Positions 1 through 64,000 of a stretch of 64,000 nucleotides of DNA are shown here, piece by piece (the stretch's first letter is position 1; every line of letters begins with the position of its first letter). Source of the stretch: Tetmemena sp. SeJ-2015 (Eukaryota > Ciliophora > Spirotrichea > Sporadotrichida > Oxytrichidae); the NCBI GenBank assembly GCA_027382625.1, contig JAJKFJ010021226.1, forward strand, positions 62,001 to 126,000. Direction: 5' to 3'. The notes beneath the pieces are model-generated. The model was not told where the DNA came from and made no database searches. It worked only from the letters and a program-made list of their open reading frames with translations. The translations under genes were made by a program, and so were the position numbers.

Positions 1-2829
1 CTACATGCGTGCGCAATGAGAGTATTTGGTTGAAGTCTAGATTCTTGATAATTTCATCCACCCAGGATGAACTCTTAGTATTTTGAATCTTCTGCAGACT
101 CTGAAGCTCGAACATCAAGTCCTGCAGCATGAGTCCACCTTTCTGTCTCTGTTGCCTATTAAATGTTATAAATAATTAAACTTTATTCAAAAGCGAAACT
201 CTTCTCATGGCTTTTCTAAACTAAAGCAGTGACTCTTGCACAGTTCGCTTAGCATGCATCCTTGGAACCTCAGGCGGGGGATTAAGCTTTGGATCCGTGA
301 ATATTCTGTAGTCAATCTAAGGTATGCCGTTTCTGTCTATGTAGCCCTCTGCCTTTGAAATGTGCTTATCAAGGTCCTACTCAAGCATTCGAAGGCTTTT
401 GATAACTTAATTACTGACGCTTAGAACCAAAGCCCCTCTGCTACTTGCAACTTTGCAAGTAAATGAGTAGGTCTCTCCCCTTAGCACGTTATACATCCCA
501 AGACAAGAACCGCGTCCTAGTGTATCCAGAATCAGAGGGTTTCTTCTATCTTCTATTACAATTTCCAAAGCACCTGAAAGTAAGATGTGTAAGTTCTGAC
601 ACTCCTGTCCCACTTTAAAAACTAGCTAAGAGTATTCATAGTGAGTTCGATTTGAGAAATAGAACAGCTGCTGCAAAAGGGAGTCAGACAACTAGGAGAA
701 GTATTCAACTCTTTTTATGGCTGCCACAAAATAGTCTCTAAACTCGTCTTGATAAGCTTAACTAAGTTCTGTCTTGAACTTTGGCAAGATACTCGGATAA
801 GTTCTCACTAACTCATCGAAGTCTGGTTTCTCTAGACATGAGCATGTGCTAAAATTAATAATTGATGATAAATTTTTGGACCTGACCGAAGCAGTTCTCT
901 TACTGTTGAAGATTAAAGCTAGCTCACCAAACATGGTGCCTGGAGTGAGATCTTTAACGTAGATTTCTCTATTGAATTAGTCTTGAACAAAGACCTTTAA
1001 TCCTCCTTTTTCCAGGAAATACAAGCTTAACCCTGGATCTATAAAATTTAGAATTATGAAATATATTTGACATATCTCCTTCTTTAATGATTTCATCCTC
1101 TGGGAAGTACATAACTATTTGTAGCTTCCTAACTATTGCACTGACTAAGTTGGGCTCTGATTTGAAAGCCTGAATTTGAGAAACTATCTTTGAGAACTCA
1201 TGCACTAACACATTATATCTTATACTCGGGGAAAGAGAACTTAAGAACACATCCAACTCAGTCTAGTTGTCTTTAGATTGAATAAAAATTGTAAATCTTT
1301 AGATGCCTGAGTTGAGTAGAGGTAATCCTTGACCTTGAGTTGCATGGATTTGGGAAGCTTTAGATTTTTCATGGCCGTGTTAATCTAATCGATCTTGTAC
1401 TCAAACTCTTGCTCCTTCTTGGACAGAGTTGTGATGAGCACTGCCAACTCTCCAAAGATATTTGCGTTTATTAAGGCTCCCATAAAAGTCCCTAAACCAC
1501 ACACCGCTGTTTAGAGCACTGTCCTGGGTTGGATATCGTTTCCTGTCAGTAGCACCATTGACTGATGAAGACAGGTTAAATACCTGGAGGTGTCTGACAT
1601 GTAATAGATCTCATATATGTCTTCGCTGTTAAAAGAGAGATAGGGGATCCAGGACTAGTCCTGTTTTACTATGTACCACCAAAGGCAAGCTAGGCAATGC
1701 ACATACACCAATAGAAAGAAGAACAACTTGAAGATTTGTAATGCCTATTATTGTAATCATTAAATTTGAAACCTTACTGCTTTAGTCTGCTCTTTCACAT
1801 TTAGTTGTGAGATGATTCTGTTCAAGCGGAAGACTCTTCCAAGTTTCAAAAGCCCTACCATTTGAAACTCCCTCAATTTCACACTTGACACTACCTAAAT
1901 AGATATCATTAAAAGCATATCCTTACTCCAGTTATTTCATCCAGGGGCAAAGAGGCAAGAAGATCGATCCAAAATCTTCCTTTTAACTGTGCGAGTAATA
2001 TTTTCTTAGGAGTGTTTATCTCCTCTCCAGTCTTTGGGTTGATGAAAATAGTCCTGCAGTTGATAATTAAGTCCACTAAGAATACCCAGTCAATCAAATA
2101 ATTCACAAGAGTGAATTGCCAGTTCTCAAATACTACAGACTCGAAAGAGACGCTGTAAGGTATAGTGAAGCAGTTGAAAATTGAGAGCACCATTATGATT
2201 ATGTCCCACTTCGCCTTGAAAGGGTCGTTCATTTGCAATAGCCACAGCTTTCTTGCTTTTAGTACATTAGCTCTCTCGATCTTTTACTTTTCTAGATTGT
2301 CATTCCTGACTATAGCCTGGAGTTGATCCTAGATAGTTACTTTTTAAGGACCTTCTTCTTCAAGAGGCATTTCAGTATTCTGTCGATCTACTCCGTCTTG
2401 CCGTATCCTATTGATAAATTTCAAAAGAGGGAGAGAGATTACACAATGCCTCTGTTCCTGTGAGAAGAACCTCTCATTATCTCCAAATCATCAGCGTGTA
2501 TTTGAGGCGCATCATCTTCTCTTACTTCAGGTAGGTCATTGTTCTTGGTTTGCTTTTTTGAAAGAGGTGAGTTACGTTTCCTAGCTGAATTGGATTTGAG
2601 AGGACTTGCTTGCCCCTTTGTAGATTATTTATTAATGCTAGAGTGAGGTGCGAGGTGATTCTAAAGAGAAACTTGACGATTGGCTAGACTCTTGGATCCT
2701 CAATGACTATCTGCTCCCTTATCCTAGTGGGCCTATATTAAATGCTCTATCACTTTTTTCGTAAATATTTGTAGGATACAATTAATGTTCTTAGGTTCTT
2801 ACCATCATGACAAAAGTAGCTGCACTCAT
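1..2829 (-). CDS. Cyclic-nucleotide-gated, voltage-sensor cation (K+-type) channel, C-terminus cut by window edge
   Basis: Plasma or ciliary membrane ion channel of the CNG/HCN/EAG superfamily. Read on the minus strand from ATG 2829: a Ser/Lys-rich N-tail, S1-S3 (about 1930-2230; DIIIMVLSIFNCF, then YLIDWVFLVDLIIN), an S4 with spaced basic residues (LLKLGRVFRLNRIIS, about 1800-1860), S5 (LFFFLLVYVHCLACLWW), a pore with LLTGND (about 1545) instead of the usual GYG, S6 plus C-linker (NIFGELAVLI...NTAMKNLKLP), then two cNMP-binding domains. The first cNMP domain (850-1200) holds FGELALIF..RTASV; the second lies at 400-650. Tandem cNMP domains are known in ciliate channels. Short GT-AG introns lie at 1745-1777 and 1895-1926, and IESs at 1040-1076 and 161-187. 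One frame change near 2430-2480 and the N-terminal junction near 2700-2790 are unresolved. Family is certain; ion selectivity is inferred. Confidence 0.88.
161..187 (-). other. IES, pointer AATA (27 bp, length divisible by 3)
   Basis: TATT on + at 157-160 and 184-187 flanks an AT-rich insert near the C-terminal part of the channel gene. The frame is open with or without it, so the call rests on composition and the repeat. Confidence 0.45.
1040..1076 (-). other. IES, pointer GAT (ATC on +)
   Basis: Repeat copies at 1037-1039 and 1074-1076. Removing one copy plus the AT-rich insert joins IIKEGD directly to PGLSLYFLEKGG, the expected start of a cNMP-binding domain. Confidence 0.8.
1745..1777 (-). 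other. Short GT-AG intron in channel gene
   Basis: Minus-strand GTAAGG...AATAG, 33 nt, between the S4 and S5 coding segments. Its removal keeps frame and joins NVKEQTKA to ALQIFKLFFF. Confidence 0.7.
1895..1926 (-). other. Short GT-AG intron in channel gene
   Basis: Minus-strand GTAAGGATA...TTTAG, 32 nt, after LPLDEITG. Removal keeps frame into the segment leading to S4. Confidence 0.7.
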
Positions 2830-2853
2830 TTTGAATTATAAATTATTTTAAAG

Positions 2854-3480
2854 TCAGTGCTCATTATTAAATTTGGTGCTTATGAAGATTATTCTTTGAG
2901 AGATTGATATACTTTTGTAGATAAATAAATTATTCTCTAATGGGAGGTTGTGCAGGCAAGCAAAATGTTGTGAGGCCAACTGTTCAGTAGAAGATTGACG
3001 CAGCTGATAAAATGAATATCCTGCCTCTTTAGCCAGATCACCTAAGGCATTAGAAAGCGCTACCTTTGCTCGAGACTGACCTAGTTTAATGATTATATTT
3101 TCTAGTTCAAGTGATTGAAGTTGATCCAAAGACGCTATACGAAAGGCAACTGGAGTAACTGAAGAAGGAGAAGAAGAGCAAGTAACTGCAGACCACCAGA
3201 GGTGATTCTCCAACTCACATCAACTACTCCAACAACTAGAGTCAATCTAAAGTCACTGTCTTTTCCACCGACCAGGGGATGAGGGTAGTAGGTGAGAACC
3301 CAATTAATAAGTTCATTCAGAATGATTAATATGCGGTAGTGCCAAAGCTAACTGACAACACCTCTCTACAAACCATTCGCATAGCCAAGATCAGCGAGTA
3401 AAAGAAGAATCCAAATAAACTATACTTTGTAGCCACTTCTGGAGCGCCTAGTATATGAGAGAAAATGATTTTATTGTAAA
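2854..3480 (-). other. Open but unassigned stretch between channel gene and the 3.6 kb gene
   Basis: The minus strand has a 120-codon frame ending at TGA 2854 (contains ASLDQLQSLELENIIIKLGQ) and a neighbouring frame rich in hydrophobic residues further upstream (YSLFGFFFYSLILAM near 3380-3430). No family is recognised, the frames do not join without an assumed IES, and the stretch ends only 25 bp before the channel ATG. It may be an uncharacterised gene, an extra upstream part of the channel locus, or chance. Confidence 0.25.
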
Positions 3481-3598
3481 TTGGTTGTAAAATTAGAGAA
3501 CAAGAGCGAGTGAATACTATTATAATAAACTTTAAAATTGAGTATCGATATATCTCTATAAAATTTCAAACGATCCTTCTTGCTTAGAGAAGTAAAAT

Positions 3599-3970
3599 TC
3601 AATCATCATCATCGCTGTGCTTGGCTCCAAGTTGCTCCTCATCTTTGAAGCCCATCAAATCATAAATTTGTCTGAAAACCTTCTTGTCTTTAAAAGCCTC
3701 TTGCCAGTCTATATAACTCAGCATATCGTATAAGTTATCTAAACCTATAATTCTAAAATCGAACTACAAACAATTCATAACAATATTTAAGAATGCATTC
3801 TGTTCTGTGACTTGCTACTTTATTTTCTCCACCTTCCGTTCACTAAATAAGATATTAATTCACTGGCCTTGAGTTTATCTTCATCGAGTATTTGGTTGAT
3901 GCATTTTTTATTGATGATTTAATACGGCTAAATTAGGGTTTTAAATTATAGATTGAAATAAAATGCACGC
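3599..3970 (-). CDS. Small hypothetical protein with acidic C-terminus
   Basis: The minus-strand frame ends in LGAKHSDDDD followed by TGA at 3599-3601. The readable part is about 110 residues: an N-terminal helix-like stretch (INQILDEDKLKASERKVEKI), then NAFLNIVMNCLQFDFRIIGL, then DNLYDMLSYIDWQEAFKDKK. It uses TAG as Gln. A 20 bp IES (3845-3864) interrupts it. The start is not clear: no in-frame ATG is visible before the divergent kelch gene at 3963, so a further 5' IES or intron is likely. It is arranged head to head with the kelch gene. No family is recognised; a small adaptor or cytoskeletal protein is possible but unsupported. Confidence 0.55.
3845..3864 (-). other. Very short IES, pointer AGTGAA (TTCACT on +)
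   Basis: TTCACT at 3839-3844 and 3859-3864 flank only 14 bp of AT-rich sequence. Removing 20 bp joins KAS to ERKVEKIKQQV in frame; leaving it puts the two halves out of frame. Confidence 0.75.
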
Positions 3971-5877
3971 AAGCGACAGCAATCATGTAACCATTCCTCC
4001 TAAGTTTCATTTCATAACTCCCTAACATTCGCATTTATAGTTAGACAGAGAAGAATCCACTGGCTTCTATCAACGAGAGGTAAGCTCACTAAAGGAATTC
4101 GCATTTATAATATCAAAGTGTTGAGCAAATTTGAATTGCCATTTCTTAAAGTTTTGAATAATAGGATGCAGGGTGGATGGAAATTAGACTGCAGGGCAAG
4201 TTGCCTGAGAGAAGATCCAACCACGCCTCTTTCATTTATGAGAGTCAGTCCGCTCGCTAGTAAGTTTACAAGTTTCAATTATGAAGCTAAATTTATATTA
4301 TTGACATCTTACAACTTTAATAGCTACTTTGTGCACGGGGGTAGAGACCTCAAGGAGGGATCAATTGACAACATGTGGCGGCTAAATCTCGACGATTTGC
4401 AAAGACTAACTGAGGATCCCTTCTACCCCTGCCAGTGGGAGTTGATAAACTTTAACGGAGCAGGCCCAAATAGAATATCCCATCACACTTGCGGTGTCCA
4501 TGGCGATAAGATGATCCTCATTGGAGGTAAGTCCTCCTTTTAAGAATAACAGTGATTGCTTGATTGGAGAGTTATAATTCTATAATGTTGTATTAGTAAC
4601 ATTAATTAAAACCTTCAATATAGGACTGCAGGGTGATTCAAATAATAAGAACATCTATGTGTTCGATATCCACACTAACTCTTGGTCCTTGGTCACAAAC
4701 ATCACAGTAAGCTACAGATGGATTGAGTAGTCATTCTTATTTAGGGAGATAAACCGGAGCCAAGAGATGACCACACTATGAACAAGTGGGGCAATAACTT
4801 TTTGATTTGCGGAGGTTTCGTGAATGGCAGCAGAGTCAATGACGTCTATGGGTTTGAATTCAATCCTCAGAGCAAGTCTGTGGCTTGGAACCTAATTTAT
4901 ACTAACCCCAGTTCACCTTTGAAAAAAATACTTATGATTTATTGTTTGCCAAGAAACTCGCACACCTCAGCTGTGGTTGGAGATAAGCTGTATATACTTG
5001 GAGGATAAGATGATGAGAATAACAAGCTTGATGATCTGTGGGCCTTGAACTTAGGCACTGGTTAGATTGCTGAAGTGAAATACGATGCACCAGCTGAGTC
5101 TCAGATCGGGCGAAGTGGACACACAGCCGTAGCCTATAATGATAAGATGTTTGTATTCGGAGGTATCCTTGAGGTGACTAAGGAACTTAATGACTTGATC
5201 TGCTTCAACGTAGCTTCAAAGTCATTCACAGTAATCGATCACAACGGAGAGGCCGAGCATGTTTATCATTCTCGCTTTGATGAGAGCACCCATCAAAGTG
5301 CTTTAGCAGGCGGAAAGCAAAATGAGAGCAGCTCACCTACAAGAGGAAGAAAGTTCAACCAAAGCCCCACAAAGAAAGGCAACCTGGGAAACACTCTCGC
5401 CTCCCCTAATAAGAGAGCTAACCTTGGAGCAACTACAAGTGCTAACTCAGGAGCCAACTCTAGCAAGAACGCTCATCATGGCTCTTAAGCACATGGGAAG
5501 GAGGAGCAGAAGGGGTTGAGCTCACCCACCTCAGTCTCTATGCAAAACTCTTTCATCATTAAAAATGCTGATGAGAGCTTTGACCATTACTAAACGAGTA
5601 CTTCACTTAAACTAGTTAAAGTATACTCTTCTAAGTTTACCATTCCATGAAAAAGAGAAAGCAGCATGGCAACTAGACAACAATGCTTGACTAGTCTATT
5701 GGTCCTCATGGTGGAGCAGAGACTTCTAAGTTCGGAGTGGTGAGAGGCAAGAAGCCAACTCCTAGAGATGGGCATACTGCAAATGTTGATTCTCAAGGTT
5801 TCATGATGGTCTTTGGCGGAGATAGACACCAACATTAAATATAATCAAATGAATTCATAAATTGTGATATTCCTTGA
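3963..5877 (+). CDS. Kelch-repeat protein
   Basis: Beta-propeller scaffold protein, probably cytoplasmic. Kelch units are visible in order: YFVHGGRDLKEGSIDNMW (about 4325-4390), HTCGVHGDKMILIGG (4485-4527), NNFLICGGFVNGSRVNDVYG (4790-4850), HTSAVVGDKLYILGG (4960-5008), HTAVAYNDKMFVFGG (5119-5165) and, after an IES, DGHTANVDSQGFMMVFGG (5765-5820). Between units five and six lies a Ser/Lys/Asn-rich insert of about 110 residues. GT-AG introns lie at 4527-4623 and 4707-4744, and an IES at 5589-5644. The start is uncertain: ATG 3963 opens a frame with MHASDSNHV, but a 13 bp direct repeat (4027-4039, 4097-4109) would instead favour ATG 3985. TGA 5875-5877 is the first stop after the last unit. Its partner is unknown. 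Confidence 0.85.
4527..4623 (+). other. GT-AG intron in kelch gene
   Basis: GTAAGT...ATATAG, 97 nt. Splicing joins ILIGG to LQGDSNNKNIYVFDI in frame. Confidence 0.8.
4707..4744 (+). other. GT-AG intron in kelch gene
   Basis: GTAAGC...TTTAG, 38 nt. Splicing joins LVTNIT to GDKPEPRDDHTM in frame. Confidence 0.8.
5589..5644 (+). other. IES, pointer ACCATT
   Basis: ACCATT at 5583-5588 and 5639-5644. Excision joins NADESFDH to SMKKRKQHGN in frame and removes an in-frame TGA (CCA TGA). Confidence 0.85.
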
Positions 5878-5955
5878 CATCAAAGATAGAAGAGTATTGT
5901 CTGTGTTAATTTTTATAATTATAATAATATTGCATATATTAGTAAAGAAAAGGAT

Positions 5956-8900
5956 ATGCAAGCTGGCAATACTGCCCCCAATCCAATTAAGTTGGAGTCT
6001 GGGCGGCTCAAAGAAACCAAGATCAACATCTGCTCTTACGAAATGTATGAGATGGAGTTGCTGGACAGAGGACTAATTTCCCTGCAGCGCACTGAGGAGG
6101 CTTATGTGGACATCAATAATAGAATTATTGAGAACGTGAACTAGCGCAAGGGACGCCTCAATACCATCAATACCCGCATCCTCGGCATCTCTCAGAAAAT
6201 CCTTCAACTCTATGGAGTCAAGCAGGCCATGAGAATTGTCTCCCCTGCTCACTTCCCTGACATCCAGAAGGACAACAACAGCCAATCACACCCTCATCAG
6301 TCCATGTCAAATTCATCATAGATAGATTAAGATTTAATGTTCTTCGATCCAGTGCAAGGAGAGATGCCTGAGGAGAGTGGACTACCTGAGCTTAGTAAAG
6401 TATAGCTATTGATAATTAAATCAGATATAGATTTCCTTATTGGTTTAGCTTGAAGCTGAAGAAGTTGTTTAACAACAGACTACAGAACGAGCCAGAGTAC
6501 TTGAAGAAGCTGGTCTCTGGAGTGACCAAGGACATCAACGACATCTCCAACCTCCTGCTCTCCTTCAACCGCTATCGCTCCACCATTTCAGACTTCAAGC
6601 AGGGCCTCCAGTCCAAACACCACCATCATAATAACCAGCAGGCCTAGAGTCTACCAAGGCCCTCAAACCTGCCAGGTGGCACCTAAGAACAGAGTGAGGG
6701 ACTGCTCGGTAGAGTGCCTGAGAACACTGAGTCAGTGGCTGAGCTGATGCTGTTCGACAGCGACATCAATGTGTACGGAGACTCCAATGTCTACATTCCT
6801 GAGTTCGACTTCAGAACCAGGAGCACCAAACCAGTATCCAAGAACAAAGGGAATCACTTAAATGTAATTGTTCTTTATGGAAAGATGCGGATCGCAAGAG
6901 ATACTTATTATAGAAGAAGATTGCCAATCAGCAGAGAAATGCACTTCAGAACTTGCAAGAAGCACCCATTAGTGTAATGAAGAAAGCTGGAGACGAGGGT
7001 ATGATGATCAAGCAGGCGGCTGAGTCTATTGGCTATAAACATATCAATATTTATTGAGAGTACGATGGTTATGGTATTTTGGTTTACGCCCATTCACAAG
7101 CAGGCGCCCACTTACCAGTTCAAGGAGACTCTGGACGGACTTGGTCAGGTGACTGACATCAACGAGTACGATAAGGAGATCAAGGAACACGAGCAGAGGA
7201 AAATCCAGAAGATGCAGTCAATCCAATCTCCAATAAATCCATTCTATAAACTTGATTTATTCTAATGAATGATGCAGAGTCAGACTCAGAACCAGCTGAA
7301 CGAGTCCATGATGCACAACCAGACCTTGGGATAGACTACCAACAACCAGCCCTCTCTTAACTACCAGTACTCAAGGAACCAGTTCCAGGACTAGACCTAC
7401 AACAACAACCCCAACGACAACACCATGATCTCAGAAGTGGATATAGCACCAGCTGCTAAGAGAGCAATGGAGAAGGCAGAGTACGAACGCAAGAGACAGG
7501 AGGATGAAGAGATCAAGAGAGCCATGGAAGGAGCAAGCACTCATCGACTAAGCAAACGATGGAGGCAACGAGTACCAGGATGAGAAGGTCAAGGCCATCC
7601 CTGTGGAAGAACTCATCAGAAAGGGAATCACAAAGAAGATGAAGTAGATCTCAACCACAATGTCCAGGACTATGCAATCATAATACAGAAGTTAATTACA
7701 TTTATTTGAGCAAGGGGAGAATTTCTCTCAAGCACCCATCAATATGCAGACTGTTATGGACACCAACGTGCAAACTCAACTCAACTACCGCCAGAGGGGA
7801 GATACCATGATGACAACCACTCAGAGACCACCCATGTAACAGCAGCAGCAACCAAATAACTAGCCACCTCCTCAGTAGTAATAAGCTCCTCCTACTAACT
7901 AGCCACCAGGTCCTGGAGGTAACATTCCTCCCCCACCATCAAACATCCCTCAACCTCCAAGTGGTGGACCAGTAGTAAACAAATCCGCACCACCCCCTCC
8001 TCCTCCACCTCCTCCACCCCCAATGGGTGGACCTCCAGGTATAGTAGCAGGCAAACTACCTCCTCCACCACCCCCTCCTCCTAATCTTAATGCAAACACT
8101 TAACTCTCAGGCTTGAAGATTGCTCCTCCAGGACTCCCTCCTCCACCAGGTATACCTCCTCCACCAGTAGGTCTCCCACCTCCACCAATAGGTCTTCCAC
8201 CTCCTCCAGTAAATCGACCTGGCCCACCTGGCTTGCCACCTCCTCCTGGTCTACCTCCTCCACCTATGAACTTTGCTCCTCCTGGTCTTCCGCCTCCACC
8301 CATGAATAAAAACTTCGAGCCTCCTTCCCCCATTAACAACAGGAACAATATTCCAGACGATGCTTTGAAGAACGACGACTCAATTATCTTTGACGACTTT
8401 GAGGAGCACGCTTCCTTCATGTCTGGAATGGGAAAGGGCGGACCTATGATGCAGGAGAGTAGCTTTGCTGCTGACATGAATAAGTCCAGCTTCTTAAAGC
8501 CACTCAACCAACCACCATAGATGCCTCCTCCTAATCTGCCTCTGCTCTCTCAACCAACCTTTCGCTTAGACTATTTTAAACTTTATTTAGTCCAATAGAA
8601 TAATTGATTAAGTTTCTCAGACTCTCCCACCTCCTCCTTCTTCTCAGCCATCAAACCAGTAGATGAATCAGTCGATGTTGAACTAGTCTAACTACTAAGC
8701 TCAGAACATGACGATGAATCAGTCAACTGCTAATGTCAATGTGAGTATGCGTCAGTAGCCTCCCGCCCCTCCACTTGCCAAGGTACTCAGTTTCTCTGAG
8801 TAGATAGCTCTCGCTGCTTAAAACTTGCAGAAGAAAACCGTTGTAGTGGCACCTGCCACCACCGCTCCTAAGCTTGAGGAAACCAAGCAGCCTGCCAAGT

Positions 8901-9150
8901 TCGAAAGAAGGATGTCCCATGTAAGTTACCTCCAACCACTTCTTCCTTTATTTAACTGTTTGTTTAGATGGATGCCCTGAAGGCGCAGATCATGATGAGA
9001 CAGATAGCACTTAACCCTGAAAAGAAGAAGGGTGAAGCAGCTGGTATGAGCGACGCCCGCAAGGCCAACCTCATGTCCAAATTTGCAGACATTGAATCCG
9101 CAGACGAGGATGAAGAAAACGATTCTGACGAGGACTACGACACTGACTGA
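5956..9150 (+). CDS. WASH complex subunit 1 homologue (Arp2/3 nucleation-promoting factor)
   Basis: WASH activates Arp2/3 on endosomes to build branched actin. The N-terminal WAHD-like helical part reads RTEEAYVDINNRI, then RKGRLNTINTRILGISQKIL and VSPAHFPDIQK. A tether region has the family signature ESVAELMLFDSDINVYGDSN (about 6731-6790). After a Gln/Asn-rich stretch comes a long polyproline region (about 7850-8310; repeated GLPPPP units), then a short WH2-like helix (DALKAQIMMRQIALNP, 8971-9020), a central region and an acidic tail (DEDYDTD) before TGA 9148-9150. Five IESs interrupt it (TTAG, GGAA, CAAGCAGGCG, GATGCAG, TCTCA) plus one GT-AG intron. The coding strand uses TAA/TAG for Gln freely. 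One single-base frame break lies near 7530. WAVE/SCAR was considered; the N-terminal part fits WASH better. Confidence 0.85.
6396..6448 (+). other. IES, pointer TTAG
   Basis: TTAG at 6392-6395 and 6445-6448. Excision joins GLPELS to LKLKKLFNNR in frame and removes a TGA. Confidence 0.8.
6854..6882 (+). other. IES, pointer GGAA
   Basis: GGAA at 6850-6853 and 6879-6882. Excision of 29 bp joins VSKNKG to KDADRKRYLLQ; the two sides are otherwise in different frames. Confidence 0.85.
7019..7106 (+). other. IES with 10 bp pointer CAAGCAGGCG
   Basis: Identical 10-mers at 7009-7018 and 7097-7106 flank 78 bp of AT-rich sequence. Excision gives GMMIKQAPTYQFKETLDGLG in one frame. Among the clearest germline IESs in the window. 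Confidence 0.92.
7218..7277 (+). other. IES, pointer GATGCAG
   Basis: GATGCAG at 7211-7217 and 7271-7277. Excision joins RKIQKMQ to SQTQNQLNES and removes an in-frame TGA. Confidence 0.9.
8553..8619 (+). other. IES, pointer TCTCA
   Basis: TCTCA at 8548-8552 and 8615-8619. Excision joins NLPLLSQ to TLPPPPSSQPSNQ and removes an in-frame TGA. Confidence 0.8.
8921..8967 (+). other. GT-AG intron in WASH homologue
   Basis: GTAAGTTACC...TGTTTAG, 47 nt. Splicing joins FERRMSH to MDALKAQIMM just before the WH2-like segment. Confidence 0.75.
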
Positions 9151-9336
9151 TCTAAATTATATAAGCTCTGCTATATTTCTATTTATCTTTCAGAAACTGA
9201 TTGCGAATGAGAGATATTCTTACTCGTTGTTGTATTCAGAACAGTTTATTAGTGAATAATAGGGTAATGGGAATAAAGAACACTAATAGTTTAAAAAGAC
9301 AAAGGGAGAGTTTAATGATTTTTAAATCGAATAATA

Positions 9337-12314
9337 ATGTCACACCAGTCGCATCCCAAATCCACACTCACTACTTCAGTCAATTAAAGGCAACAGAACT
9401 ACGCTGATTTCAACAACAGCAACAACATTCAATAAAAAACACTAATCAATAACGCAAATGAGAGCTAACAGAATACAAGTTCCTTGCCAGCTGGACAGAA
9501 CTACCCATCTGGGATGGACTCGCCCACTACTTTACAAGCAGCAAGAGGCCTGGGAATCAAGATAGATGAGTTGGAATATAAGACAATCGATTAAATCCAG
9601 GCTCTGCCCTTAAATGCAAGAGAAAAAGACGAGAAGGTTATTATCCAAAGGTGGAAAGACTACGAGAAATAGATCATAAGATTATAATTAATGTTTCTTT
9701 CTTTTTACATATATAGAGGAGGATAAACTTTGCTCTAGTGATGAGGGAGCGAAGGCGGCTACTTACTCAGCAGGTTTCAGAGCAGCAAGCATAGAGTGTC
9801 CATGATTCTAATCTAGAGGAAGTTGAGGAGGAAAGCCAGTAAAATGCAAGTCAATCCTTTGAAAAAGCAGGCAGAGATTAATCTCTCTATCAGCAGAGTT
9901 TTATGCTCCAAGAAAACTCAAGGACTCCTTCAAACAAAGTTACTGCTTCAAAGCAATCATAAACAACAACAACTCTTCCTTTAACAATAAAGGATTAGAT
10001 CAGCAAGTGAAGCTCACAGTTGATTAGAAGGCAAGTAAAATTAATGTGATGGAGAGTGAGGATTCTCGAATGTCTAGACAGTTCCAAAATAGCAGCACTC
10101 GTATTACTAATTCATCCCAAGTTGAAATTCCCATCAACAACCCAATTTATCCATTCCTTTTAGAGGATAGTGATTCTTTTTTATCTGACATAGGTGGAAT
10201 CTGATGATTACGAGAAACCCCCTTCTAAGACTATTCCCCACTCAAGACAGACAAACCACAGAAAAACTCAATCCCAAAATACAACTGCCACTTCTTCAAA
10301 GCCTACTCAAAGCAAAGTTCCATCTAAGCAAAATCAAAGCATGAGGCAATCACAATTTTAATATTTTTAGTATTCTGATATCACCTTCTCCTCCAGTGAG
10401 CAGCAAAAAGATAAATTTGAAAAAGCCAATTCAAAATAGTAACGTCTCTCTGGATAAAGCTGACAGCAATTAAAAGAGCAAAGCATCTCTCACTCCTTTA
10501 GCAAACTAGCACAAGAAATCCAATCTCAAGCTCATTTATAAAGTGGCTGCTCCTATTCCCAACTCTCCTTAAATTTATAATATGCTTAAAAATGAGAATA
10601 GGATTAATGTTTTAATTTCAAGTGTGAAGTAATCAGAACCAAGCTAGCCTAAAAAGCAAAGCTTTGTGACTCAGAAGGCTTTTTCGAACTCACCAGTAAT
10701 AGAACAGAGAAGAACTACTATGCAGAGTTCATAGTTCAATTTAAGCAGGTTTTCTAAAGCTGGATGAATTTATTGTAATGGTATTATATTTTTAGTTGCT
10801 GGATTAAAGATTGGGACGGTCAGCGGAGGTGGAGGAGTGCAGGAATTAGCTTAGCATGAGTAACTGCGGCTTGAAGCCATCATTCATAAAATACCTATTA
10901 ACAATATTTTTTAACTTCCCTTTAAGGTTTTAGATTGAAACTGAAAGAGAGAGGATCGAGAAAGACCTAGAGAGGGAGCTGAAACTTATAGAGTTATAGG
11001 AGGAGAAGGAGTTGCAACTATTGCGAGAGCAGGATGAGTTTATCAGAGTGCAATAAGAAAAGTAGTCTTTGATGACTAAGAAGCAACATCAGCTAAGGAA
11101 GCAGCAGCTGCAGAACTATGAGAAGATGCTGACTGATCAGGCAATCTCCAATGCCTAGTTCATTGAAATGAAGAGGAAGCTGGAGTTAGAGGCTGATGAG
11201 GCAGAGCAAGAGAACTCAAAGTTGATTTTTTAACTAGAGATAACATCTAGAGGTGTTGAAGATAAAGCAAGAGAGGAGGCATAATTCAGAGATGAGGACC
11301 TAGCAGAAGAAGAACCAGATTCTAGATTAGTAACAGAAAGCCAAACAAGAACGGGAGAGAATCAAGGAGCTCAAATGGAAAGAGAAGCTTGACTACATCA
11401 ACTCAATCCAACAAACTTTTAAAGTCCAAACTTATTGCTAGAACATGCTATTATAAGAAGCTATAAAGTTAATTATACGTGTGATAGCAAAAGGCAGAAC
11501 AGAAGACTGAGAAGATAGAGGGTGTGCTAACCAAAAACGAGGAGTTGATATAGAAGTTGACTGAGCTCAAACTTAATAAGATACATACCAAGGAATCGAG
11601 AACAGACCAGCACCTCTAGCAGTACTCATTTGAGGATGAATAGCGACGGCTCTCGCGCAGCAGAGCTCACAACAGCCGTATTTAATAAACTCTGAAGGTT
11701 GCGGAGGAGACTATTTCAAATAGAAGAGATTAAATACAGTCGAGCATCTAAGCTTAGTCAATAAAAAGTAGAAAAAGTATACTATATTTGAATAAAGGTA
11801 TCAGACTTGCTGAAGAAGCTACAGGATGAGAAGCAGAAGCACCTATTCTAGATGCGAGACTTGCACTTAGTGAGGGAGAACCTAGCTGATTAGACTTAGA
11901 AAGAGCAGGAAGAAAGCAGGCAGGAGCATAAGAGCCAGATAGTTATGAAAGACCAAGAGTTCAAGGATATAGTTAAAATATATCTTATATTATGATTAAT
12001 TGTTTATGATAGTGGAGCAAAGAGACAGGATAAGGCTGTAGATTCAGCAAGTAAAGAGGAACTTCGAATTCCAAAAACAAACTGCAATCGATAATCTCAA
12101 GAGAAGCTCAAGTAGGTAAAATAGAGGAAGACTCCTACTTAAAATTAAGGAAGATCTCACTACCACGTCATAGCATATTAAAAATAAAGAGTAAACTTTT
12201 TGTTGGAGATTATATGTTCGAGAGAAGTGTGAAGAGTGTACTTAGCAGTCCTATGAACAGGAGTGTGATCAGTAAAAGTTCAATAGGCAGGCCTCTTCAC
12301 AGGTAAATAAGTGA
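9337..12314 (+). CDS. Large coiled-coil hypothetical protein
   Basis: No family recognised. The chosen start ATG 9337 (MSHQSHPKSTL) gives a Ser/Asn/Gln-rich N-part containing SPTTLQAARGLGIKIDELEY and EKVIIQRWKDYEKQ. After about 10930 comes a strongly charged coiled coil (IETERERIEKDLERELKLIE; KKQHQLRKQQLQNYEKML; VSDLLKKLQDEKQKHLFQMR; IVEQRDRIRLQIQQVKRNFE). The tail has a Cys-containing stretch (EKCEECTQQSYEQEC, about 12220-12270) before TGA 12312-12314. IESs lie at 10766-10804, 10885-10936 and 11974-12013, and probable further ones near 9690, 10180, 11460 and 11790 have no assigned pointers. Single-base frame breaks occur near 9990 and 11303. A structural cytoskeletal or ciliary protein is a guess from composition only. 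Confidence 0.7.
10766..10804 (+). other. IES, pointer GCTGGAT
   Basis: GCTGGAT at 10759-10765 and 10798-10804. Excision joins SRFSKAG to LKIGTVSGGGG and removes an in-frame TGA. Confidence 0.9.
10885..10936 (+). other. IES, pointer ATT
   Basis: ATT at 10882-10884 and 10934-10936. Excision joins EQLRLEAII to ETERERIEKD in frame. Confidence 0.7.
11974..12013 (+). other. IES, pointer ATAGT
   Basis: ATAGT at 11969-11973 and 12009-12013. Excision joins DQEFKDIV to EQRDRIRLQIQQ and removes an in-frame TGA. Confidence 0.85.
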
Positions 12315-12629
12315 AAGTTAATTTCTTGATGAATGAATATCTCAATCAATCTATCTATCATAAAGTATAAAATGACTAATTTTTTATTTTTTAACTCTTT
12401 TTAGAAAAGTGAACTCTAATATTGCTTTTCATAGTAAAATTCTTAAATAATAATGAGTGAGGTTTCACTGGGGCAATTTTATCATATAGAGGTCATTAAA
12501 GGGCATGTGGTGTCTATCTTATTAAATCTGAAGATGAAAGAGAATCATTAAATAAAAATGAGAAGTAGACTTTTTATATTAGAATGAATAAATTGTTACT
12601 GAAAATCTTCTTTTATCTCTGCTATATCT

Positions 12630-15132
12630 TCATATATTTTTAGGAGACCTGAGTTCTTTGTATATTCCAATTACATCAGAGACCTTCATCCTCTTAATTG
12701 CACTTTACACTCTTCCCTCTCCATTCTAATTGGTATCCTTACTACTCCCTTTATTTGGTTCTTCTTTATTGATTTCTTAATTTTTGGTTTCTTTCTACTT
12801 ATTTTACAGATTACTCCTCTGCAAATTAATGGCTTAGTTCCTCTAGAAGCCTTCTTTGACAGTCATCGGCCTCTCATGATTAGTTTAGAATTCATTTATG
12901 GTGGGTATGTGAGCACCTCCAATAACGCTTGAGTAGTTATAGTTTGTTTACCTAAGTTCGCTTGACTACTGAGGAGGCATTTGCTATTACTGCATGAGGA
13001 AAGGTGTGACGCTGCTCTTCATGGCACTGAAGTTCCTCATCTGCTAACTTTGCTACAGATTAGAAGAAGTGCTCTTGATAGAAGGGTCAGAGAAGAAAAT
13101 ATTAGCTTGAGCTCTGTTCTACAACACATTGCTCTATACGTTACCTGAACTCAGCCTTTAAAAAGGGAAAAGACAATCTGAAAATAAAAGTGTGGTCTTT
13201 GTTGCATTTTGGAGCTAGGGTTAGAGGAGAGTAAGCTTGAGCTGTAGAAATTAGAGCTGTCTTACACAAGAGCTAGATCTTAGGTGCTTGGGGCAGAGGA
13301 TATCGTATTTCTTATCTTATCATAATTGCTTGCCTGCCCAGGGTTAAACACTATAGTTGCAAATCCCTAGTTCTCTTATAATCAAATTCTAAATCTAAAA
13401 GCTATTTGCAAAGAATTTTATTATAGTGATTATTGAGTTGATGAGCGACCTTTGAGTGTATTCATTTTGCTTGCTCTTGATGTTTATCCAAAAGATATAT
13501 ATAAATTTATCTGCTTTAACTTATTCCTAAGTGCTAGCCTCTGCTAATACTACTACTCGCTTTGACTCACTCCATCTGCGTTTTAATTAAATGCTCCTGT
13601 ACTCTGCACAACCAAACATAAATGAAGTAAATTTTTTTATTTATCTCAACCATCTGCATCCCATAAAGCATTTGAGAGCTTTGAGCCGTATTCTATTCCC
13701 CTTAGTTTGATCTCGAGTATTAAGTCTGCTGAGAGTGAGATCTCTGTGAGTCCCTACTCTGCTTAGACTAAAACCCATTTTGCTTCAAATGAAGAGTAGT
13801 AGACCCATCGAATATTGACTTTGAGGCAAGTCTCCCGTTTTAAAGTCTTCTTGATATCAAACTCTAGGCCTGGTAAGGCGCGGAGGAGTTTGACTTTGTC
13901 TATGGCTTGCTTAGTTTAAATAAAAAATTTAAGATATAGAAAGTCCTTCCAGGGTAGAAGTTGAGTCCACATTTAGAAGCGTCTGAAGGCCGAGCCTTTG
14001 TGTAGATTGATTGAAATTGTTCTAGCTCAAGCTTGCAGTACTGCCTTGATTCACACCTATCAGTGAAGCTGCAGTCGCCTCAAAATTTTTCCTAATCTTG
14101 ATCTTAAATTAGTGATTCTTCTATTTCATTTTTTGTAGCTGCTGCATGTTAAGCAGAGCCTGCTAGTGACTGGAGGATTGTTACTAACTTTGATGTTGCG
14201 GTTATTTCAAAGGAGACTGCTGATTCTACTACTGCTCCTTCTTATATTCGAAATATTGAGAGACAGTCTTCTTGAGTCTGATCTGGTGGTTCTCATAATC
14301 AAAAGCTTACTGCTGCTTTTATTTGTGAAGATGCTGTCGGGATGAAGACAAAGACTGATACTCATTTTGGCTTTGCGGCCTATTAGGTGTGGCACCTCCG
14401 ATATGCTCTGCAAAGAATTGCTACTGGAGCACTTGAAACTGCTCCTTCAATTAATCAAGGTGGGGCTATTTTTAACTTTCAGTGGCAGCTGGTGCATTAT
14501 ATAAATATCTAAAAAGATGCATTAGTCTTTGTGAGTGAAGATAGGAGCTGATTTTGAGAGTGCAGGTCCTCTTTTCGTGCTGAAAATATTCTTCTTTGTG
14601 CTTTTTGAAGAGTAGAGCCAAAAGCTACTTTGTCTGGGGACTTTGAAGCACCTAGAGTTATCAAATTTGACTTCATTAGCAGTTACTAAGCCCGAGATGG
14701 GTTTGCCTACTTTCCAGAAGCTAATCTTTAAACAGATTAAAATAATCCAAGAATGATTATATTTAAGATTGCTTGTTGCTAAGAGGTTCTCCTTCAGGTT
14801 AATTTGGATTTCTACTTCTTTGTGCAGATTTGGCTCTAGAATGCAATCTAGAAAAAGTAGAGCCATCTTCTTAGAGAAACTCATTAGGTGGATTAATTAG
14901 TGGCTTGCTTTCATCATTTTTAAGGATATACTAGCTACTCTGCTGGAAACTTTACTTGATTGAGATAGTTTGATTGACTGGAGATTTAAGCGGAGCGTTT
15001 GAGCCCTAACTAAATAAAAAAAGATAGGTTTTTAAATGGTCTACTGATAGATAAAGTTTTGGAATCTGGCGTTACGGACTTGTTTCTATCTTGGCTAATT
15101 TGCCCATTGAGTCCAAGAGTTTTAATTTTCAT
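12630..15132 (-). CDS. Gln/Ser/Asn-rich hypothetical protein
   Basis: Minus-strand gene; first ATG 15132 (MKIKTLGLNGQISQDRNKS), TGA 12630-12632. Parts in order: a Ser/Asn-rich region (KSPVNQTISIKQSFQQSS; LHSRAKSAQRSRNPNQPEG); a segment with RAQQLLMKSNLITLGASKS; a Gln-rich stretch encoded largely by TAA/TAG (about 14100-14490); a more ordered region (KVKLLRALPGLEFDIKKT, NIRWVYYSSFEAKWVLVQAE, about 13680-13910); another (KIQLLCKTALISTAQAYSPL, about 13230-13290); and a C-part ending VSDVIGIYKELRSPKNI. Four IES pointers are assigned; junctions near 13440-13520 and 13110-13140 are not. The upstream carboxypeptidase frame meets no TGA before this start, so one larger fused gene cannot be excluded. 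No family recognised. Confidence 0.65.
13614..13651 (-). other. IES, pointer GGTTG (CAACC on +)
   Basis: CAACC at 13609-13613 and 13647-13651. Excision joins SNALWDADG to CAEYRSIQLKRR in frame and removes a TGA. Confidence 0.85.
14500..14524 (-). other. IES, pointer TAATGCA (TGCATTA on +)
   Basis: TGCATTA at 14493-14499 and 14518-14524. Excision of 25 bp joins LSSLTKTNA to PAATESQKQPHL and removes a TGA. Confidence 0.88.
14719..14768 (-). other. IES, pointer TCT (AGA on +)
   Basis: AGA at 14716-14718 and 14766-14768 flank an AT-rich insert. Excision joins EPLSNKQS to GKQANPSRAQQ. The pointer is only 3 bp, so the exact border is less certain. Confidence 0.6.
15016..15037 (-). other. IES, pointer ATTTA (TAAAT on +)
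   Basis: TAAAT at 15011-15015 and 15033-15037. Excision of 22 bp joins TLSISRPF to SQGSNAPLKSPV in frame. Confidence 0.7.
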
Positions 15133-15208
15133 AGTCTTTATTCTTAACTCCTTTTGGTCTATCAGCTGCACTAATTAATCTTTAACAGATATATGTTGTG
15201 AATTTAAA

Positions 15209-18200
15209 TTATTTCACTATCTCTTTGCTAGATTTGCCTTCCTCTTGCTCAAGAATGATCTTGGCTTTCGCCTTGGCTTTTTCCATAATTGTAGGCGCTC
15301 CATCTGCAGTTGGTTGAGGGATCCCCTCATTTAATATTGTCAGATAGTTTTCCAGCATATTAAGGATGTTCCCTTGAATCCTCGCTCTCATCTCTTTTGA
15401 TAGTTCATCTCCAGAGGGATCTGAGTCCGACCCATTACTTTCGTTGCTCCCACTTGAGTCCAACTCATCACTCTATGCCAGAGCTTCCTTCTACTTTTCA
15501 CTATACAAAAATAAAATGTTTCATCCTCTTTGATCTGCCTATACATGTCTTTGAGAATCTTCTATCTCCTAAGTCCACCTGCCTCATTGAGTTAATTAGC
15601 TTGGTAGTCAAGATCTTCTTTAAATCCTTGCTTTGTGATTGCACTCAGTCGCTTTGTATTCCCATCTAGCTTCAAAGCCAGTTTCTTATGCTTCTTAGAA
15701 TGCCTCTTCTTGCTTTTGCCTTTTCCTTATTTCTTCTCCTTCACCTCCTCATCTTCTTCCTCCCTTTGTCCGTCACTCTTAACTTCATAAAATAGTATAT
15801 GCGTGCTATCATCCAAGTCAATAACTGGAGCTGCTACTGCTGCGGAGGATGGTTGAATCTCAGGGGCAGCCTGTTTCTTGGCCCTGATATCCTTGAACAT
15901 CTTCTAGATCTTAGCTTTGTCGAGTTTGATGCTCTGCCCTGTTGGCCCACTGCTCGACCCTCCATTGTTGCTAAGCTAACTATCTCTCCTAGCATTGGTG
16001 TTTGTGTTGTAGCCACTAGTGTTTGCGTTGTTATTTTTACCTATGAGCTTGAACTTGGCTTGTGTGAGGTTGAGAGTGGAGAGCTTCTCGTCTTCTTCTC
16101 TTAGCTGAATGTATTCACTGAGGGAGGTACCCAACTTCCAACCCATCTTCTTGAGCTTGTAAATCTCAAAGTCTTTCGTCACTCGCTTCTCGTGGTTGAA
16201 GTACCCTAGGAAAGAAGCTTCAAGGGTAAAGCAGTTCATAAATCTTAAGAATTTATTGTGTTAGTTCATGATGTTGAATTCTCTGAAGAGTACCACTCTT
16301 GCAGTCTTTTCCTTAGATCTCTCAATCTTAAATCTGCTGGCGAAGAATCTGAACATGCTCGTCTACTCAGAGATGATCTTGGGCAGTACTCTCATCTTCA
16401 AATAATTCTCATGGTGAATCTGATAGTAAGGCCCATACACAAACACATTCTTTTTCCTGGAATGGCCATGCAAGTCGATAAATCCGAGGATGCAGTTATC
16501 TGAGGCCCCATTGGCTGCAGATGAGTTTTATCCTCCAGAGAAGTATTGAGAGTACTCAGCTTTAATTTCTTTGAGCATGCGCTTTATTGCAGTGACCTAG
16601 GGATGGAGTTGGTAGTGAGGCTTCAAGTATTAGCGATTTAAGTCATTCCCACTCTTAAAAAAATACAATAATGGAACTTATTAGAATAACTCATAGAAGT
16701 TCTGTAGTTTCCAACTATGACTCCATCAGGGTTAATCATAGGCACTATTTTGAAAATGATTCTCTTCCTCAACTCTTAAGCCTCTTGGAGATTGCTAGTT
16801 ATGAACTTTAGAAATCCCTCCATCATGAAGGATGAATTACTCTCACCAGGATGCACTCGACCAGTTACCATCACTATCAATCAACACATAAATGACTTAA
16901 AACTGCTATCTTCTTGTATTTTGACTTGGGCATAGAGCCTTCCTGACCAACGAACTCATTTTGAATGATTTAATGCATGTTTTTGGAGTTAACTCTAGTG
17001 GTGATCGTGATAACTGGTATGTAAAAATTTATTATGTCAATACCAGATAATGCTCTACAGAGCGTGGCCTCATGATAAAAGTAACCGAATTGAGGACTGG
17101 CTTTGAAACTACGGAGTAGACTTTGCAGCCTTGTGAAAGTATAGGGGAAGCAGTAAGCAAAGTAGGTACTGTCATCCTCATGCTCAAACTCGAAAGTGAA
17201 ACTTAGCATGTAGTAGGTCTTCTTCTTTTTGTTGTTGAGGGGCTTTCCACCCTCAGAGTACTCCTCATCCTCCTCAGATTCACTTGCTTCATCGTAATTG
17301 TAGAACTTCTTGTGGATGTGTTGATTGATCTTGGACTGTTTATACTAGATGTCTATGCCTCCTCGCTGCCATCCATAGTCCTCCTCACTCATCATCATGT
17401 CTCGTTAGTTGCTCTAAGATTACTTGTCTTTATTGGAGTTGCTATTGTTGCAAGTTAAGTTAGTCTAGTTCAAAGTTGCTTGAGAAATTAAATTAATTAT
17501 GTTGGACTTGAGAAATGAGGCTACTCCTCCTGCGCTTGGCTCTCTATACATCCACATCTTTCTGACTGTAGTAGCACACCTTCATCCCCTACTCATATAA
17601 CGACTACTTCTTGGTGAAGTTGACTATGTTGAATCTCACCCGCTTCTTTCCTTTGTTATTAACCTTGAAGTAAAACCACTGATGGTGTCCCTTTGTGTTT
17701 GAGTCCACCCTCATGTACAGATCATACACAAGTTAATTCAATTAATTTACTAAAATTTCATCTTATCATATTCATCACCTGCTGGAGAAGGTAGCACTAC
17801 TTTATCTAAGTTACCACTCTCAAACTTAGCATCAAACTCAAGCAGCTGCCCGCTCTTAATCTGATCTGCAAACTTTTAATTCATGCCCAGGAACTCTCTC
17901 CCCGCTTGCTCGTCAATAACATTTCCATCACTATCGTACTAAGCTCGTAAGCCATTTGCCTCATCGATGTACTTTTGGACGTTATCAGGTAGCTTAGGAG
18001 GAAACTTGAAAAGGTAGTTGCTGGGCATGCCGTTGGTTTTGCTCATAAGGAATTCTTGATGCATCACGAGTGAATCCTTGGGTCTGAATCCGTAGTACAA
18101 GATTGGAAATTATATAAATAAAGCTAAAGAGAGAAGTCTACGCTGTAGTTTCTTGTCTAAAGGAGTCATCTCTGTCTCCTCATCATAGTCAAAGTAGAGA

Positions 18201-18632
18201 GGAATTGGCACTGATATTTCAAGGGCAGTTGGCTTCCACCCAAACTTCATGTCTGGAGCAATTAGTTATGAAAAAGATATGTCCTAATTGAGCAAGTGAT
18301 ATGCCAGATTTGACAAGTGGCATCAATTCAAGAAATGGACTAGAGCCATTTTAGTTCGAATTACTGTCTTGTCCCCTCAGCAATTCTTTCTCCTCTCTGT
18401 TTAGATACAGAGGATCGGAAAAATTATTTCAAGTTGGTTTTAGATCAGAACACGCACCTTCCTTTCTTCTGTTCTCCTCCTTATTTTGGCTGTTTCAGTG
18501 GATTTACGAAGTGTCGCTCTATTTATAATTATCTGGCTCTATATCACTTTCTGAGCCGCTCTTCGAAGACTCTTCAAGGTGACTATTTATTTCCAACACT
18601 GAGTCGTCGTTGTAAATTTGAATGCGAGGCAT
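15209..18632 (-). CDS. Cytosolic carboxypeptidase (M14D/CCP, AGBL family), likely tubulin deglutamylase
   Basis: Zinc metallocarboxypeptidase that trims glutamates from tubulin tails, relevant to cilia. ATG 18632 ([20 protein letters not shown]) was chosen because IES removal then gives one frame through [16 protein letters not shown] and [20 protein letters not shown]. The CCP N-domain is plain: [13 protein letters not shown], then [53 protein letters not shown], and [20 protein letters not shown]. The catalytic domain has the zinc motif [43 protein letters not shown], and [17 protein letters not shown]; later comes [14 protein letters not shown] charged, Ser/Asn-rich C-tail follows. Eight IESs are assigned. 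An in-frame TGA near 18504 may be removed by an 18 nt intron (inference). The 3' end is uncertain: the frame stays open past 15209 because TAA is Gln. Confidence 0.92.
15501..15523 (-). other. IES, pointer TGAAA (TTTCA on +)
   Basis: TTTCA at 15496-15500 and 15519-15523. Excision of 23 bp joins MYRQIKEDE to KQKEALAQSDEL in frame. Confidence 0.8.
16240..16269 (-). other. IES, pointer ATGAACT (AGTTCAT on +)
   Basis: AGTTCAT at 16233-16239 and 16263-16269. Excision gives [19 protein letters not shown], matching the conserved end of the CCP catalytic domain. Confidence 0.9.
16655..16692 (-). other. IES, pointer GAGT (ACTC on +)
   Basis: ACTC at 16651-16654 and 16689-16692. Excision joins GNYRTSMS to GNDLNRQYLKPH, the conserved DLNR region. 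Confidence 0.85.
16879..16910 (-). other. IES, pointer GATAG (CTATC on +)
   Basis: CTATC at 16874-16878 and 16906-16910. Excision joins KSKYKKI to [13 protein letters not shown] and removes a TGA just before the zinc-binding HPGE. Confidence 0.88.
17489..17516 (-). other. IES, 10 bp pointer ATTTCTCAAG
   Basis: Minus-strand ATTTCTCAAG; on + CTTGAGAAAT at 17479-17488 and 17507-17516. Excision joins RRRSSLISQ to ATLNQTNLTCNN in frame. Confidence 0.88.
17727..17770 (-). other. IES, pointer TATGAT (ATCATA on +)
   Basis: ATCATA at 17721-17726 and 17765-17770. Excision joins LPSPAGDE to [13 protein letters not shown], a conserved CCP junction. Confidence 0.9.
18262..18295 (-). other. IES, pointer TTGCTC (GAGCAA on +)
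   Basis: GAGCAA at 18256-18261 and 18290-18295. Excision joins LVKSGISLA to [12 protein letters not shown] in frame. Confidence 0.82.
18417..18446 (-). other. IES, pointer GATC
   Basis: GATC at 18413-18416 and 18443-18446. Excision of 30 bp removes an in-frame TGA and joins EGACSD to [12 protein letters not shown]. Confidence 0.8.
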
Positions 18633-19192
18633 CTCCCTTCAACTCTTTTAAGCACTTTCACTTTGCTACTAAATTTGAGTTTAGATTATAGGATCCACGC
18701 AACTGGTACTCTTTTTATTCTCTTCCTCTTTTAAATCTATAAAAGAATTAACTTAAGGTTCAATTATAGCTCTTCGAAATAAATTCTGAGAATAATTTAT
18801 TCTCTCCTTATTAAAATGACTGAGAATAATTCCTGTTCTCATTTTATAGGAGTGTAATGAAATGGGAAAGTCTATGGTTCAATCGTAGCATACCTCGACT
18901 ATTATAAAATAAGATAATAATTTGAGACTATGAGATGCAGTAATTTGAGCAGTCCCTGAGTCGTTGTAATTATTTGGTTTCATGTTTATTCCAAAATTTA
19001 TACTATCAAATCAATAAATCGCTGAAGCTATTAAATTCATTTTTTAAAGCACGAGCATTATCAAATTCTTAATTTTTTCTCTATATTTCTAATTGATCAA
19101 AACCATATTTAAATAGATCATTGATTTATTTTTTGGAAATGATGTAATGAATCGTTTTTTATTAGAAAGACAAAGTATTTACACTCCTAAAG
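18633..19192 (+). other. AT-rich spacer between carboxypeptidase and Sly1 genes
   Basis: Roughly 25% GC, no conserved frame seen. It would hold the 5' flank of the carboxypeptidase and the 3' flank of Sly1. Confidence 0.5.
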
Positions 19193-21636
19193 TCACAAAC
19201 TGTTTTTCTATAGCTCTTTAAGAAACTCGTTGGGGTTAAAAATATGGTCGCTCCCATAGATAATGTCAGTTTTAAGTTCCTCAGAAAGCTTTTGGAAGCA
19301 CTCGTACTCGTAGAAAGACCCACCGCCTGCTACGAATACAACCACGTTCTTAACTTACGAGTTAGAATTCTAGCTGAAGAGCTGCCTCTTTTCACCAGTC
19401 ACAGAGTCAAAATACTACTCTTGCTAATTTGGCTGACGGTTTTAAATGCAAAAATTAAGGAATATGTAATTAAATGGAGAGTAGTACTTTCTTGACGATG
19501 TTTGAGTGGATGAGGTTCTTCTGTTCTCCAATTAGGTTTGCAGCTAGGTTAGTTATCAAAGACTTGGATCCTTTAGTTACTTGCCTTGCTAGTCCAGAGA
19601 TGAATGAGGAGCCACCGTTGTTGTTTTAAGCTGCCTGTTTCTAGTCAAACTGAGTCATCAATTGGTCAAAGTCTTAAAATTAAACAAATATTTTATAGAT
19701 CTTTTCTCTTTTTGAGAAGGTTGATAATGAATTCATGATCGAAATAGTCCTTGTGCATTTCTTTTAAGTTACTCCACGATCTCTTGTATATCGGAGACAT
19801 CAGCTGCGCACAAAACATAGATCACTAGTAGTCTCTTTATAAAATTAATAAGATAATAGTCTCAGCTTATCTTCAACTTCATCTTGTCCTTTGACTTCTC
19901 TTTTGAGTACTTCAAGGAAGTTAGTCTTGACTTGTGTGCTAATAACTTTTGAAGTCATTATCTCTTCCTCCACATCTTAAAGTTTATCAATCTATCTGCG
20001 TTTAATCTCCCCTAGGATCTTGGTAGCAACATTAATGTGCATGTCGATCTTTTTCTTGCGCTCAGTCATTATTGGAATCTGGTCCAGTGCTGATGTCATA
20101 TTACTAGATATGTCATTCACTTACTGCTTTAAAGAAATAATAACTAACATTTTAAAGCTGAGAGGTGTTTTGAGAAGTTATGCGGTCGAATTCTATCTTC
20201 CAAGAGTTGAGGGACTTATCCACGTTAGGCGCTGCTTCTCCAAATTCCTTAAAAGCATTTTCCTTCAGAATCTCATCGCTTTGGAAGTCCATGTCGTAAG
20301 TTAAGTTCTGTTTAGTTGACTCGTCATAGAAAAATAACATTCACATAAATGTTAGTATCATAGTGTTGGAATTGGTTATTCTTGATTCCATAGATGTCAC
20401 TGATGAGATTGATGTAGATCCATGAGTGGTAGAGCATAGTGTGCAAGTCCATATTTCTATCTAGCAGTACCAGCAGAGGCCTGTCCTTTTCCTTTTTGTT
20501 TCTAGAGTGGGAGTCTGGGCTTTCCTCTCTTTCAAATTCAGAAGTCTTGCTGTTACTGGTAGAGTTTATGCAAATGATTAGCTATTCTCTCTGTGAGGGG
20601 CTCACTTGATGCTATTCGAATGATGGGGCTCTTACCCATGCTTTGAAATAAACTGAACAAACCCTAGGCAACGTGCTACACAGCTGACTCATAAATTGTG
20701 AGTGAAAATTTATATTATGACTCTATTAGATTGTCTCTACCTGTGAATATAGCTCTGAAGTTATCCTTTCCATTGGGTAGAGTAAAGAAATTGCTATTGA
20801 TGATTTGGTATGACAGATGTGAATAGCCCACCTTGCATATTTTGTGGGCTGCATTGGACTTAATCATTTGTATTGCAAATTGCTCCAACTAGTTAGAGGA
20901 AATAGGTTGCATAAAGTTCACGAAGTAGTAATCGTAGAGCCCCTTCAAAGCATCTGCTGCGATTCTTTTAAAGTTTTCTTCACTTGGTTCGACTATAAAT
21001 AGCTTCAATATAAAAAATTTGAGAAATAGAACTTGACTTATTAGGATGACGATGAAAAATGATTGTACTTACAGAGAAGGTAGATAGCTGGCAAGTCTTG
21101 AATCTATTCTCGTTTGCTGTTTATGTTAAGGTGAATAGTGATATTACAGTCCCTCAGAGAGCCTACTTTCATTACATTAGCACAAAAAATATTTAAGCAA
21201 GGATGTTGGATGCTTGCTAGTCATAAACTATGAAAAAATTATACTTTTACAAAAAACGAGAACCTTGAACTGTAGAATTCTTCTGTCGATCATCATTCCA
21301 TCTCCCACCTCTATTTCTTAAAAATAATCAACAATATTTTTTTAAATGCTTTCTGTACTCTCATTTTCATCTCTGTCAAGGAGAGAAGTAGTCTGATGCC
21401 CAAACCCTCCTTTACTGTGACTAGTGATTAAGTACTTTAGTCTAGAGTGAAAATGAAAAGTATATAAATTTTAAATTTTAAATGTTGACAAACTGCTGCT
21501 TTTAAACTTGAATAAGGTCTATCTTTTTGGGAACTTGAGTACTTCATCTTCAGAGCTAAAATATAATTTAAAAAGTAGCAATTTAATCTTCATCGTCTTC
21601 AAAGAACTCGAAACTATTTGAATGTAGATCTACCAT
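19193..21636 (-). CDS. SLY1: Sly1/SCFD1-type Sec1/Munc18 protein
   Basis: SM protein that binds syntaxin-5-type SNAREs in ER-Golgi transport. ATG 21636 (MVDLHSNSFEFFEDD), TGA 19193-19195. Family landmarks in order: VLVYDQQASNILAQI; VGSLRDCNITIHLNINSKRE; EPSEENFKRIAADALKGLYD..YFVNFMQPIS; RPLLVLLDRNMDLHTMLYHS; NLTYDMDFQSDEILKENAFK (the YDLxxxD..W region); KKIDMHINVATKILGEIKR; a linker with GSSFISGLARQVTKGSKSL; and the C-terminal NVVVFVAGGGSFYEYECFQ then DIIYGSDHIFNPNEFLKEL. A GT-AG intron lies at 20993-21072. IESs at 20330-20363, 21229-21257 and 21549-21594 are assigned; others probably sit near 19420-19490, 19690, 19850, 20145, 20710 and 21470. Single-base frame breaks at an A-run near 20175 and a T-run near 21193 look like assembly errors. 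Confidence 0.92.
20330..20363 (-). other. IES, pointer CTATGA (TCATAG on +)
   Basis: TCATAG at 20324-20329 and 20358-20363. Excision joins GIKNNQFQHYD to ESTKQNLTYDMD in frame. Confidence 0.85.
20993..21072 (-). other. GT-AG intron in Sly1 gene
   Basis: Minus-strand GTAAGT...TTTATAG, 80 nt. Splicing joins DLPAIYLL to FEPSEENFKRI, matching the conserved VYFVMPTEEN region of Sly1. Confidence 0.8.
21229..21257 (-). other. IES, pointer GTTT (AAAC on +)
   Basis: AAAC at 21225-21228 and 21254-21257. Excision joins RILQFKVLV to YDQQASNILAQ, the conserved VLIYD strand. Confidence 0.75.
21549..21594 (-). other. IES, pointer GATGAAG (CTTCATC on +)
   Basis: CTTCATC at 21542-21548 and 21588-21594. Excision joins FEFFEDDE to VLKFPKRQTLFK in frame. 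Confidence 0.85.
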
Positions 21637-21784
21637 TATTGCTTCTCGGAATGCTTAAATTTTTTTCTTTAATTTTCCTTATCAACAATTTATTCTTCTT
21701 GAAAGAGTGTATTTTTAAACTATCTAGAATAATCTAATTTCACAGTATGAGATTAAAATTGCTGAGTTTTATATCTTGCAATAT

Positions 21785-21879
21785 AATAGGATAATAGTAC
21801 GTTTTCTAACTAGTACAATAAGTGCTGGTTTTGAAAATAGATCATTTATTACATTCCTAAATTTTTACTTTACTTTACT
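21785..21879 (+). repeat. Dispersed ~100 bp repeat, copy 1
   Basis: Begins ATAGGATAATAGTACG, contains TAGTAC and AATAAGTGCTGG, and ends in ACTTTACTTTAC. Clear similarity to 35881-35982 and 58119-58226. This copy lies in the spacer between Sly1 and the WD40 gene; the rest of 21637-22199 is featureless AT-rich sequence. Confidence 0.8.
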
Positions 21880-22199
21880 ATATATTGCAATATAAATAAT
21901 GTATAATTTGTTTTTTATTATGATCAAATTCAATAAACTAAAGAAGCTATTATATCATTTTTCTTGATTAATGAATATCAGCTAACTTTAAATAATTAAA
22001 GCTCTGCAAGTAAATCAATATCGAGAATAATAAATACCATTTTATATTATAGATTCATCCTTATCTAGAATTAAATTTAAATAAGATTTACCTAATTCTG
22101 AAGTAGAAATATTGGACCAATCTCAAAATAATAAATATAAAAATGTTTGCGAATTAAAGATTAGCTCAAATCATTTAGCAATTTAATTCTTATCAAGAC

Positions 22200-24713
22200 A
22201 TGCTAAGTGAGAGACCCCAAGAATAGCCAGATAATTTGGCAGTATAGGCTTCTCATAGAACGAGGCACAATTAAGTGAAATCAAAAGCCATCACTAAGAT
22301 ATTAAAATTTGATTTATTTAGAAGATATATCAATTAAAAGATGGATGAGATCGTCAGGTTCAAATAAATTTAATATTTTAAGGAAAATTTTAAGTCTCAA
22401 TAAAAATATATAATATGAAACTTTAGATTAAGAAAGTATATTATATACATTATTAAGTCAATAATAATAAATTCCTTTGATCTGCTTTTATTGAACTTAG
22501 TTATATTTTAATCAGGCTAACCGAAGATGATGCTTTACTTTTTAAGAAGATGCAAAGGTATTTTCACTCTGGCTAATAGCTTCCTGAATTCGATAAGAAT
22601 GATTTCTCTAACTTAGATGTGTTTGAGTTTGCTAAATAGCTGCCTCATAATCCTATCCTCACCATCAATCATAATTTAAAAACTCTTTATTAGCATTATA
22701 TATTAATGTTTTATATAGAATGACAGTAAGGAAAACGAATAAAACCTATTTATCTAAACCTGTAAGGCCCTCAGAACTATAGACGATCAAGGGATCTCTT
22801 GGAATATGCAAAGTAGTAAAAGATAAACTATGATACAAAATAGAAGAGAGCATCTTAAAAGTTTCAAAAGTTTCGAAGTTAATATCAGACCTAGATCTAT
22901 ATTATTTATATAATGTATATAATTCTAGTTTGAGTTTAAGTTTTATCTTAGCTTGAGACACTTTAAAGAATTCAGGATAAGATCTCAGCTTAGTCGCAAA
23001 CAGTGAATCATGATTTCTACAAGCATAGATTTACAGCTCATTCTGATCATGTTTAAAAAAATTTTATAGATATAAATGTATATGTTTTCTTTTATTTTCT
23101 AATTATAATTATAATTAAGTTTCTTTCACTAATTTTAATCCCAAATACTATGAAAGAGCAGATTTAAAAAATATCTCTTGTTTATCCTTCGTAAACAAAT
23201 GAGATTATAGCATAACTCTAAGCTCTTGATAAATTAATTAGATCTTTAATATAAAAATTTGTAGAAAATTTTGTTTCATAAATATTATGAGATTTGTAAA
23301 CTAAAGTGTTAATATTGAGCGGAGACATTTTATGCTTCCATTCTTAAATTTATTTACTTCTTGAAATTCTTGATATAAATATTTTTTCTCTCTTGCTTAA
23401 AAATTGATCATATTAGGATTGGGCATTTTTAGTTGATCAGAAATGTAAAAGCTCTATGCTCTGGGATGGTTTACTTCATGCATCAAAATGGGATTTCACT
23501 CTATAATTTCAGACACCCTCTCTCTGAAAACAAACCTGAAGCTTATAAAAGACGTGGCAAGCACCCTACATCTAGCACTAATCAAATCAATAATTCTTCA
23601 AGCCAAAGCTAATAAAGAACTTCGAAGTATAGCCACCAAGAAATGAATGAGCTTGAAAAAGAGAGGGATTGCTCTTTTCATCAGAGTCAAGAGATAGTTT
23701 CACATAATATGCTTAACCAGAATGAGCTTAACTTCTCAGTATTCTCGGTATGTGAGAATCTAATGGCCATGGGGTCGCACGAAGGAAAGATTTTCCTTTA
23801 TGACCAATTTCAAGATAAGTTTATTTTGGATGGCTATGAGTTAGCTTAAGGTGAAGGACAAATTATTAACGATCTCCAACTCTTACCAAGCTTTCCTAGC
23901 TTTAATTAAAGTGAGAAAGAGGAGAAGAGATTCAGAAATTCAAGCTCTATTCACTTGATGAGTGCAGCAAACAATGACTATGTAAAAATTCATGACTTAG
24001 AGCATGGGATGAGGGAAAGAGAAAGCATAAAATTCAAGCAAGCTATCAATGCGGTTGCTCTTAGTCCAGACAACACTCTGCTAGCAGTCTATGGAGATTG
24101 TTTGCCTGCAGAAATTTATGACAGGAGGATTTGTAAAATTATAGCATCTCTAGATGGACACGAAGACTATGGATTTGCTCTTGCTTGGCATCCAAGTTAA
24201 TAATATTTAGCCACGGGAAACCAAGATAGAACTTGTAAGATTTGGGATTTGAGGCTCTTGTAAAGTGATAAGCCAAGCACGAAGGTCAAGGTTGATGGAG
24301 ATATTTTTGTAAAGGCAAGCAGTAAAGGCATATAAGACAATCTTTCCCATACTTAGCCCTTTGAGGCAAAGAAAATTTAAAATTCTTAGTACTAATCAGA
24401 GCGACTTTTCAATATAGGCCGTAGGACTCCTTGTGTAAAGACTTTGCATGGGCATCAGGGATAAATTTGCGATATTAAATTCACAGAGGATAGACTAATT
24501 TTAGCTGAAAGTATAGACAATGTGCATATTTATGACAGCTTGACTTTTACAAAGCACTAGGAAATAGTAAATTTTGGTTACTTGAGTGGGATGGATACTG
24601 TAGACGATAGACTATACTTGGCATACTATGATTCTAACATTAGCTGCTTGATGGAATATGAGCTAATCAAAGATTTTGATTATATCACTCGCCCATGTGA
24701 CCTGTACATTTGA
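22200..24713 (+). CDS. WD40-repeat protein of the fungal C2A9.03 / plant At1g36070-like family
   Basis: Uncharacterised eukaryotic WD40 family. ATG 22200 (MLSERPQEQPDNLAVQASHR) and TGA 24711-24713. The N-part has LTEDDALLFKKMQRYFHSGQ (about 22520-22580) and YLNLQGPQNYRRSRDLLEYA (about 22750-22810), matching the family's IQG..W..R segment. The body has LIRNVKALCSGMVYFMHQNG (23430-23490), ENLMAMGSHEGKIFLYDQF, a Ser/Glu-rich insert, then HLMSAANNDYVKIHDLEHGM, INAVALSPDNTLLAVYGD, HEDYGFALAWHPSQQYLATG NQDRTCKIWDLR, HGHQGQICDIKFTEDRLILA and DRLYLAYYDSNISCLMEYEL at the end. The 3' half (23430-24713) is a single uninterrupted frame; the 5' part is broken by several AT-rich IESs whose pointers I did not fix. 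Function is unknown. Confidence 0.85.
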
Positions 24714-24993
24714 AGTAAGAAGGTTTATTGAAATTTATTTTATTCGCCTATATTTCAATAAATTATATAACAGAATGTAATTATTTTTATCAGTCTATTT
24801 AATTTCAGATCATAGTTATTTTACAAAGATAAATGAATTTTATTCTAATTAAAAGTGGGTTACTTCTTTATATAAGTAAATTAATATTTTAGAATGTTAA
24901 ATGCACTTCGTTATTAAAGTTGATAGCGTGAGAATTAATAAATAATTTGCCTTCCACACATAATAATTATTAAATTATAAGCTTGAAAATAAA

Positions 24994-26005
24994 ATGTCCA
25001 ACATTTGGAACTTGACTCACCCTGTGAGATCAGGCCATATTCCCCTCAAGCATGGAGGCTGTGAGATATTTGGCTCAGTAATCAGACAAGGAAAAAATAA
25101 AAAGACTGTTTCAGTAAGTTCATATCTAGCTCCCACTCCTCAAAATTGAATTAAAAAAAAATTTGAAAATATAATTGAGTGAAAGTTAAAATTATTTTCA
25201 ATTGAAAAATATTTTATAAAGTCTCACGTTAGCTTACTTTTTATGTAAGTTCCTTAATCTTACAATTTTTAAGAATTTTATTGAGAGATTAAAAAAGAGT
25301 TCAAAATTACTCATTATTTTTAAAATGTAAAATAAAATATTTTCGTTCAAAGAGTTGTGATTGCATTTATCAAAGATTAGAAAATTTTAAAAATTCATTA
25401 TAGGTTTTAGTGAGCAGATATCACTATATTCTAAAAATTAAAATAGATTCACAAATTTAGAAAATAAATTTCTACTAATTTTATGTAAAATGCTTTTTTA
25501 AAAAAATAGGAGCCCACTATTTATATTAAAATAAGGATGTACGTATTTCATATAAAACTAAGAATAAAATATTGCTCTCACCAAGTTCTTTAGATTATAT
25601 TTATTAAAATTAAATCCGATAAATAATTTGAGGATTGCAATAACAAGGCTATGATGATTTGGTTTACAAAAAATGGGGTGTATAAATATTTTCAGGAACC
25701 CTAAAAACGCTTATATTTACATTTATTTTATTAAATATGATTTTTTTTATTGAGTAATAATTGATACCCCTCTAAGAAATAACTTGAAGCACGTGCACGA
25801 TGAGGACGAGTATTGCAGAACGGGCGACAAGGTTATCATCCGCGCCTGCAGGAAGATCAGTCCAATTAAAAACTACTTCGTGAGTCGCATTGTGCGCCCT
25901 GTCGGACGAGTCAATATCTACGATAAAGACATAACTTAATATGAAAAAGAATGGATCCTTTATAATTTAAATCAATCTTTATTTAATTAAATAATGAGGA
26001 GCTGA
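24994..26005 (+). CDS. Mitochondrial-type small-subunit ribosomal protein uS17
   Basis: Component of the mitochondrial (or bacterial-type) small ribosomal subunit. Three short coding blocks sit in AT-rich DNA. Block 1 (24994-25111): MSNIWNLTHPVRSGHIPLKH, then FGSVIRQGKNKKTV, the uS17 N-terminal strand. Block 2 (25404-25470): VSRYHYILKIKIDSQIQK. Block 3 (about 25783-25935): LKHVHDEDEYCRTGDKVIIR ACRKISPIKNYFVSRIV, the conserved HDE.xxCxxGD signature. The frame continues to TGA 26003-26005. GC-rich third positions in block 3 contrast with the surrounding DNA. Block 1 to 2 is explained by pointer GTTT, or alternatively by a GTAAGT intron. The block 2/3 junction (repeat AAATAA) is off by one base. 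Confidence 0.85.
25112..25407 (+). other. IES (or intron) in uS17 gene, pointer GTTT
   Basis: GTTT at 25108-25111 and 25404-25407. Excision joins GKNKKTV to LVSRYHYILKIK. A GT-AG intron from GTAAGT 25114 to TATAG would give KTVSVLVSRYHY, also acceptable, so the class is ambiguous. Confidence 0.55.
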
Positions 26006-27230
26006 GAGCGAAGAGGAGAATTCTCTGATTGTTTTAGTGCTTTTTCTAATTCAAATTTTCATTTTACTTCTCATTAGGATTAAATGAAAAGAGGTTATTA
26101 ATTTTGGTCAGATTAAAAATAAAAATATAAATTTAATTCAATTATATTTTGCGATAACAATTATGTCTTTGTATTTTAAAAATACTATTTAAATCTTATC
26201 ATATCTAAAGCTGTTTATTTAATTTAACATAAAATTAAAAATACTTTATATCGGTTTGAGTTTCTGTGGGGAGATACTCTTGTTTGATCAATTTATTATC
26301 TATAATTTTTCCTTTGAAAAGGTATAATGCAAACTAGCTTCAAAATTGATGATATTAGTACCCTTGAAAATGCTAAAATAGATTTCTGAGAATTATTCGC
26401 ATTCAAATTAAAAATGGATAATGTCGTTGCAGTTGAACCCTCGTGCTAAGAATAAGTTAATCCACTCGAAAGAGCTTTTTATCTTTGCAGTTTTATTTTG
26501 GTGAGATAGAGAATCTGGAAGTTAAGAACTACACAAATTGTTGATAAGTAAATAGTTAATATGAGGCAAATAGTGCCAATCATACCTCATTAAAGTATAA
26601 TCATATGCATAATTTAAAAGAAATGCTAAAGTATATCTTTGATTTAATTTATAGTAATCTGAAGATCTAGAGGTAGTATTTTATTTAAATGCAGTCGAGT
26701 TTCTATTTCTTCATCTTTTTTAATTTAATCGGTATCTCATTTATATTTCTCAATTAAGTTCAGAATGATCTTGCTTGACTAGGACTTATTAAATATTGAT
26801 AGGTGAATTGAAAGAAAAGGGAAATATATCTTATTCTTAATAAATTTAATAAGTCAAATAAATTGCTTATGCTTTAGCCAATCGCCAATCATCTTTATAT
26901 ATTTATTAACGTCCAACATCATTAGCTTTATTTATACGAGATATTTATTAACTCATAACCTTGTTGATTCATAATATTCTATTTTTATAATTTATATTAG
27001 AAGACCGTAAACTAATTAAATTTTTATGTTGGTTAAATCTTATAATTTGGACAAAATTTAACTATCATTAAGTTTATTGGAAAAAAAAATTTAATAAAGA
27101 TTTAAAAGTAGCAAATACAGGTTGTTTATTTTTAAATTTAATTAAATGAATTAGTGATTATAAGCACAGTGAATATTTTATCTTAAAACTAAATACTTTT
27201 AGATCACCCTATTTAATTTTCTTAAATAGA
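26006..27230 (+). other. AT-rich germline spacer with one possible MDS
   Basis: About 20% GC. From ATG 26414 a 50-codon frame (MDNVVAVEPSCQEQVNPLER AFYLCSFIL) looks coding and could be the first MDS of gene A. Nothing else recognisable. Confidence 0.35.
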
Positions 27231-30200
27231 TTTTGACAATAATTATTAAATTGAAGCTCTAAACCTTCCTATTCGAGTGTATCCAAATAAAACTTAAATA
27301 TAAGTAATTTTAAAATTTAAATTTTAAGTTTAATTTATTAAGAAGAGGCTCAGTTTAATTATATAAATACAAATTTATATATTTTTGATATAATAAAACT
27401 TATTAAAGGGTTGTAAATATTTTTCTTATATATTATATTGAGTAGAAATTATAATGGAATTAATCATAATTATATTTAAGATAAAGTTATGTATATTTTG
27501 TAAAAAAGATCAATCAATATGTTAAATATGCAAAGTAGAATGTAGAAAAATAGAAATTTAATAAAAGTTTTCTTTTTTAGGGGTTTCATAATTTTAAAAT
27601 CTCTCCCTTTTTATTAACAGAAACATCACATTCCTAAAATAAAATCAATTTAAATTTTTTGCTCATTTTTTCAATATATATAGCTAGATTTATTCTTCAA
27701 TAGTTATAATTAAGACAACAGTTAAATCATTGATAAGGTAAACAAAAAAGAAAAATGAAAATTATTTTTTATTGATTCCCATTATAAATCTTTTTATTAA
27801 AATAATTTCTAATTATAATTAAAATATCTCTATGCTTTTCCAAAATTTATTTATCAATAATTATTTGCAAGTAGTAATTCTTTCTTTTTACTTTTGTGAT
27901 TAAATTTCGTAATTAATAATAAATTAGCCTTTAATTTTATTGCAAAATTTTATAAAAATATACAACAATCAAATAATCTTTATATTTGATTTTTGCATTA
28001 AAATTATACATGAGGTGTGTTGTTTAATCATATTCAAAAATTTTACTTTTTATTTCAAAAAAGACAATTAAAAAGTCAATTTTATTAATTTATATAGGAA
28101 AATAATTTAAACTTGTCACGTCAATAATGTAAAACTCAAATTCAAATTAAAGAAATAAAGAGATAAAATATATCCAAATGAATAAAACATAATTTACATC
28201 TTTATTTATATGATTCTTGCTAAATATATTTATTTCAAAAATCATAAAGCTATTTTAAATTAAATAAACTCAAACGAAAACTCCCAAATCCAAAACAAAA
28301 TTTGGGGACAGAAAAAATCTTCATCCCAAAGCTTAAATTCTGAAAACTCAAGCAACCAGGATGAGCCCTTCGATCTGGCTGCTAGCTTCCTTAAAGATCC
28401 CTCTTAAGAAAAATGCTAAGATCACTTAATGTCCTTATCGCCCAGACACCATCTTAATTAATAATATATTAACAAAATTTTCTCACAATTTGACTTAAAA
28501 TAAAAGTCGTTTAATTATTTTAAGAGGTAAAGAGATTACTTGCTTAGGTACTAAAATAATTTTTAAAGTATTTAACAACTCTAAAGAATATGTTAATAAA
28601 CCCATTCTTAAAGATATTTAAATAATCTTCATAATGTTCATGAACCAACTAGAGAATATTCTTTCTCTAACAGAGATAAAAAAGTATATGTCATAAATTA
28701 AATTTTTGCATTTAAGAATTTTGCATCTGCATTATTTAAGAGAGGAGTCGTACATTTTAGCAAGTCTAAAATATCAATATCATCCTTTTGAGAAGTAATA
28801 CAAAGTGGTTATATGCATATTTTAACTATTAATCATATTTTTAGATATAAATTAATATAGTTTATCACAAAAAGATAATATAATTAGTTATGGGATTCAG
28901 TTCAAATCTAACTCAAATTATAAATAAGTAAGTATTGACCTGCTCTCCTGCATTACACATTTTATTCACGGATCACCCTACATTAGATCCTCACGTTTAT
29001 TCTGGGCCTATGATGTTTGAATAAGGACATCAATTTTCCCTTTTTTGAAAGATCATTTTTTCTAAATGATGATCTATTCTCCAACAAAAACTTAAGCTTT
29101 AAAATTAGTTCCAAATTTCGCTTACTTAATCTAAATTAAATTTTTCGCACATAATAGTAGCATTTTAAAATATGATTTTATTTATTTATGCAACGTTATT
29201 TTTTTAAATGTAGAATATACTAAAGGCGGATGGAAATTTCAACTTTGAGGCCCTGATCTACAACTACCCAACACTTGACTCAACTCAATAGGAAAATTCC
29301 TCCCAAAATGATTCATCTCTATTTTTTATAATAAAATTCACAAATCTTAAATTAGGTATTCTATTATCAAATAGATGTTTTTAATAAAAAAGCCATCTTA
29401 AAGTTTTATAATTTTAGCTTTTAAATAATTAGTCAAGTTTTTAACTAGGAATTTAATAAGTGTGTATAAAAGCCTTAGGATCTATACTTACTTTCTAAAC
29501 AGTGTATCACTTACGATAAGTAACCATATAATAAAGTATTAAAGAGAAAAGGGAAAGCATATCTCTCTATTAATTGGAAGAAAATTTAGAAATCTGAAAT
29601 ATAAATTTTATTTAAACATCAAAATTGTTCAATAACAATAGCTATTAAGCTATCTTATATTCAATAATTATTTATTGAAATAATTTATTTATTTGTAAAT
29701 TATTTTATTCCTAATCTTAGTATTAAGTAGATATTTGTATGATGAGCTTCCGGCTCTTGATTTATTTAGACAAATAAAATCAAGTTAACTATCTGAGCTT
29801 GATTCTCCTTCCTACTGCTCTTAACTCAATAGACTTGAATCTCTCTTTGAAATAAAAATAAAACAATTAATTTTAATTTAAGAGCAATATTAAATTAAAA
29901 AATAATAAATCATAAAGCCTAAATAATACACTACCAGAATTTTAAGAGTATCTAAAATATTATTTTCACTTTTATATTGACTTTTATAGTAAAAATAATT
30001 TTTTTCTTTAGAAATTTGAATTCCTTTTATTTACATAGGTTTCATAATCAAATTAAAATTTCTATCTCTCACTTTTCAGTTTATTCTACTTGCTTGTTTA
30101 AAGTAAGTATTAAATAGTTAGTTCTATTTAAATTTAATAAAATAATTCAATGTAATAGTAACAACTATTGATTAAATATATAAAAACTTATTTTTGTCTG

Positions 30201-33200
30201 GCTCAAATAAAAAGTATATAATCTTAGTTGCTATAGTTTGTTGCAATTTTTAATTTAATCTCTGGATTCACGACAATTGAGTTTTGATATGACTGAGGAC
30301 GAGTCTAGCAACCTCCTTGGCTAGGCAAGCCCAAATAAAATTTCATATGAGTACCATTACAGTCATTAAAAATAAGTTATCCCTTTCTTTTATGCAATAA
30401 ATAATTCATGAAGAAGTTATTTTTGGGGCTCAAAAGATATTTAACATAATTTCATTTATAATTTTTTAGAGGTTGATGGCGGAAATCAGTACTTAATAAA
30501 TTGATGATCAGATAATCATTTGTGCCGATTTTAACCACCCGAGGAAAAGAGATTAAAAGCATTAATCAAAGCAATTACAAGAGGAGGAGAAGAAGCAGTC
30601 ACATCAATCGCAACAAAAACAGAAAACGAATTTCAGCGACAGTGTCTAAAAGAGGACAAAAATCATCAGTCTCCTACTTTAGCACTTAGTCGACTTCATT
30701 TCCAAACATTAGCCTCAGACATCTATGGCAATTTAGGCAATATCTTTATTATAATTCAAGCAAAAATTGTTATAATTAATTATACAAATATCTAATTATG
30801 GACAATCTTCAATTTATAAAAATATTTTTTCGTTTCAAAAGCTTCGCAACTTTTATCTTAAATTCCAAGTTATGATTTTAAAACCTTAATCAATTAGAAA
30901 ATGTATTCTCAACTTTATTTTTTTCAGTCTTTAAAATAAATATATTTCTCTTTAGTCGCAACCTTATTTTAATATAAATTGGGTTTACCTAATTTTGTTA
31001 AAAATAATAAATTGAATGAGGACTCAGTCTCTCCCATCTTTCAAGAGAAGCGTCCTTGAGAAGTACAAATCTCAGAGGAGAGATTTAATTAGAGAACTCT
31101 CAGAGAAAACCAAAGGGGCTCCAGCTAGTGGGAACGATCAGTTCAAAAAACACAAAGACTTGGACCTCATCATCAGTCGCTCCATCAACCGCCATATTAG
31201 AAAAATAGTAGTCAAAGACAAGCAGGGGAAATTTAAATTATATTTTTTTCCTAAATTCGAGACAGCTATCCTCAAGAGCAAAAGTCTTTACCCCAAGAAT
31301 ATTTATAAAAATAAAATTTTTAAAATACAGATAGCTGAAGCACGAGTACGAGACAGGTATGACTGCCAAGATGGACGAAGCAGAAAAATGGAGGTCGCTT
31401 AAAAGCGATCTATTTTATAATTATTTATCCAGAAAATTCAAGAAAGAGCGCCTTCAAAAGCCTACTCAAGACGATATGAACAATTTAGCAAAAATTGCTA
31501 TTCTCACAACAGAGAGTCGGAGGGACTCTACTTCTCAGATCCTAGGAAGAGGAAGTTATTCCTCTTCGTAATTTCTTTTGTGAGAAAGCTCATCGATGAT
31601 GGCGAGATTTTGCAAAGAAAAGACGCCGTTGTTGATAACATAAGTGAGCTCTAACACTTAGTCATCTTGTTTAATTTATTTATAATCACTAGAGTAATAA
31701 AAAGGAAAATATCGAAAAAATTTAATTATCAAATACAATATATATTGTCTTTTTAAAACAATTGTTTGAGTCTCTTTCCCAAGTATAATAGTGTCAATAT
31801 CCTATCTTTGAATTTAATGATGTCGTCTACGAGCCATCTCTCCTACTTGCTGCAACATGAAGCTATTTACTTCTGCCTCAAAGCTGTGACAACTGGCCCA
31901 CCTTCCCTTCTTAAGTGAGAATAAAGTGTGCTTTAAAGAGCCAATGCAGTCGATGTAAAATGAGGCTTTCGCAGTAAAATCTTTGCTTCTTAGCGATGTC
32001 TGATCCAATTAATAGGTTGCAGCCACTTATCCAGTCTATCCTAGCCAGTAATACTTTAAGTCAAAAATTGTTCAAAAATCCTATGGCGAAAAAAGAATAA
32101 AAGGCTGTAACATCGGTGTGCCACTCGCTGCTGGTGAACTGCTCCTACTGTGCTGAGTATGATATTTCTGCATCCAGTACAGGATTTTGAGTGAACCTCG
32201 CAAAGCCGTTGCCAAACTCTTTTTAGATGAATTATATACCTTCCTGCCAGATTTAGACCTAGCTGATTTCTTAGAAACTTGCACACTTTTTAGCCTGATA
32301 TAGGTGATTATCTTTAAATCATTGAACACTCTAATCATACTCTCAGCATCTTTTTGCAAGTCCGATTTCATGAATTGCAAATGATGCTTTCTGCCTCATT
32401 CTTACATAAAATGCTCCTCCAAGAAGAGGCCTCCTGACCCTTCGATGTGCTCTAAGATCATATTGAGCTCCAATCGAATTTTAAATTTGGCTCCTATCTC
32501 ATCAAAAGTCTGCGTGATACTTTTGCTGGCTTGAAGAAGGGGCTTCTTTTTTAATTGAAGAGTGATTGTTTCTCAAACTTTAATAAATGTTGTAACTCCT
32601 GCACAGAGACTAGCATAACTGATCCAAAAAGCAAGGTGGCTAAACTTAAGAATCTTCTGCTGTAGTCAATGGCAATGTAGAAACCTGTATCAGCTAGCAT
32701 GGCATAACTTTTTCTGAAGTGATAGCGTCTTGGCTAGGAGTGACTATTTGATTATCTTCGAGCTCAAGCTAGTTCAATACAAGAGGGTTGCACCCAGAGT
32801 TAAAGAGATCCCCCTTCCTATGGCTAGCAAGATGCGCCTTGAGGACACGAGAAGTTGAAACGCTCTCTACACATCATTACTTAGCTTCCACTAATATGTG
32901 CCTATCATTTTTGATTGTCTATAGAAGCCCTTGGCTCCTTCCTGGTTAACAACATAGCTCTTAAAATCTTGAGCTTTTATACTCTTTGACAATGAGCAGA
33001 CCTGAGCAGAAGCCTGGATCGATGGGGCTTTTGGCTTCTCTATTCTCTCCTTCGCGATAGCCATCCCTTAGACCAATCGTCACAGCCCCATTTCCTCGCT
33101 TTCTTTGTTCAGCCAAGCCATTGTTATAATTTTCATGCAGAGGACTCGCCAGCTCAGTTCACAGGGTATTGCTTCCAACGACTTGAGATTAGCTTGCGCT

Positions 33201-36200
33201 CTAATATTAAATAGTTGATTATTACTATTAAATAATCAAGCACTTAAAATTTAGTCCCACAAAGACATTGCCTAGAAGAATTTCAACACAGCGCCACCTT
33301 GACTATAGCAACCCCTCAGCAAACCCCAATCTAAGCAAGTCCAAAACCATACTTTCAATATCGAAATCCAGACTCTCTATGGGATTTCAAAATCCATACC
33401 TTTTCTTTGATAAAAAAAACTCAAAGACCATACCTATTTCTTTCTTTAGATTTCAAGCAGTGAAAGAAACTTGAACACTCTGAAGACATCCAAAACAACC
33501 CATCTATTTATAACCTTTGATTTGCCAGAGCAATGAAGCTTCGGAGGTACAAGTTTATGCCTTGACTAGTTTAGTTCGCTAGCAAATTTGTAGAGATGAC
33601 TCTGCTATTAAATTCCCATGCTGTAATTTAAGTTTGTGTAACTCAATTCATTAAGATTTAACTTGTTTATAGGAGGGCCACACAGATATGACTTGGCTCT
33701 AGTCATAATTAATTTGAACTTAGAGATCACGCGAGCATCATCCAGACTCACATCGCTAGCAGCTGGAATAAAAGTTTAGCTCCTAGTGAAACCTCTACTC
33801 TTATCTCTAGTCTAAAGATAAGCGATGAAATACTACTTAATCTTTGAGTTGGTTATCATCTACTCTCCCAGAAGAGGACCAGACTCTGCTAACTGAGGGA
33901 TGTCCTTTCAGGGTAGAAGTTTCTGATGAGGGGGCCTAGCTCACTAATATAAACGTTCCCAACTAATATGAATTCTTTGTGACAAGAATTTTCGAGATGA
34001 TACAAGGGGAAAAGGAGCTTTTGAGCTATCTCAACTACAATGAGAATATGGGCGAGCTGTCTGAACGCAGCTACATGCTTTTTATACTCGGAACTTTCAG
34101 AGGAGACTTTCTATAGAAGCTCGTCCACTCACAGCAATTGCTTAGAATGTAAAGTAGACTAGAAGAAGAGAGGATTGACACCATCGAGGTAAGCCCTTAA
34201 ATGCTTCGAAGTCTTGGGGCTCAACCCTATTATTCGAGTAAGAATTTGCGGTGGATATTGAAGGTAACTTCTACTGGGAAGCGTCAATAGAATAAGCGTA
34301 AGAGATTTTATATCAGCTGTGCTAATGATGGAGCAGAGGAGGCAGCCTTAGAGCAGGGAACTAAATCGATGGGCTGAAGATCCTTCAAAAGACATGAAAT
34401 TGTTTAGGTCGCTTCCTGCTAAAAGAATGCTGGATTAAAGTTTAAAATAAAGTAATTAAGTTTAAGTTACTTAAAATTAAACCTAATCACTCCAATTCTA
34501 TGACTCTGTCTCCTTTTTTCTGAGGCCATGTGCTATAGTGCGTCGGCAGTCAAGTTGCTCTTTCGACAGAATAGTGCCAGCTATGATGCTTATATACTCA
34601 GCCTGGCTCACTTTAAAGTCCTCTCAAGCGAGTGCTCGCTTGATGTGGCTTTTCACTTTGGATAGCACTTCCTTAATGTGGTTGAAACACGAGGAGAAAA
34701 GAGTGTTGAAGATAAGCTCAATGCATGAATCACAACAAGCCTTGTAGAGCGAAAGAGAATGATGGGCTATGATGTTATCTAAGAGCGCTAATAGTTAGTT
34801 GATGGACTAACCTAAGTAGCTTCAGCTCCCTTTCTTAAACTGTATGGTGATCGACATTTCGCGTAGAGTGAGCCCCTCTAAGCCTGCTCGTGAGCTTATC
34901 ACAATGAGAGCTGCCATAGTTTTGACTTTAATCCTCTCCTTGAAAAGCTCTTAATTTTGTTAAGGCTTAGCCCAAGACCTGATGCTAGCATGATACGGCT
35001 TGAGTATTATTTCGTCAAGTTAATGAAGTAAGCCTTTTCGCTTCTGCTGACGAGCATCCTTCTGTACACATAAGCTTGTGTCCTCAATATTTCCTCCTTC
35101 TTCCGTTGACTGAAGCTGTAGTAACTTCTTGTAGCCTTGAGCTTTTTGTCTTGCGTTCGATAGATGATTCTCAGTGAGCCCTTAAAGAGTATGATTTCTG
35201 GTGATGGCGATGGAACATGAGGCTTCTCTCAGAGAGGAGAGATGCTTCTGCTCTGCCAAAGTGTTGTCATTGAGAAGGTTGTACAAGTGCTCAAAGGTCA
35301 ATGGTTTGATAGACTTGGGTCTTAGACATAGCTCCATGTTGAGTGCTAGAGCTCCCCGGCAAAGCCTCTAGAAGTAATAAACTCCTACACCAGAAGCAGC
35401 TCTTATCTATGGGTAGGAGCAATAGATCAGGCTCTCAGCTGTAGGCTTCAAAGTTATGAACTTAAGCAAGACTTTAGGCTAAAGCAGCTATGATGTTTCT
35501 ACCTTCTTCCTCATCTCAAATTTAATTTAGATATCTGCACTTCCTTTATCCTTTATCCTAATTAATCCCTCTTGAATAATTTTATCACTTATTAAATTGA
35601 TTAATTAATCTAAAAATGAAAATATTAGTCTAGGAAAGTATAGTGGAGCATCTATGTGGATAAATTTTCAATTTCTGTATTTTTACGAGAGTAAAAGTTT
35701 TTGAGAGTGTGTAAATTGCAGATATAGAATGAATATGAGTTGTAATTAGAAAACTAAATACATGCTTAAGTTGGGGATGGATAAGAAAATAAAATAAAAG
35801 AATATTTCCACAATAGCTATTCTCTCGAATTTATAATGATTTTCATAAGTATTATCTATTTTATTCTCTTTGAATGATTACATAGGATAATAGTACGATT
35901 TTCAAACTAGTACTGAATAAGTGCTGGTTTTTAAATTGATTATTAATTATATTCCTAAAATTTTACTTTACTTTACTTTACTCTTTAAATGATTGGGTAT
36001 TACAAAATTGACATTTATAATTTACACTATGAAATTAAATAGTTTAGTGAAATAATTTTAAAGAATTTGCAAATGAAAGCGCAATACTGAAAATAATATT
36101 TAAATCCTTTTGAGAATAAATGAATTTATTTGAATTTATTTAATGATAAAATATGAAGACAATTTTAATAAATTCTTTCATATATTAACGTAATACATTG

Positions 36201-36387
36201 CAATTGATAAATTGTATAAATTATTTGAAATGATTTTTAGTCATCGACCAGATGCTCTACATCTATTATTATTTATATTTCAGAGAAGCATTTATTAATT
36301 ATGCTTATTTGTTTTAAATACTACTCAAAGAGTGAGTTCAACGAATTCTGCTACATTCCCAAGCCACTTCTAAACTTTCTAAAATGA
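27230..36387 (+). CDS. Gene A: hypotrich hypothetical protein in about ten dispersed MDSs (upstream duplicate)
   Basis: No known family recognised. Coding islands, each matched by an island in gene B (39.4-45.4 kb), are: 27235-27300 (LNLPIRVYPNKT), 28318-28440 (DEPFDLAASFLKDPSQEK), 28710-28800 (FKNFASALFKRG), 28920-29040 (HVYSGPMMFEQGHQFS), 29215-29330 (GNFNFEALIYNYPTLDS), 29735-29860 (YDELPALDLFRQIKSSQLSE), 30280-30360 (DESSNLLGQASPNKIS), 30470-30740 (FNHPRKRDQKHQSKQLQEEE; basic), 31017-31666 (LPSFKRSVLEKYKSQRRDLI; HEYETGMTAKMDEAEKWRSL; NRESEGLYFSDPRKRKLFLF) and 36237-36387 (IDQMLYI; YYSKSEFNEFCYIPKPLL), ending TGA 36385-36387. Synonymous third-position differences to gene B support real selection. 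A single-base break lies in an A-run near 31495. Codon GC is higher than in flanks. The last two MDSs are 4.6 kb apart (see nested locus). Confidence 0.65.
31234..31257 (+). other. IES in gene A, pointer AAATT
   Basis: AAATT at 31229-31233 and 31253-31257. Excision joins VVKDKQGKF to ETAILKSKSLYP. The same pointer flanks the homologous IES in gene B (44306-44331). Confidence 0.85.
31298..31340 (+). other. IES in gene A, pointer AAG
   Basis: AAG at 31295-31297 and 31338-31340. Excision joins KSKSLYPK to HEYETGMTAKMD. In gene B the homologous IES is about ten times longer because it holds a mobile element. Confidence 0.65.
31690..35670 (-). pseudogene. Minus-strand open region nested inside the gene A IES; broken hypothetical gene or germline-limited ORF
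   Basis: Reads right to left with coding-like composition over about 4 kb, beginning near 35660 (FIHIDAPLYFPRLIFSFLDQ) and including KPLTFEHLYNLLNDNTLAEQ, KPYHASIRSWAKPQQNQELF, ACCDSCIELIFNTLFSSCFN, EYKKHVAAFRQLAHILIVVE, SLEAIPCELSWRVLCMKIIT, NEGAK-type basic stretches and SFYIDCIGSLKHTLFSLKKG. TAA/TAG are used as Gln. Unlike other genes here, the frame is crossed by at least eight TGA codons (for example + strand TCA at 34822, 34624, 34284, 34129, 33080, 32774, 32397, 32072) and some frame shifts, and I found no pointers that would remove them. No family recognised. It may be a decaying gene, a mobile-element gene, or a gene with many tiny IESs. Confidence 0.45.
35881..35982 (+). repeat. Dispersed ~100 bp repeat, copy 2
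   Basis: CATAGGATAATAGTACG... TAGTACTGAATAAGTGCTGG ...ATTCCTAAAATTTTAC then (TTTAC)n. Lies within the large IES of gene A, downstream of the nested open region. Confidence 0.85.
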
Positions 36388-37171
36388 GAAGCCACTTTGA
36401 GAGAGAGTGGAAACACCTAAAATAAATCATTTTAAACGCAGATTATTTCTGATACTTAATTTAATTAAATGATAATTATATAATTGAAACTACTCACAAG
36501 GAAAATAAATCTAAAATTATAATATTTTTTTTTCTATAATAAAGAAATGAAATTTTAAAAATATTTAGCCTTATTCCTAAAAGACGACTAAAAAAAGAAA
36601 AAAAGTAGGCATTTACATTTTGGCCCTATATTTAATTGTCTCTCGCAAAAAATTATGCAAGAAAAGTCAACTGATAAGTTCACATTTAGCACGATAATTA
36701 TGTATGACTTGTCTCAAAAAGATAAAATTAAAATTAAATTCTAAAAAATAGAATTTAAATGCGAGTCTACTTAATTTTTGCTAGATTGCTAATGAGAAAT
36801 ACATTAAAATTCTTAAAATAGACATAATCATAAAATATTAAAAACACCTAAATAAAAAACAAATATTGACTTTTATTAAGATTAAATTATATTATATATG
36901 AATACGCCACAGTTACAATAAAATAAAACATAAATTGCGCCTACTTATAAATTTAGGCTACCCTAATTCCTAATAGATAAGGAATTAGCATATCTATATT
37001 TTAATAACATCCATTTTAAAAAAATTACTTTCTCTTTTTTAGTAGGACTTGACGACTGATATTAAAAATAAACATTAAATCTAGATTTAAGCTATATGTT
37101 TATCTTTAGAAGAAAAAGAATTAGGAAAATAGACTTGTTTGAATTAATAGATCAAAAAGCAAAAAAAAAAT
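36388..37171 (+). other. AT-rich spacer after gene A
   Basis: Very AT-rich with no frame or repeat recognised; probably germline-limited spacer. Confidence 0.45.
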
Positions 37172-37505
37172 TCAGCTAAATTCACTGCGCTCATCAGATC
37201 TAAAAGTCTAGGTTACGTGCCTCTCTTGGCCTCTTCCTGCAGCTTAACCATTATTTTACCCTCCTACGTTCCTCTGATAAACTCCAGTTTAATGATTAAA
37301 ATAAAAATTAATTGATTAGGCTACTGGAAATTAGACTGATACACACTTTCTTAAATTAATATTTCATTTATAATTCCTCATAGCTGGACTACTCATCTTC
37401 AAAGTTCTGATGAGGATAATCAAAAATAGATACATTTTATTAGATTCTGCAATTAGAAGTCTTGCTCATCCAGGTTCTCTATATTGTTTTGAGAGTAAAT
37501 TTTAA
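37172..37505 (-). CDS. C1: C-terminal coding block of a Gln/Asn/Gly-rich protein (copy 1)
   Basis: Minus strand. After removal of three small IESs the block reads YSQNNIENLDEQDFQ, QNFEDEQSSYEESVYQSNFQ, QPNHQTGVYQRNVGGQNNGQ, AAGRGQERHVTQTFRSDERS EFS and TGA (37172-37174). Nearly identical to C2 at 47309-47690. The pointers CAGAA, GAA/GGAA and AATCA are shared by both copies while the IES interiors differ slightly. No N-terminal portion is found next to it on the same strand, so the rest of the gene is elsewhere or is gene A itself (see findings). The low-complexity tail resembles RNA-binding or trafficking tails; no domain seen. Confidence 0.7.
37298..37317 (-). other. IES in C1, pointer AATCA (TGATT on +)
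   Basis: TGATT at 37293-37297 and 37313-37317. Excision of 20 bp joins NFQQPNH to QTGVYQRNVGG in frame; the homologous IES in C2 is 21 bp. Confidence 0.8.
37351..37376 (-). other. IES in C1, pointer GAA (TTC on +)
   Basis: TTC at 37348-37350 and 37374-37376. Excision joins DEQSSYEE to SVYQSNFQQPN. C2 has GGAA at the same place. Confidence 0.7.
37410..37449 (-). other. IES in C1, pointer CAGAA (core TTCTG on +)
   Basis: TTCTG at 37405-37409 and 37445-37449. Excision of 40 bp joins NLDEQDFQ to QNFEDEQSSYE; same arrangement and size in C2 (47549-47588). Confidence 0.8.
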
Positions 37506-37510
37506 ATTTT

Positions 37511-39440
37511 AATTATAGGATCTTTATAGATTATACACATATTCCCAAACTACAGAAGTGATTTGATTAAGATAAGGCATATATCTCAAATTAAAAAAGC
37601 TTCCTAAGAAACCCCAAGTCGTTTGTTTATCCCTATTGTAAAAAAATTTTGTTGCTCTTATTTCATTTTATTTGTATTATTAACTAGTTCGATGGCTAAT
37701 AAAATAGCTTTCAGAAAAACTTGAATCGATTAATAATGAGCGGGGAATTATTAGCAAAAATAAGATATATAGAATTTTTAGATATAGATTACTGAGGTTT
37801 AAATAAAAAAGCTATAGTTGCAGAGGTATGCAAAATTGTGTTTTTGATGATTTCTCAAAGTTAGGGAAAATATTTTATTTACTAAAAGCAGTGAATGTAT
37901 TCTCTGAAGAAATTCTAGCTACTTAAGCTTTTTTAAGAAGAAAGCAAGCTTATTCAAAAAGTTGCTAATTTCAATATGAAATCTCAAAAATAGAGAATAT
38001 ACACAAGTAGTTATTTATGGAACCTAAATAAATCCTTGACTTTAAATCCAAGAATCAATTACTTACTGTGTAATATTCATCAGATCATTCTATCTATTTT
38101 TGCATTTGAAATTGTAAACTCTCATAGATACTATATTGGCTATCCTAATAGCTTTGAGCAATCCATTTCCAATAATTATTTAAGGCAAAAATGAGCATTT
38201 ATGTTAGATACTAAGTAAATATAAGGCTATTATCTCTATGGATCACAAATCTAATCTAAATATCTGCTCAAAGGATCAGGGAATTTACTTATTTGCTATT
38301 CCAATTATAAAAAAAAACATATAGACTGAAAAAAGCTAAGGAGAGTGTGGAGTAATTGTTAGATCATATGTGACGAATATGATTGCTTTCTACTTAATGT
38401 AAGTATGATGATATTGCGAATTATCTCTGATTCTTCTCAAAAGCTTTTCATTAATTAGCTTCTCATGTACAAAAGAAAATAGATAACTTAATATAGCTCC
38501 TTAATGCATCTCCAGTGTTATTCCAAGTCTTGATAGACTAAAATGATATCAAAAGTTATAGCATAATGATATTTGGCATATTTATCAATATTAACACTTT
38601 TCTCTTTAATATAAAATATAAAAATTGTTTTTATACTTTTATTCAGATGAATATATAATTTAAATAAAAATTAATCAAGTTTTATACCAAGATTTAATTT
38701 AAATATATCGGTTCAATTTTTTGTTGAAAATACGTACTCATAATTATGAGCAACTCAAGTTTGAATATGAATAAATCAATCTAGAAGAAGAATTTTATGC
38801 ATTCTCTCTCTTTAGAGTACTTAAATAAAAATTATATTCATTAGGTTGAATGACTGTCAATTAAGTAGATGATATAGAGGACCAATATAATTATTTCAAT
38901 GTGACCAAGTTTCTTATAAATTCTTCAAATTTTTTTAAATCTTTACCTTTGATTAATCTTGAATTATTTGAAAGATGAATCATCGAAGATAAATAAACCT
39001 TACTAATAGTCTAAAAGGCCAAACTAACATTGCTTTAGATAATGCTAAACTTCTCAATTTAATAATTAACGCTTAAAATCATTTACTTTTAATTTATTTG
39101 ATCTGCTTATCTCGTTGAATAGTATATTATTCTTGTGCTATTCTTAAAATATTTTACTCTTAAGATGATTAAGGTGATTTAAAGTATAATAATTTATATG
39201 AGTTTAATTATATTAAGATTAATCAAATTAATTCTAGCCATGCCTTAAAGTAAGAAATAATAATAATTTAATACAAATTTTGAATTAAAAAGGAGTTTCA
39301 GTCAATAGATATTTCTATATATCTCTCTATCTATCATTTTTAACTCTTTTAAATTAAATTCTTGATTCTATGTTAAGTAAAATAATTTGATTTTGAAATA
39401 CTATGTTTTTTTTTTAAAATTTCCACCGTGCTTAAAATAT
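37511..39440 (+). other. AT-rich spacer upstream of gene B
   Basis: Mostly featureless. Two short open stretches look mildly coding: 38071-38190 (FEIVNSHRYYIGYPNSFEQS) and, from ATG 38744, MSNSSLNMNKSIQKKNFMHS, which could be the first MDS of gene B. Unproven. Confidence 0.35.
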
Positions 39441-42400
39441 TTTTGACAATATTTATTATATTGAACTCTAATTTTCCTATCTAAGCGTATCCTACTACCT
39501 TAACTAAAATAATTTTTTAATAAGTAAATTTTATTAAAAAGAGTCAGTAAATTAGTAACCTTTAATTTTTTGATGCGAATAAACTATAAAAATCCTTTTC
39601 CATAAATTTATAAGATAAGATTCATTAAAATAAAAAGTTTAATTTATTTTTATTATTTCTCAAAGAGATATCTATAAAAGCAGAAAATTAATATAAATAT
39701 GCAATCTAATTAAGAGTTTAAAGTTTATTAATAAAAAAATTAAATAGTTGATTTTAATATCTAAGTCTTAATTATTTTAACTTCTGCAACAAGAATGAAA
39801 AACTCAAACTCAAAAAAACAATGCTAAAAAGAACAAATATAAATTAATTACTCTATAAATTCTAGAAATATTAAATCAAAGAAGATATCAATAAAAAGAC
39901 ATTTATATACATACAATATAAAAATAGTAAAGAGATAATGATTATTATAAAAGAATATTTAAATATTAGCAAGATTATTATTTAAACTCAAACTAAAGTT
40001 AGTAAATTCACAAATTAAACTGGGCAAATCGAAAATCAGCTTCTCTCAGATTAATTTTAGAAAATTCATACTGTCAAGAGCAACTCTAGGACTTTACTGA
40101 AAGCTTCCTAAAAAAGCAAGAAAATCAATAAGTTTCCCCAGATCCTCTTTATGGAACCTTAAAAAATTTATTTTTTAAATAATTTTCCTAAATTTTGGTT
40201 ATTTAATATATTAATTGAGAACTAAAGTTCTCATTATATATAAAGATCAAGCATTAATTGAAAATTTTTGTTTTTTAAATATTATACCATTAATTTGAAT
40301 TATGAAATATTGCTTTAAAATAGATGCAGCTTAACTATTAGAGATTATTTTTTATCCTCCTTTAATTTAATACAGCCTCTTCTATTGTTTGCTAATATAT
40401 GTCATTCGCTTTTTATTTCAACCATTTGCATTATATTTGTTTTTGTATTTGCGTCCTATGTTAAATATAGCTCTGTCTTGTAACGAAGAGTCGATACATT
40501 TTAAATTTCAAATTACAGATTCAATCAATCTTATCCATTTAGTAGTAAAGAAATTTCATACTAAACTCATCTTATAAATCTTAAAAATTTAAGTAAAATA
40601 ATAAAACAAGAAACTGCGCTAAAAGAATGAATCACAGTAGCAAAGTAATGAATTCACTAATTAATGCATTCAAAAATTCTGCTTCTGCATTATTTAAGAA
40701 AGAGTTAATTAAATTCTGCTAGTCTTGAAGATCAGCGTTATATTTGTCTAAATAAGAGTTTAAGAATATCTTATAAATTATTATTGGTCTAGTCGATTTA
40801 TGAGCTCCTAATTTATAAATCTATTTTAAAATAATTTAAATAGAATGGAAAAAAGAGTTGTGGTTTGGGATTTCTAAGTCCCTTAAGTTCCATCTATGAA
40901 TATTCTTTAGTAAGTATTGAATTGCACTCATACTCTCTCAAATCTTTAAAAGCGGTGGATTCGCCGCTTTTAAATTCTCTACCTTAACAGTTTTAATGAT
41001 GTTTGAAGAAGAGCTTCAATCTCTCCTAATTTTATTGATCAGTATTTCTAAAATTATGATCCTTAATCCAGCAAAAAATTAAGCATTAAATTTACGTCAA
41101 ATTTTCCCTTTCTTAACTAAAATGCTTATTATCAAATAAAAATAATAATCTTTTCAATTAATTCATATTGATTTATATGAAGACATTTTTTTTAAATGCA
41201 GGTTAAACTCAAAGGAGATGAGATTCTTGAATTTGGTAATTGGTATATCGGAAATTAAGAAGAACTAGAACCTATTCCGCTTTAAAAACAGGCTGAAAAC
41301 GATGCATTTATATTTTTAATTAAATTTTTTATATTTGTATTTTAAATCTTAGAAATTTTATAAATAAACTTTTACAACTTATTAAACTAAAATGCTTTTT
41401 ATTTAACTATCTATTATGAAGAAATGTAATCTTGCGTTAATAAATTTTGTAGAATTTTAGAATCAGGAAATATTTTTATCTTAAACAATATAGAAAGAAT
41501 ATGAATGGATTACATAAATTGAAACGAAAAAGATATGTATAAATGTGTTCAGATCGTTTATAACTGACTATATCTATGACTTCGTATTTTTTAGCCTGAA
41601 TTTATCTTGATAAGTTTGAACTTTTGGCAAACATCTTTTATTTATTTTCAAACTAATTTTCCGCTAATTAATTTTCATCATCATTATCATTGTCTTCAAC
41701 TCAAGTATTCCTTAAATTATTTATACTTTTGCTATTGCTGCTGCTATTATATATTGTTCAGAAGTAAATAAAATTAATAAAGAGCTCTACCAGTGGGTTT
41801 AGAACTTTAATGTATACTCATCTAGTCGTAAGCCTTTGAAAATCAAATCTTTAATCAAATTCTAAAAGTTAATTTATGTAAAATATCTCTCATATTCATC
41901 ACATAATATAAAAAGTTAATAGGATAAAAATGACAGCACTAATACACTTAATATCTATATTACATATAGATGAATTATCTGAAATTTGCTGTAAGAAATA
42001 ATTATATAAATTAGTATTTTGGAAAATTTGTATTTTTAGAAACTTTTAATATTATTTTCCCCTTAAATTAAACTAATCGATATCAAGTAATGTTTTATTT
42101 TTATGAATATTTTTCAGAAAAAATTTTGGCTTATCAAAAACACATTTTTAAAAAACCTCTTAATATTTTTGTAATAAAATAATTATTTATATTTATTTAT
42201 GATGTAGTTCCTTCTCTTGATTTATTTTAAGAAATAAAATCACACGAGAAGTCTGAGCTAAATTCACTTTCAAATGACTCTTAGCTCATTAAATCTGAAG
42301 CCTTTGTTATAAATTATTATTTATTTCATAATATAAAAATAAAGAATTCATTAATTAAATCTAAATTAAAATTCATATCAATATTTTAAAGTATTTCTAA

Positions 42401-45400
42401 TGTAACTAGAAGTCAGATTCCTATTCTCTTATAGTTTGAATTAGAATATATGGATAAATTCTATTGAAATATGAATATTTTAAATTCTCACTTGAAACTT
42501 TAACTGTTTAAAATTTATTGTAGAATATTTATAAGAATTTTTATATAAGATTTTAATTTCTAGCATAAATTAATTCTATATTTCTCTATCTTTTTTTATA
42601 ATACTCTTTAATTAATTTACTGATTTATTAGAATTTTTATGTTTAGGCTTCTAAACAAAAGAGATTTAAAAATCCTTCTGAGGAGTCTAACAATCCTTTT
42701 GGTAACCCAAATCCTTGAAAAATTCCAAAAGAATTACATCAATGTCATTAAAATATTTTAAATCTTTTTTTTTGCTTTAAATTTGTTCATGAATATAAGG
42801 TTATTGGGTCTCAAAAGATATTAAACAATTTAAATATTATTTATTTTATTAATAAGAGGGTATTGGTTGAGACCGGCACTTAATAATTTAAAGTTGATAA
42901 ATGTACCGGTTTTGACCGCCCGAGGAAAAGAGAATTCAAAATTAAATCGAATAATACTTAAGAGGAGAAGAAATAACAAAAACCACAACAACCACAACAA
43001 TCAAAGAAAAAGAATTTTGAGAAAAATGCTATCAAGAGAACGAAAATCATTACGAGCATACTCGATCATTTGACTGGCTTCATTTCCAGCAACTAGCCCC
43101 AAACAAAGATGACTATATAAATATTAATCTAAATTATTTCGAGTACAATTTATCTTAAAAAATAAAACAAACAAAGTCAACTCTGAAAAAATAAACATTA
43201 CTAATAAAATTTAAAAATAAGTTATTAATTTAAAAGTATGAAAGCTTTAAAAATATTTCCTAAATATATCCTATTTTCAATTTTAAATAAATTATTATTA
43301 AGTAGAACTTCCAGAGGAAGATGCAGTTGATGATGGAACTGACTCGGAAAAAAAAGAAAAGAAAATGGAAATAAAAAAAGAGTGGTTGCAGCAGACGACA
43401 CACCGACTACGGAGACTACAATGCTTCTAGAGCAATCAAGGAACACTATATCACTGAGGATGAGTAGACACTGGCGGCGGCCACCCTATGACTACCGCAA
43501 TTGGGCACCCTGAATTAGACACTGGAGGCAGAGTACACGCTCTCTTTGCCCAGTCAACTGAGCCCCAAGCATGGCCCCGAAACCCCAGATTAACAGGCAG
43601 CTCACGCCTTCAATCAGAGAGGGTTTGAACGGCAGGGATTCCTGGCCATTGCTCTGTGCAGTGAGTTGCAACGCCCGCGTTATCGGCTGTGCCCCTGGTC
43701 AGTGGTCAATAGATATAGAGAGTACCAGTGATGTATTCAAGGAAGACCGAGCCCCCATATTTATGAGGGGACAGGTTGGGGTATTAAATAGTATATAATA
43801 TAAACCACTTTAATTCCTAATCTCTAATCTTCCTCTCGAAGTTCTATTAAAGAATGCTTGAGTTGATTAATTAAGCCTGATCTTTATAAAGAGGTTGGAA
43901 CTTCATTATTTTTTTTTTATACTCAATACTTCAATTCAATTCAATTTTAAATTCACACTTTATCGAAGTCTTTAACTTATTAGTTATTCATAATTAAAGT
44001 TTTATTCAGAAATAGTTCTTTACTTTTTAATTTAAAATAAGCAGTTAAGATATAATTTTTCTTTCATTTTTTCTAAATAATTAAATTATGACTCAGTCTC
44101 TCCCATCTTTCAAGAAAAGCGTCCTAAAGAAGTACAAGTCTGAGAGGAGAGATTTAATTTCAGAGCTGTCAAAAAAAACTAAAATAGGCGCCCCAGCGAG
44201 TGGACATGATTAGTTCAAAAAACACAAGGACTTAGACCTCGCGATAAGTCGCTCCATCAACCGACATATTAGAAAAATAGTAGTCAAAGATAAGCAGGGG
44301 AAATTTAAATTATATTGTTTTGGTCGAAATTCGAGACAGCTATCCTCAAGAGCAACATCTTTACTCAGCAACAATATATATATACTAGAAAATTTTATTA
44401 AAATCGGTGATTGGTTAAATAATAAATGGTGAGTTGCAACTTCGTGTCAGTTGAAATCACAGATTCACCCCCTGAACTGCTTCTAGTTCAAAAGCTAATC
44501 GAAAATTAATATGGTTTTCTTCTTTAATCATCTTCATAGCACCTCTTAGCAGCGAGATATGATGCGCACAACATCCCACTTTCCATATATGCTTTCTTGG
44601 TAATGTTGTGTCGCTTCTAATTCTTGACTGAGTGCGCCCACACAAAAGTTTCAAGGATATAAAATTCTTAGAATTTCGTGCTTAATCGAATGGTGTTATA
44701 ATTATTTAAATTTAACACTCTTCAACTGTCACTCATTTATTCCATTTTAATTTAATAATTAATTTAATTCTAATTTTCCATTAAATTCTCAATTATATAA
44801 GAAATAATTCTATTTTTAAAATACAGAGAGTTGAAGTACGAGTATGAGACAGGTATGACTGCCAAGTTGGAGTAAGCAGAATAATTGGAGGTCACTTAAA
44901 AGCGATCTATTTTATAATTATTTATCCAGGAAATTCAATAAGGAGCGCCTTTAAAAGCCTACTCAAGACGAGATGAACAATGTGAGTAAGAATTGCTACT
45001 CCCACAAAAGAGAGTCTGAGGGACTCTATTTCTCAGATCCTAATAAGAGGAAATTATTCCTCTTCGTAATTTCTTTTATGAGAGAACTCATCAATGATGG
45101 CAAGATTTTGCAAAGAAAAGAGGCCTTCGTTGATAACATAAGTGAGCTCTAACACTTAGTCAACTTCTTTAATTTATTCAAATGTAAATTATAATAAATT
45201 AATGCAAATGAGAAAATATTTCAGATTTAAATTTTATAGTCATTGACCAGATGCTTTACGTCTATAGCTATTTTTATTGCATTATGAGCTAAACTTTAGT
45301 CTTTTTTATTTACTATACTACTCGGAGAAGGAGTTCTATAAATATTGCCTCCATGGAATTAAAAATACAAATTTTCATCTTCTTCACGATCTTAGGCTTG

Positions 45401-45413
45401 GAAGTTGGTGGTG
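39440..45413 (+). CDS. Gene B: paralogue of gene A in dispersed MDSs (downstream duplicate)
   Basis: Coding islands in the same order as gene A: 39445-39515 (NFPIQAYPTTLT), 40030-40160 (DFTESFLKKQENQQVS), 40660-40770 (FKNSASALFKKELIKF), 40940-41060 (LMMFEEELQS), 41215-41310 (GDEILEFGNWYIGNQEE), 42200-42315 (YDVVPSLDLFQEIKSHEKSE), 42660-42745 (SEESNNPFGNPNP), 42857-43120 (FDRPRKREFKIKSNNTQEEK), 44088-45162 (LPSFKKSVLKKYKSERRDLI; KRESEGLYFSDPNKRKLFLF) and 45237-45413 (IDQMLYV; YYSEKEFYKYC), ending TGA 45411-45413. An in-frame TGA near 42703 and a one-base insertion near 44887 relative to gene A suggest partial decay or assembly error. Intact status is uncertain. Function unknown. Confidence 0.6.
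43300..43795 (+). other. GC-rich coding-like block inside gene B region, no counterpart in gene A
   Basis: About half G+C by eye in a region near 25%. It starts with an acidic/basic run (VELPEEDAVDDGTDSEKKEK), then a frame with DYGDYNASRAIKEHYITEDE and LNQTLEAEYTLSLPSQLSPK, HAFNQRGFERQGFLAIALCS. It is interrupted by a TGA near 43487. Gene A has only AT-rich sequence at the matching place (30.75-31.0 kb). It could be an MDS of another (scrambled) gene, an insertion, or a B-specific MDS. Confidence 0.45.
44306..44331 (+). other. IES in gene B, pointer AAATT
   Basis: AAATT at 44301-44305 and 44327-44331. Excision joins VVKDKQGKF to ETAILKS, as in gene A; the 26 bp interior has diverged in sequence and length. 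Confidence 0.85.
44403..44750 (+). mobile_element. ~350 bp germline repeat element, copy 1, inside an IES of gene B
   Basis: Runs from GGTGATTGGTTAAATAATAA to TCATTTATTCCATTTTAA. An inverted, diverged copy lies at 54126-54477, with similarity across the whole length. The ends have weak inverted similarity (AATAAAT..GTGA..TTG on both). It sits in the gene B IES that corresponds to the 43 bp IES 31298-31340 of gene A and is the reason that IES is about 460 bp. No transposase frame; a MITE-like non-autonomous element is inferred. Confidence 0.7.
45163..45242 (+). other. IES in gene B, pointer TAGTCA; homologue of the 4.6 kb IES of gene A
   Basis: TAGTCA at 45157-45162 and 45237-45242, 80 bp. 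Excision gives NISELQHLVIDQMLYV in frame. Confidence 0.85.
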
Positions 45414-46102
45414 AAGTGTGTACGCGAACAGTTTTAAAATGTAGGAAGCAGTCTGTCCAGTGATTGAAGCTCCATATTGGAAATACCTCTCTAAGTTCAG
45501 TCAACTTTATTGACTTCAAGAGATTTATCAGCTTTAAAGTATAGTTTGATATGCTTAAATTTTAACTTCTTCTTGGAACTGAGAAGGTCGTTATCTATGG
45601 TTTTATTTAAAAGACATTTCTGAAATAAATCATGGAAAATACAGTTTATAATTTAAATTCTATTTTGACAATATTGTTACGTTCCTCAGGAGCTGCTTAA
45701 CTTTTTAGATTAGCAGCTTATTTGATTCTAGGTGACGCATTATACTTTCAGTCTACCTTTTTGCTCAGCTTCTTTCTGATACTTTATTTTGATAAATAAA
45801 ATATTAATTTTCTAACTATTATTTTAATGATGATTTAAAATATTTTACTTAGTTAGATTAAAAAAAATTGAAAAAAAATTTTTTCTTTTCTAAGTCCTTG
45901 ATGTTTATTTTAAATTATGACTATTGTGAGATTTTAAAAATTAAGCTGTATTTTTTTTCTTATTGTGAGCTATAATATTTTTTCTTTCAATTTATCTTGA
46001 TTTGCTAATTCCATTTTAAGCTATTTTTGACGATCAGGTTGTGCTCATGCTCTCTTTCCAAGCATTTAGATGCCTCAGTTAAAGAAAATATAAAATATTT
46101 TT
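45414..46102 (+). other. AT-rich spacer after gene B
   Basis: No conserved frame recognised. It precedes the foldback element. Confidence 0.45.
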
Positions 46103-46711
46103 GGGGGGGGGCCTTTCCTCGACAGTAAAATTTTATAATGAAAAAAAGTAAGTAAAAAATATGTTTATAGGATAATTTTCGCTCCTAAATCTGATTCTTC
46201 TAATTATAGAGGCCTATTCGAACATCTAAGGCCTCAAATTTTAATCCTAATTCAGTCAGTTAGAGGTCAGCTGCACCTAAATAAAATCTATATTTTTAGC
46301 TATTTTTTCGCTATTGTAAAATAAATTTAAAGCGCTATTTTTGAAATAGTGCAATATTTTTTATTACATAACATGCTTCAGCTATAAGCCCAAAGAAGTA
46401 GAGCTGAAAAATTGTAGCATTAGCCCTTTATCATGAATTAACATTTGGTTATGTAAAAATATTGGACTATTTCAAAATAGCGCTTTAAATTTATTTTACA
46501 ATAGCGAAAAAATAGCTAAAAATATAGATTTTATTTAGGTGCAGCTGACCTCTAACTGACTGAATTAGGATTAAAATTTGAGGCCTTAGATGTTCGAATA
46601 GGCCTCTATAATTAGAAGAATCAGATTTAGGAGCGAAAATTATCCTATAAACATATTTTTTACTTACTTTTTTTCATTATAAAATTTTACTGTCGAGGAA
46701 AGGCCCCCCCC
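46103..46711. mobile_element. 609 bp foldback (long inverted repeat) element with 8 bp target-site duplication
   Basis: Two arms of about 265-270 bp (46103-46372 and 46447-46711) are almost perfectly complementary around a ~74 bp loop. The element begins with nine G then CCTTTCCTCGACAG and ends CTGTCGAGGAAAGG then eight C. ATATTTTT occurs directly on both sides (46095-46102 and 46712-46719), consistent with an 8 bp target duplication. No open frame of size. The near identity of the arms implies recent insertion or ongoing correction. Class is inferred as a MITE or foldback transposon. Confidence 0.88.
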
Positions 46712-47308
46712 ATATTTTTAATTGTGAAGTCTTTCTTTTGGACTTATCCAAAATAAACAATAAAAATAACGTAAAAATTATGATAATGATTGTTATTTAA
46801 GCACAAAATTAAAAGCAAAACATATTGCACTGGTAGAAAATTTTAATAAAAGAATTTATATTAAATCAAGCGAATACAATAATCATTTCTTACTTACTTA
46901 ATAATATCAAGTAATAACTCAATAAAGTAGAAGAATAACGCTTGCAAGTAAATTAATTTTTCAAAATAGGCCTGAGTTAAATTTTCCCCTCAAATAAAAA
47001 GCTAATTTATTATTTTAAATAAATTATTTAAAGAATACCTCACAGTTACATGACTATGAAACTTATTTCTTGTCATATTAATAATGTAGGTGATTCAAAA
47101 GGGCGAAGTATTAGTTAAACTTAGTTAGTTTTACATCATATATATTTGCTATCCTAATCTCTCCCTGTATATTATTCTCGAAATAGATTAAAAACTAAAA
47201 GAGAGATTAAAGATGAATTTTAATTAACAAATAAATCCAAATAGAGAATTTATAGAGAAAGAATTTAAAAATAGGCTCAATATTCTAGTATGATATAATT
47301 AAGCTAAC
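46712..47308 (+). other. AT-rich spacer between foldback element and C2
   Basis: No frame or repeat recognised. Confidence 0.45.
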
Positions 47309-47690
47309 TCAGCTAAATTCACTGAGCTCATCAGATCTAAAAGTCTAGGTTACGTGCCTCTCTTGGCCTCTTCCTGCAGCTTAACCATTATTTTACCCTC
47401 CAAAGTTTCTCTAATAAACCCCAGTTTAGTGATTATAATAAATCATAAAATGATTAGGCTACTGGAAATTAGACTGATACACACTTTCCTAAATTTAATT
47501 TAGCATTTATAATTCCTCATAGCTGGACTATTCATCTTCAAAGTTCTGATGAGGATAATCAAAATTAGATACATTTTATTAGATTCTGCCCTTAGAAGTC
47601 TTGCTCATCCAGGTTCTCTATATTGTTTTAAGAGTAGTTAGAGTTATCTCCCTGACCCTCATTATTTTGAGGTGCTCCTTAATTTTTTAT
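47309..47690 (-). CDS. C2: C-terminal coding block of a Gln/Asn/Gly-rich protein (copy 2)
   Basis: Minus strand, longer at its 5' end than C1: GAPQNNEGQGDNSNYSQNNI, ENLDEQDFQGQNFEDEQSSY, EESVYQSNFQQPNHQTGVYQ, RNFGGQNNGQAAGRGQERHV, TQTFRSDELSEFS, then TGA 47309-47311. IESs at 47435-47455 (AATCA), about 47490-47515 (GGAA) and 47549-47588 (CAGAA). Its sequence is close to C1, which lies in the same relative place behind gene A. The upstream border near 47680 falls in AT-rich DNA and no N-terminal part follows on this strand; the next gene there is a protease-like gene. Probably one MDS cluster of a scrambled gene. Confidence 0.7.
47435..47455 (-). other. IES in C2, pointer AATCA (TGATT on +)
   Basis: TGATT at 47430-47434 and 47451-47455; homologous to 37298-37317 of C1. 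Confidence 0.8.
47549..47588 (-). other. IES in C2, pointer CAGAA (core TTCTG on +)
   Basis: TTCTG at 47544-47548 and 47584-47588, 40 bp. Excision joins EQDFQG to QNFEDEQSSY in frame. Confidence 0.8.
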
Positions 47691-47713
47691 TATAAAAAAT
47701 GTGTATAATTTTA

Positions 47714-47860
47714 GGAAGAGGATGAAGAGGAAGAGCCAAAGTCAAAGAATTAGACACAACCGCTAGTGGATTTGCCAGCTATTACTAGGATCATTAGGAA
47801 GAAGCCGCAGTTTACCCCTAATCATAAAATAATAAAGAGTAGATATTTCTTAAGCTTAAT
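47714..47860 (+). other. Possible plus-strand MDS overlapping the 3' end of the protease-like gene
   Basis: Plus-strand frame EEDEEEEPKSKNQTQPLVDL PAITRIIRKKPQFTPNHKII, preceded by an AG after AT-rich DNA. It uses TAG as Gln and has coding-like composition. It overlaps antisense the last codons of the minus-strand gene, so one of the two is shorter than drawn. No assignment to a gene. Confidence 0.35.
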
Positions 47861-49743
47861 CTGATGTGGTTGTTATCATTGAGTGGAATGATGTCATCGA
47901 CCTTATCGATAGTGCACTGCCCATTTTTCTTCTTTGCTAGCCCTATCCTCGAAAGTTGATTGTCTATAATAATTAGATAGTTTCGAAGCACGAATGAACC
48001 CAATACAATAGTGGGAGTGTCCTTATTTACTATGTCAGTAAGAGTGGTTGGATCATAAGATTTCAAGATGGAGCAGTAAGTATTAGAAGCTGCTTTTGGA
48101 TTTATGTTTTAGCACTTTACTAGGTAGTTACTTATCTTTAAGTAAACTCCGTTCCTATTGAAATTAAGTTCTAGAGGAAAAACTTAAACAAATAGATAAG
48201 AAGAGGCTTTAAGGAGTTTATGAATTCTTTTTCACTTTTTACTATTACAAAAGCCTCTTCTACAAACGATAAAAAAGGTTAATTTTTTTGTCTCTTGAGA
48301 GCTTGCGGGATCTTTCCTAAAAATATTGCTTTCGTCATCTTGACAAAGAGGTTTCAAATTATCTATTCCGCGTATATTTTAGCAGTTCCCCTTGATAAAA
48401 GCTTAAATGAAAGCTTCAAGCATAGAATCTGTAAGATGGATGAAGGGCGTCTTAGTTTCAAACAGCACATTTAACTTTGATGAACAAATTCAATTATGGA
48501 GAAGAAATTGAAATATTGTAAAAATGTAATGAAATATCAGTGCCTCCAAATGATAATGAAGTCGCTACGCCCAAGTATCTATTAACCTTTGAGAAAGTTA
48601 TCCATCCAAGGAAAGCCTCTGAGCTTATGAGCTGCTAATCATATCCACCTATCATCATCACACCACCGCTTTCAAATTGATGATTCAAGCACATTGAGAA
48701 TACTTTGCCGTTTAGGTTGTAAATCTATAAAATAGTCTTGAATGAAAATTTTATATTACCTCGGTCATTCTATTTAGAAAGGATTCAGAGTAGGAGTTAT
48801 CCAAACCTGATGATCCCATTCCCAAAAATCCGTTTATAATAAGCAATACATAATTTTATTATCAGTTGATGTTTTTGATAATCATAGGGTAATTTTGGTA
48901 CCTTAAAAGCCCCATAAAATAATGCTAATTATAAATTGTGCTTGAAAGACCCATTATAATTTTCTCCTCAACTTTCAAACTCTTTCCTATATTCGAGACG
49001 GGCCCAATAGGAGAACCATTAGTGCTGAATTATAAGTCAACCTGCTCTAGCATGTACTCTCCGTAAGTTGTGTAGTTCTAAATATCGTCACTATAGCAAA
49101 GCTCATAAAGAAGGAATTTAAGCTTACTGATTCAAGAACATGCACTTGGTAGTTTGAGAGGAGTACCTGCTCTGGCCTCCAAAGTTTTCTTGCTTGACTG
49201 AGTTGACAGAGTGGAGGCACCTAGAATTGTGCTCGTACAATATTTCATGATTAAGTGAGAGGGATGGCTGGTATTTCCTGAGACTGAATTCCTTGAGATC
49301 AAGAGCAGCTATCGAAATCAAACTGCTTAGCAGATCAGTCTTGAGCAAGAAAGTTTAGTTGTTGAAGCATAGTGGAACTATGTAGTCATAGTTTGTCAGA
49401 CCCTCAGTTCCAGAATCATAAAACTGCCAGTCAACATCTTCCTCGGAGTTCAAATCAACTGGTCGAAGCTAATTAAAATAAGTTAAATCATTGATCAGTA
49501 AATGTAAAGCTTAAGTATTTGTGACTTTGAAAGGAAGGGAATAATTAGGACGCCTTCTTTCTTAGGATTTTCCTCCAGAGTATTTGACTTAGAGCCTCTT
49601 GTGAAATCAGAGGACGAATCTTGATAAGAGCTGTGGCTATCGAGTTTAGACTTGTACACATAGAAGTCTGTGCATGCAGAACCATTCACGAAATGCAGTA
49701 GACAGTTTATAGTTATCCCGAGAATCAAAAGTCTACTACTCAT
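47791..49743 (-). CDS. Secreted pepsin-like (A1 aspartic peptidase family) protein with lost catalytic motifs
   Basis: ATG 49743 gives a signal peptide (SSRLLILGITINCLLHFVNG). N-lobe: TNYDYIVPLCFNNQTFLLKT then DLLSSLISIA, which aligns with the DTGSSxLWV active site but lacks T and G. Then YTTYGEYMLEQVDLQF, KVEEKIIMGLS and LGMGSSGLDNSYSESFLNRM (the family's G..GLG loop). C-lobe: NLNGKVFSMCLNHQFESGGV MMIGGYDQQLIS, W.TFSKVNRYLGVAT, LFETKTPFIHLTDSMLEAFI where the second Asp motif (DSGT) is replaced by ETKT, and finally DTPTIVLGSFVLRNYLIIID NQLSRIGLAKK. TGA 47791-47793 after reading TAG/TAA as Gln. Several AT-rich inserts (near 48280, 48500, 48740, 48870, 49100, 49480) are introns or IESs. A secreted or vacuolar pseudo-peptidase is inferred. 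Confidence 0.8.
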
Positions 49744-49988
49744 GTTCAAAATAGCTTTTTAAGATTTAAAGATTAATGTTTGCTTGATTGATAAATGATT
49801 TCATTTTGAATTTATATTTTCATCTCTAAAACATTTAAAGTATTTAAAGAGATAAATAGAATAAAGTGTGAAGTTATTTTAATGCAAATAATCTCAATAT
49901 ATGTTATCGTTTTAAATTCCCAATTGATGGAGCCTGTTTCCCGAGCTTTACCTTCTATCTCCTGTTTACTTCTTCTGTTAGTATTCAC

Positions 49989-52900
49989 TCATCCATGAAA
50001 AATTAAATTAAGTCCTGCTTAAGAACTCAGCTTACGTCTCTTCCTGTCCCTTCTAAAGTAAATAAACTCCTCCTCTATCATTTATTCAAGTTGATATAGT
50101 TGCTGGCCCTAATCATTATAATTTAAACTGAATTTTAAAACCTTTTCTTATAATCTTTTTGCAACCTATCAGATAGAATTTTTTGTCTAGAGCTTTCTTC
50201 GAGAGCAAATTCATCTGACAGCTGAATTTTAATCTATCTTTGAATACTTTACCTCTTTTGAGCCATCATCATCTATTCGATTTCAACTTCTGCATCTTCA
50301 TTTTTGCTCTCTTCCTGCTCGTTTTAAGCAATATATAATTTTGTAAAAGACAAATTAAATGTATTTAAACTCAAGTTGACTTGAGGTTTTGATGTTAGCC
50401 ATGGCTATTGCATGAGAGATGAGAGGCGTTCTTTTCTTAGAGTAAATCATTTCTAATAAAATTATAGCGCAATATTAAATTTTATTTTTCTAATGTTGGG
50501 TCTTCCTTAGACTGCAGTCCTTGGCTTTGCATTTTCAGACGTTAAATTAAATAAAAATAAATCATTTCAATTTCCAGACTGCTGATAAAAAGAGGAGAGT
50601 AAGTTCTGACTGGGATCTTGCAGATTCATGCTCTTCTGGAACTTGCTAGAGGCATCTAGATATAAAATAAATGACTGTTGGTTGACTGCTCCTGACTACT
50701 TTTATCAAATTAAGTTCTCTGCAACTGGGATAGCAAAGGCTGGTACAGTTTCTTTTTTAGCAGTGGTTCTTCTGGCTATGAATTTGCTTTGGCTCAAGCT
50801 CTTTGAATCCCTGTTAACGCTATTTTCATTTGATTTAAAGGTAAAGTTAAATTAAAGCGTATCAAATAATTCAATTGAAAATATTTTGCGATGACAATGT
50901 TTCTGCGTTTGATTGTAGAAACCTTCTCACTGATGATTCGCATTTAATTCCTGAACTTGGTGCCTTATTTCTCTTTCAGTTTGTTCAAAAGCTGTTTTGT
51001 GGCATCTTTACTGTGACTTTAACTCAAAGTTTCATAATCTATAAATATAATGCGTGTTATTTTTGAATAATAAATCTTCAAGGTCTTCATCCAATGATTG
51101 GACTCTCTTGGCTTACTTTTGGGACTTGAAAGACTCACTGAAAAAACTCTTGAATTTTTTGTCCCACTCTAAGGCTTTCTGATCTTGCTAAAGAAAAAAA
51201 TTCAATTTTATTGCTGATTACGATTCTTAATGTATTTGCTGAGACTGGCTGCAGTGAAGCTAGTTCTATTGAAGGAAGGATAGGAGTCAAGTGCATTTGT
51301 AATGAATTAGGTGTGAGTGTCTTAGTTTATTAAATAAAAAATACCATAAGAATCACAAATGAAATTTACTGGAGCAGTGTCAATATTTTTAAGGATTTGC
51401 TGTGTAAATGTCTCATTTTAATCGTGCACCATTTTTGATTCAGTTTTAAATTGATATGAGGATCTTAGTTGATTGTTTGATGGATTCATCAAAGCAAGTT
51501 ACTAGAAAAGTGTAAACTGTTGCTCAGCTTTATTCACCCCTCAAAAAAAAAAAAAAACAATAAATTTCACCTCCTCCTCTTTTCTATGTCTATAAACTAG
51601 TTTAGCCTATCTTATGAGAATCAAAACTCATTCCCATAGCTTCTAAAAAAGAATTTTGTAAAAAACCGCTTCATAAATGCTAAATTAAACTTCTTGCTAG
51701 AAACTGTAGATTTGTTTATTCTGGAAAGTGTTTCTAAAATTTTAAGCTCTCAAATTTCTATTTTCCCTCTTTTCCCCTTCTTGATTGTTGAGGACACTTT
51801 TAAGTTGGATTATTTATTTCTGCTTCTAATTTATGATTCCTCTTTTATCAAAACTTTAATTAGCATACATAGACTATTAACTATACTATGTAATAACTGA
51901 AGTTAGTCATCTGGCTTTTGAAGTTTGAGCTTGCGGAGGGGTCAATATGAGAAAGTCCACTCGTCAGCTGAACCTAGTTTACTCCAGATGATTCGTCCCT
52001 ATTTGATCTTTCGACGTTGGCTCCTCCACCAGTAATTGAACTCAAGGGAAATTATGACTTCTTTGATCGGCTTCTACCTTCAGTAGTTAAAGATCGCATC
52101 TAGCTCGAGTTGATGTAGCTGCCACTAGTTCCTAGAGAAGCAATTTTGACTGGAGGCTGTGTAATCTTGGTTTTGAGCTGTTCATACCCCTACTCTCTCA
52201 TCGTGTTGTTCATGATCATAAAAAAACTCTCTCATTCAAAATATACTAAAGAATTTTAAATTAAGATCTTCTAATTCTAGAGTTCCCCAATCTTATGTAC
52301 CTTCTATTTGAAGCTATCTATAAAGTCTGTGTACTGAATCTGTTTCTAGTAGTTGCTTAGCTTTGGACTTATCTTGCTGAATGCTTCATAGTTTACATCA
52401 CTCAGGTTATCATAAATATTTCTGAATTTGTAAATTAAATTTTATCCTGAGTCGTGTTTAAGGCAAGATAGTCAGCTATTTGGTTTTGGAGGTATGTCTG
52501 TTGCCATCTTTGGTATTTATTCTTATACTCCTAAATCGATTTAGTCTTCATAAGTTCTAGATTGGTGCTGTCAAAGAAAGTCAAGCTGTTCGAAAGTAAA
52601 GGCCTCTCTTTCGTCTTTTGCTCTAACCCGCTGTCGAAAAATCCGTACTGCGACTGCTGCAAGACTTGAGAATTCTCAAGCTCATAATAAAAAAAGAAAA
52701 AGATTGCTATCTATATCTTATAAAAGATATCATATTGAGTAGTCATTGGGTTATTTTGATAGGCGCTTGAGGTATTTTGAGTTATCTGATAATGAAGGCT
52801 GTTGGGATCAAACTATGATAAGTTTAGATCAGAATGTGGAACCCTCACTCCCTTCCACTCTTTCTATGCTCGGTGGTTCACACTCCTGAACAAATCTTTA

Positions 52901-53198
52901 ATTGCTTATTAAAATATTGACTTGAATTTTAAATATGGGCCTCTTGGAGACACTTGAGCGAATCCAGAGTTCAAGTTAGGCCTCTTTTGCATCAGTAAAT
53001 AAAATAATTTTTAAAAAGCACTACTTAAGAATTATCTTCATAGTCAGGATGAGGGTTTGCATTCTTAAGTTTGGAAATGAGGACCTGCTTTTTGTCTCCA
53101 GCTTTTTATATAAAACCAAAAATCTATTTATTAACTTTTTTGGAATCTTAGGATAAAGCGGAAATGGATTTCTGACTCATAAATGCTGTGCTCGCCAT
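49989..53198 (-). CDS. Large hypothetical protein, Ser/Gln-rich with charged C-terminal helices
   Basis: ATG 53198 opens MASTAFMSQKSISALSQDSK KVNKQIFGFIQKAGDKKQVL. Later coding islands in one orientation: RPNLNSGFAQVSPRGPYLKF RSVNHRAQKEWKG (52840-52990), PHSDLNLSQFDPNSLHYQIT, YEQLKTKITQPPVKIASLG (52130-52200), ALMNPSNNQLRSSYQFKTES (51420-51500), NALDSYPSFNRTSFTAASL (51240-51300), WDKKFKSFFSESFKSQKQAK (51110-51180), HSKDATKQLLNKLKEKQG, FIARRTTAKKETVPAFAIPV, and a charged C-part (VEIEQMMMAQKRQSIQRQIK; QLEQMIEEEFIYFRRDRKRR) ending at TGA 49989-49991. IESs with pointers TTCA, TCTG and GAG are assigned; stretches around 51530-51900, 52210-52290 and 52440-52480 are unresolved. No family recognised. 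One gene is assumed from strand continuity; two adjacent genes are possible. Confidence 0.6.
50321..50372 (-). other. IES, pointer GAG (CTC on +)
   Basis: CTC at 50318-50320 and 50370-50372. Excision joins NIKTSSQLE to QEESKNEDAEVE in frame. Confidence 0.65.
50540..50578 (-). other. IES, pointer TCTG (CAGA on +)
   Basis: CAGA at 50536-50539 and 50575-50578. Excision joins LLSSFYQQS to ENAKPRTAVQG and removes a TGA. Confidence 0.75.
52891..52926 (-). other. IES, pointer TTCA (TGAA on +)
   Basis: TGAA at 52887-52890 and 52923-52926. Excision joins PRGPYLKF to RSVNHRAQKEW in frame. Confidence 0.7.
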
Positions 53199-53775
53199 TT
53201 TAGTGTGACGATCAGCTCTATTCTTTTCTCTACTTATAAAAATTTAAAATCAATAATTTAAAACTTAAAGAATATAATATAATTATATTAAATTATGGAT
53301 ATAAATAATATTAATTCTTCTACTTAAATCAGCTTCAAATTTGACCACATGAGTCATTCTTTCTTGCAGACTGGATTTATCTTCTCTTAAGGGCTGGCTA
53401 ACAATTTCTCTAAGTTTATTCTTCATTGATTATCAATATTTTATTTAGCTTATGAATTAGATATTTATAAACAACCACCCATTCTATCAAACTATCAATC
53501 ATATGAATATGATTTTATTATACTAGTATATATAGTAAATTTTGAAATATAAATAGTATATATTTTTAGTATAATAAGTTCAATGAGGCAAATTTAATAG
53601 AGGGAAATAAAAGTCTTTTTGAATTTTCCATCTGCTTAATCCTAAGTTTATCTATCGTATAATAAATTTTACAAGGCCTGGCATTTACTCTATTAAAAAA
53701 CCCATATTTATCAATTATTTATGGCTTAATTTAAACTCTCCTTACACAGTTTTATTGGGAACTAAGATATAAAGG
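53199..53775 (+). other. AT-rich spacer
   Basis: Featureless AT-rich DNA upstream of the 49989-53198 gene. Confidence 0.4.
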
Positions 53776-54014
53776 GAGGTTTTGCAGAAGTGAAAGTTGC
53801 TGCTCAAGATGAAATCAGGCAAATAGAAATGACCACAGAAATCCCTTTTCCAGAAGACTTGCACTTGAAAAATTGGGGAAAGCATTCGTCTAAACTAAAG
53901 GCATATGCACTCTGCTCTAAATTCACGTTAGCGGAGGCAGCATTAAAATAAATAAACGTTCACTCAACATAACCTAATTTCAAGGGAAGCTTTATACTGC
54001 TCATATTGCTTGTA
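53776..54014 (+). other. Orphan plus-strand MDS candidate
   Basis: Coding-like island in AT-rich DNA: DIKGGFAEVKVAAQDEIRQI, EMTTEIPFPEDLHLKNWGKH, SSKLKAYALCSKFTLAEAAL, ending at a TGA. Both sides are spacer, with no continuing frame within 1 kb. It may belong to a scrambled gene with other MDSs outside this window. No family recognised. Confidence 0.4.
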
Positions 54015-54125
54015 TGAAATATGCTTAACATTCACTTAAACAACTTTATTTTAATTTTTTTATTAAATGACTATTAATATTACAGCTGAGAATTTAATAA
54101 ATTAGAGAATTAAATTATATATTAA

Positions 54126-54477
54126 ATTAAAATGGAATAAATCAGTGACAGTTGAAGTGTGTCAGATTTAAATAATAATTAGACCATTCGATTCAGCATC
54201 AAATTCTAAGATCTTTTTATCCTTGCAACTTTTTCGTGGGAGTGCTCAATACAGAGTTATAAGCGACACAAGTTTTAATGAGGATGACGATGAGGATGAA
54301 GAGGAGTGCGATATTTATATCTCGCTGCTGAGAGGTGATAGGAAGGTGATTAAAGAACAAACTCATATTAATTTTTGATTCTCTATCGAACAAGCTGCAG
54401 ATCAGGAGATGAATCTGTGATTTCAACTGACACGAAGTTGCAACTCTCCATTTATTATTTTAACCAATCACCAATTT
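54126..54477 (-). mobile_element. ~350 bp germline repeat element, copy 2 (inverted)
   Basis: Reverse-orientation relative of 44403-44750: starts AAATTAAAATGGAATAAATC and ends AACCAATCACCAATTTT. Interior strings such as TCAGTTGAAATCACAGATTC (minus) are shared. Located in spacer, not in a gene. Confidence 0.7.
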
Positions 54478-55867
54478 TAATTAAAATTCCAACTATATTA
54501 AGAAATCATACAAAATAAAGGTAGCATATATTATAAGCCATAAATTCAATATGTAATTATTTTATAGAGGAACTCTTCAAATCTGATTGAAGGAAAATAG
54601 ATTTACCTTTTTCCAGTTTACTTTTGCAATAATAAATTTTAATAATATCCAAATAAATTTATTGCAATGTTTGCTCTGATTTTTGAAACATATATTTTGC
54701 TATATTTATGATATAAATAATGTGATTATATTTTGATTATTTGGTTTAATTTTTAACAAGAGATGCCTTTTATAATTACGTGTATTATTTGTTCGGTTGT
54801 TCTTTTCTCGCTCCTTATAATAAATGTTAATTATTACTCTTCTCGTTTTATATCTTTTCTCACAAGAGTATTCTCACTCTCTCTGAAAAATGAAGAAGTG
54901 TGAGTTAGTTAGGCAAAATCTTAGTCTAAGAATATAGTAATACTCCCTTTGCAAGACTACTATATCAACTAATTAAAATAATTAAATTAAAGTCAGGCTA
55001 ACTTATTCCTAAATTATGTTTTTATTTTAGAATTTATAAATATATTAAGAAAGATTCTTAATCTTTCCTTATAAATAAATTTTAGATAAAAATAATTAGT
55101 AATAATATAAGGGAGGCTATTTTCTTAGTGCTATTGCAGATCGTGCCGCTTTTATTATCCATTCTCTAATTCATTTAAAGTATTAATTATTATTTTTCAT
55201 TGAAGAAGGAGTCAGCGAGATAAATACTCGAGAGTGAATTCTGCAAATGAGAGGAATTTAGATTTAAAGGCTAAAACAATAAACATAGTCTCAAAGTATT
55301 CAGCAACTTTAGGAATATTTTTTAATCTAAATTAATTTCTAAACGTTCACGGTTTTCATCTGATAGTATAGTTAATCCTAAGCAATGATTGACTTATTGC
55401 AAACTCATAATTATATTGTAAATGCAACTTATTTCATAAGTTTAATTCAACTGAATGAAATTTAGCAATAAACTTAAAACCTTGATACCTCTGTTTCTCC
55501 AGATAAAGTATATAAAAAACACTAAAAACTTAAAATATTGCTTATATACTCAAAAAACCTCCACCATACTCCTCTTTCACAGACTCCCCCACTAGGATTA
55601 TTGACTAGAAACTTTAAAACCGCCCCTCTGTTATTATTTTGATCCTTTAAAATAAATACACAATTTAAATTATTTTATATATCTGTTTTTTACCTTTAAG
55701 AGAGAGAGAAGTAAGTTAAGACTCTGGGTTTTAGGGTTGAAAAAAATAGGAGTGAGGTAGCTAAGAAAGTTATAATTTTACACGGGCATAATTATAAATT
55801 AGGAGCAGCTGCAAATTAATTAGTAATAAATAAGATCTCAAATTTCAATTTAGAAATCAAATAAAAT
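54478..55867 (+). other. AT-rich spacer upstream of cyclin gene
   Basis: No conserved frame recognised. The last 200 bp would be the promoter side of the cyclin gene. Confidence 0.45.
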
Positions 55868-58260
55868 ATGAGTGAAACTTAAATCCTCGAGTACCAGCAT
55901 TCAGACATCCAGCAGCCACTTTTGGACAATTTTAGATAATCATTATTATTGTTCTAATTCTGCACAGCAGTTCGAAGAACCAGCTAAAAAGAAACAAATT
56001 TTGTTAAAGATTTGTAATAATAATTTTAAAGAGGCGCCCTAAGAGACAAAAGATGGATGCCGAGGAGTTCTTCAGTAAACTCGATAACAAAAGAGACACC
56101 CTCAAAGCCAAAGTATGTGAGATTATAAATTTTAAAAATATAGTTTCTATTATAGTATTTGATGTGACAAGAATTGTATTTAACCTTGTGGTGGGTGCAA
56201 TAATAGCAACAAAACAACCTCCATTTCTAAGGCTGCTTCTCAAAAAAAGCAGGCCTCTCAAAGAGTTAACTAAAGTCTCGAAGATGTCACTTACCTCGTG
56301 TAAGCATATTATTTATTTAAATTAATGCTGATAAAGGCCTATTTGTAATGATAGTAAAATAAATTTTTATATTTAAGAAGATATAAAAGAAGGATTTTAT
56401 CATTATACAATTTTCATCAATTCGAAATAATATATCATACATTAACTCAATTAATATGTGAGCTTTGGTTTCATTTATAAAGTAAAAATCACCTCTAATT
56501 TTAAGCTTAAAATTTATAAAAAATAAAAAGGAATAATTTAGTAACCTCGCAATGAGCGCTAGAAAGAAGGTAGCTGATGACGAACGTGAGGAGTGCAAAA
56601 AGGGGAGTCAATCTCTAAAAGGCAGCAAAGAGCATGACCTGTCTTCTTCTGATCACTCCCTCTCTTATAATAACTCCACTCAAGCTTTCATTTATATTCA
56701 TTTACTGTCCACCTTTGATCAGTCATGCAATAGGACAGACTCAAAAGTTAAATCATTATAACATTATAAGTATTCATAAGTTATTAACTCTAGCACCAGC
56801 CAAATTCATTCGTTCGGAGTGTCATCCTTAAACATCTCCTCACAGATGCCTTACACCAATTACTCTCACCCCTCTTACTAACAAACCGCAGAAGGCATTC
56901 CAAATCCCTCAGGCTTCGGATTATTCTTGGACGACCCAGCTCTAATTAATTACTTCAATCGATATATACATTTTTAGATTATTTTTGAGCGGCATTCATG
57001 AAATTCCACGGAATTAGCGAGGTACATCGGATTAGAATGATGGACTGGATGATTTAGGTCTTCAGAGTACTAAATAAGAAGAGTCCACGTACTTACATCT
57101 TAAACTCATTCACCTTATTAATTCTCACTATATCTTAGCTGGAAAGATCCTAGACTCCTACTTCCGCACTAAAATGCACCAGGGCCTGCAACTCGATAAG
57201 TCAGAGCTCCACATCGCTGGACTCAGCAGCATCTTCCTCGCCTCCAAATTTGAAGACACTAGACCTATCAGGATCAACCAGATCATTCGAATCATTGATT
57301 CAGTAGTTGATATCCATTTTTATCATGAGAGACGCCGCTCATGGAAAATTTTAGAAGGAGGAGATCTTGCTCCGTGAGTAGGACATTTTTTAGACTCTGG
57401 GCTGCAATTTATATCTAGAACATCACTTGGACACTGCCTCACAATTAGTTCTCACATTTTAAACTCTACTCTGTTTATATAATCTATATTATTGAATTGC
57501 TTAAGAGATTCTTGTACGAGAACCAACACCTCGAGATCAAAGTAAGTAAGTTATTTTTAATTTTTAATCAGCAAGGAGAATCAGTTAGAGATGTACAGAT
57601 TCATGGGATGCATGGGTCAGCTGATTGCGCATTCTATAGACTTACAGCAGTATTCTGCTGAATCTATTGGCCAGTCTCTCCTCTGGATCACCCTCAAATA
57701 CTTTAAGAATATTTTCAAGTACTCTCTCATCATCAACACTCAGCATGTATACATTGTAAATTATTTCTTAGCAAGAATTTGACTTCTCAACTCAGAACAC
57801 AGACAATTTAAACTTGCAGGAGCAGAAGCAAGCAACTCTTCTCTATCAATCCTTCAAGGCTTTTCTCAAGCAACAGGCTCTCGAAGGAGAGATCATTCAC
57901 TCTCACATATGAAATAAACCTAAACTGCAATATTTTTCAAATTCATATACATTAAGATGCTCAAGTAGAAGATCCAAACTCTCTACCTCAATTTAAAAAG
58001 GCAATAAAGTGAATGTTTTAACGTATTTCTAGGCTGAATAGCCCGCTCTTAAAAATCTTATAAAGAATTTCCCAGAGTATTTCACTCCTGAGTATCTTTA
58101 TTTATTTATCTTGACTTACATAGGTTTATAGTACGGTTTCTTGTCTAGTACTGAATAAGTGCTGAGATTTGAAATTGATTATTAATTCCATTCCTAAAAT
58201 TTATCTTTACTTTACTTTACTTTACTATTTATCTGGAATCATTCAGCAGAGTTTGAATGA
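55868..58260 (+). CDS. Cyclin (cyclin-box protein, A/B-like)
   Basis: Regulatory subunit of a cyclin-dependent kinase. ATG 55868 (MSETQILEYQHSDIQQPLLD), TGA 58258-58260. The N-tail is Ser/Asn-rich (KKKQKMDAEEFFSKLDNKRD; ARKKVADDEREECKKGSQSL). Cyclin box: HGISEVHRIRMMDWMIQVFR VLNKKSPRTYILAGKILDSY FRTKMHQ, then LQLDKSELHIAGLSSIFLAS KFEDTRPIRINQIIRI, and HGKFQKEEILLREQDIFQTL GCNLYLE, which carry the expected DWM..V, ASKxED and E..IL..L features. The C-terminal fold follows (LLKRFLYENQHLEI; MYRFMGCMGQLIAHSIDLQQ; SIGQSLLWITLKYFK). Seven IESs with clear pointers, including one that contains the dispersed repeat. The window shows no destruction box that I can identify with confidence, so B- versus A-type is open. 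Confidence 0.9.
55932..55959 (+). other. IES, pointer AATT
   Basis: AATT at 55928-55931 and 55956-55959. Excision joins IQQPLLDN to SAQQFEEPAKKK in frame. Confidence 0.75.
55999..56050 (+). other. IES, pointer ACAAA
   Basis: ACAAA at 55994-55998 and 56046-56050. Excision joins FEEPAKKKQ to KMDAEEFFSKLD in frame. Confidence 0.78.
56299..56549 (+). other. 251 bp IES, pointer ACCTCG
   Basis: ACCTCG at 56293-56298 and 56544-56549. Excision joins SLEDVTYL to AMSARKKVADDE in frame; the interior is very AT-rich. Confidence 0.85.
57103..57137 (+). other. IES, pointer ATCTTA
   Basis: ATCTTA at 57097-57102 and 57132-57137. Excision joins NKKSPRTYIL to AGKILDSYFRTK inside the cyclin box. Confidence 0.88.
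57296..57326 (+). other. IES, pointer ATCAT
   Basis: ATCAT at 57291-57295 and 57322-57326. Excision joins INQIIRI to MRDAAHGKFQKEE, restoring the cyclin box. Confidence 0.88.
58112..58234 (+). other. IES, pointer ATTTATCT, containing dispersed repeat
   Basis: ATTTATCT at 58104-58111 and 58227-58234. Excision joins TPEYLYLFI to WNHSAEFE and the TGA stop. The interior is almost entirely repeat copy 3. Confidence 0.82.
58119..58226 (+). repeat. Dispersed ~100 bp repeat, copy 3
   Basis: CATAGGTTTATAGTACGG... CTAGTACTGAATAAGTGCTG ...ATTCCTAAAAT then (TTTAC)n. It fills a cyclin IES, so it is removed with it. Confidence 0.85.
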
Positions 58261-58952
58261 ACTGAGATCCAGGCCTTCGCGAATGTGCTCGGGTCACTTA
58301 AATAAATCTTTAAATATAAGATATATTTTAATTGTCTACTTAAGCTAAGATATGTACACTTTGAGGGTGGCTACACGTTTTACCAAGTAAAAACAAGAAG
58401 CCTCTCTTCATAGTTCTCAATCACTAAAATTAATATTGCACTCTCATTTATATTTCTATTTGATGAATAATGAAAACTAACTTCATAATTTAAGGGATAG
58501 CTGCCCTACTTCCACTTTATTATAATATCACCCTAAGCCACTCCACTTTATCCACCCACCACTTGGATTTATTATTTTAATTACACACCCTAAACCAAAT
58601 ATCTTATTCACTTCCTTCACCATATAAAATAAAAACTCTCTATAGAAATATTCATTATTTTATTATTTATTTTTAATATTCTTAATGTGTTGTGCCAAAA
58701 TTAAGAAACAACTATTTTTAGCTTTGAGAATAAATAAACGTCAGAAAACAGCGCAAGTTTGATTAAAAGTCGTGGCAAATGGGCTTCATCCGTGCAAGTG
58801 CATAATATTTAATCTCATAGCGAGACAGTCAAAATAATTAATAATAATTAAACACAGCAATAAAACAACAATCGGTGCACAAATTTAACCAATCACACAA
58901 GCTCACAAAAATGTGCTCTCTTATTATGTTGTGTGATTTGTAAGCAAATCAG
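58261..58952 (+). other. Spacer
   Basis: AT-rich with a few C-rich runs (58510-58600); no frame recognised. Confidence 0.4.
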
Positions 58953-59587
58953 ATGCAGAGAATATTCAAACAATCAAACAGTATGCCAGTGGATAGTGAC
59001 AACGACCTAGCCTCCATCCGCACCCAAAACAGACACCTAGTATCTAATAACCCCAGCCTATCTTCCAACAAATAATTTAAAATCAATATAGGTGGATGAT
59101 GCATTTACTCTTTTAATTGGTGTTCTCTCAAATTACGTAGAAGAGTCTCTGTGAAGGATAAACTCAAATTTCAATTATCGTACTGTTTAGTTATTAAACA
59201 AGCGAACCATCCGCAATGACAGAAGAGGATGAGAATGTGATAGTTTCTCATAAACACTGTATTCCAGCATTCAACATGGAGAGCATCATTCTATTTTTAG
59301 CATTTACTTCAGAGAAGAGTCAGAAGAAAGCAGTGAGTCCTCCTTCTCAATATCCTTTTCTAAATAATTTTAAAGTGTATGGATTACTTTTCAAGTGTCT
59401 AGGATAGCCAGTAGGGTGATGGGATTTATGAAGACTTAATTAGTTTGGATTCCACCTTCAAACTCAATCTGGAGTCAAAATAAATCTATAAGGATGTATG
59501 TTTATTGAGATGTGCGAAGAGGACAGTGAAAATTCTTTGTTCATCGGATAGCCACATTATTCAAAACTATGGTTGAGTGATAAATGA
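58953..59587 (+). CDS. Hypothetical protein
   Basis: ATG 58953 opens MQRIFKQSNSMPVDSDNDLA SIRTQNRHLVSNNPSLSSNK. Further islands are VDDAFTLLIGVLSNYVEES (59093-59150), SVKDKLKFQLSYCLVIKQAN (59145-59210), IPAFNMESIILFLAFTSEKS (59260-59320), GDGIYEDLISLDSTFKLNLE (59415-59475) and EEDSENSLFIGQPHYSKLWL SDK with TGA 59585-59587. Frames change between islands, implying IESs or introns near 59075-59095, 59200, 59330-59410 and 59490-59515 that I did not resolve. No family recognised; a small soluble protein. Confidence 0.5.
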
Positions 59588-60603
59588 CTGATATGTATTT
59601 TAAGAATTTTTGTAATACGAATCTAAAAACCTAGAGAGTCCGATCATCATCCATTAAAAGAGAATGAATATTTTAAATTGAATCATCATAAAAATAGGCA
59701 GTCAAGGAAATATTAAAATTATTTATTTGTCATTTTTGTGATTGGAAAAGATATGAACAAAATTAGAGATAGCGGAGTCTCCATGCACTCAATGGAGTGG
59801 CTATCGGACACAGTTAGTGTTAATAAGGAGGGCAGTCTATATTTGGTTTAACGCCAGTGATTATGAATGGACTTAGATTATCTCAATTTATAATTTTCAA
59901 TTTTAAAAATAAATCTATATTTAGCAATCCTAAGAGGTAGTCTATATGAGGAGTATAATAACTTTTCAGCAATATAAATGACTTCTGTAAAAATAATTAG
60001 TATCCATTTGTAAATGCATTATTTATAAATCCATTTTAACTTATTTTATCCAAGGAAAGTTAACAGGGATAATTTATTAAAGCTTATTTATACAATATTT
60101 GTATATAATTCAGCAATTGGACTCAAAAATATCGCTAAATTATTTTTTAATATATCTTGAGATGTAATTTGGTTTGGTTTCTAAGTTACTTTGGATTTTG
60201 GGAGCCTACAAGCACGTTTTAGAGCGAGCCTAAGGGCCAAAAATCCAAAAATTAAGTAAATTTAACTTTCACTAAGCCGACTATTGCCATTACCAGTTCA
60301 TGGGAATAATTACATAATTAACTAATAGAGCATACTGTGTATATTCAAAAATCGGTGTGGCAAAATATAATTCAAACAGAATTTGCCTTAAATCAATAAT
60401 AGAAAGCACACTTAAGATGGTGAAGCCGCATTATAGCTTATATTATTATTTATTAAGAATATATTAATATCAAACAAACTAAATTATTCCATTGCGCACT
60501 TTATATTTAGCTCTAACCAGTTACAATTTATATTTCAAAGGTAGAAAACAAATTAAGATATAAGGACTAACAAGAATTTGTTTCTATGTTTTGATAATAG
60601 CTG
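59588..60603 (+). other. AT-rich spacer
   Basis: No conserved frame or repeat recognised. Confidence 0.4.
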
Positions 60604-63600
60604 TCACTTTTTCTTTGAAACGAAACCTTTTTCATTAAAATTGAAGACTGATTCGCTCAGGTCGGAGGATTCAGTCTCTTTAACAATCTCCACTTCATCG
60701 ATTCTATTGGATAATTTAGAAAGCAAAATTAAAAATATACCAAAGTATCGAAAATTATTGCTCAAAAGTATTTAATTAAAAGCAATTTAGTTTATGTTTA
60801 ATTACTCAAGAAAATTTTAAATTAAAAAAGGCTCTTAATTTACATAATAAACATTATAATCAAATGATGATTCAGAAGAAACAAAAAACCCTCCCAAATA
60901 TATTGCAATTATTTATTGGCGTGATTCTGATTAGACCTCCCCTTCCCATTAGATTTGAAAATGTGGTGCTGAAAGGAAAGAGCTTTTTCAAAGTGATTGA
61001 TTTTGAGTCTCTCCTTATCAATAGTCTAAGATGGAACAACCGCACTCTTTTTCTTCTCCTCATTCAAAAAATACAACTTACAGAAGCAAGATAGCTTAAT
61101 TTTAAATTTCGTAGAGAGCATTAGCAGCTTAGTCTTAAAATCCTCTATTTTCTCTTCCTGCACTACAGGTGGAAGGGAAAGCTTCTCTTCTATGCGCACC
61201 ATGCTATCCTCAAAGCTCTCTATCCTCTTGAAAGCTTAAATTAAATTAGCACTTGTATTTCAAAGCTAAGGAACTTTTGCCAGGTGTTTCACTTCCCGCC
61301 CTAACTAGTCCTTTCTTCTCATTGCCTAGACCCTGCTTGTAAAAGGAAGACTTGGCTATTTTCTCCAATATGAAATTGGGATTAGTTTCTAGCACTTTCT
61401 GATTTTGGACACCAGCTGTGAAACTCAAATTTTTGGGACTGTTGCTAATCTTAACGGGGGTGGTGGCGTTCTTTGGAGACTTCCCTCTCATAGATTATTT
61501 ATAAAAGATCACATTCTGAATTTAAATTAAAGATTTCTTGGAGCCCTACCGCGAAGGTACGCGTGATTCTCCTCCTGCAGAAGACTTGAGTCCTAAATTC
61601 AAAGACTCCCCCAAAAGCTAGCTTATTGGATTCTAGTTTCCAGAGTTGGGCCCCTCTTTAGCGTCATTTTAAAACAAATGGAAATTTTAATCTGAAAATC
61701 AACTCTTTTATAATTATATTTTGAGGAGTACCATGGAAAGAAAACTATTTCGATTTCATGGGCGAAAGTAGGGATTGAGTTAAGCGAGCGAGAAGAGGGT
61801 TGGGACTCACGCTTCCATCCGGCATGATCTCGTTATCATCGTTGTCTCTAGCCACGCAAGTGCTTATTCTCATTATAGACCCCAGGATCTATAAATTAAA
61901 GCACTTTCTATTAATTGATCTCACCCCTCGACCGTATTTTATTCTAGAAGAAGTTAGAGTCAGTCTGTTGAGAGTCTCTCTTTGAAATGAAGAAGCTATT
62001 CAGATTTTGCGACCTATAGATAATTGTGATAAGAAGTGAAAATTTACTAGTCGAAAGAAGATGCTTCTATCTTTATACTCGGAGCTCTGGAAAAATTAGC
62101 TCTTATAAAAGCTCCGATCTTTTTTAGAAGGTATCTGCTCGCGTGAGTTTAAAAATTAGTCTCCTGATCTAGTTCCACTATTTGAAATTTAAAATTAGCT
62201 AAGATATTTTTTTTGTACTTATTTCGTAGTCATGCATTATCTTATACTCCTCATTTATAAAATATTAGCACAGAGCCATTATAATTCCATTTTAGCCACC
62301 CATGATAATTAGTTTAGCAGAGCAAGCAGGATTAGGAGTGAACCTAGTCGGCTATGTCTGGGCAGAGCTTTTCATCTGGCCTGGTCTGCCTCTTGGTGTG
62401 GTTCCTCTATTCTCAATACTTGCATTAGTGCCTTGATGAGAGAGTGATATAGACTTCTTGTGGTTCATAAGAGAACGAACTTACTGACCCTAGGGAGATG
62501 CGCGGACTTGAGTATTTTGAGTAGATAACTGATTTGGGTTCAAGTGTGTCACTTATATATTGTTAACTTGCGGAGTATTGTGTGCCTGCTGCCTTCTGTT
62601 CCTTTGAGGTGGAGGAGTAATTGGATAGGAATCTATTATCACAGTGCTGAAGTTGAATCTAGCAGTCAGGCTTTGATAAAATCATGAATAAATTTTGATT
62701 GCAAAATGTAACTTGCTACCAAGTAAGGGAATCGAGATAGAGTACGTGCAGGTCGCTCAAAATATTTTAAGACTTCAGGGTGTCGTTTCTGCCTCCAAAT
62801 ACTATGAGCACATTTGATTTCAGATAGTAGTTCATGGAGTGCATGTATCTAGCTATTGGTAAATTTAAAATTTTAATATACTTTGTGGTGGCTTTCCAAT
62901 CGTTTTAGGCTTTTCAAGGTGATGCTTCCCATTAGAATCCACCCAAATAAGGAATAGGTCATTTGTAGGTAGACTGTTCTCATCTATCCCTCCAAAAATA
63001 TAGATGCCTTCTCTTTCGATATAAGAGTCAGCAATTGACCAGTCAATCTCATTAGACAGGCTTCTCATCTTAAATTTTTGCAGTTTCTGAGATTAGCTTG
63101 GACTGCATCTAACCGGCTAGAAAACTTGACAGTCGATTCTATCTTGATAAGGTCTGATCTTTTACTAATAGTAGACTGCTTGCATCCTTGCATAGGCTCT
63201 GTATGGGGCTTTGAGTTTTCCCGAAGACTATAGTTTTATTTGCTGCTTATTTTGCGGTTTTATTATAACAAAGTTTAAGATAGATATAATTATGGATTAT
63301 TTATGGAAAGGGGAATTTCCCTCCATTCAAAGAAACCTTTCTCACTTTTGCTTCCTTCCAAATTTATTCTAATTAGAGAGTTGGATATCTCTCCTCCCTC
63401 TGAGATCCCTCCATAAATTAATAATTTCACTTAAATATTTCTATGATATGAAATGTAGAGGTAGTTAATGATGAGGGAGCTTGCAGTCGCTCTGACTTTG
63501 TTTATGGGTTTCGTGAACTGCACGAAGTGCTTGTCAAAAGTAATTGGGTTGAAGAAAAGCATGTCTCCGAGGACAGTTCGCATTTTATTGCTCTTCATCG

Positions 63601-64000
63601 TGCCAGACTCCCCACCTAATATAACCAGCTGCTACTTGTACTGATAAGTTATTGGATCGTATCTATTGTACACGTCATTGTAAAGAAGTTGCTTGTCTTG
63701 AGCTGGATAAAAAATGATTAGAATTATGAATGCAAGGATCCTCATGCTCTTCGAAGAGGAGAGTTTATTACACGTCTAGGTACCGTGCTTTGGTAAAACC
63801 CTTTTTGAAAAAGCTTGAAGTCTTGCCCCCAAGAAGATATAAGGCCTGGTCTCCATCCTTAGAGCCTTCAACAAAGGTTAATGCGCAGCCCAAGTTGATG
63901 TGCTTCACTTAAATAAAATAGAACTTAAAGAAAGGAGTCAACCTGTTTAACAGTCACAAAGAAATCTCTGTTGTTAACAGGCTCTACGTTAGAAAGACGA
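60604..64000 (-). CDS. Second kelch-repeat protein with long basic, Ser-rich C-terminal tail; 5' end beyond window
   Basis: Minus strand, entering from the right edge. Kelch-type units: QQLVILGGESGTMKSNKMRT, VKLLIYGGISEGGEISNSLI (about 63360-63430), and REGIYIFGGIDENSLPTNDL (62960-63030). After VIIDSYPITPPPQRNRR a low-complexity tail runs (SQGTNAS-type; NRGTTPRGRPGQMKSSAQTQ), then IMGGQNGIIMALCQ, DSNFFQNKIRSRGEINQQKV, DNDDNEIMPDGSVSPNPLLA, RGKSPKNATTPVKISNSPKN, SFYKQGLGNEKKGLVRAG, IESFEDSMVRIEEKLSLPPV and the end SDLSESVFNFNEKGFVSKKK, TGA 60604-60606. No TGA separates the kelch part from the tail in the chosen frame between 62400 and 61880, so I treat them as one gene; two genes remain possible. 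One IES is fixed (61236-61266). Confidence 0.7.
61236..61266 (-). other. IES, pointer GCTTT (AAAGC on +)
   Basis: AAAGC at 61231-61235 and 61262-61266. Excision joins ETPGKSSLAF to KRIESFEDSMV in frame. Confidence 0.82.

Follow-up and report, generated by a model that had tools for sequence, protein, structure and literature searches.

The window analysed here, a stretch of 64,000 nucleotides of Tetmemena sp. SeJ-2015 DNA (contig region C2305:62001-126000 within a 146-Mb assembly of 5,213 contigs), holds two related genes, A and B, with collinear blocks within 27.2-37.5 kb (A) and 39.4-47.6 kb (B). At one junction gene A carries an IES of 4.6 kb, against about 80 bases at the homologous place in gene B, and within the longer IES lie a decayed DNA transposon and a short, young repeat. 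The short form of the B IES had been recognized in a first-pass annotation of this DNA; the length of 80 bp given there counts one 6-bp pointer, and the DNA between the two TAGTCA pointers (45157-45162 and 45237-45242) comes to 74 bp. The features, in window positions, are as follows.

31016..31657, plus strand: left coding block of gene A (putative MDS), ending ...ELQHL, 84-90% identical to gene B over two blocks
31658..31666: pointer TTAGTCATC, left copy, a maximal 9-bp repeat
31667..36236: gene A IES, 4,570 bp between the pointers, delimited by the pointers and by collinearity with gene B
31667..31695: apparent remainder of the old IES on its left side, 29 bp, aligning with the start of the gene B IES
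31696..31698: target-site duplication AAT, left, read from the sequence
31699..35574, minus strand (that of its transposase): decayed TBE-like DNA transposon, 3,876 bp, recognized by shared ends, duplication and gene remnants
31750..33087, minus strand: zinc-finger/kinase-like ORF remnant (57-kD position), four pieces over several frames, domains taken from other copies
33713..34251, plus strand: reversed middle ORF remnant (22-kD position), two frames, by comparison with less decayed copies
34510..35460, minus strand: DDE_3 transposase remnant (42-kD type), sharing 54% identity with a 345-aa ORF in the genomic copy L037 (E 3.7e-90)
35575..35577: target-site duplication AAT, right, read from the sequence
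35578..36236: IES DNA to the right of the transposon, 659 bp, GC 0.21, from composition and genome search
35880..35980, plus strand: young SINE-like repeat with a (CTTTA)n tail, best relatives 97-99% identical
36237..36245: pointer TTAGTCATC, right copy, a maximal 9-bp repeat
36246..36282, plus strand: right coding block of gene A, IDQMLY..., in a stretch of 49 bases 82% identical to gene B 45233-45281
44400..44799: high-copy repeat of about 400 bp in gene B, absent from gene A at the matching place, from A/B comparison and genome search
45163..45236: gene B short IES, 74 bp between TAGTCA pointers, homologous to the gene A IES

The 9-bp pointers proposed in the first-pass annotation are confirmed. 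Taken alone, such a match is modest evidence, a 9-mer being shared within 6 nt by 928 of 200,000 random position pairs at equal spacing. A join across TTAGTCATC yields the in-frame product ELQHLVIDQMLY; the pointer repeat flanks the MDS junction and the frame is restored, the arrangement of a non-scrambled IES. As had also been noted, the junction of paralogue B falls at the same codon, its pointer TAGTCA is related, and the frame is kept in both copies. Pointer, frame and paralogue together lead us to infer that the MDSs of gene A would be joined at TTAGTCATC with removal of the whole IES.

Alignment of the two genes gives the blocks 31304-31680/44796-45178, 36234-36282/45233-45281 (E 4.5e-7) and 37169-37497/47306-47636. 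Since these are collinear, A and B look like tandem duplicates, with the 4.57 kb lying at a defined place. The third block is the most similar of all (93.6%), above the coding blocks adjoining the IES (85-90%). Single-base frame breaks between A and B occur at 31480-31490 (A) and at about 44880-44895 (B), in otherwise conserved coding sequence; these could reflect sequencing error or decay, and each copy is at most a putative working gene. A protein search with gene A found no relative, a weak result, two true frames probably being mixed in the query. A second contig, C3612 (84,830 bp), starts inside gene A at window position 31282 and appears identical to the end of C2305, the two agreeing at every base in the parts compared, its first 3,886 and its last 600.

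Gene B has a repeat of its own at 44400-44799. Its relatives are 82-85% identical (best 40 of 3,612 candidates scored), and an inverted copy, 80% identical, lies 10 kb off at 54087-54498. Beside paralogue B there is also a foldback element of about 610 bp (46104-46711), whose long inverted arms end in G8/C8; it has at least 76 matches, mostly 86-99% identical (best 40 of 715 candidates scored), and is a young, apparently mobile family.

The element in the gene A IES is dispersed in the genome. When each half of the insert was searched against the assembly, at least 43 and at least 44 matching places came up, the window and C3612 counted (40 of 71 and 40 of 108 candidates were scored, respectively). 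In window terms, the left boundary of similarity fell at 31694-31706 in 17 of 20 fetched loci and the right boundary at 35575-35579 in 16 of 20, two of the 20 being cut by contig ends, and the aligned copies end at a common terminus with ANT alongside. When 18 copies were examined for a duplication by script, three were unreadable, and among the 15 readable at both ends the ANT duplication was identical in 14, with one mismatch (L032, L033, L043 and the second copy in L044, truncated or incomplete at an end, were left out). Gene A's IES contains an inserted transposon with defined ends, a target-site duplication, gene remnants and relatives elsewhere, where gene B has the short form; the earlier suggestion that foreign germline DNA sits in an IES with a short homologue is borne out by the form of B, the AAT duplication and the dispersed relatives. 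One further copy (L031, about 2481-6569) has flanks of GC 0.39 and 0.42 that join into a 372-codon frame. Judged by composition and frame only, this may be a direct insertion into coding DNA, ANT serving as the pointer, in which case the same element may create a new ANT junction at one place and be hidden in an old IES at another.

Less decayed copies of the family carry a 345-aa ORF and a 514-aa ORF on the minus strand and a middle ORF on the plus strand, and TAA and TAG are read as glutamine in the transposon ORFs of this assembly. The 345-aa ORF of L037 contains a DDE_3 domain (E 1.6e-14); a protein search with the transposase returned one distant match (E 7.5e-4), which has PF13592 and PF13358, and a comparison by sequence with solved structures returned none. 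In the window copy the transposase remnant is interrupted by two in-frame TGA codons, and, as judged by eye, what we take to be the third catalytic residue of a DDE triad is changed. The 514-aa ORF shows a C2H2 finger in two of the three such proteins scanned, below the Pfam cut-off (23.6 versus 25.2 bits); its C-terminal part gave weak kinase matches (35 of the 36 PDB entries listed, best E 0.023), and no kinase domain was found there in Pfam. Most of the copies inspected have a plus-strand ORF where the middle gene would be expected, the match being one of position. The minus-strand open region of about 4 kb reported in the first-pass annotation did not hold up: the longest minus frame within the element is 251 aa (table 6), and the plus strand carries one of the three gene remnants.

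A DDE transposase, a reversed middle ORF, a zinc-finger ORF at the other end and an ANT duplication are the features described for TBEs in the available text of PMC4724952, and the ANT target is also given in that of PMC12242761. The present element resembles TBE1, TBE2 and TBE3 of Oxytricha and other stichotrichs in its length of about 4 kb, the apparent order and orientation of its three genes and its ANT target, but, unlike TBEs, the family has ends without the C4A4 telomeric repeat and without a long inverted repeat. Thus, CCCCAAAA was found in the terminal 150 bp of none of 18 family copies (the shorter CCCAAAACC is present somewhere within 3 of the 18), nor was a telomeric repeat found near two divergent transposase starts. 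Six copies aligned end-to-end, cut at approximate ends so that a few terminal bases may be missing, gave short best alignments and no long inverted repeat; by eye, about seven terminal bases match between the element ends. TBEs have short tandem repeats between the 22-kD and 57-kD ORFs; at that place a tandem array of 33 bp x 3.5 is present in one (L038) of five copies examined. It is because telomeric ends and a long inverted repeat are lacking that we name the element TBE-like and not TBE.

Canonical ends do occur in the same assembly. The published TBE end ANT-CAAAACCCCAAAACCC has 343 genome occurrences (170 forward and 173 reverse), against 0 for a reversed control, and one such telomeric end (L053) fits by eye, a few single-base gaps aside, the 85-bp Tetmemena TBE repeat of Table 3 in PMC4724952. 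Among the matches listed, many contig ends (e.g. C214, C223) have a telomeric TBE end with ANT some 105-125 bp away, which suggests that TBE terminal repeats break the assembly. When two telomeric TBE ends (801 and 811 bases) were compared with the two proteins of the family, no match was significant (best E 0.093), so kinship to canonical TBEs rests on organisation and not on sequence. A search of the literature, covering few subscription journals, found no non-telomeric TBE-like family besides the degenerate Paraurostyla elements. We raise, as a tentative and rather doubtful proposal, that a non-telomeric TBE-like lineage was recently active beside the canonical telomeric TBEs, with ANT as its target in old IESs as well as in coding-like sequence. 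Such a lineage could represent TBEs prior to the gain of telomeric ends, or one that lost them.

To the right of the transposon, the repeat noted in the first-pass annotation is confirmed as dispersed in the genome (35878-35987). At least 43 matches to this SINE-like repeat were found, the best 97-99% identical (40 of 1,256 candidates scored), and its flanks CTCTTTGAATGATT (35866-35879) and CTCTTTAAATGATT (35981-35994) read by eye as a 14-bp duplication in which one position differs. The repeat resembles a short retroposon of about 100 bp and seems to have arrived after the transposon. Two further copies in the window, at 21786-21882 and 58116-58231, have target duplications readable by eye. 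Rfam gave no match on 35600-36236. Some 530 bp on the right side of the IES are AT-rich and, one 67-bp match aside, present only here and in C3612; insertion of the transposon does not account for them.

The ends of the old IES seem to be partly preserved in gene A, where the similarity to B is weak, though somewhat above chance at both ends. Of the 36 bases of B past the pointer, 29 have a counterpart in A, and none of 200 Markov-simulated inserts gave more than 25. Among 2000 shuffles, 21 reached the A/B alignment score of the left IES ends and 56 that of the right ends; among 2000 real windows, 8 did so for either end. A tree built from 18 copies gives the one in the window a terminal branch of 0.18, whereas L036, L037 and L038 differ by 2-3%; these short distances beside the long window branch indicate that the family was recently active and that the window copy is a relic. 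The alignable noncoding A/B pieces differ by 0.43-0.45, or about 0.22 per lineage. A branch of 0.18 beside this figure fits, but does not prove, insertion into A after the duplication, the comparison being one between different kinds of DNA, with rates not known and for alignable A/B pieces only.

We consider it probable that a TBE-like transposon of Tc1/mariner type entered an AAT site 29 bp inside the pre-existing short IES of gene A. In this working model, tandem duplication would have yielded A and B, both with a short IES; the transposon would then have inserted into that of A and decayed, and the small retroposon-like repeat would have entered the same IES much later. As all of the inserts lie between the pointers, the machinery could still remove everything, presumably continuing to join the MDSs at TTAGTCATC and to eliminate the IES as one unit, and with the whole discarded at once, insertions between pointers would cost the host little. 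The IES may in this way serve as a tolerated landing site. Excision at these pointers, the low cost to the host and the order of duplication and insertion are all inferred from sequence. The pointer lengthening from 6 to 9 bp, in this one case, may accompany the longer span.

An alternative is that the transposon predates the duplication and itself made the IES, most of which B then lost by deletion, keeping 74 bp. The origin of IESs from transposons is an established model (PMC9797194), the AGT in the pointer core fits ANT, and the dating is not decisive. Nevertheless, the AAT duplications sit 29 bp and 659 bp inside the pointers, the ends of the B IES align with the residual IES of A and not with the element, and the B IES had no match to the element in a low-threshold A/B comparison, for which reasons we regard this order of events as unlikely. 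Somewhat less likely still is that A and B are germline-limited pseudogenes whose pointers are no longer used, with nothing spliced. The frame breaks between A and B and the fruitless protein search, for all its probably mixed query, would suit such a state, as would the finding that assembly matches to the genes are limited to A and B themselves, the redundant C3612 and one 72% piece in C1000; yet coding blocks are 85-90% identical whereas alignable noncoding pieces are 66-67% identical, the pointer junction is in frame in both copies, and the indels could be errors of a hybrid draft. That the juxtaposition is an assembly misjoin is very improbable: the redundant contig matches C2305 from window 31282, and PMC9797194 describes the Tetmemena draft as broken up at repeats, but a misjoin would not yield matching AAT duplications round a complete element in a collinear A/B frame. 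Equally remote is the reading that the IES encloses an entire host locus, the precursor of another nanochromosome, in Russian-doll fashion, since although such loci exist in Oxytricha (PMC5940158) and the GC of the insert (0.40) is above that of the surrounding IES DNA (0.17-0.21), the coding-like sequence maps to transposon genes in a repeated element with transposon ends. A nested host gene was rejected, no host domain being found in the seven ORF pieces scanned (best E 0.073), and the whole locus that the first-pass annotation had placed inside the IES is a decayed transposon.

Insertion into the existing IES of gene A, our preferred reading, leaves a matched pair in one genome, an IES with and an IES without a transposon at the same codon and with related pointers, and makes testable at the single-base level whether a transposon lands in an IES that is already there or gives rise to a new one. 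A TBE-like family whose ends carry no telomeric repeat also bears on how TBEs gained their telomeric ends and, if the proposed lineage is real, it would enlarge old IESs without forming a new junction.

According to Feng et al. (PMC9797194), many TBE insertions sit within IESs; they concluded that transposons mainly create new IESs, and saw no case of entry into an existing IES for Tetmemena relative to Oxytricha. The locus resembles the cases given there in having a transposon within an IES whose junction also exists without the element, but those cases were compared between species, none of them in the Tetmemena direction, whereas here the two forms belong to tandem paralogues in a single genome. 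Paralogues with IESs at homologous positions are noted in PMC10901763. Like the degenerate TBEs of Paraurostyla, as PMC4724952 describes them, the element has TBE-type genes without the usual terminal repeats; in the Paraurostyla elements the 57-kD ORF is inverted, whereas here it has the usual orientation and the ends with their ANT duplications are intact. As in the Russian-doll loci treated in the available text of PMC5940158, DNA is nested between two MDSs of another gene, but there it consists of host MDSs and here of a dead transposon and a short repeat. The present case is of the rarer kind, a transposon entering an existing IES, seen between paralogues. TBE-bearing IESs are already known; the additions made here are the control provided by a tandem paralogue and a TBE-like family without telomeric ends.
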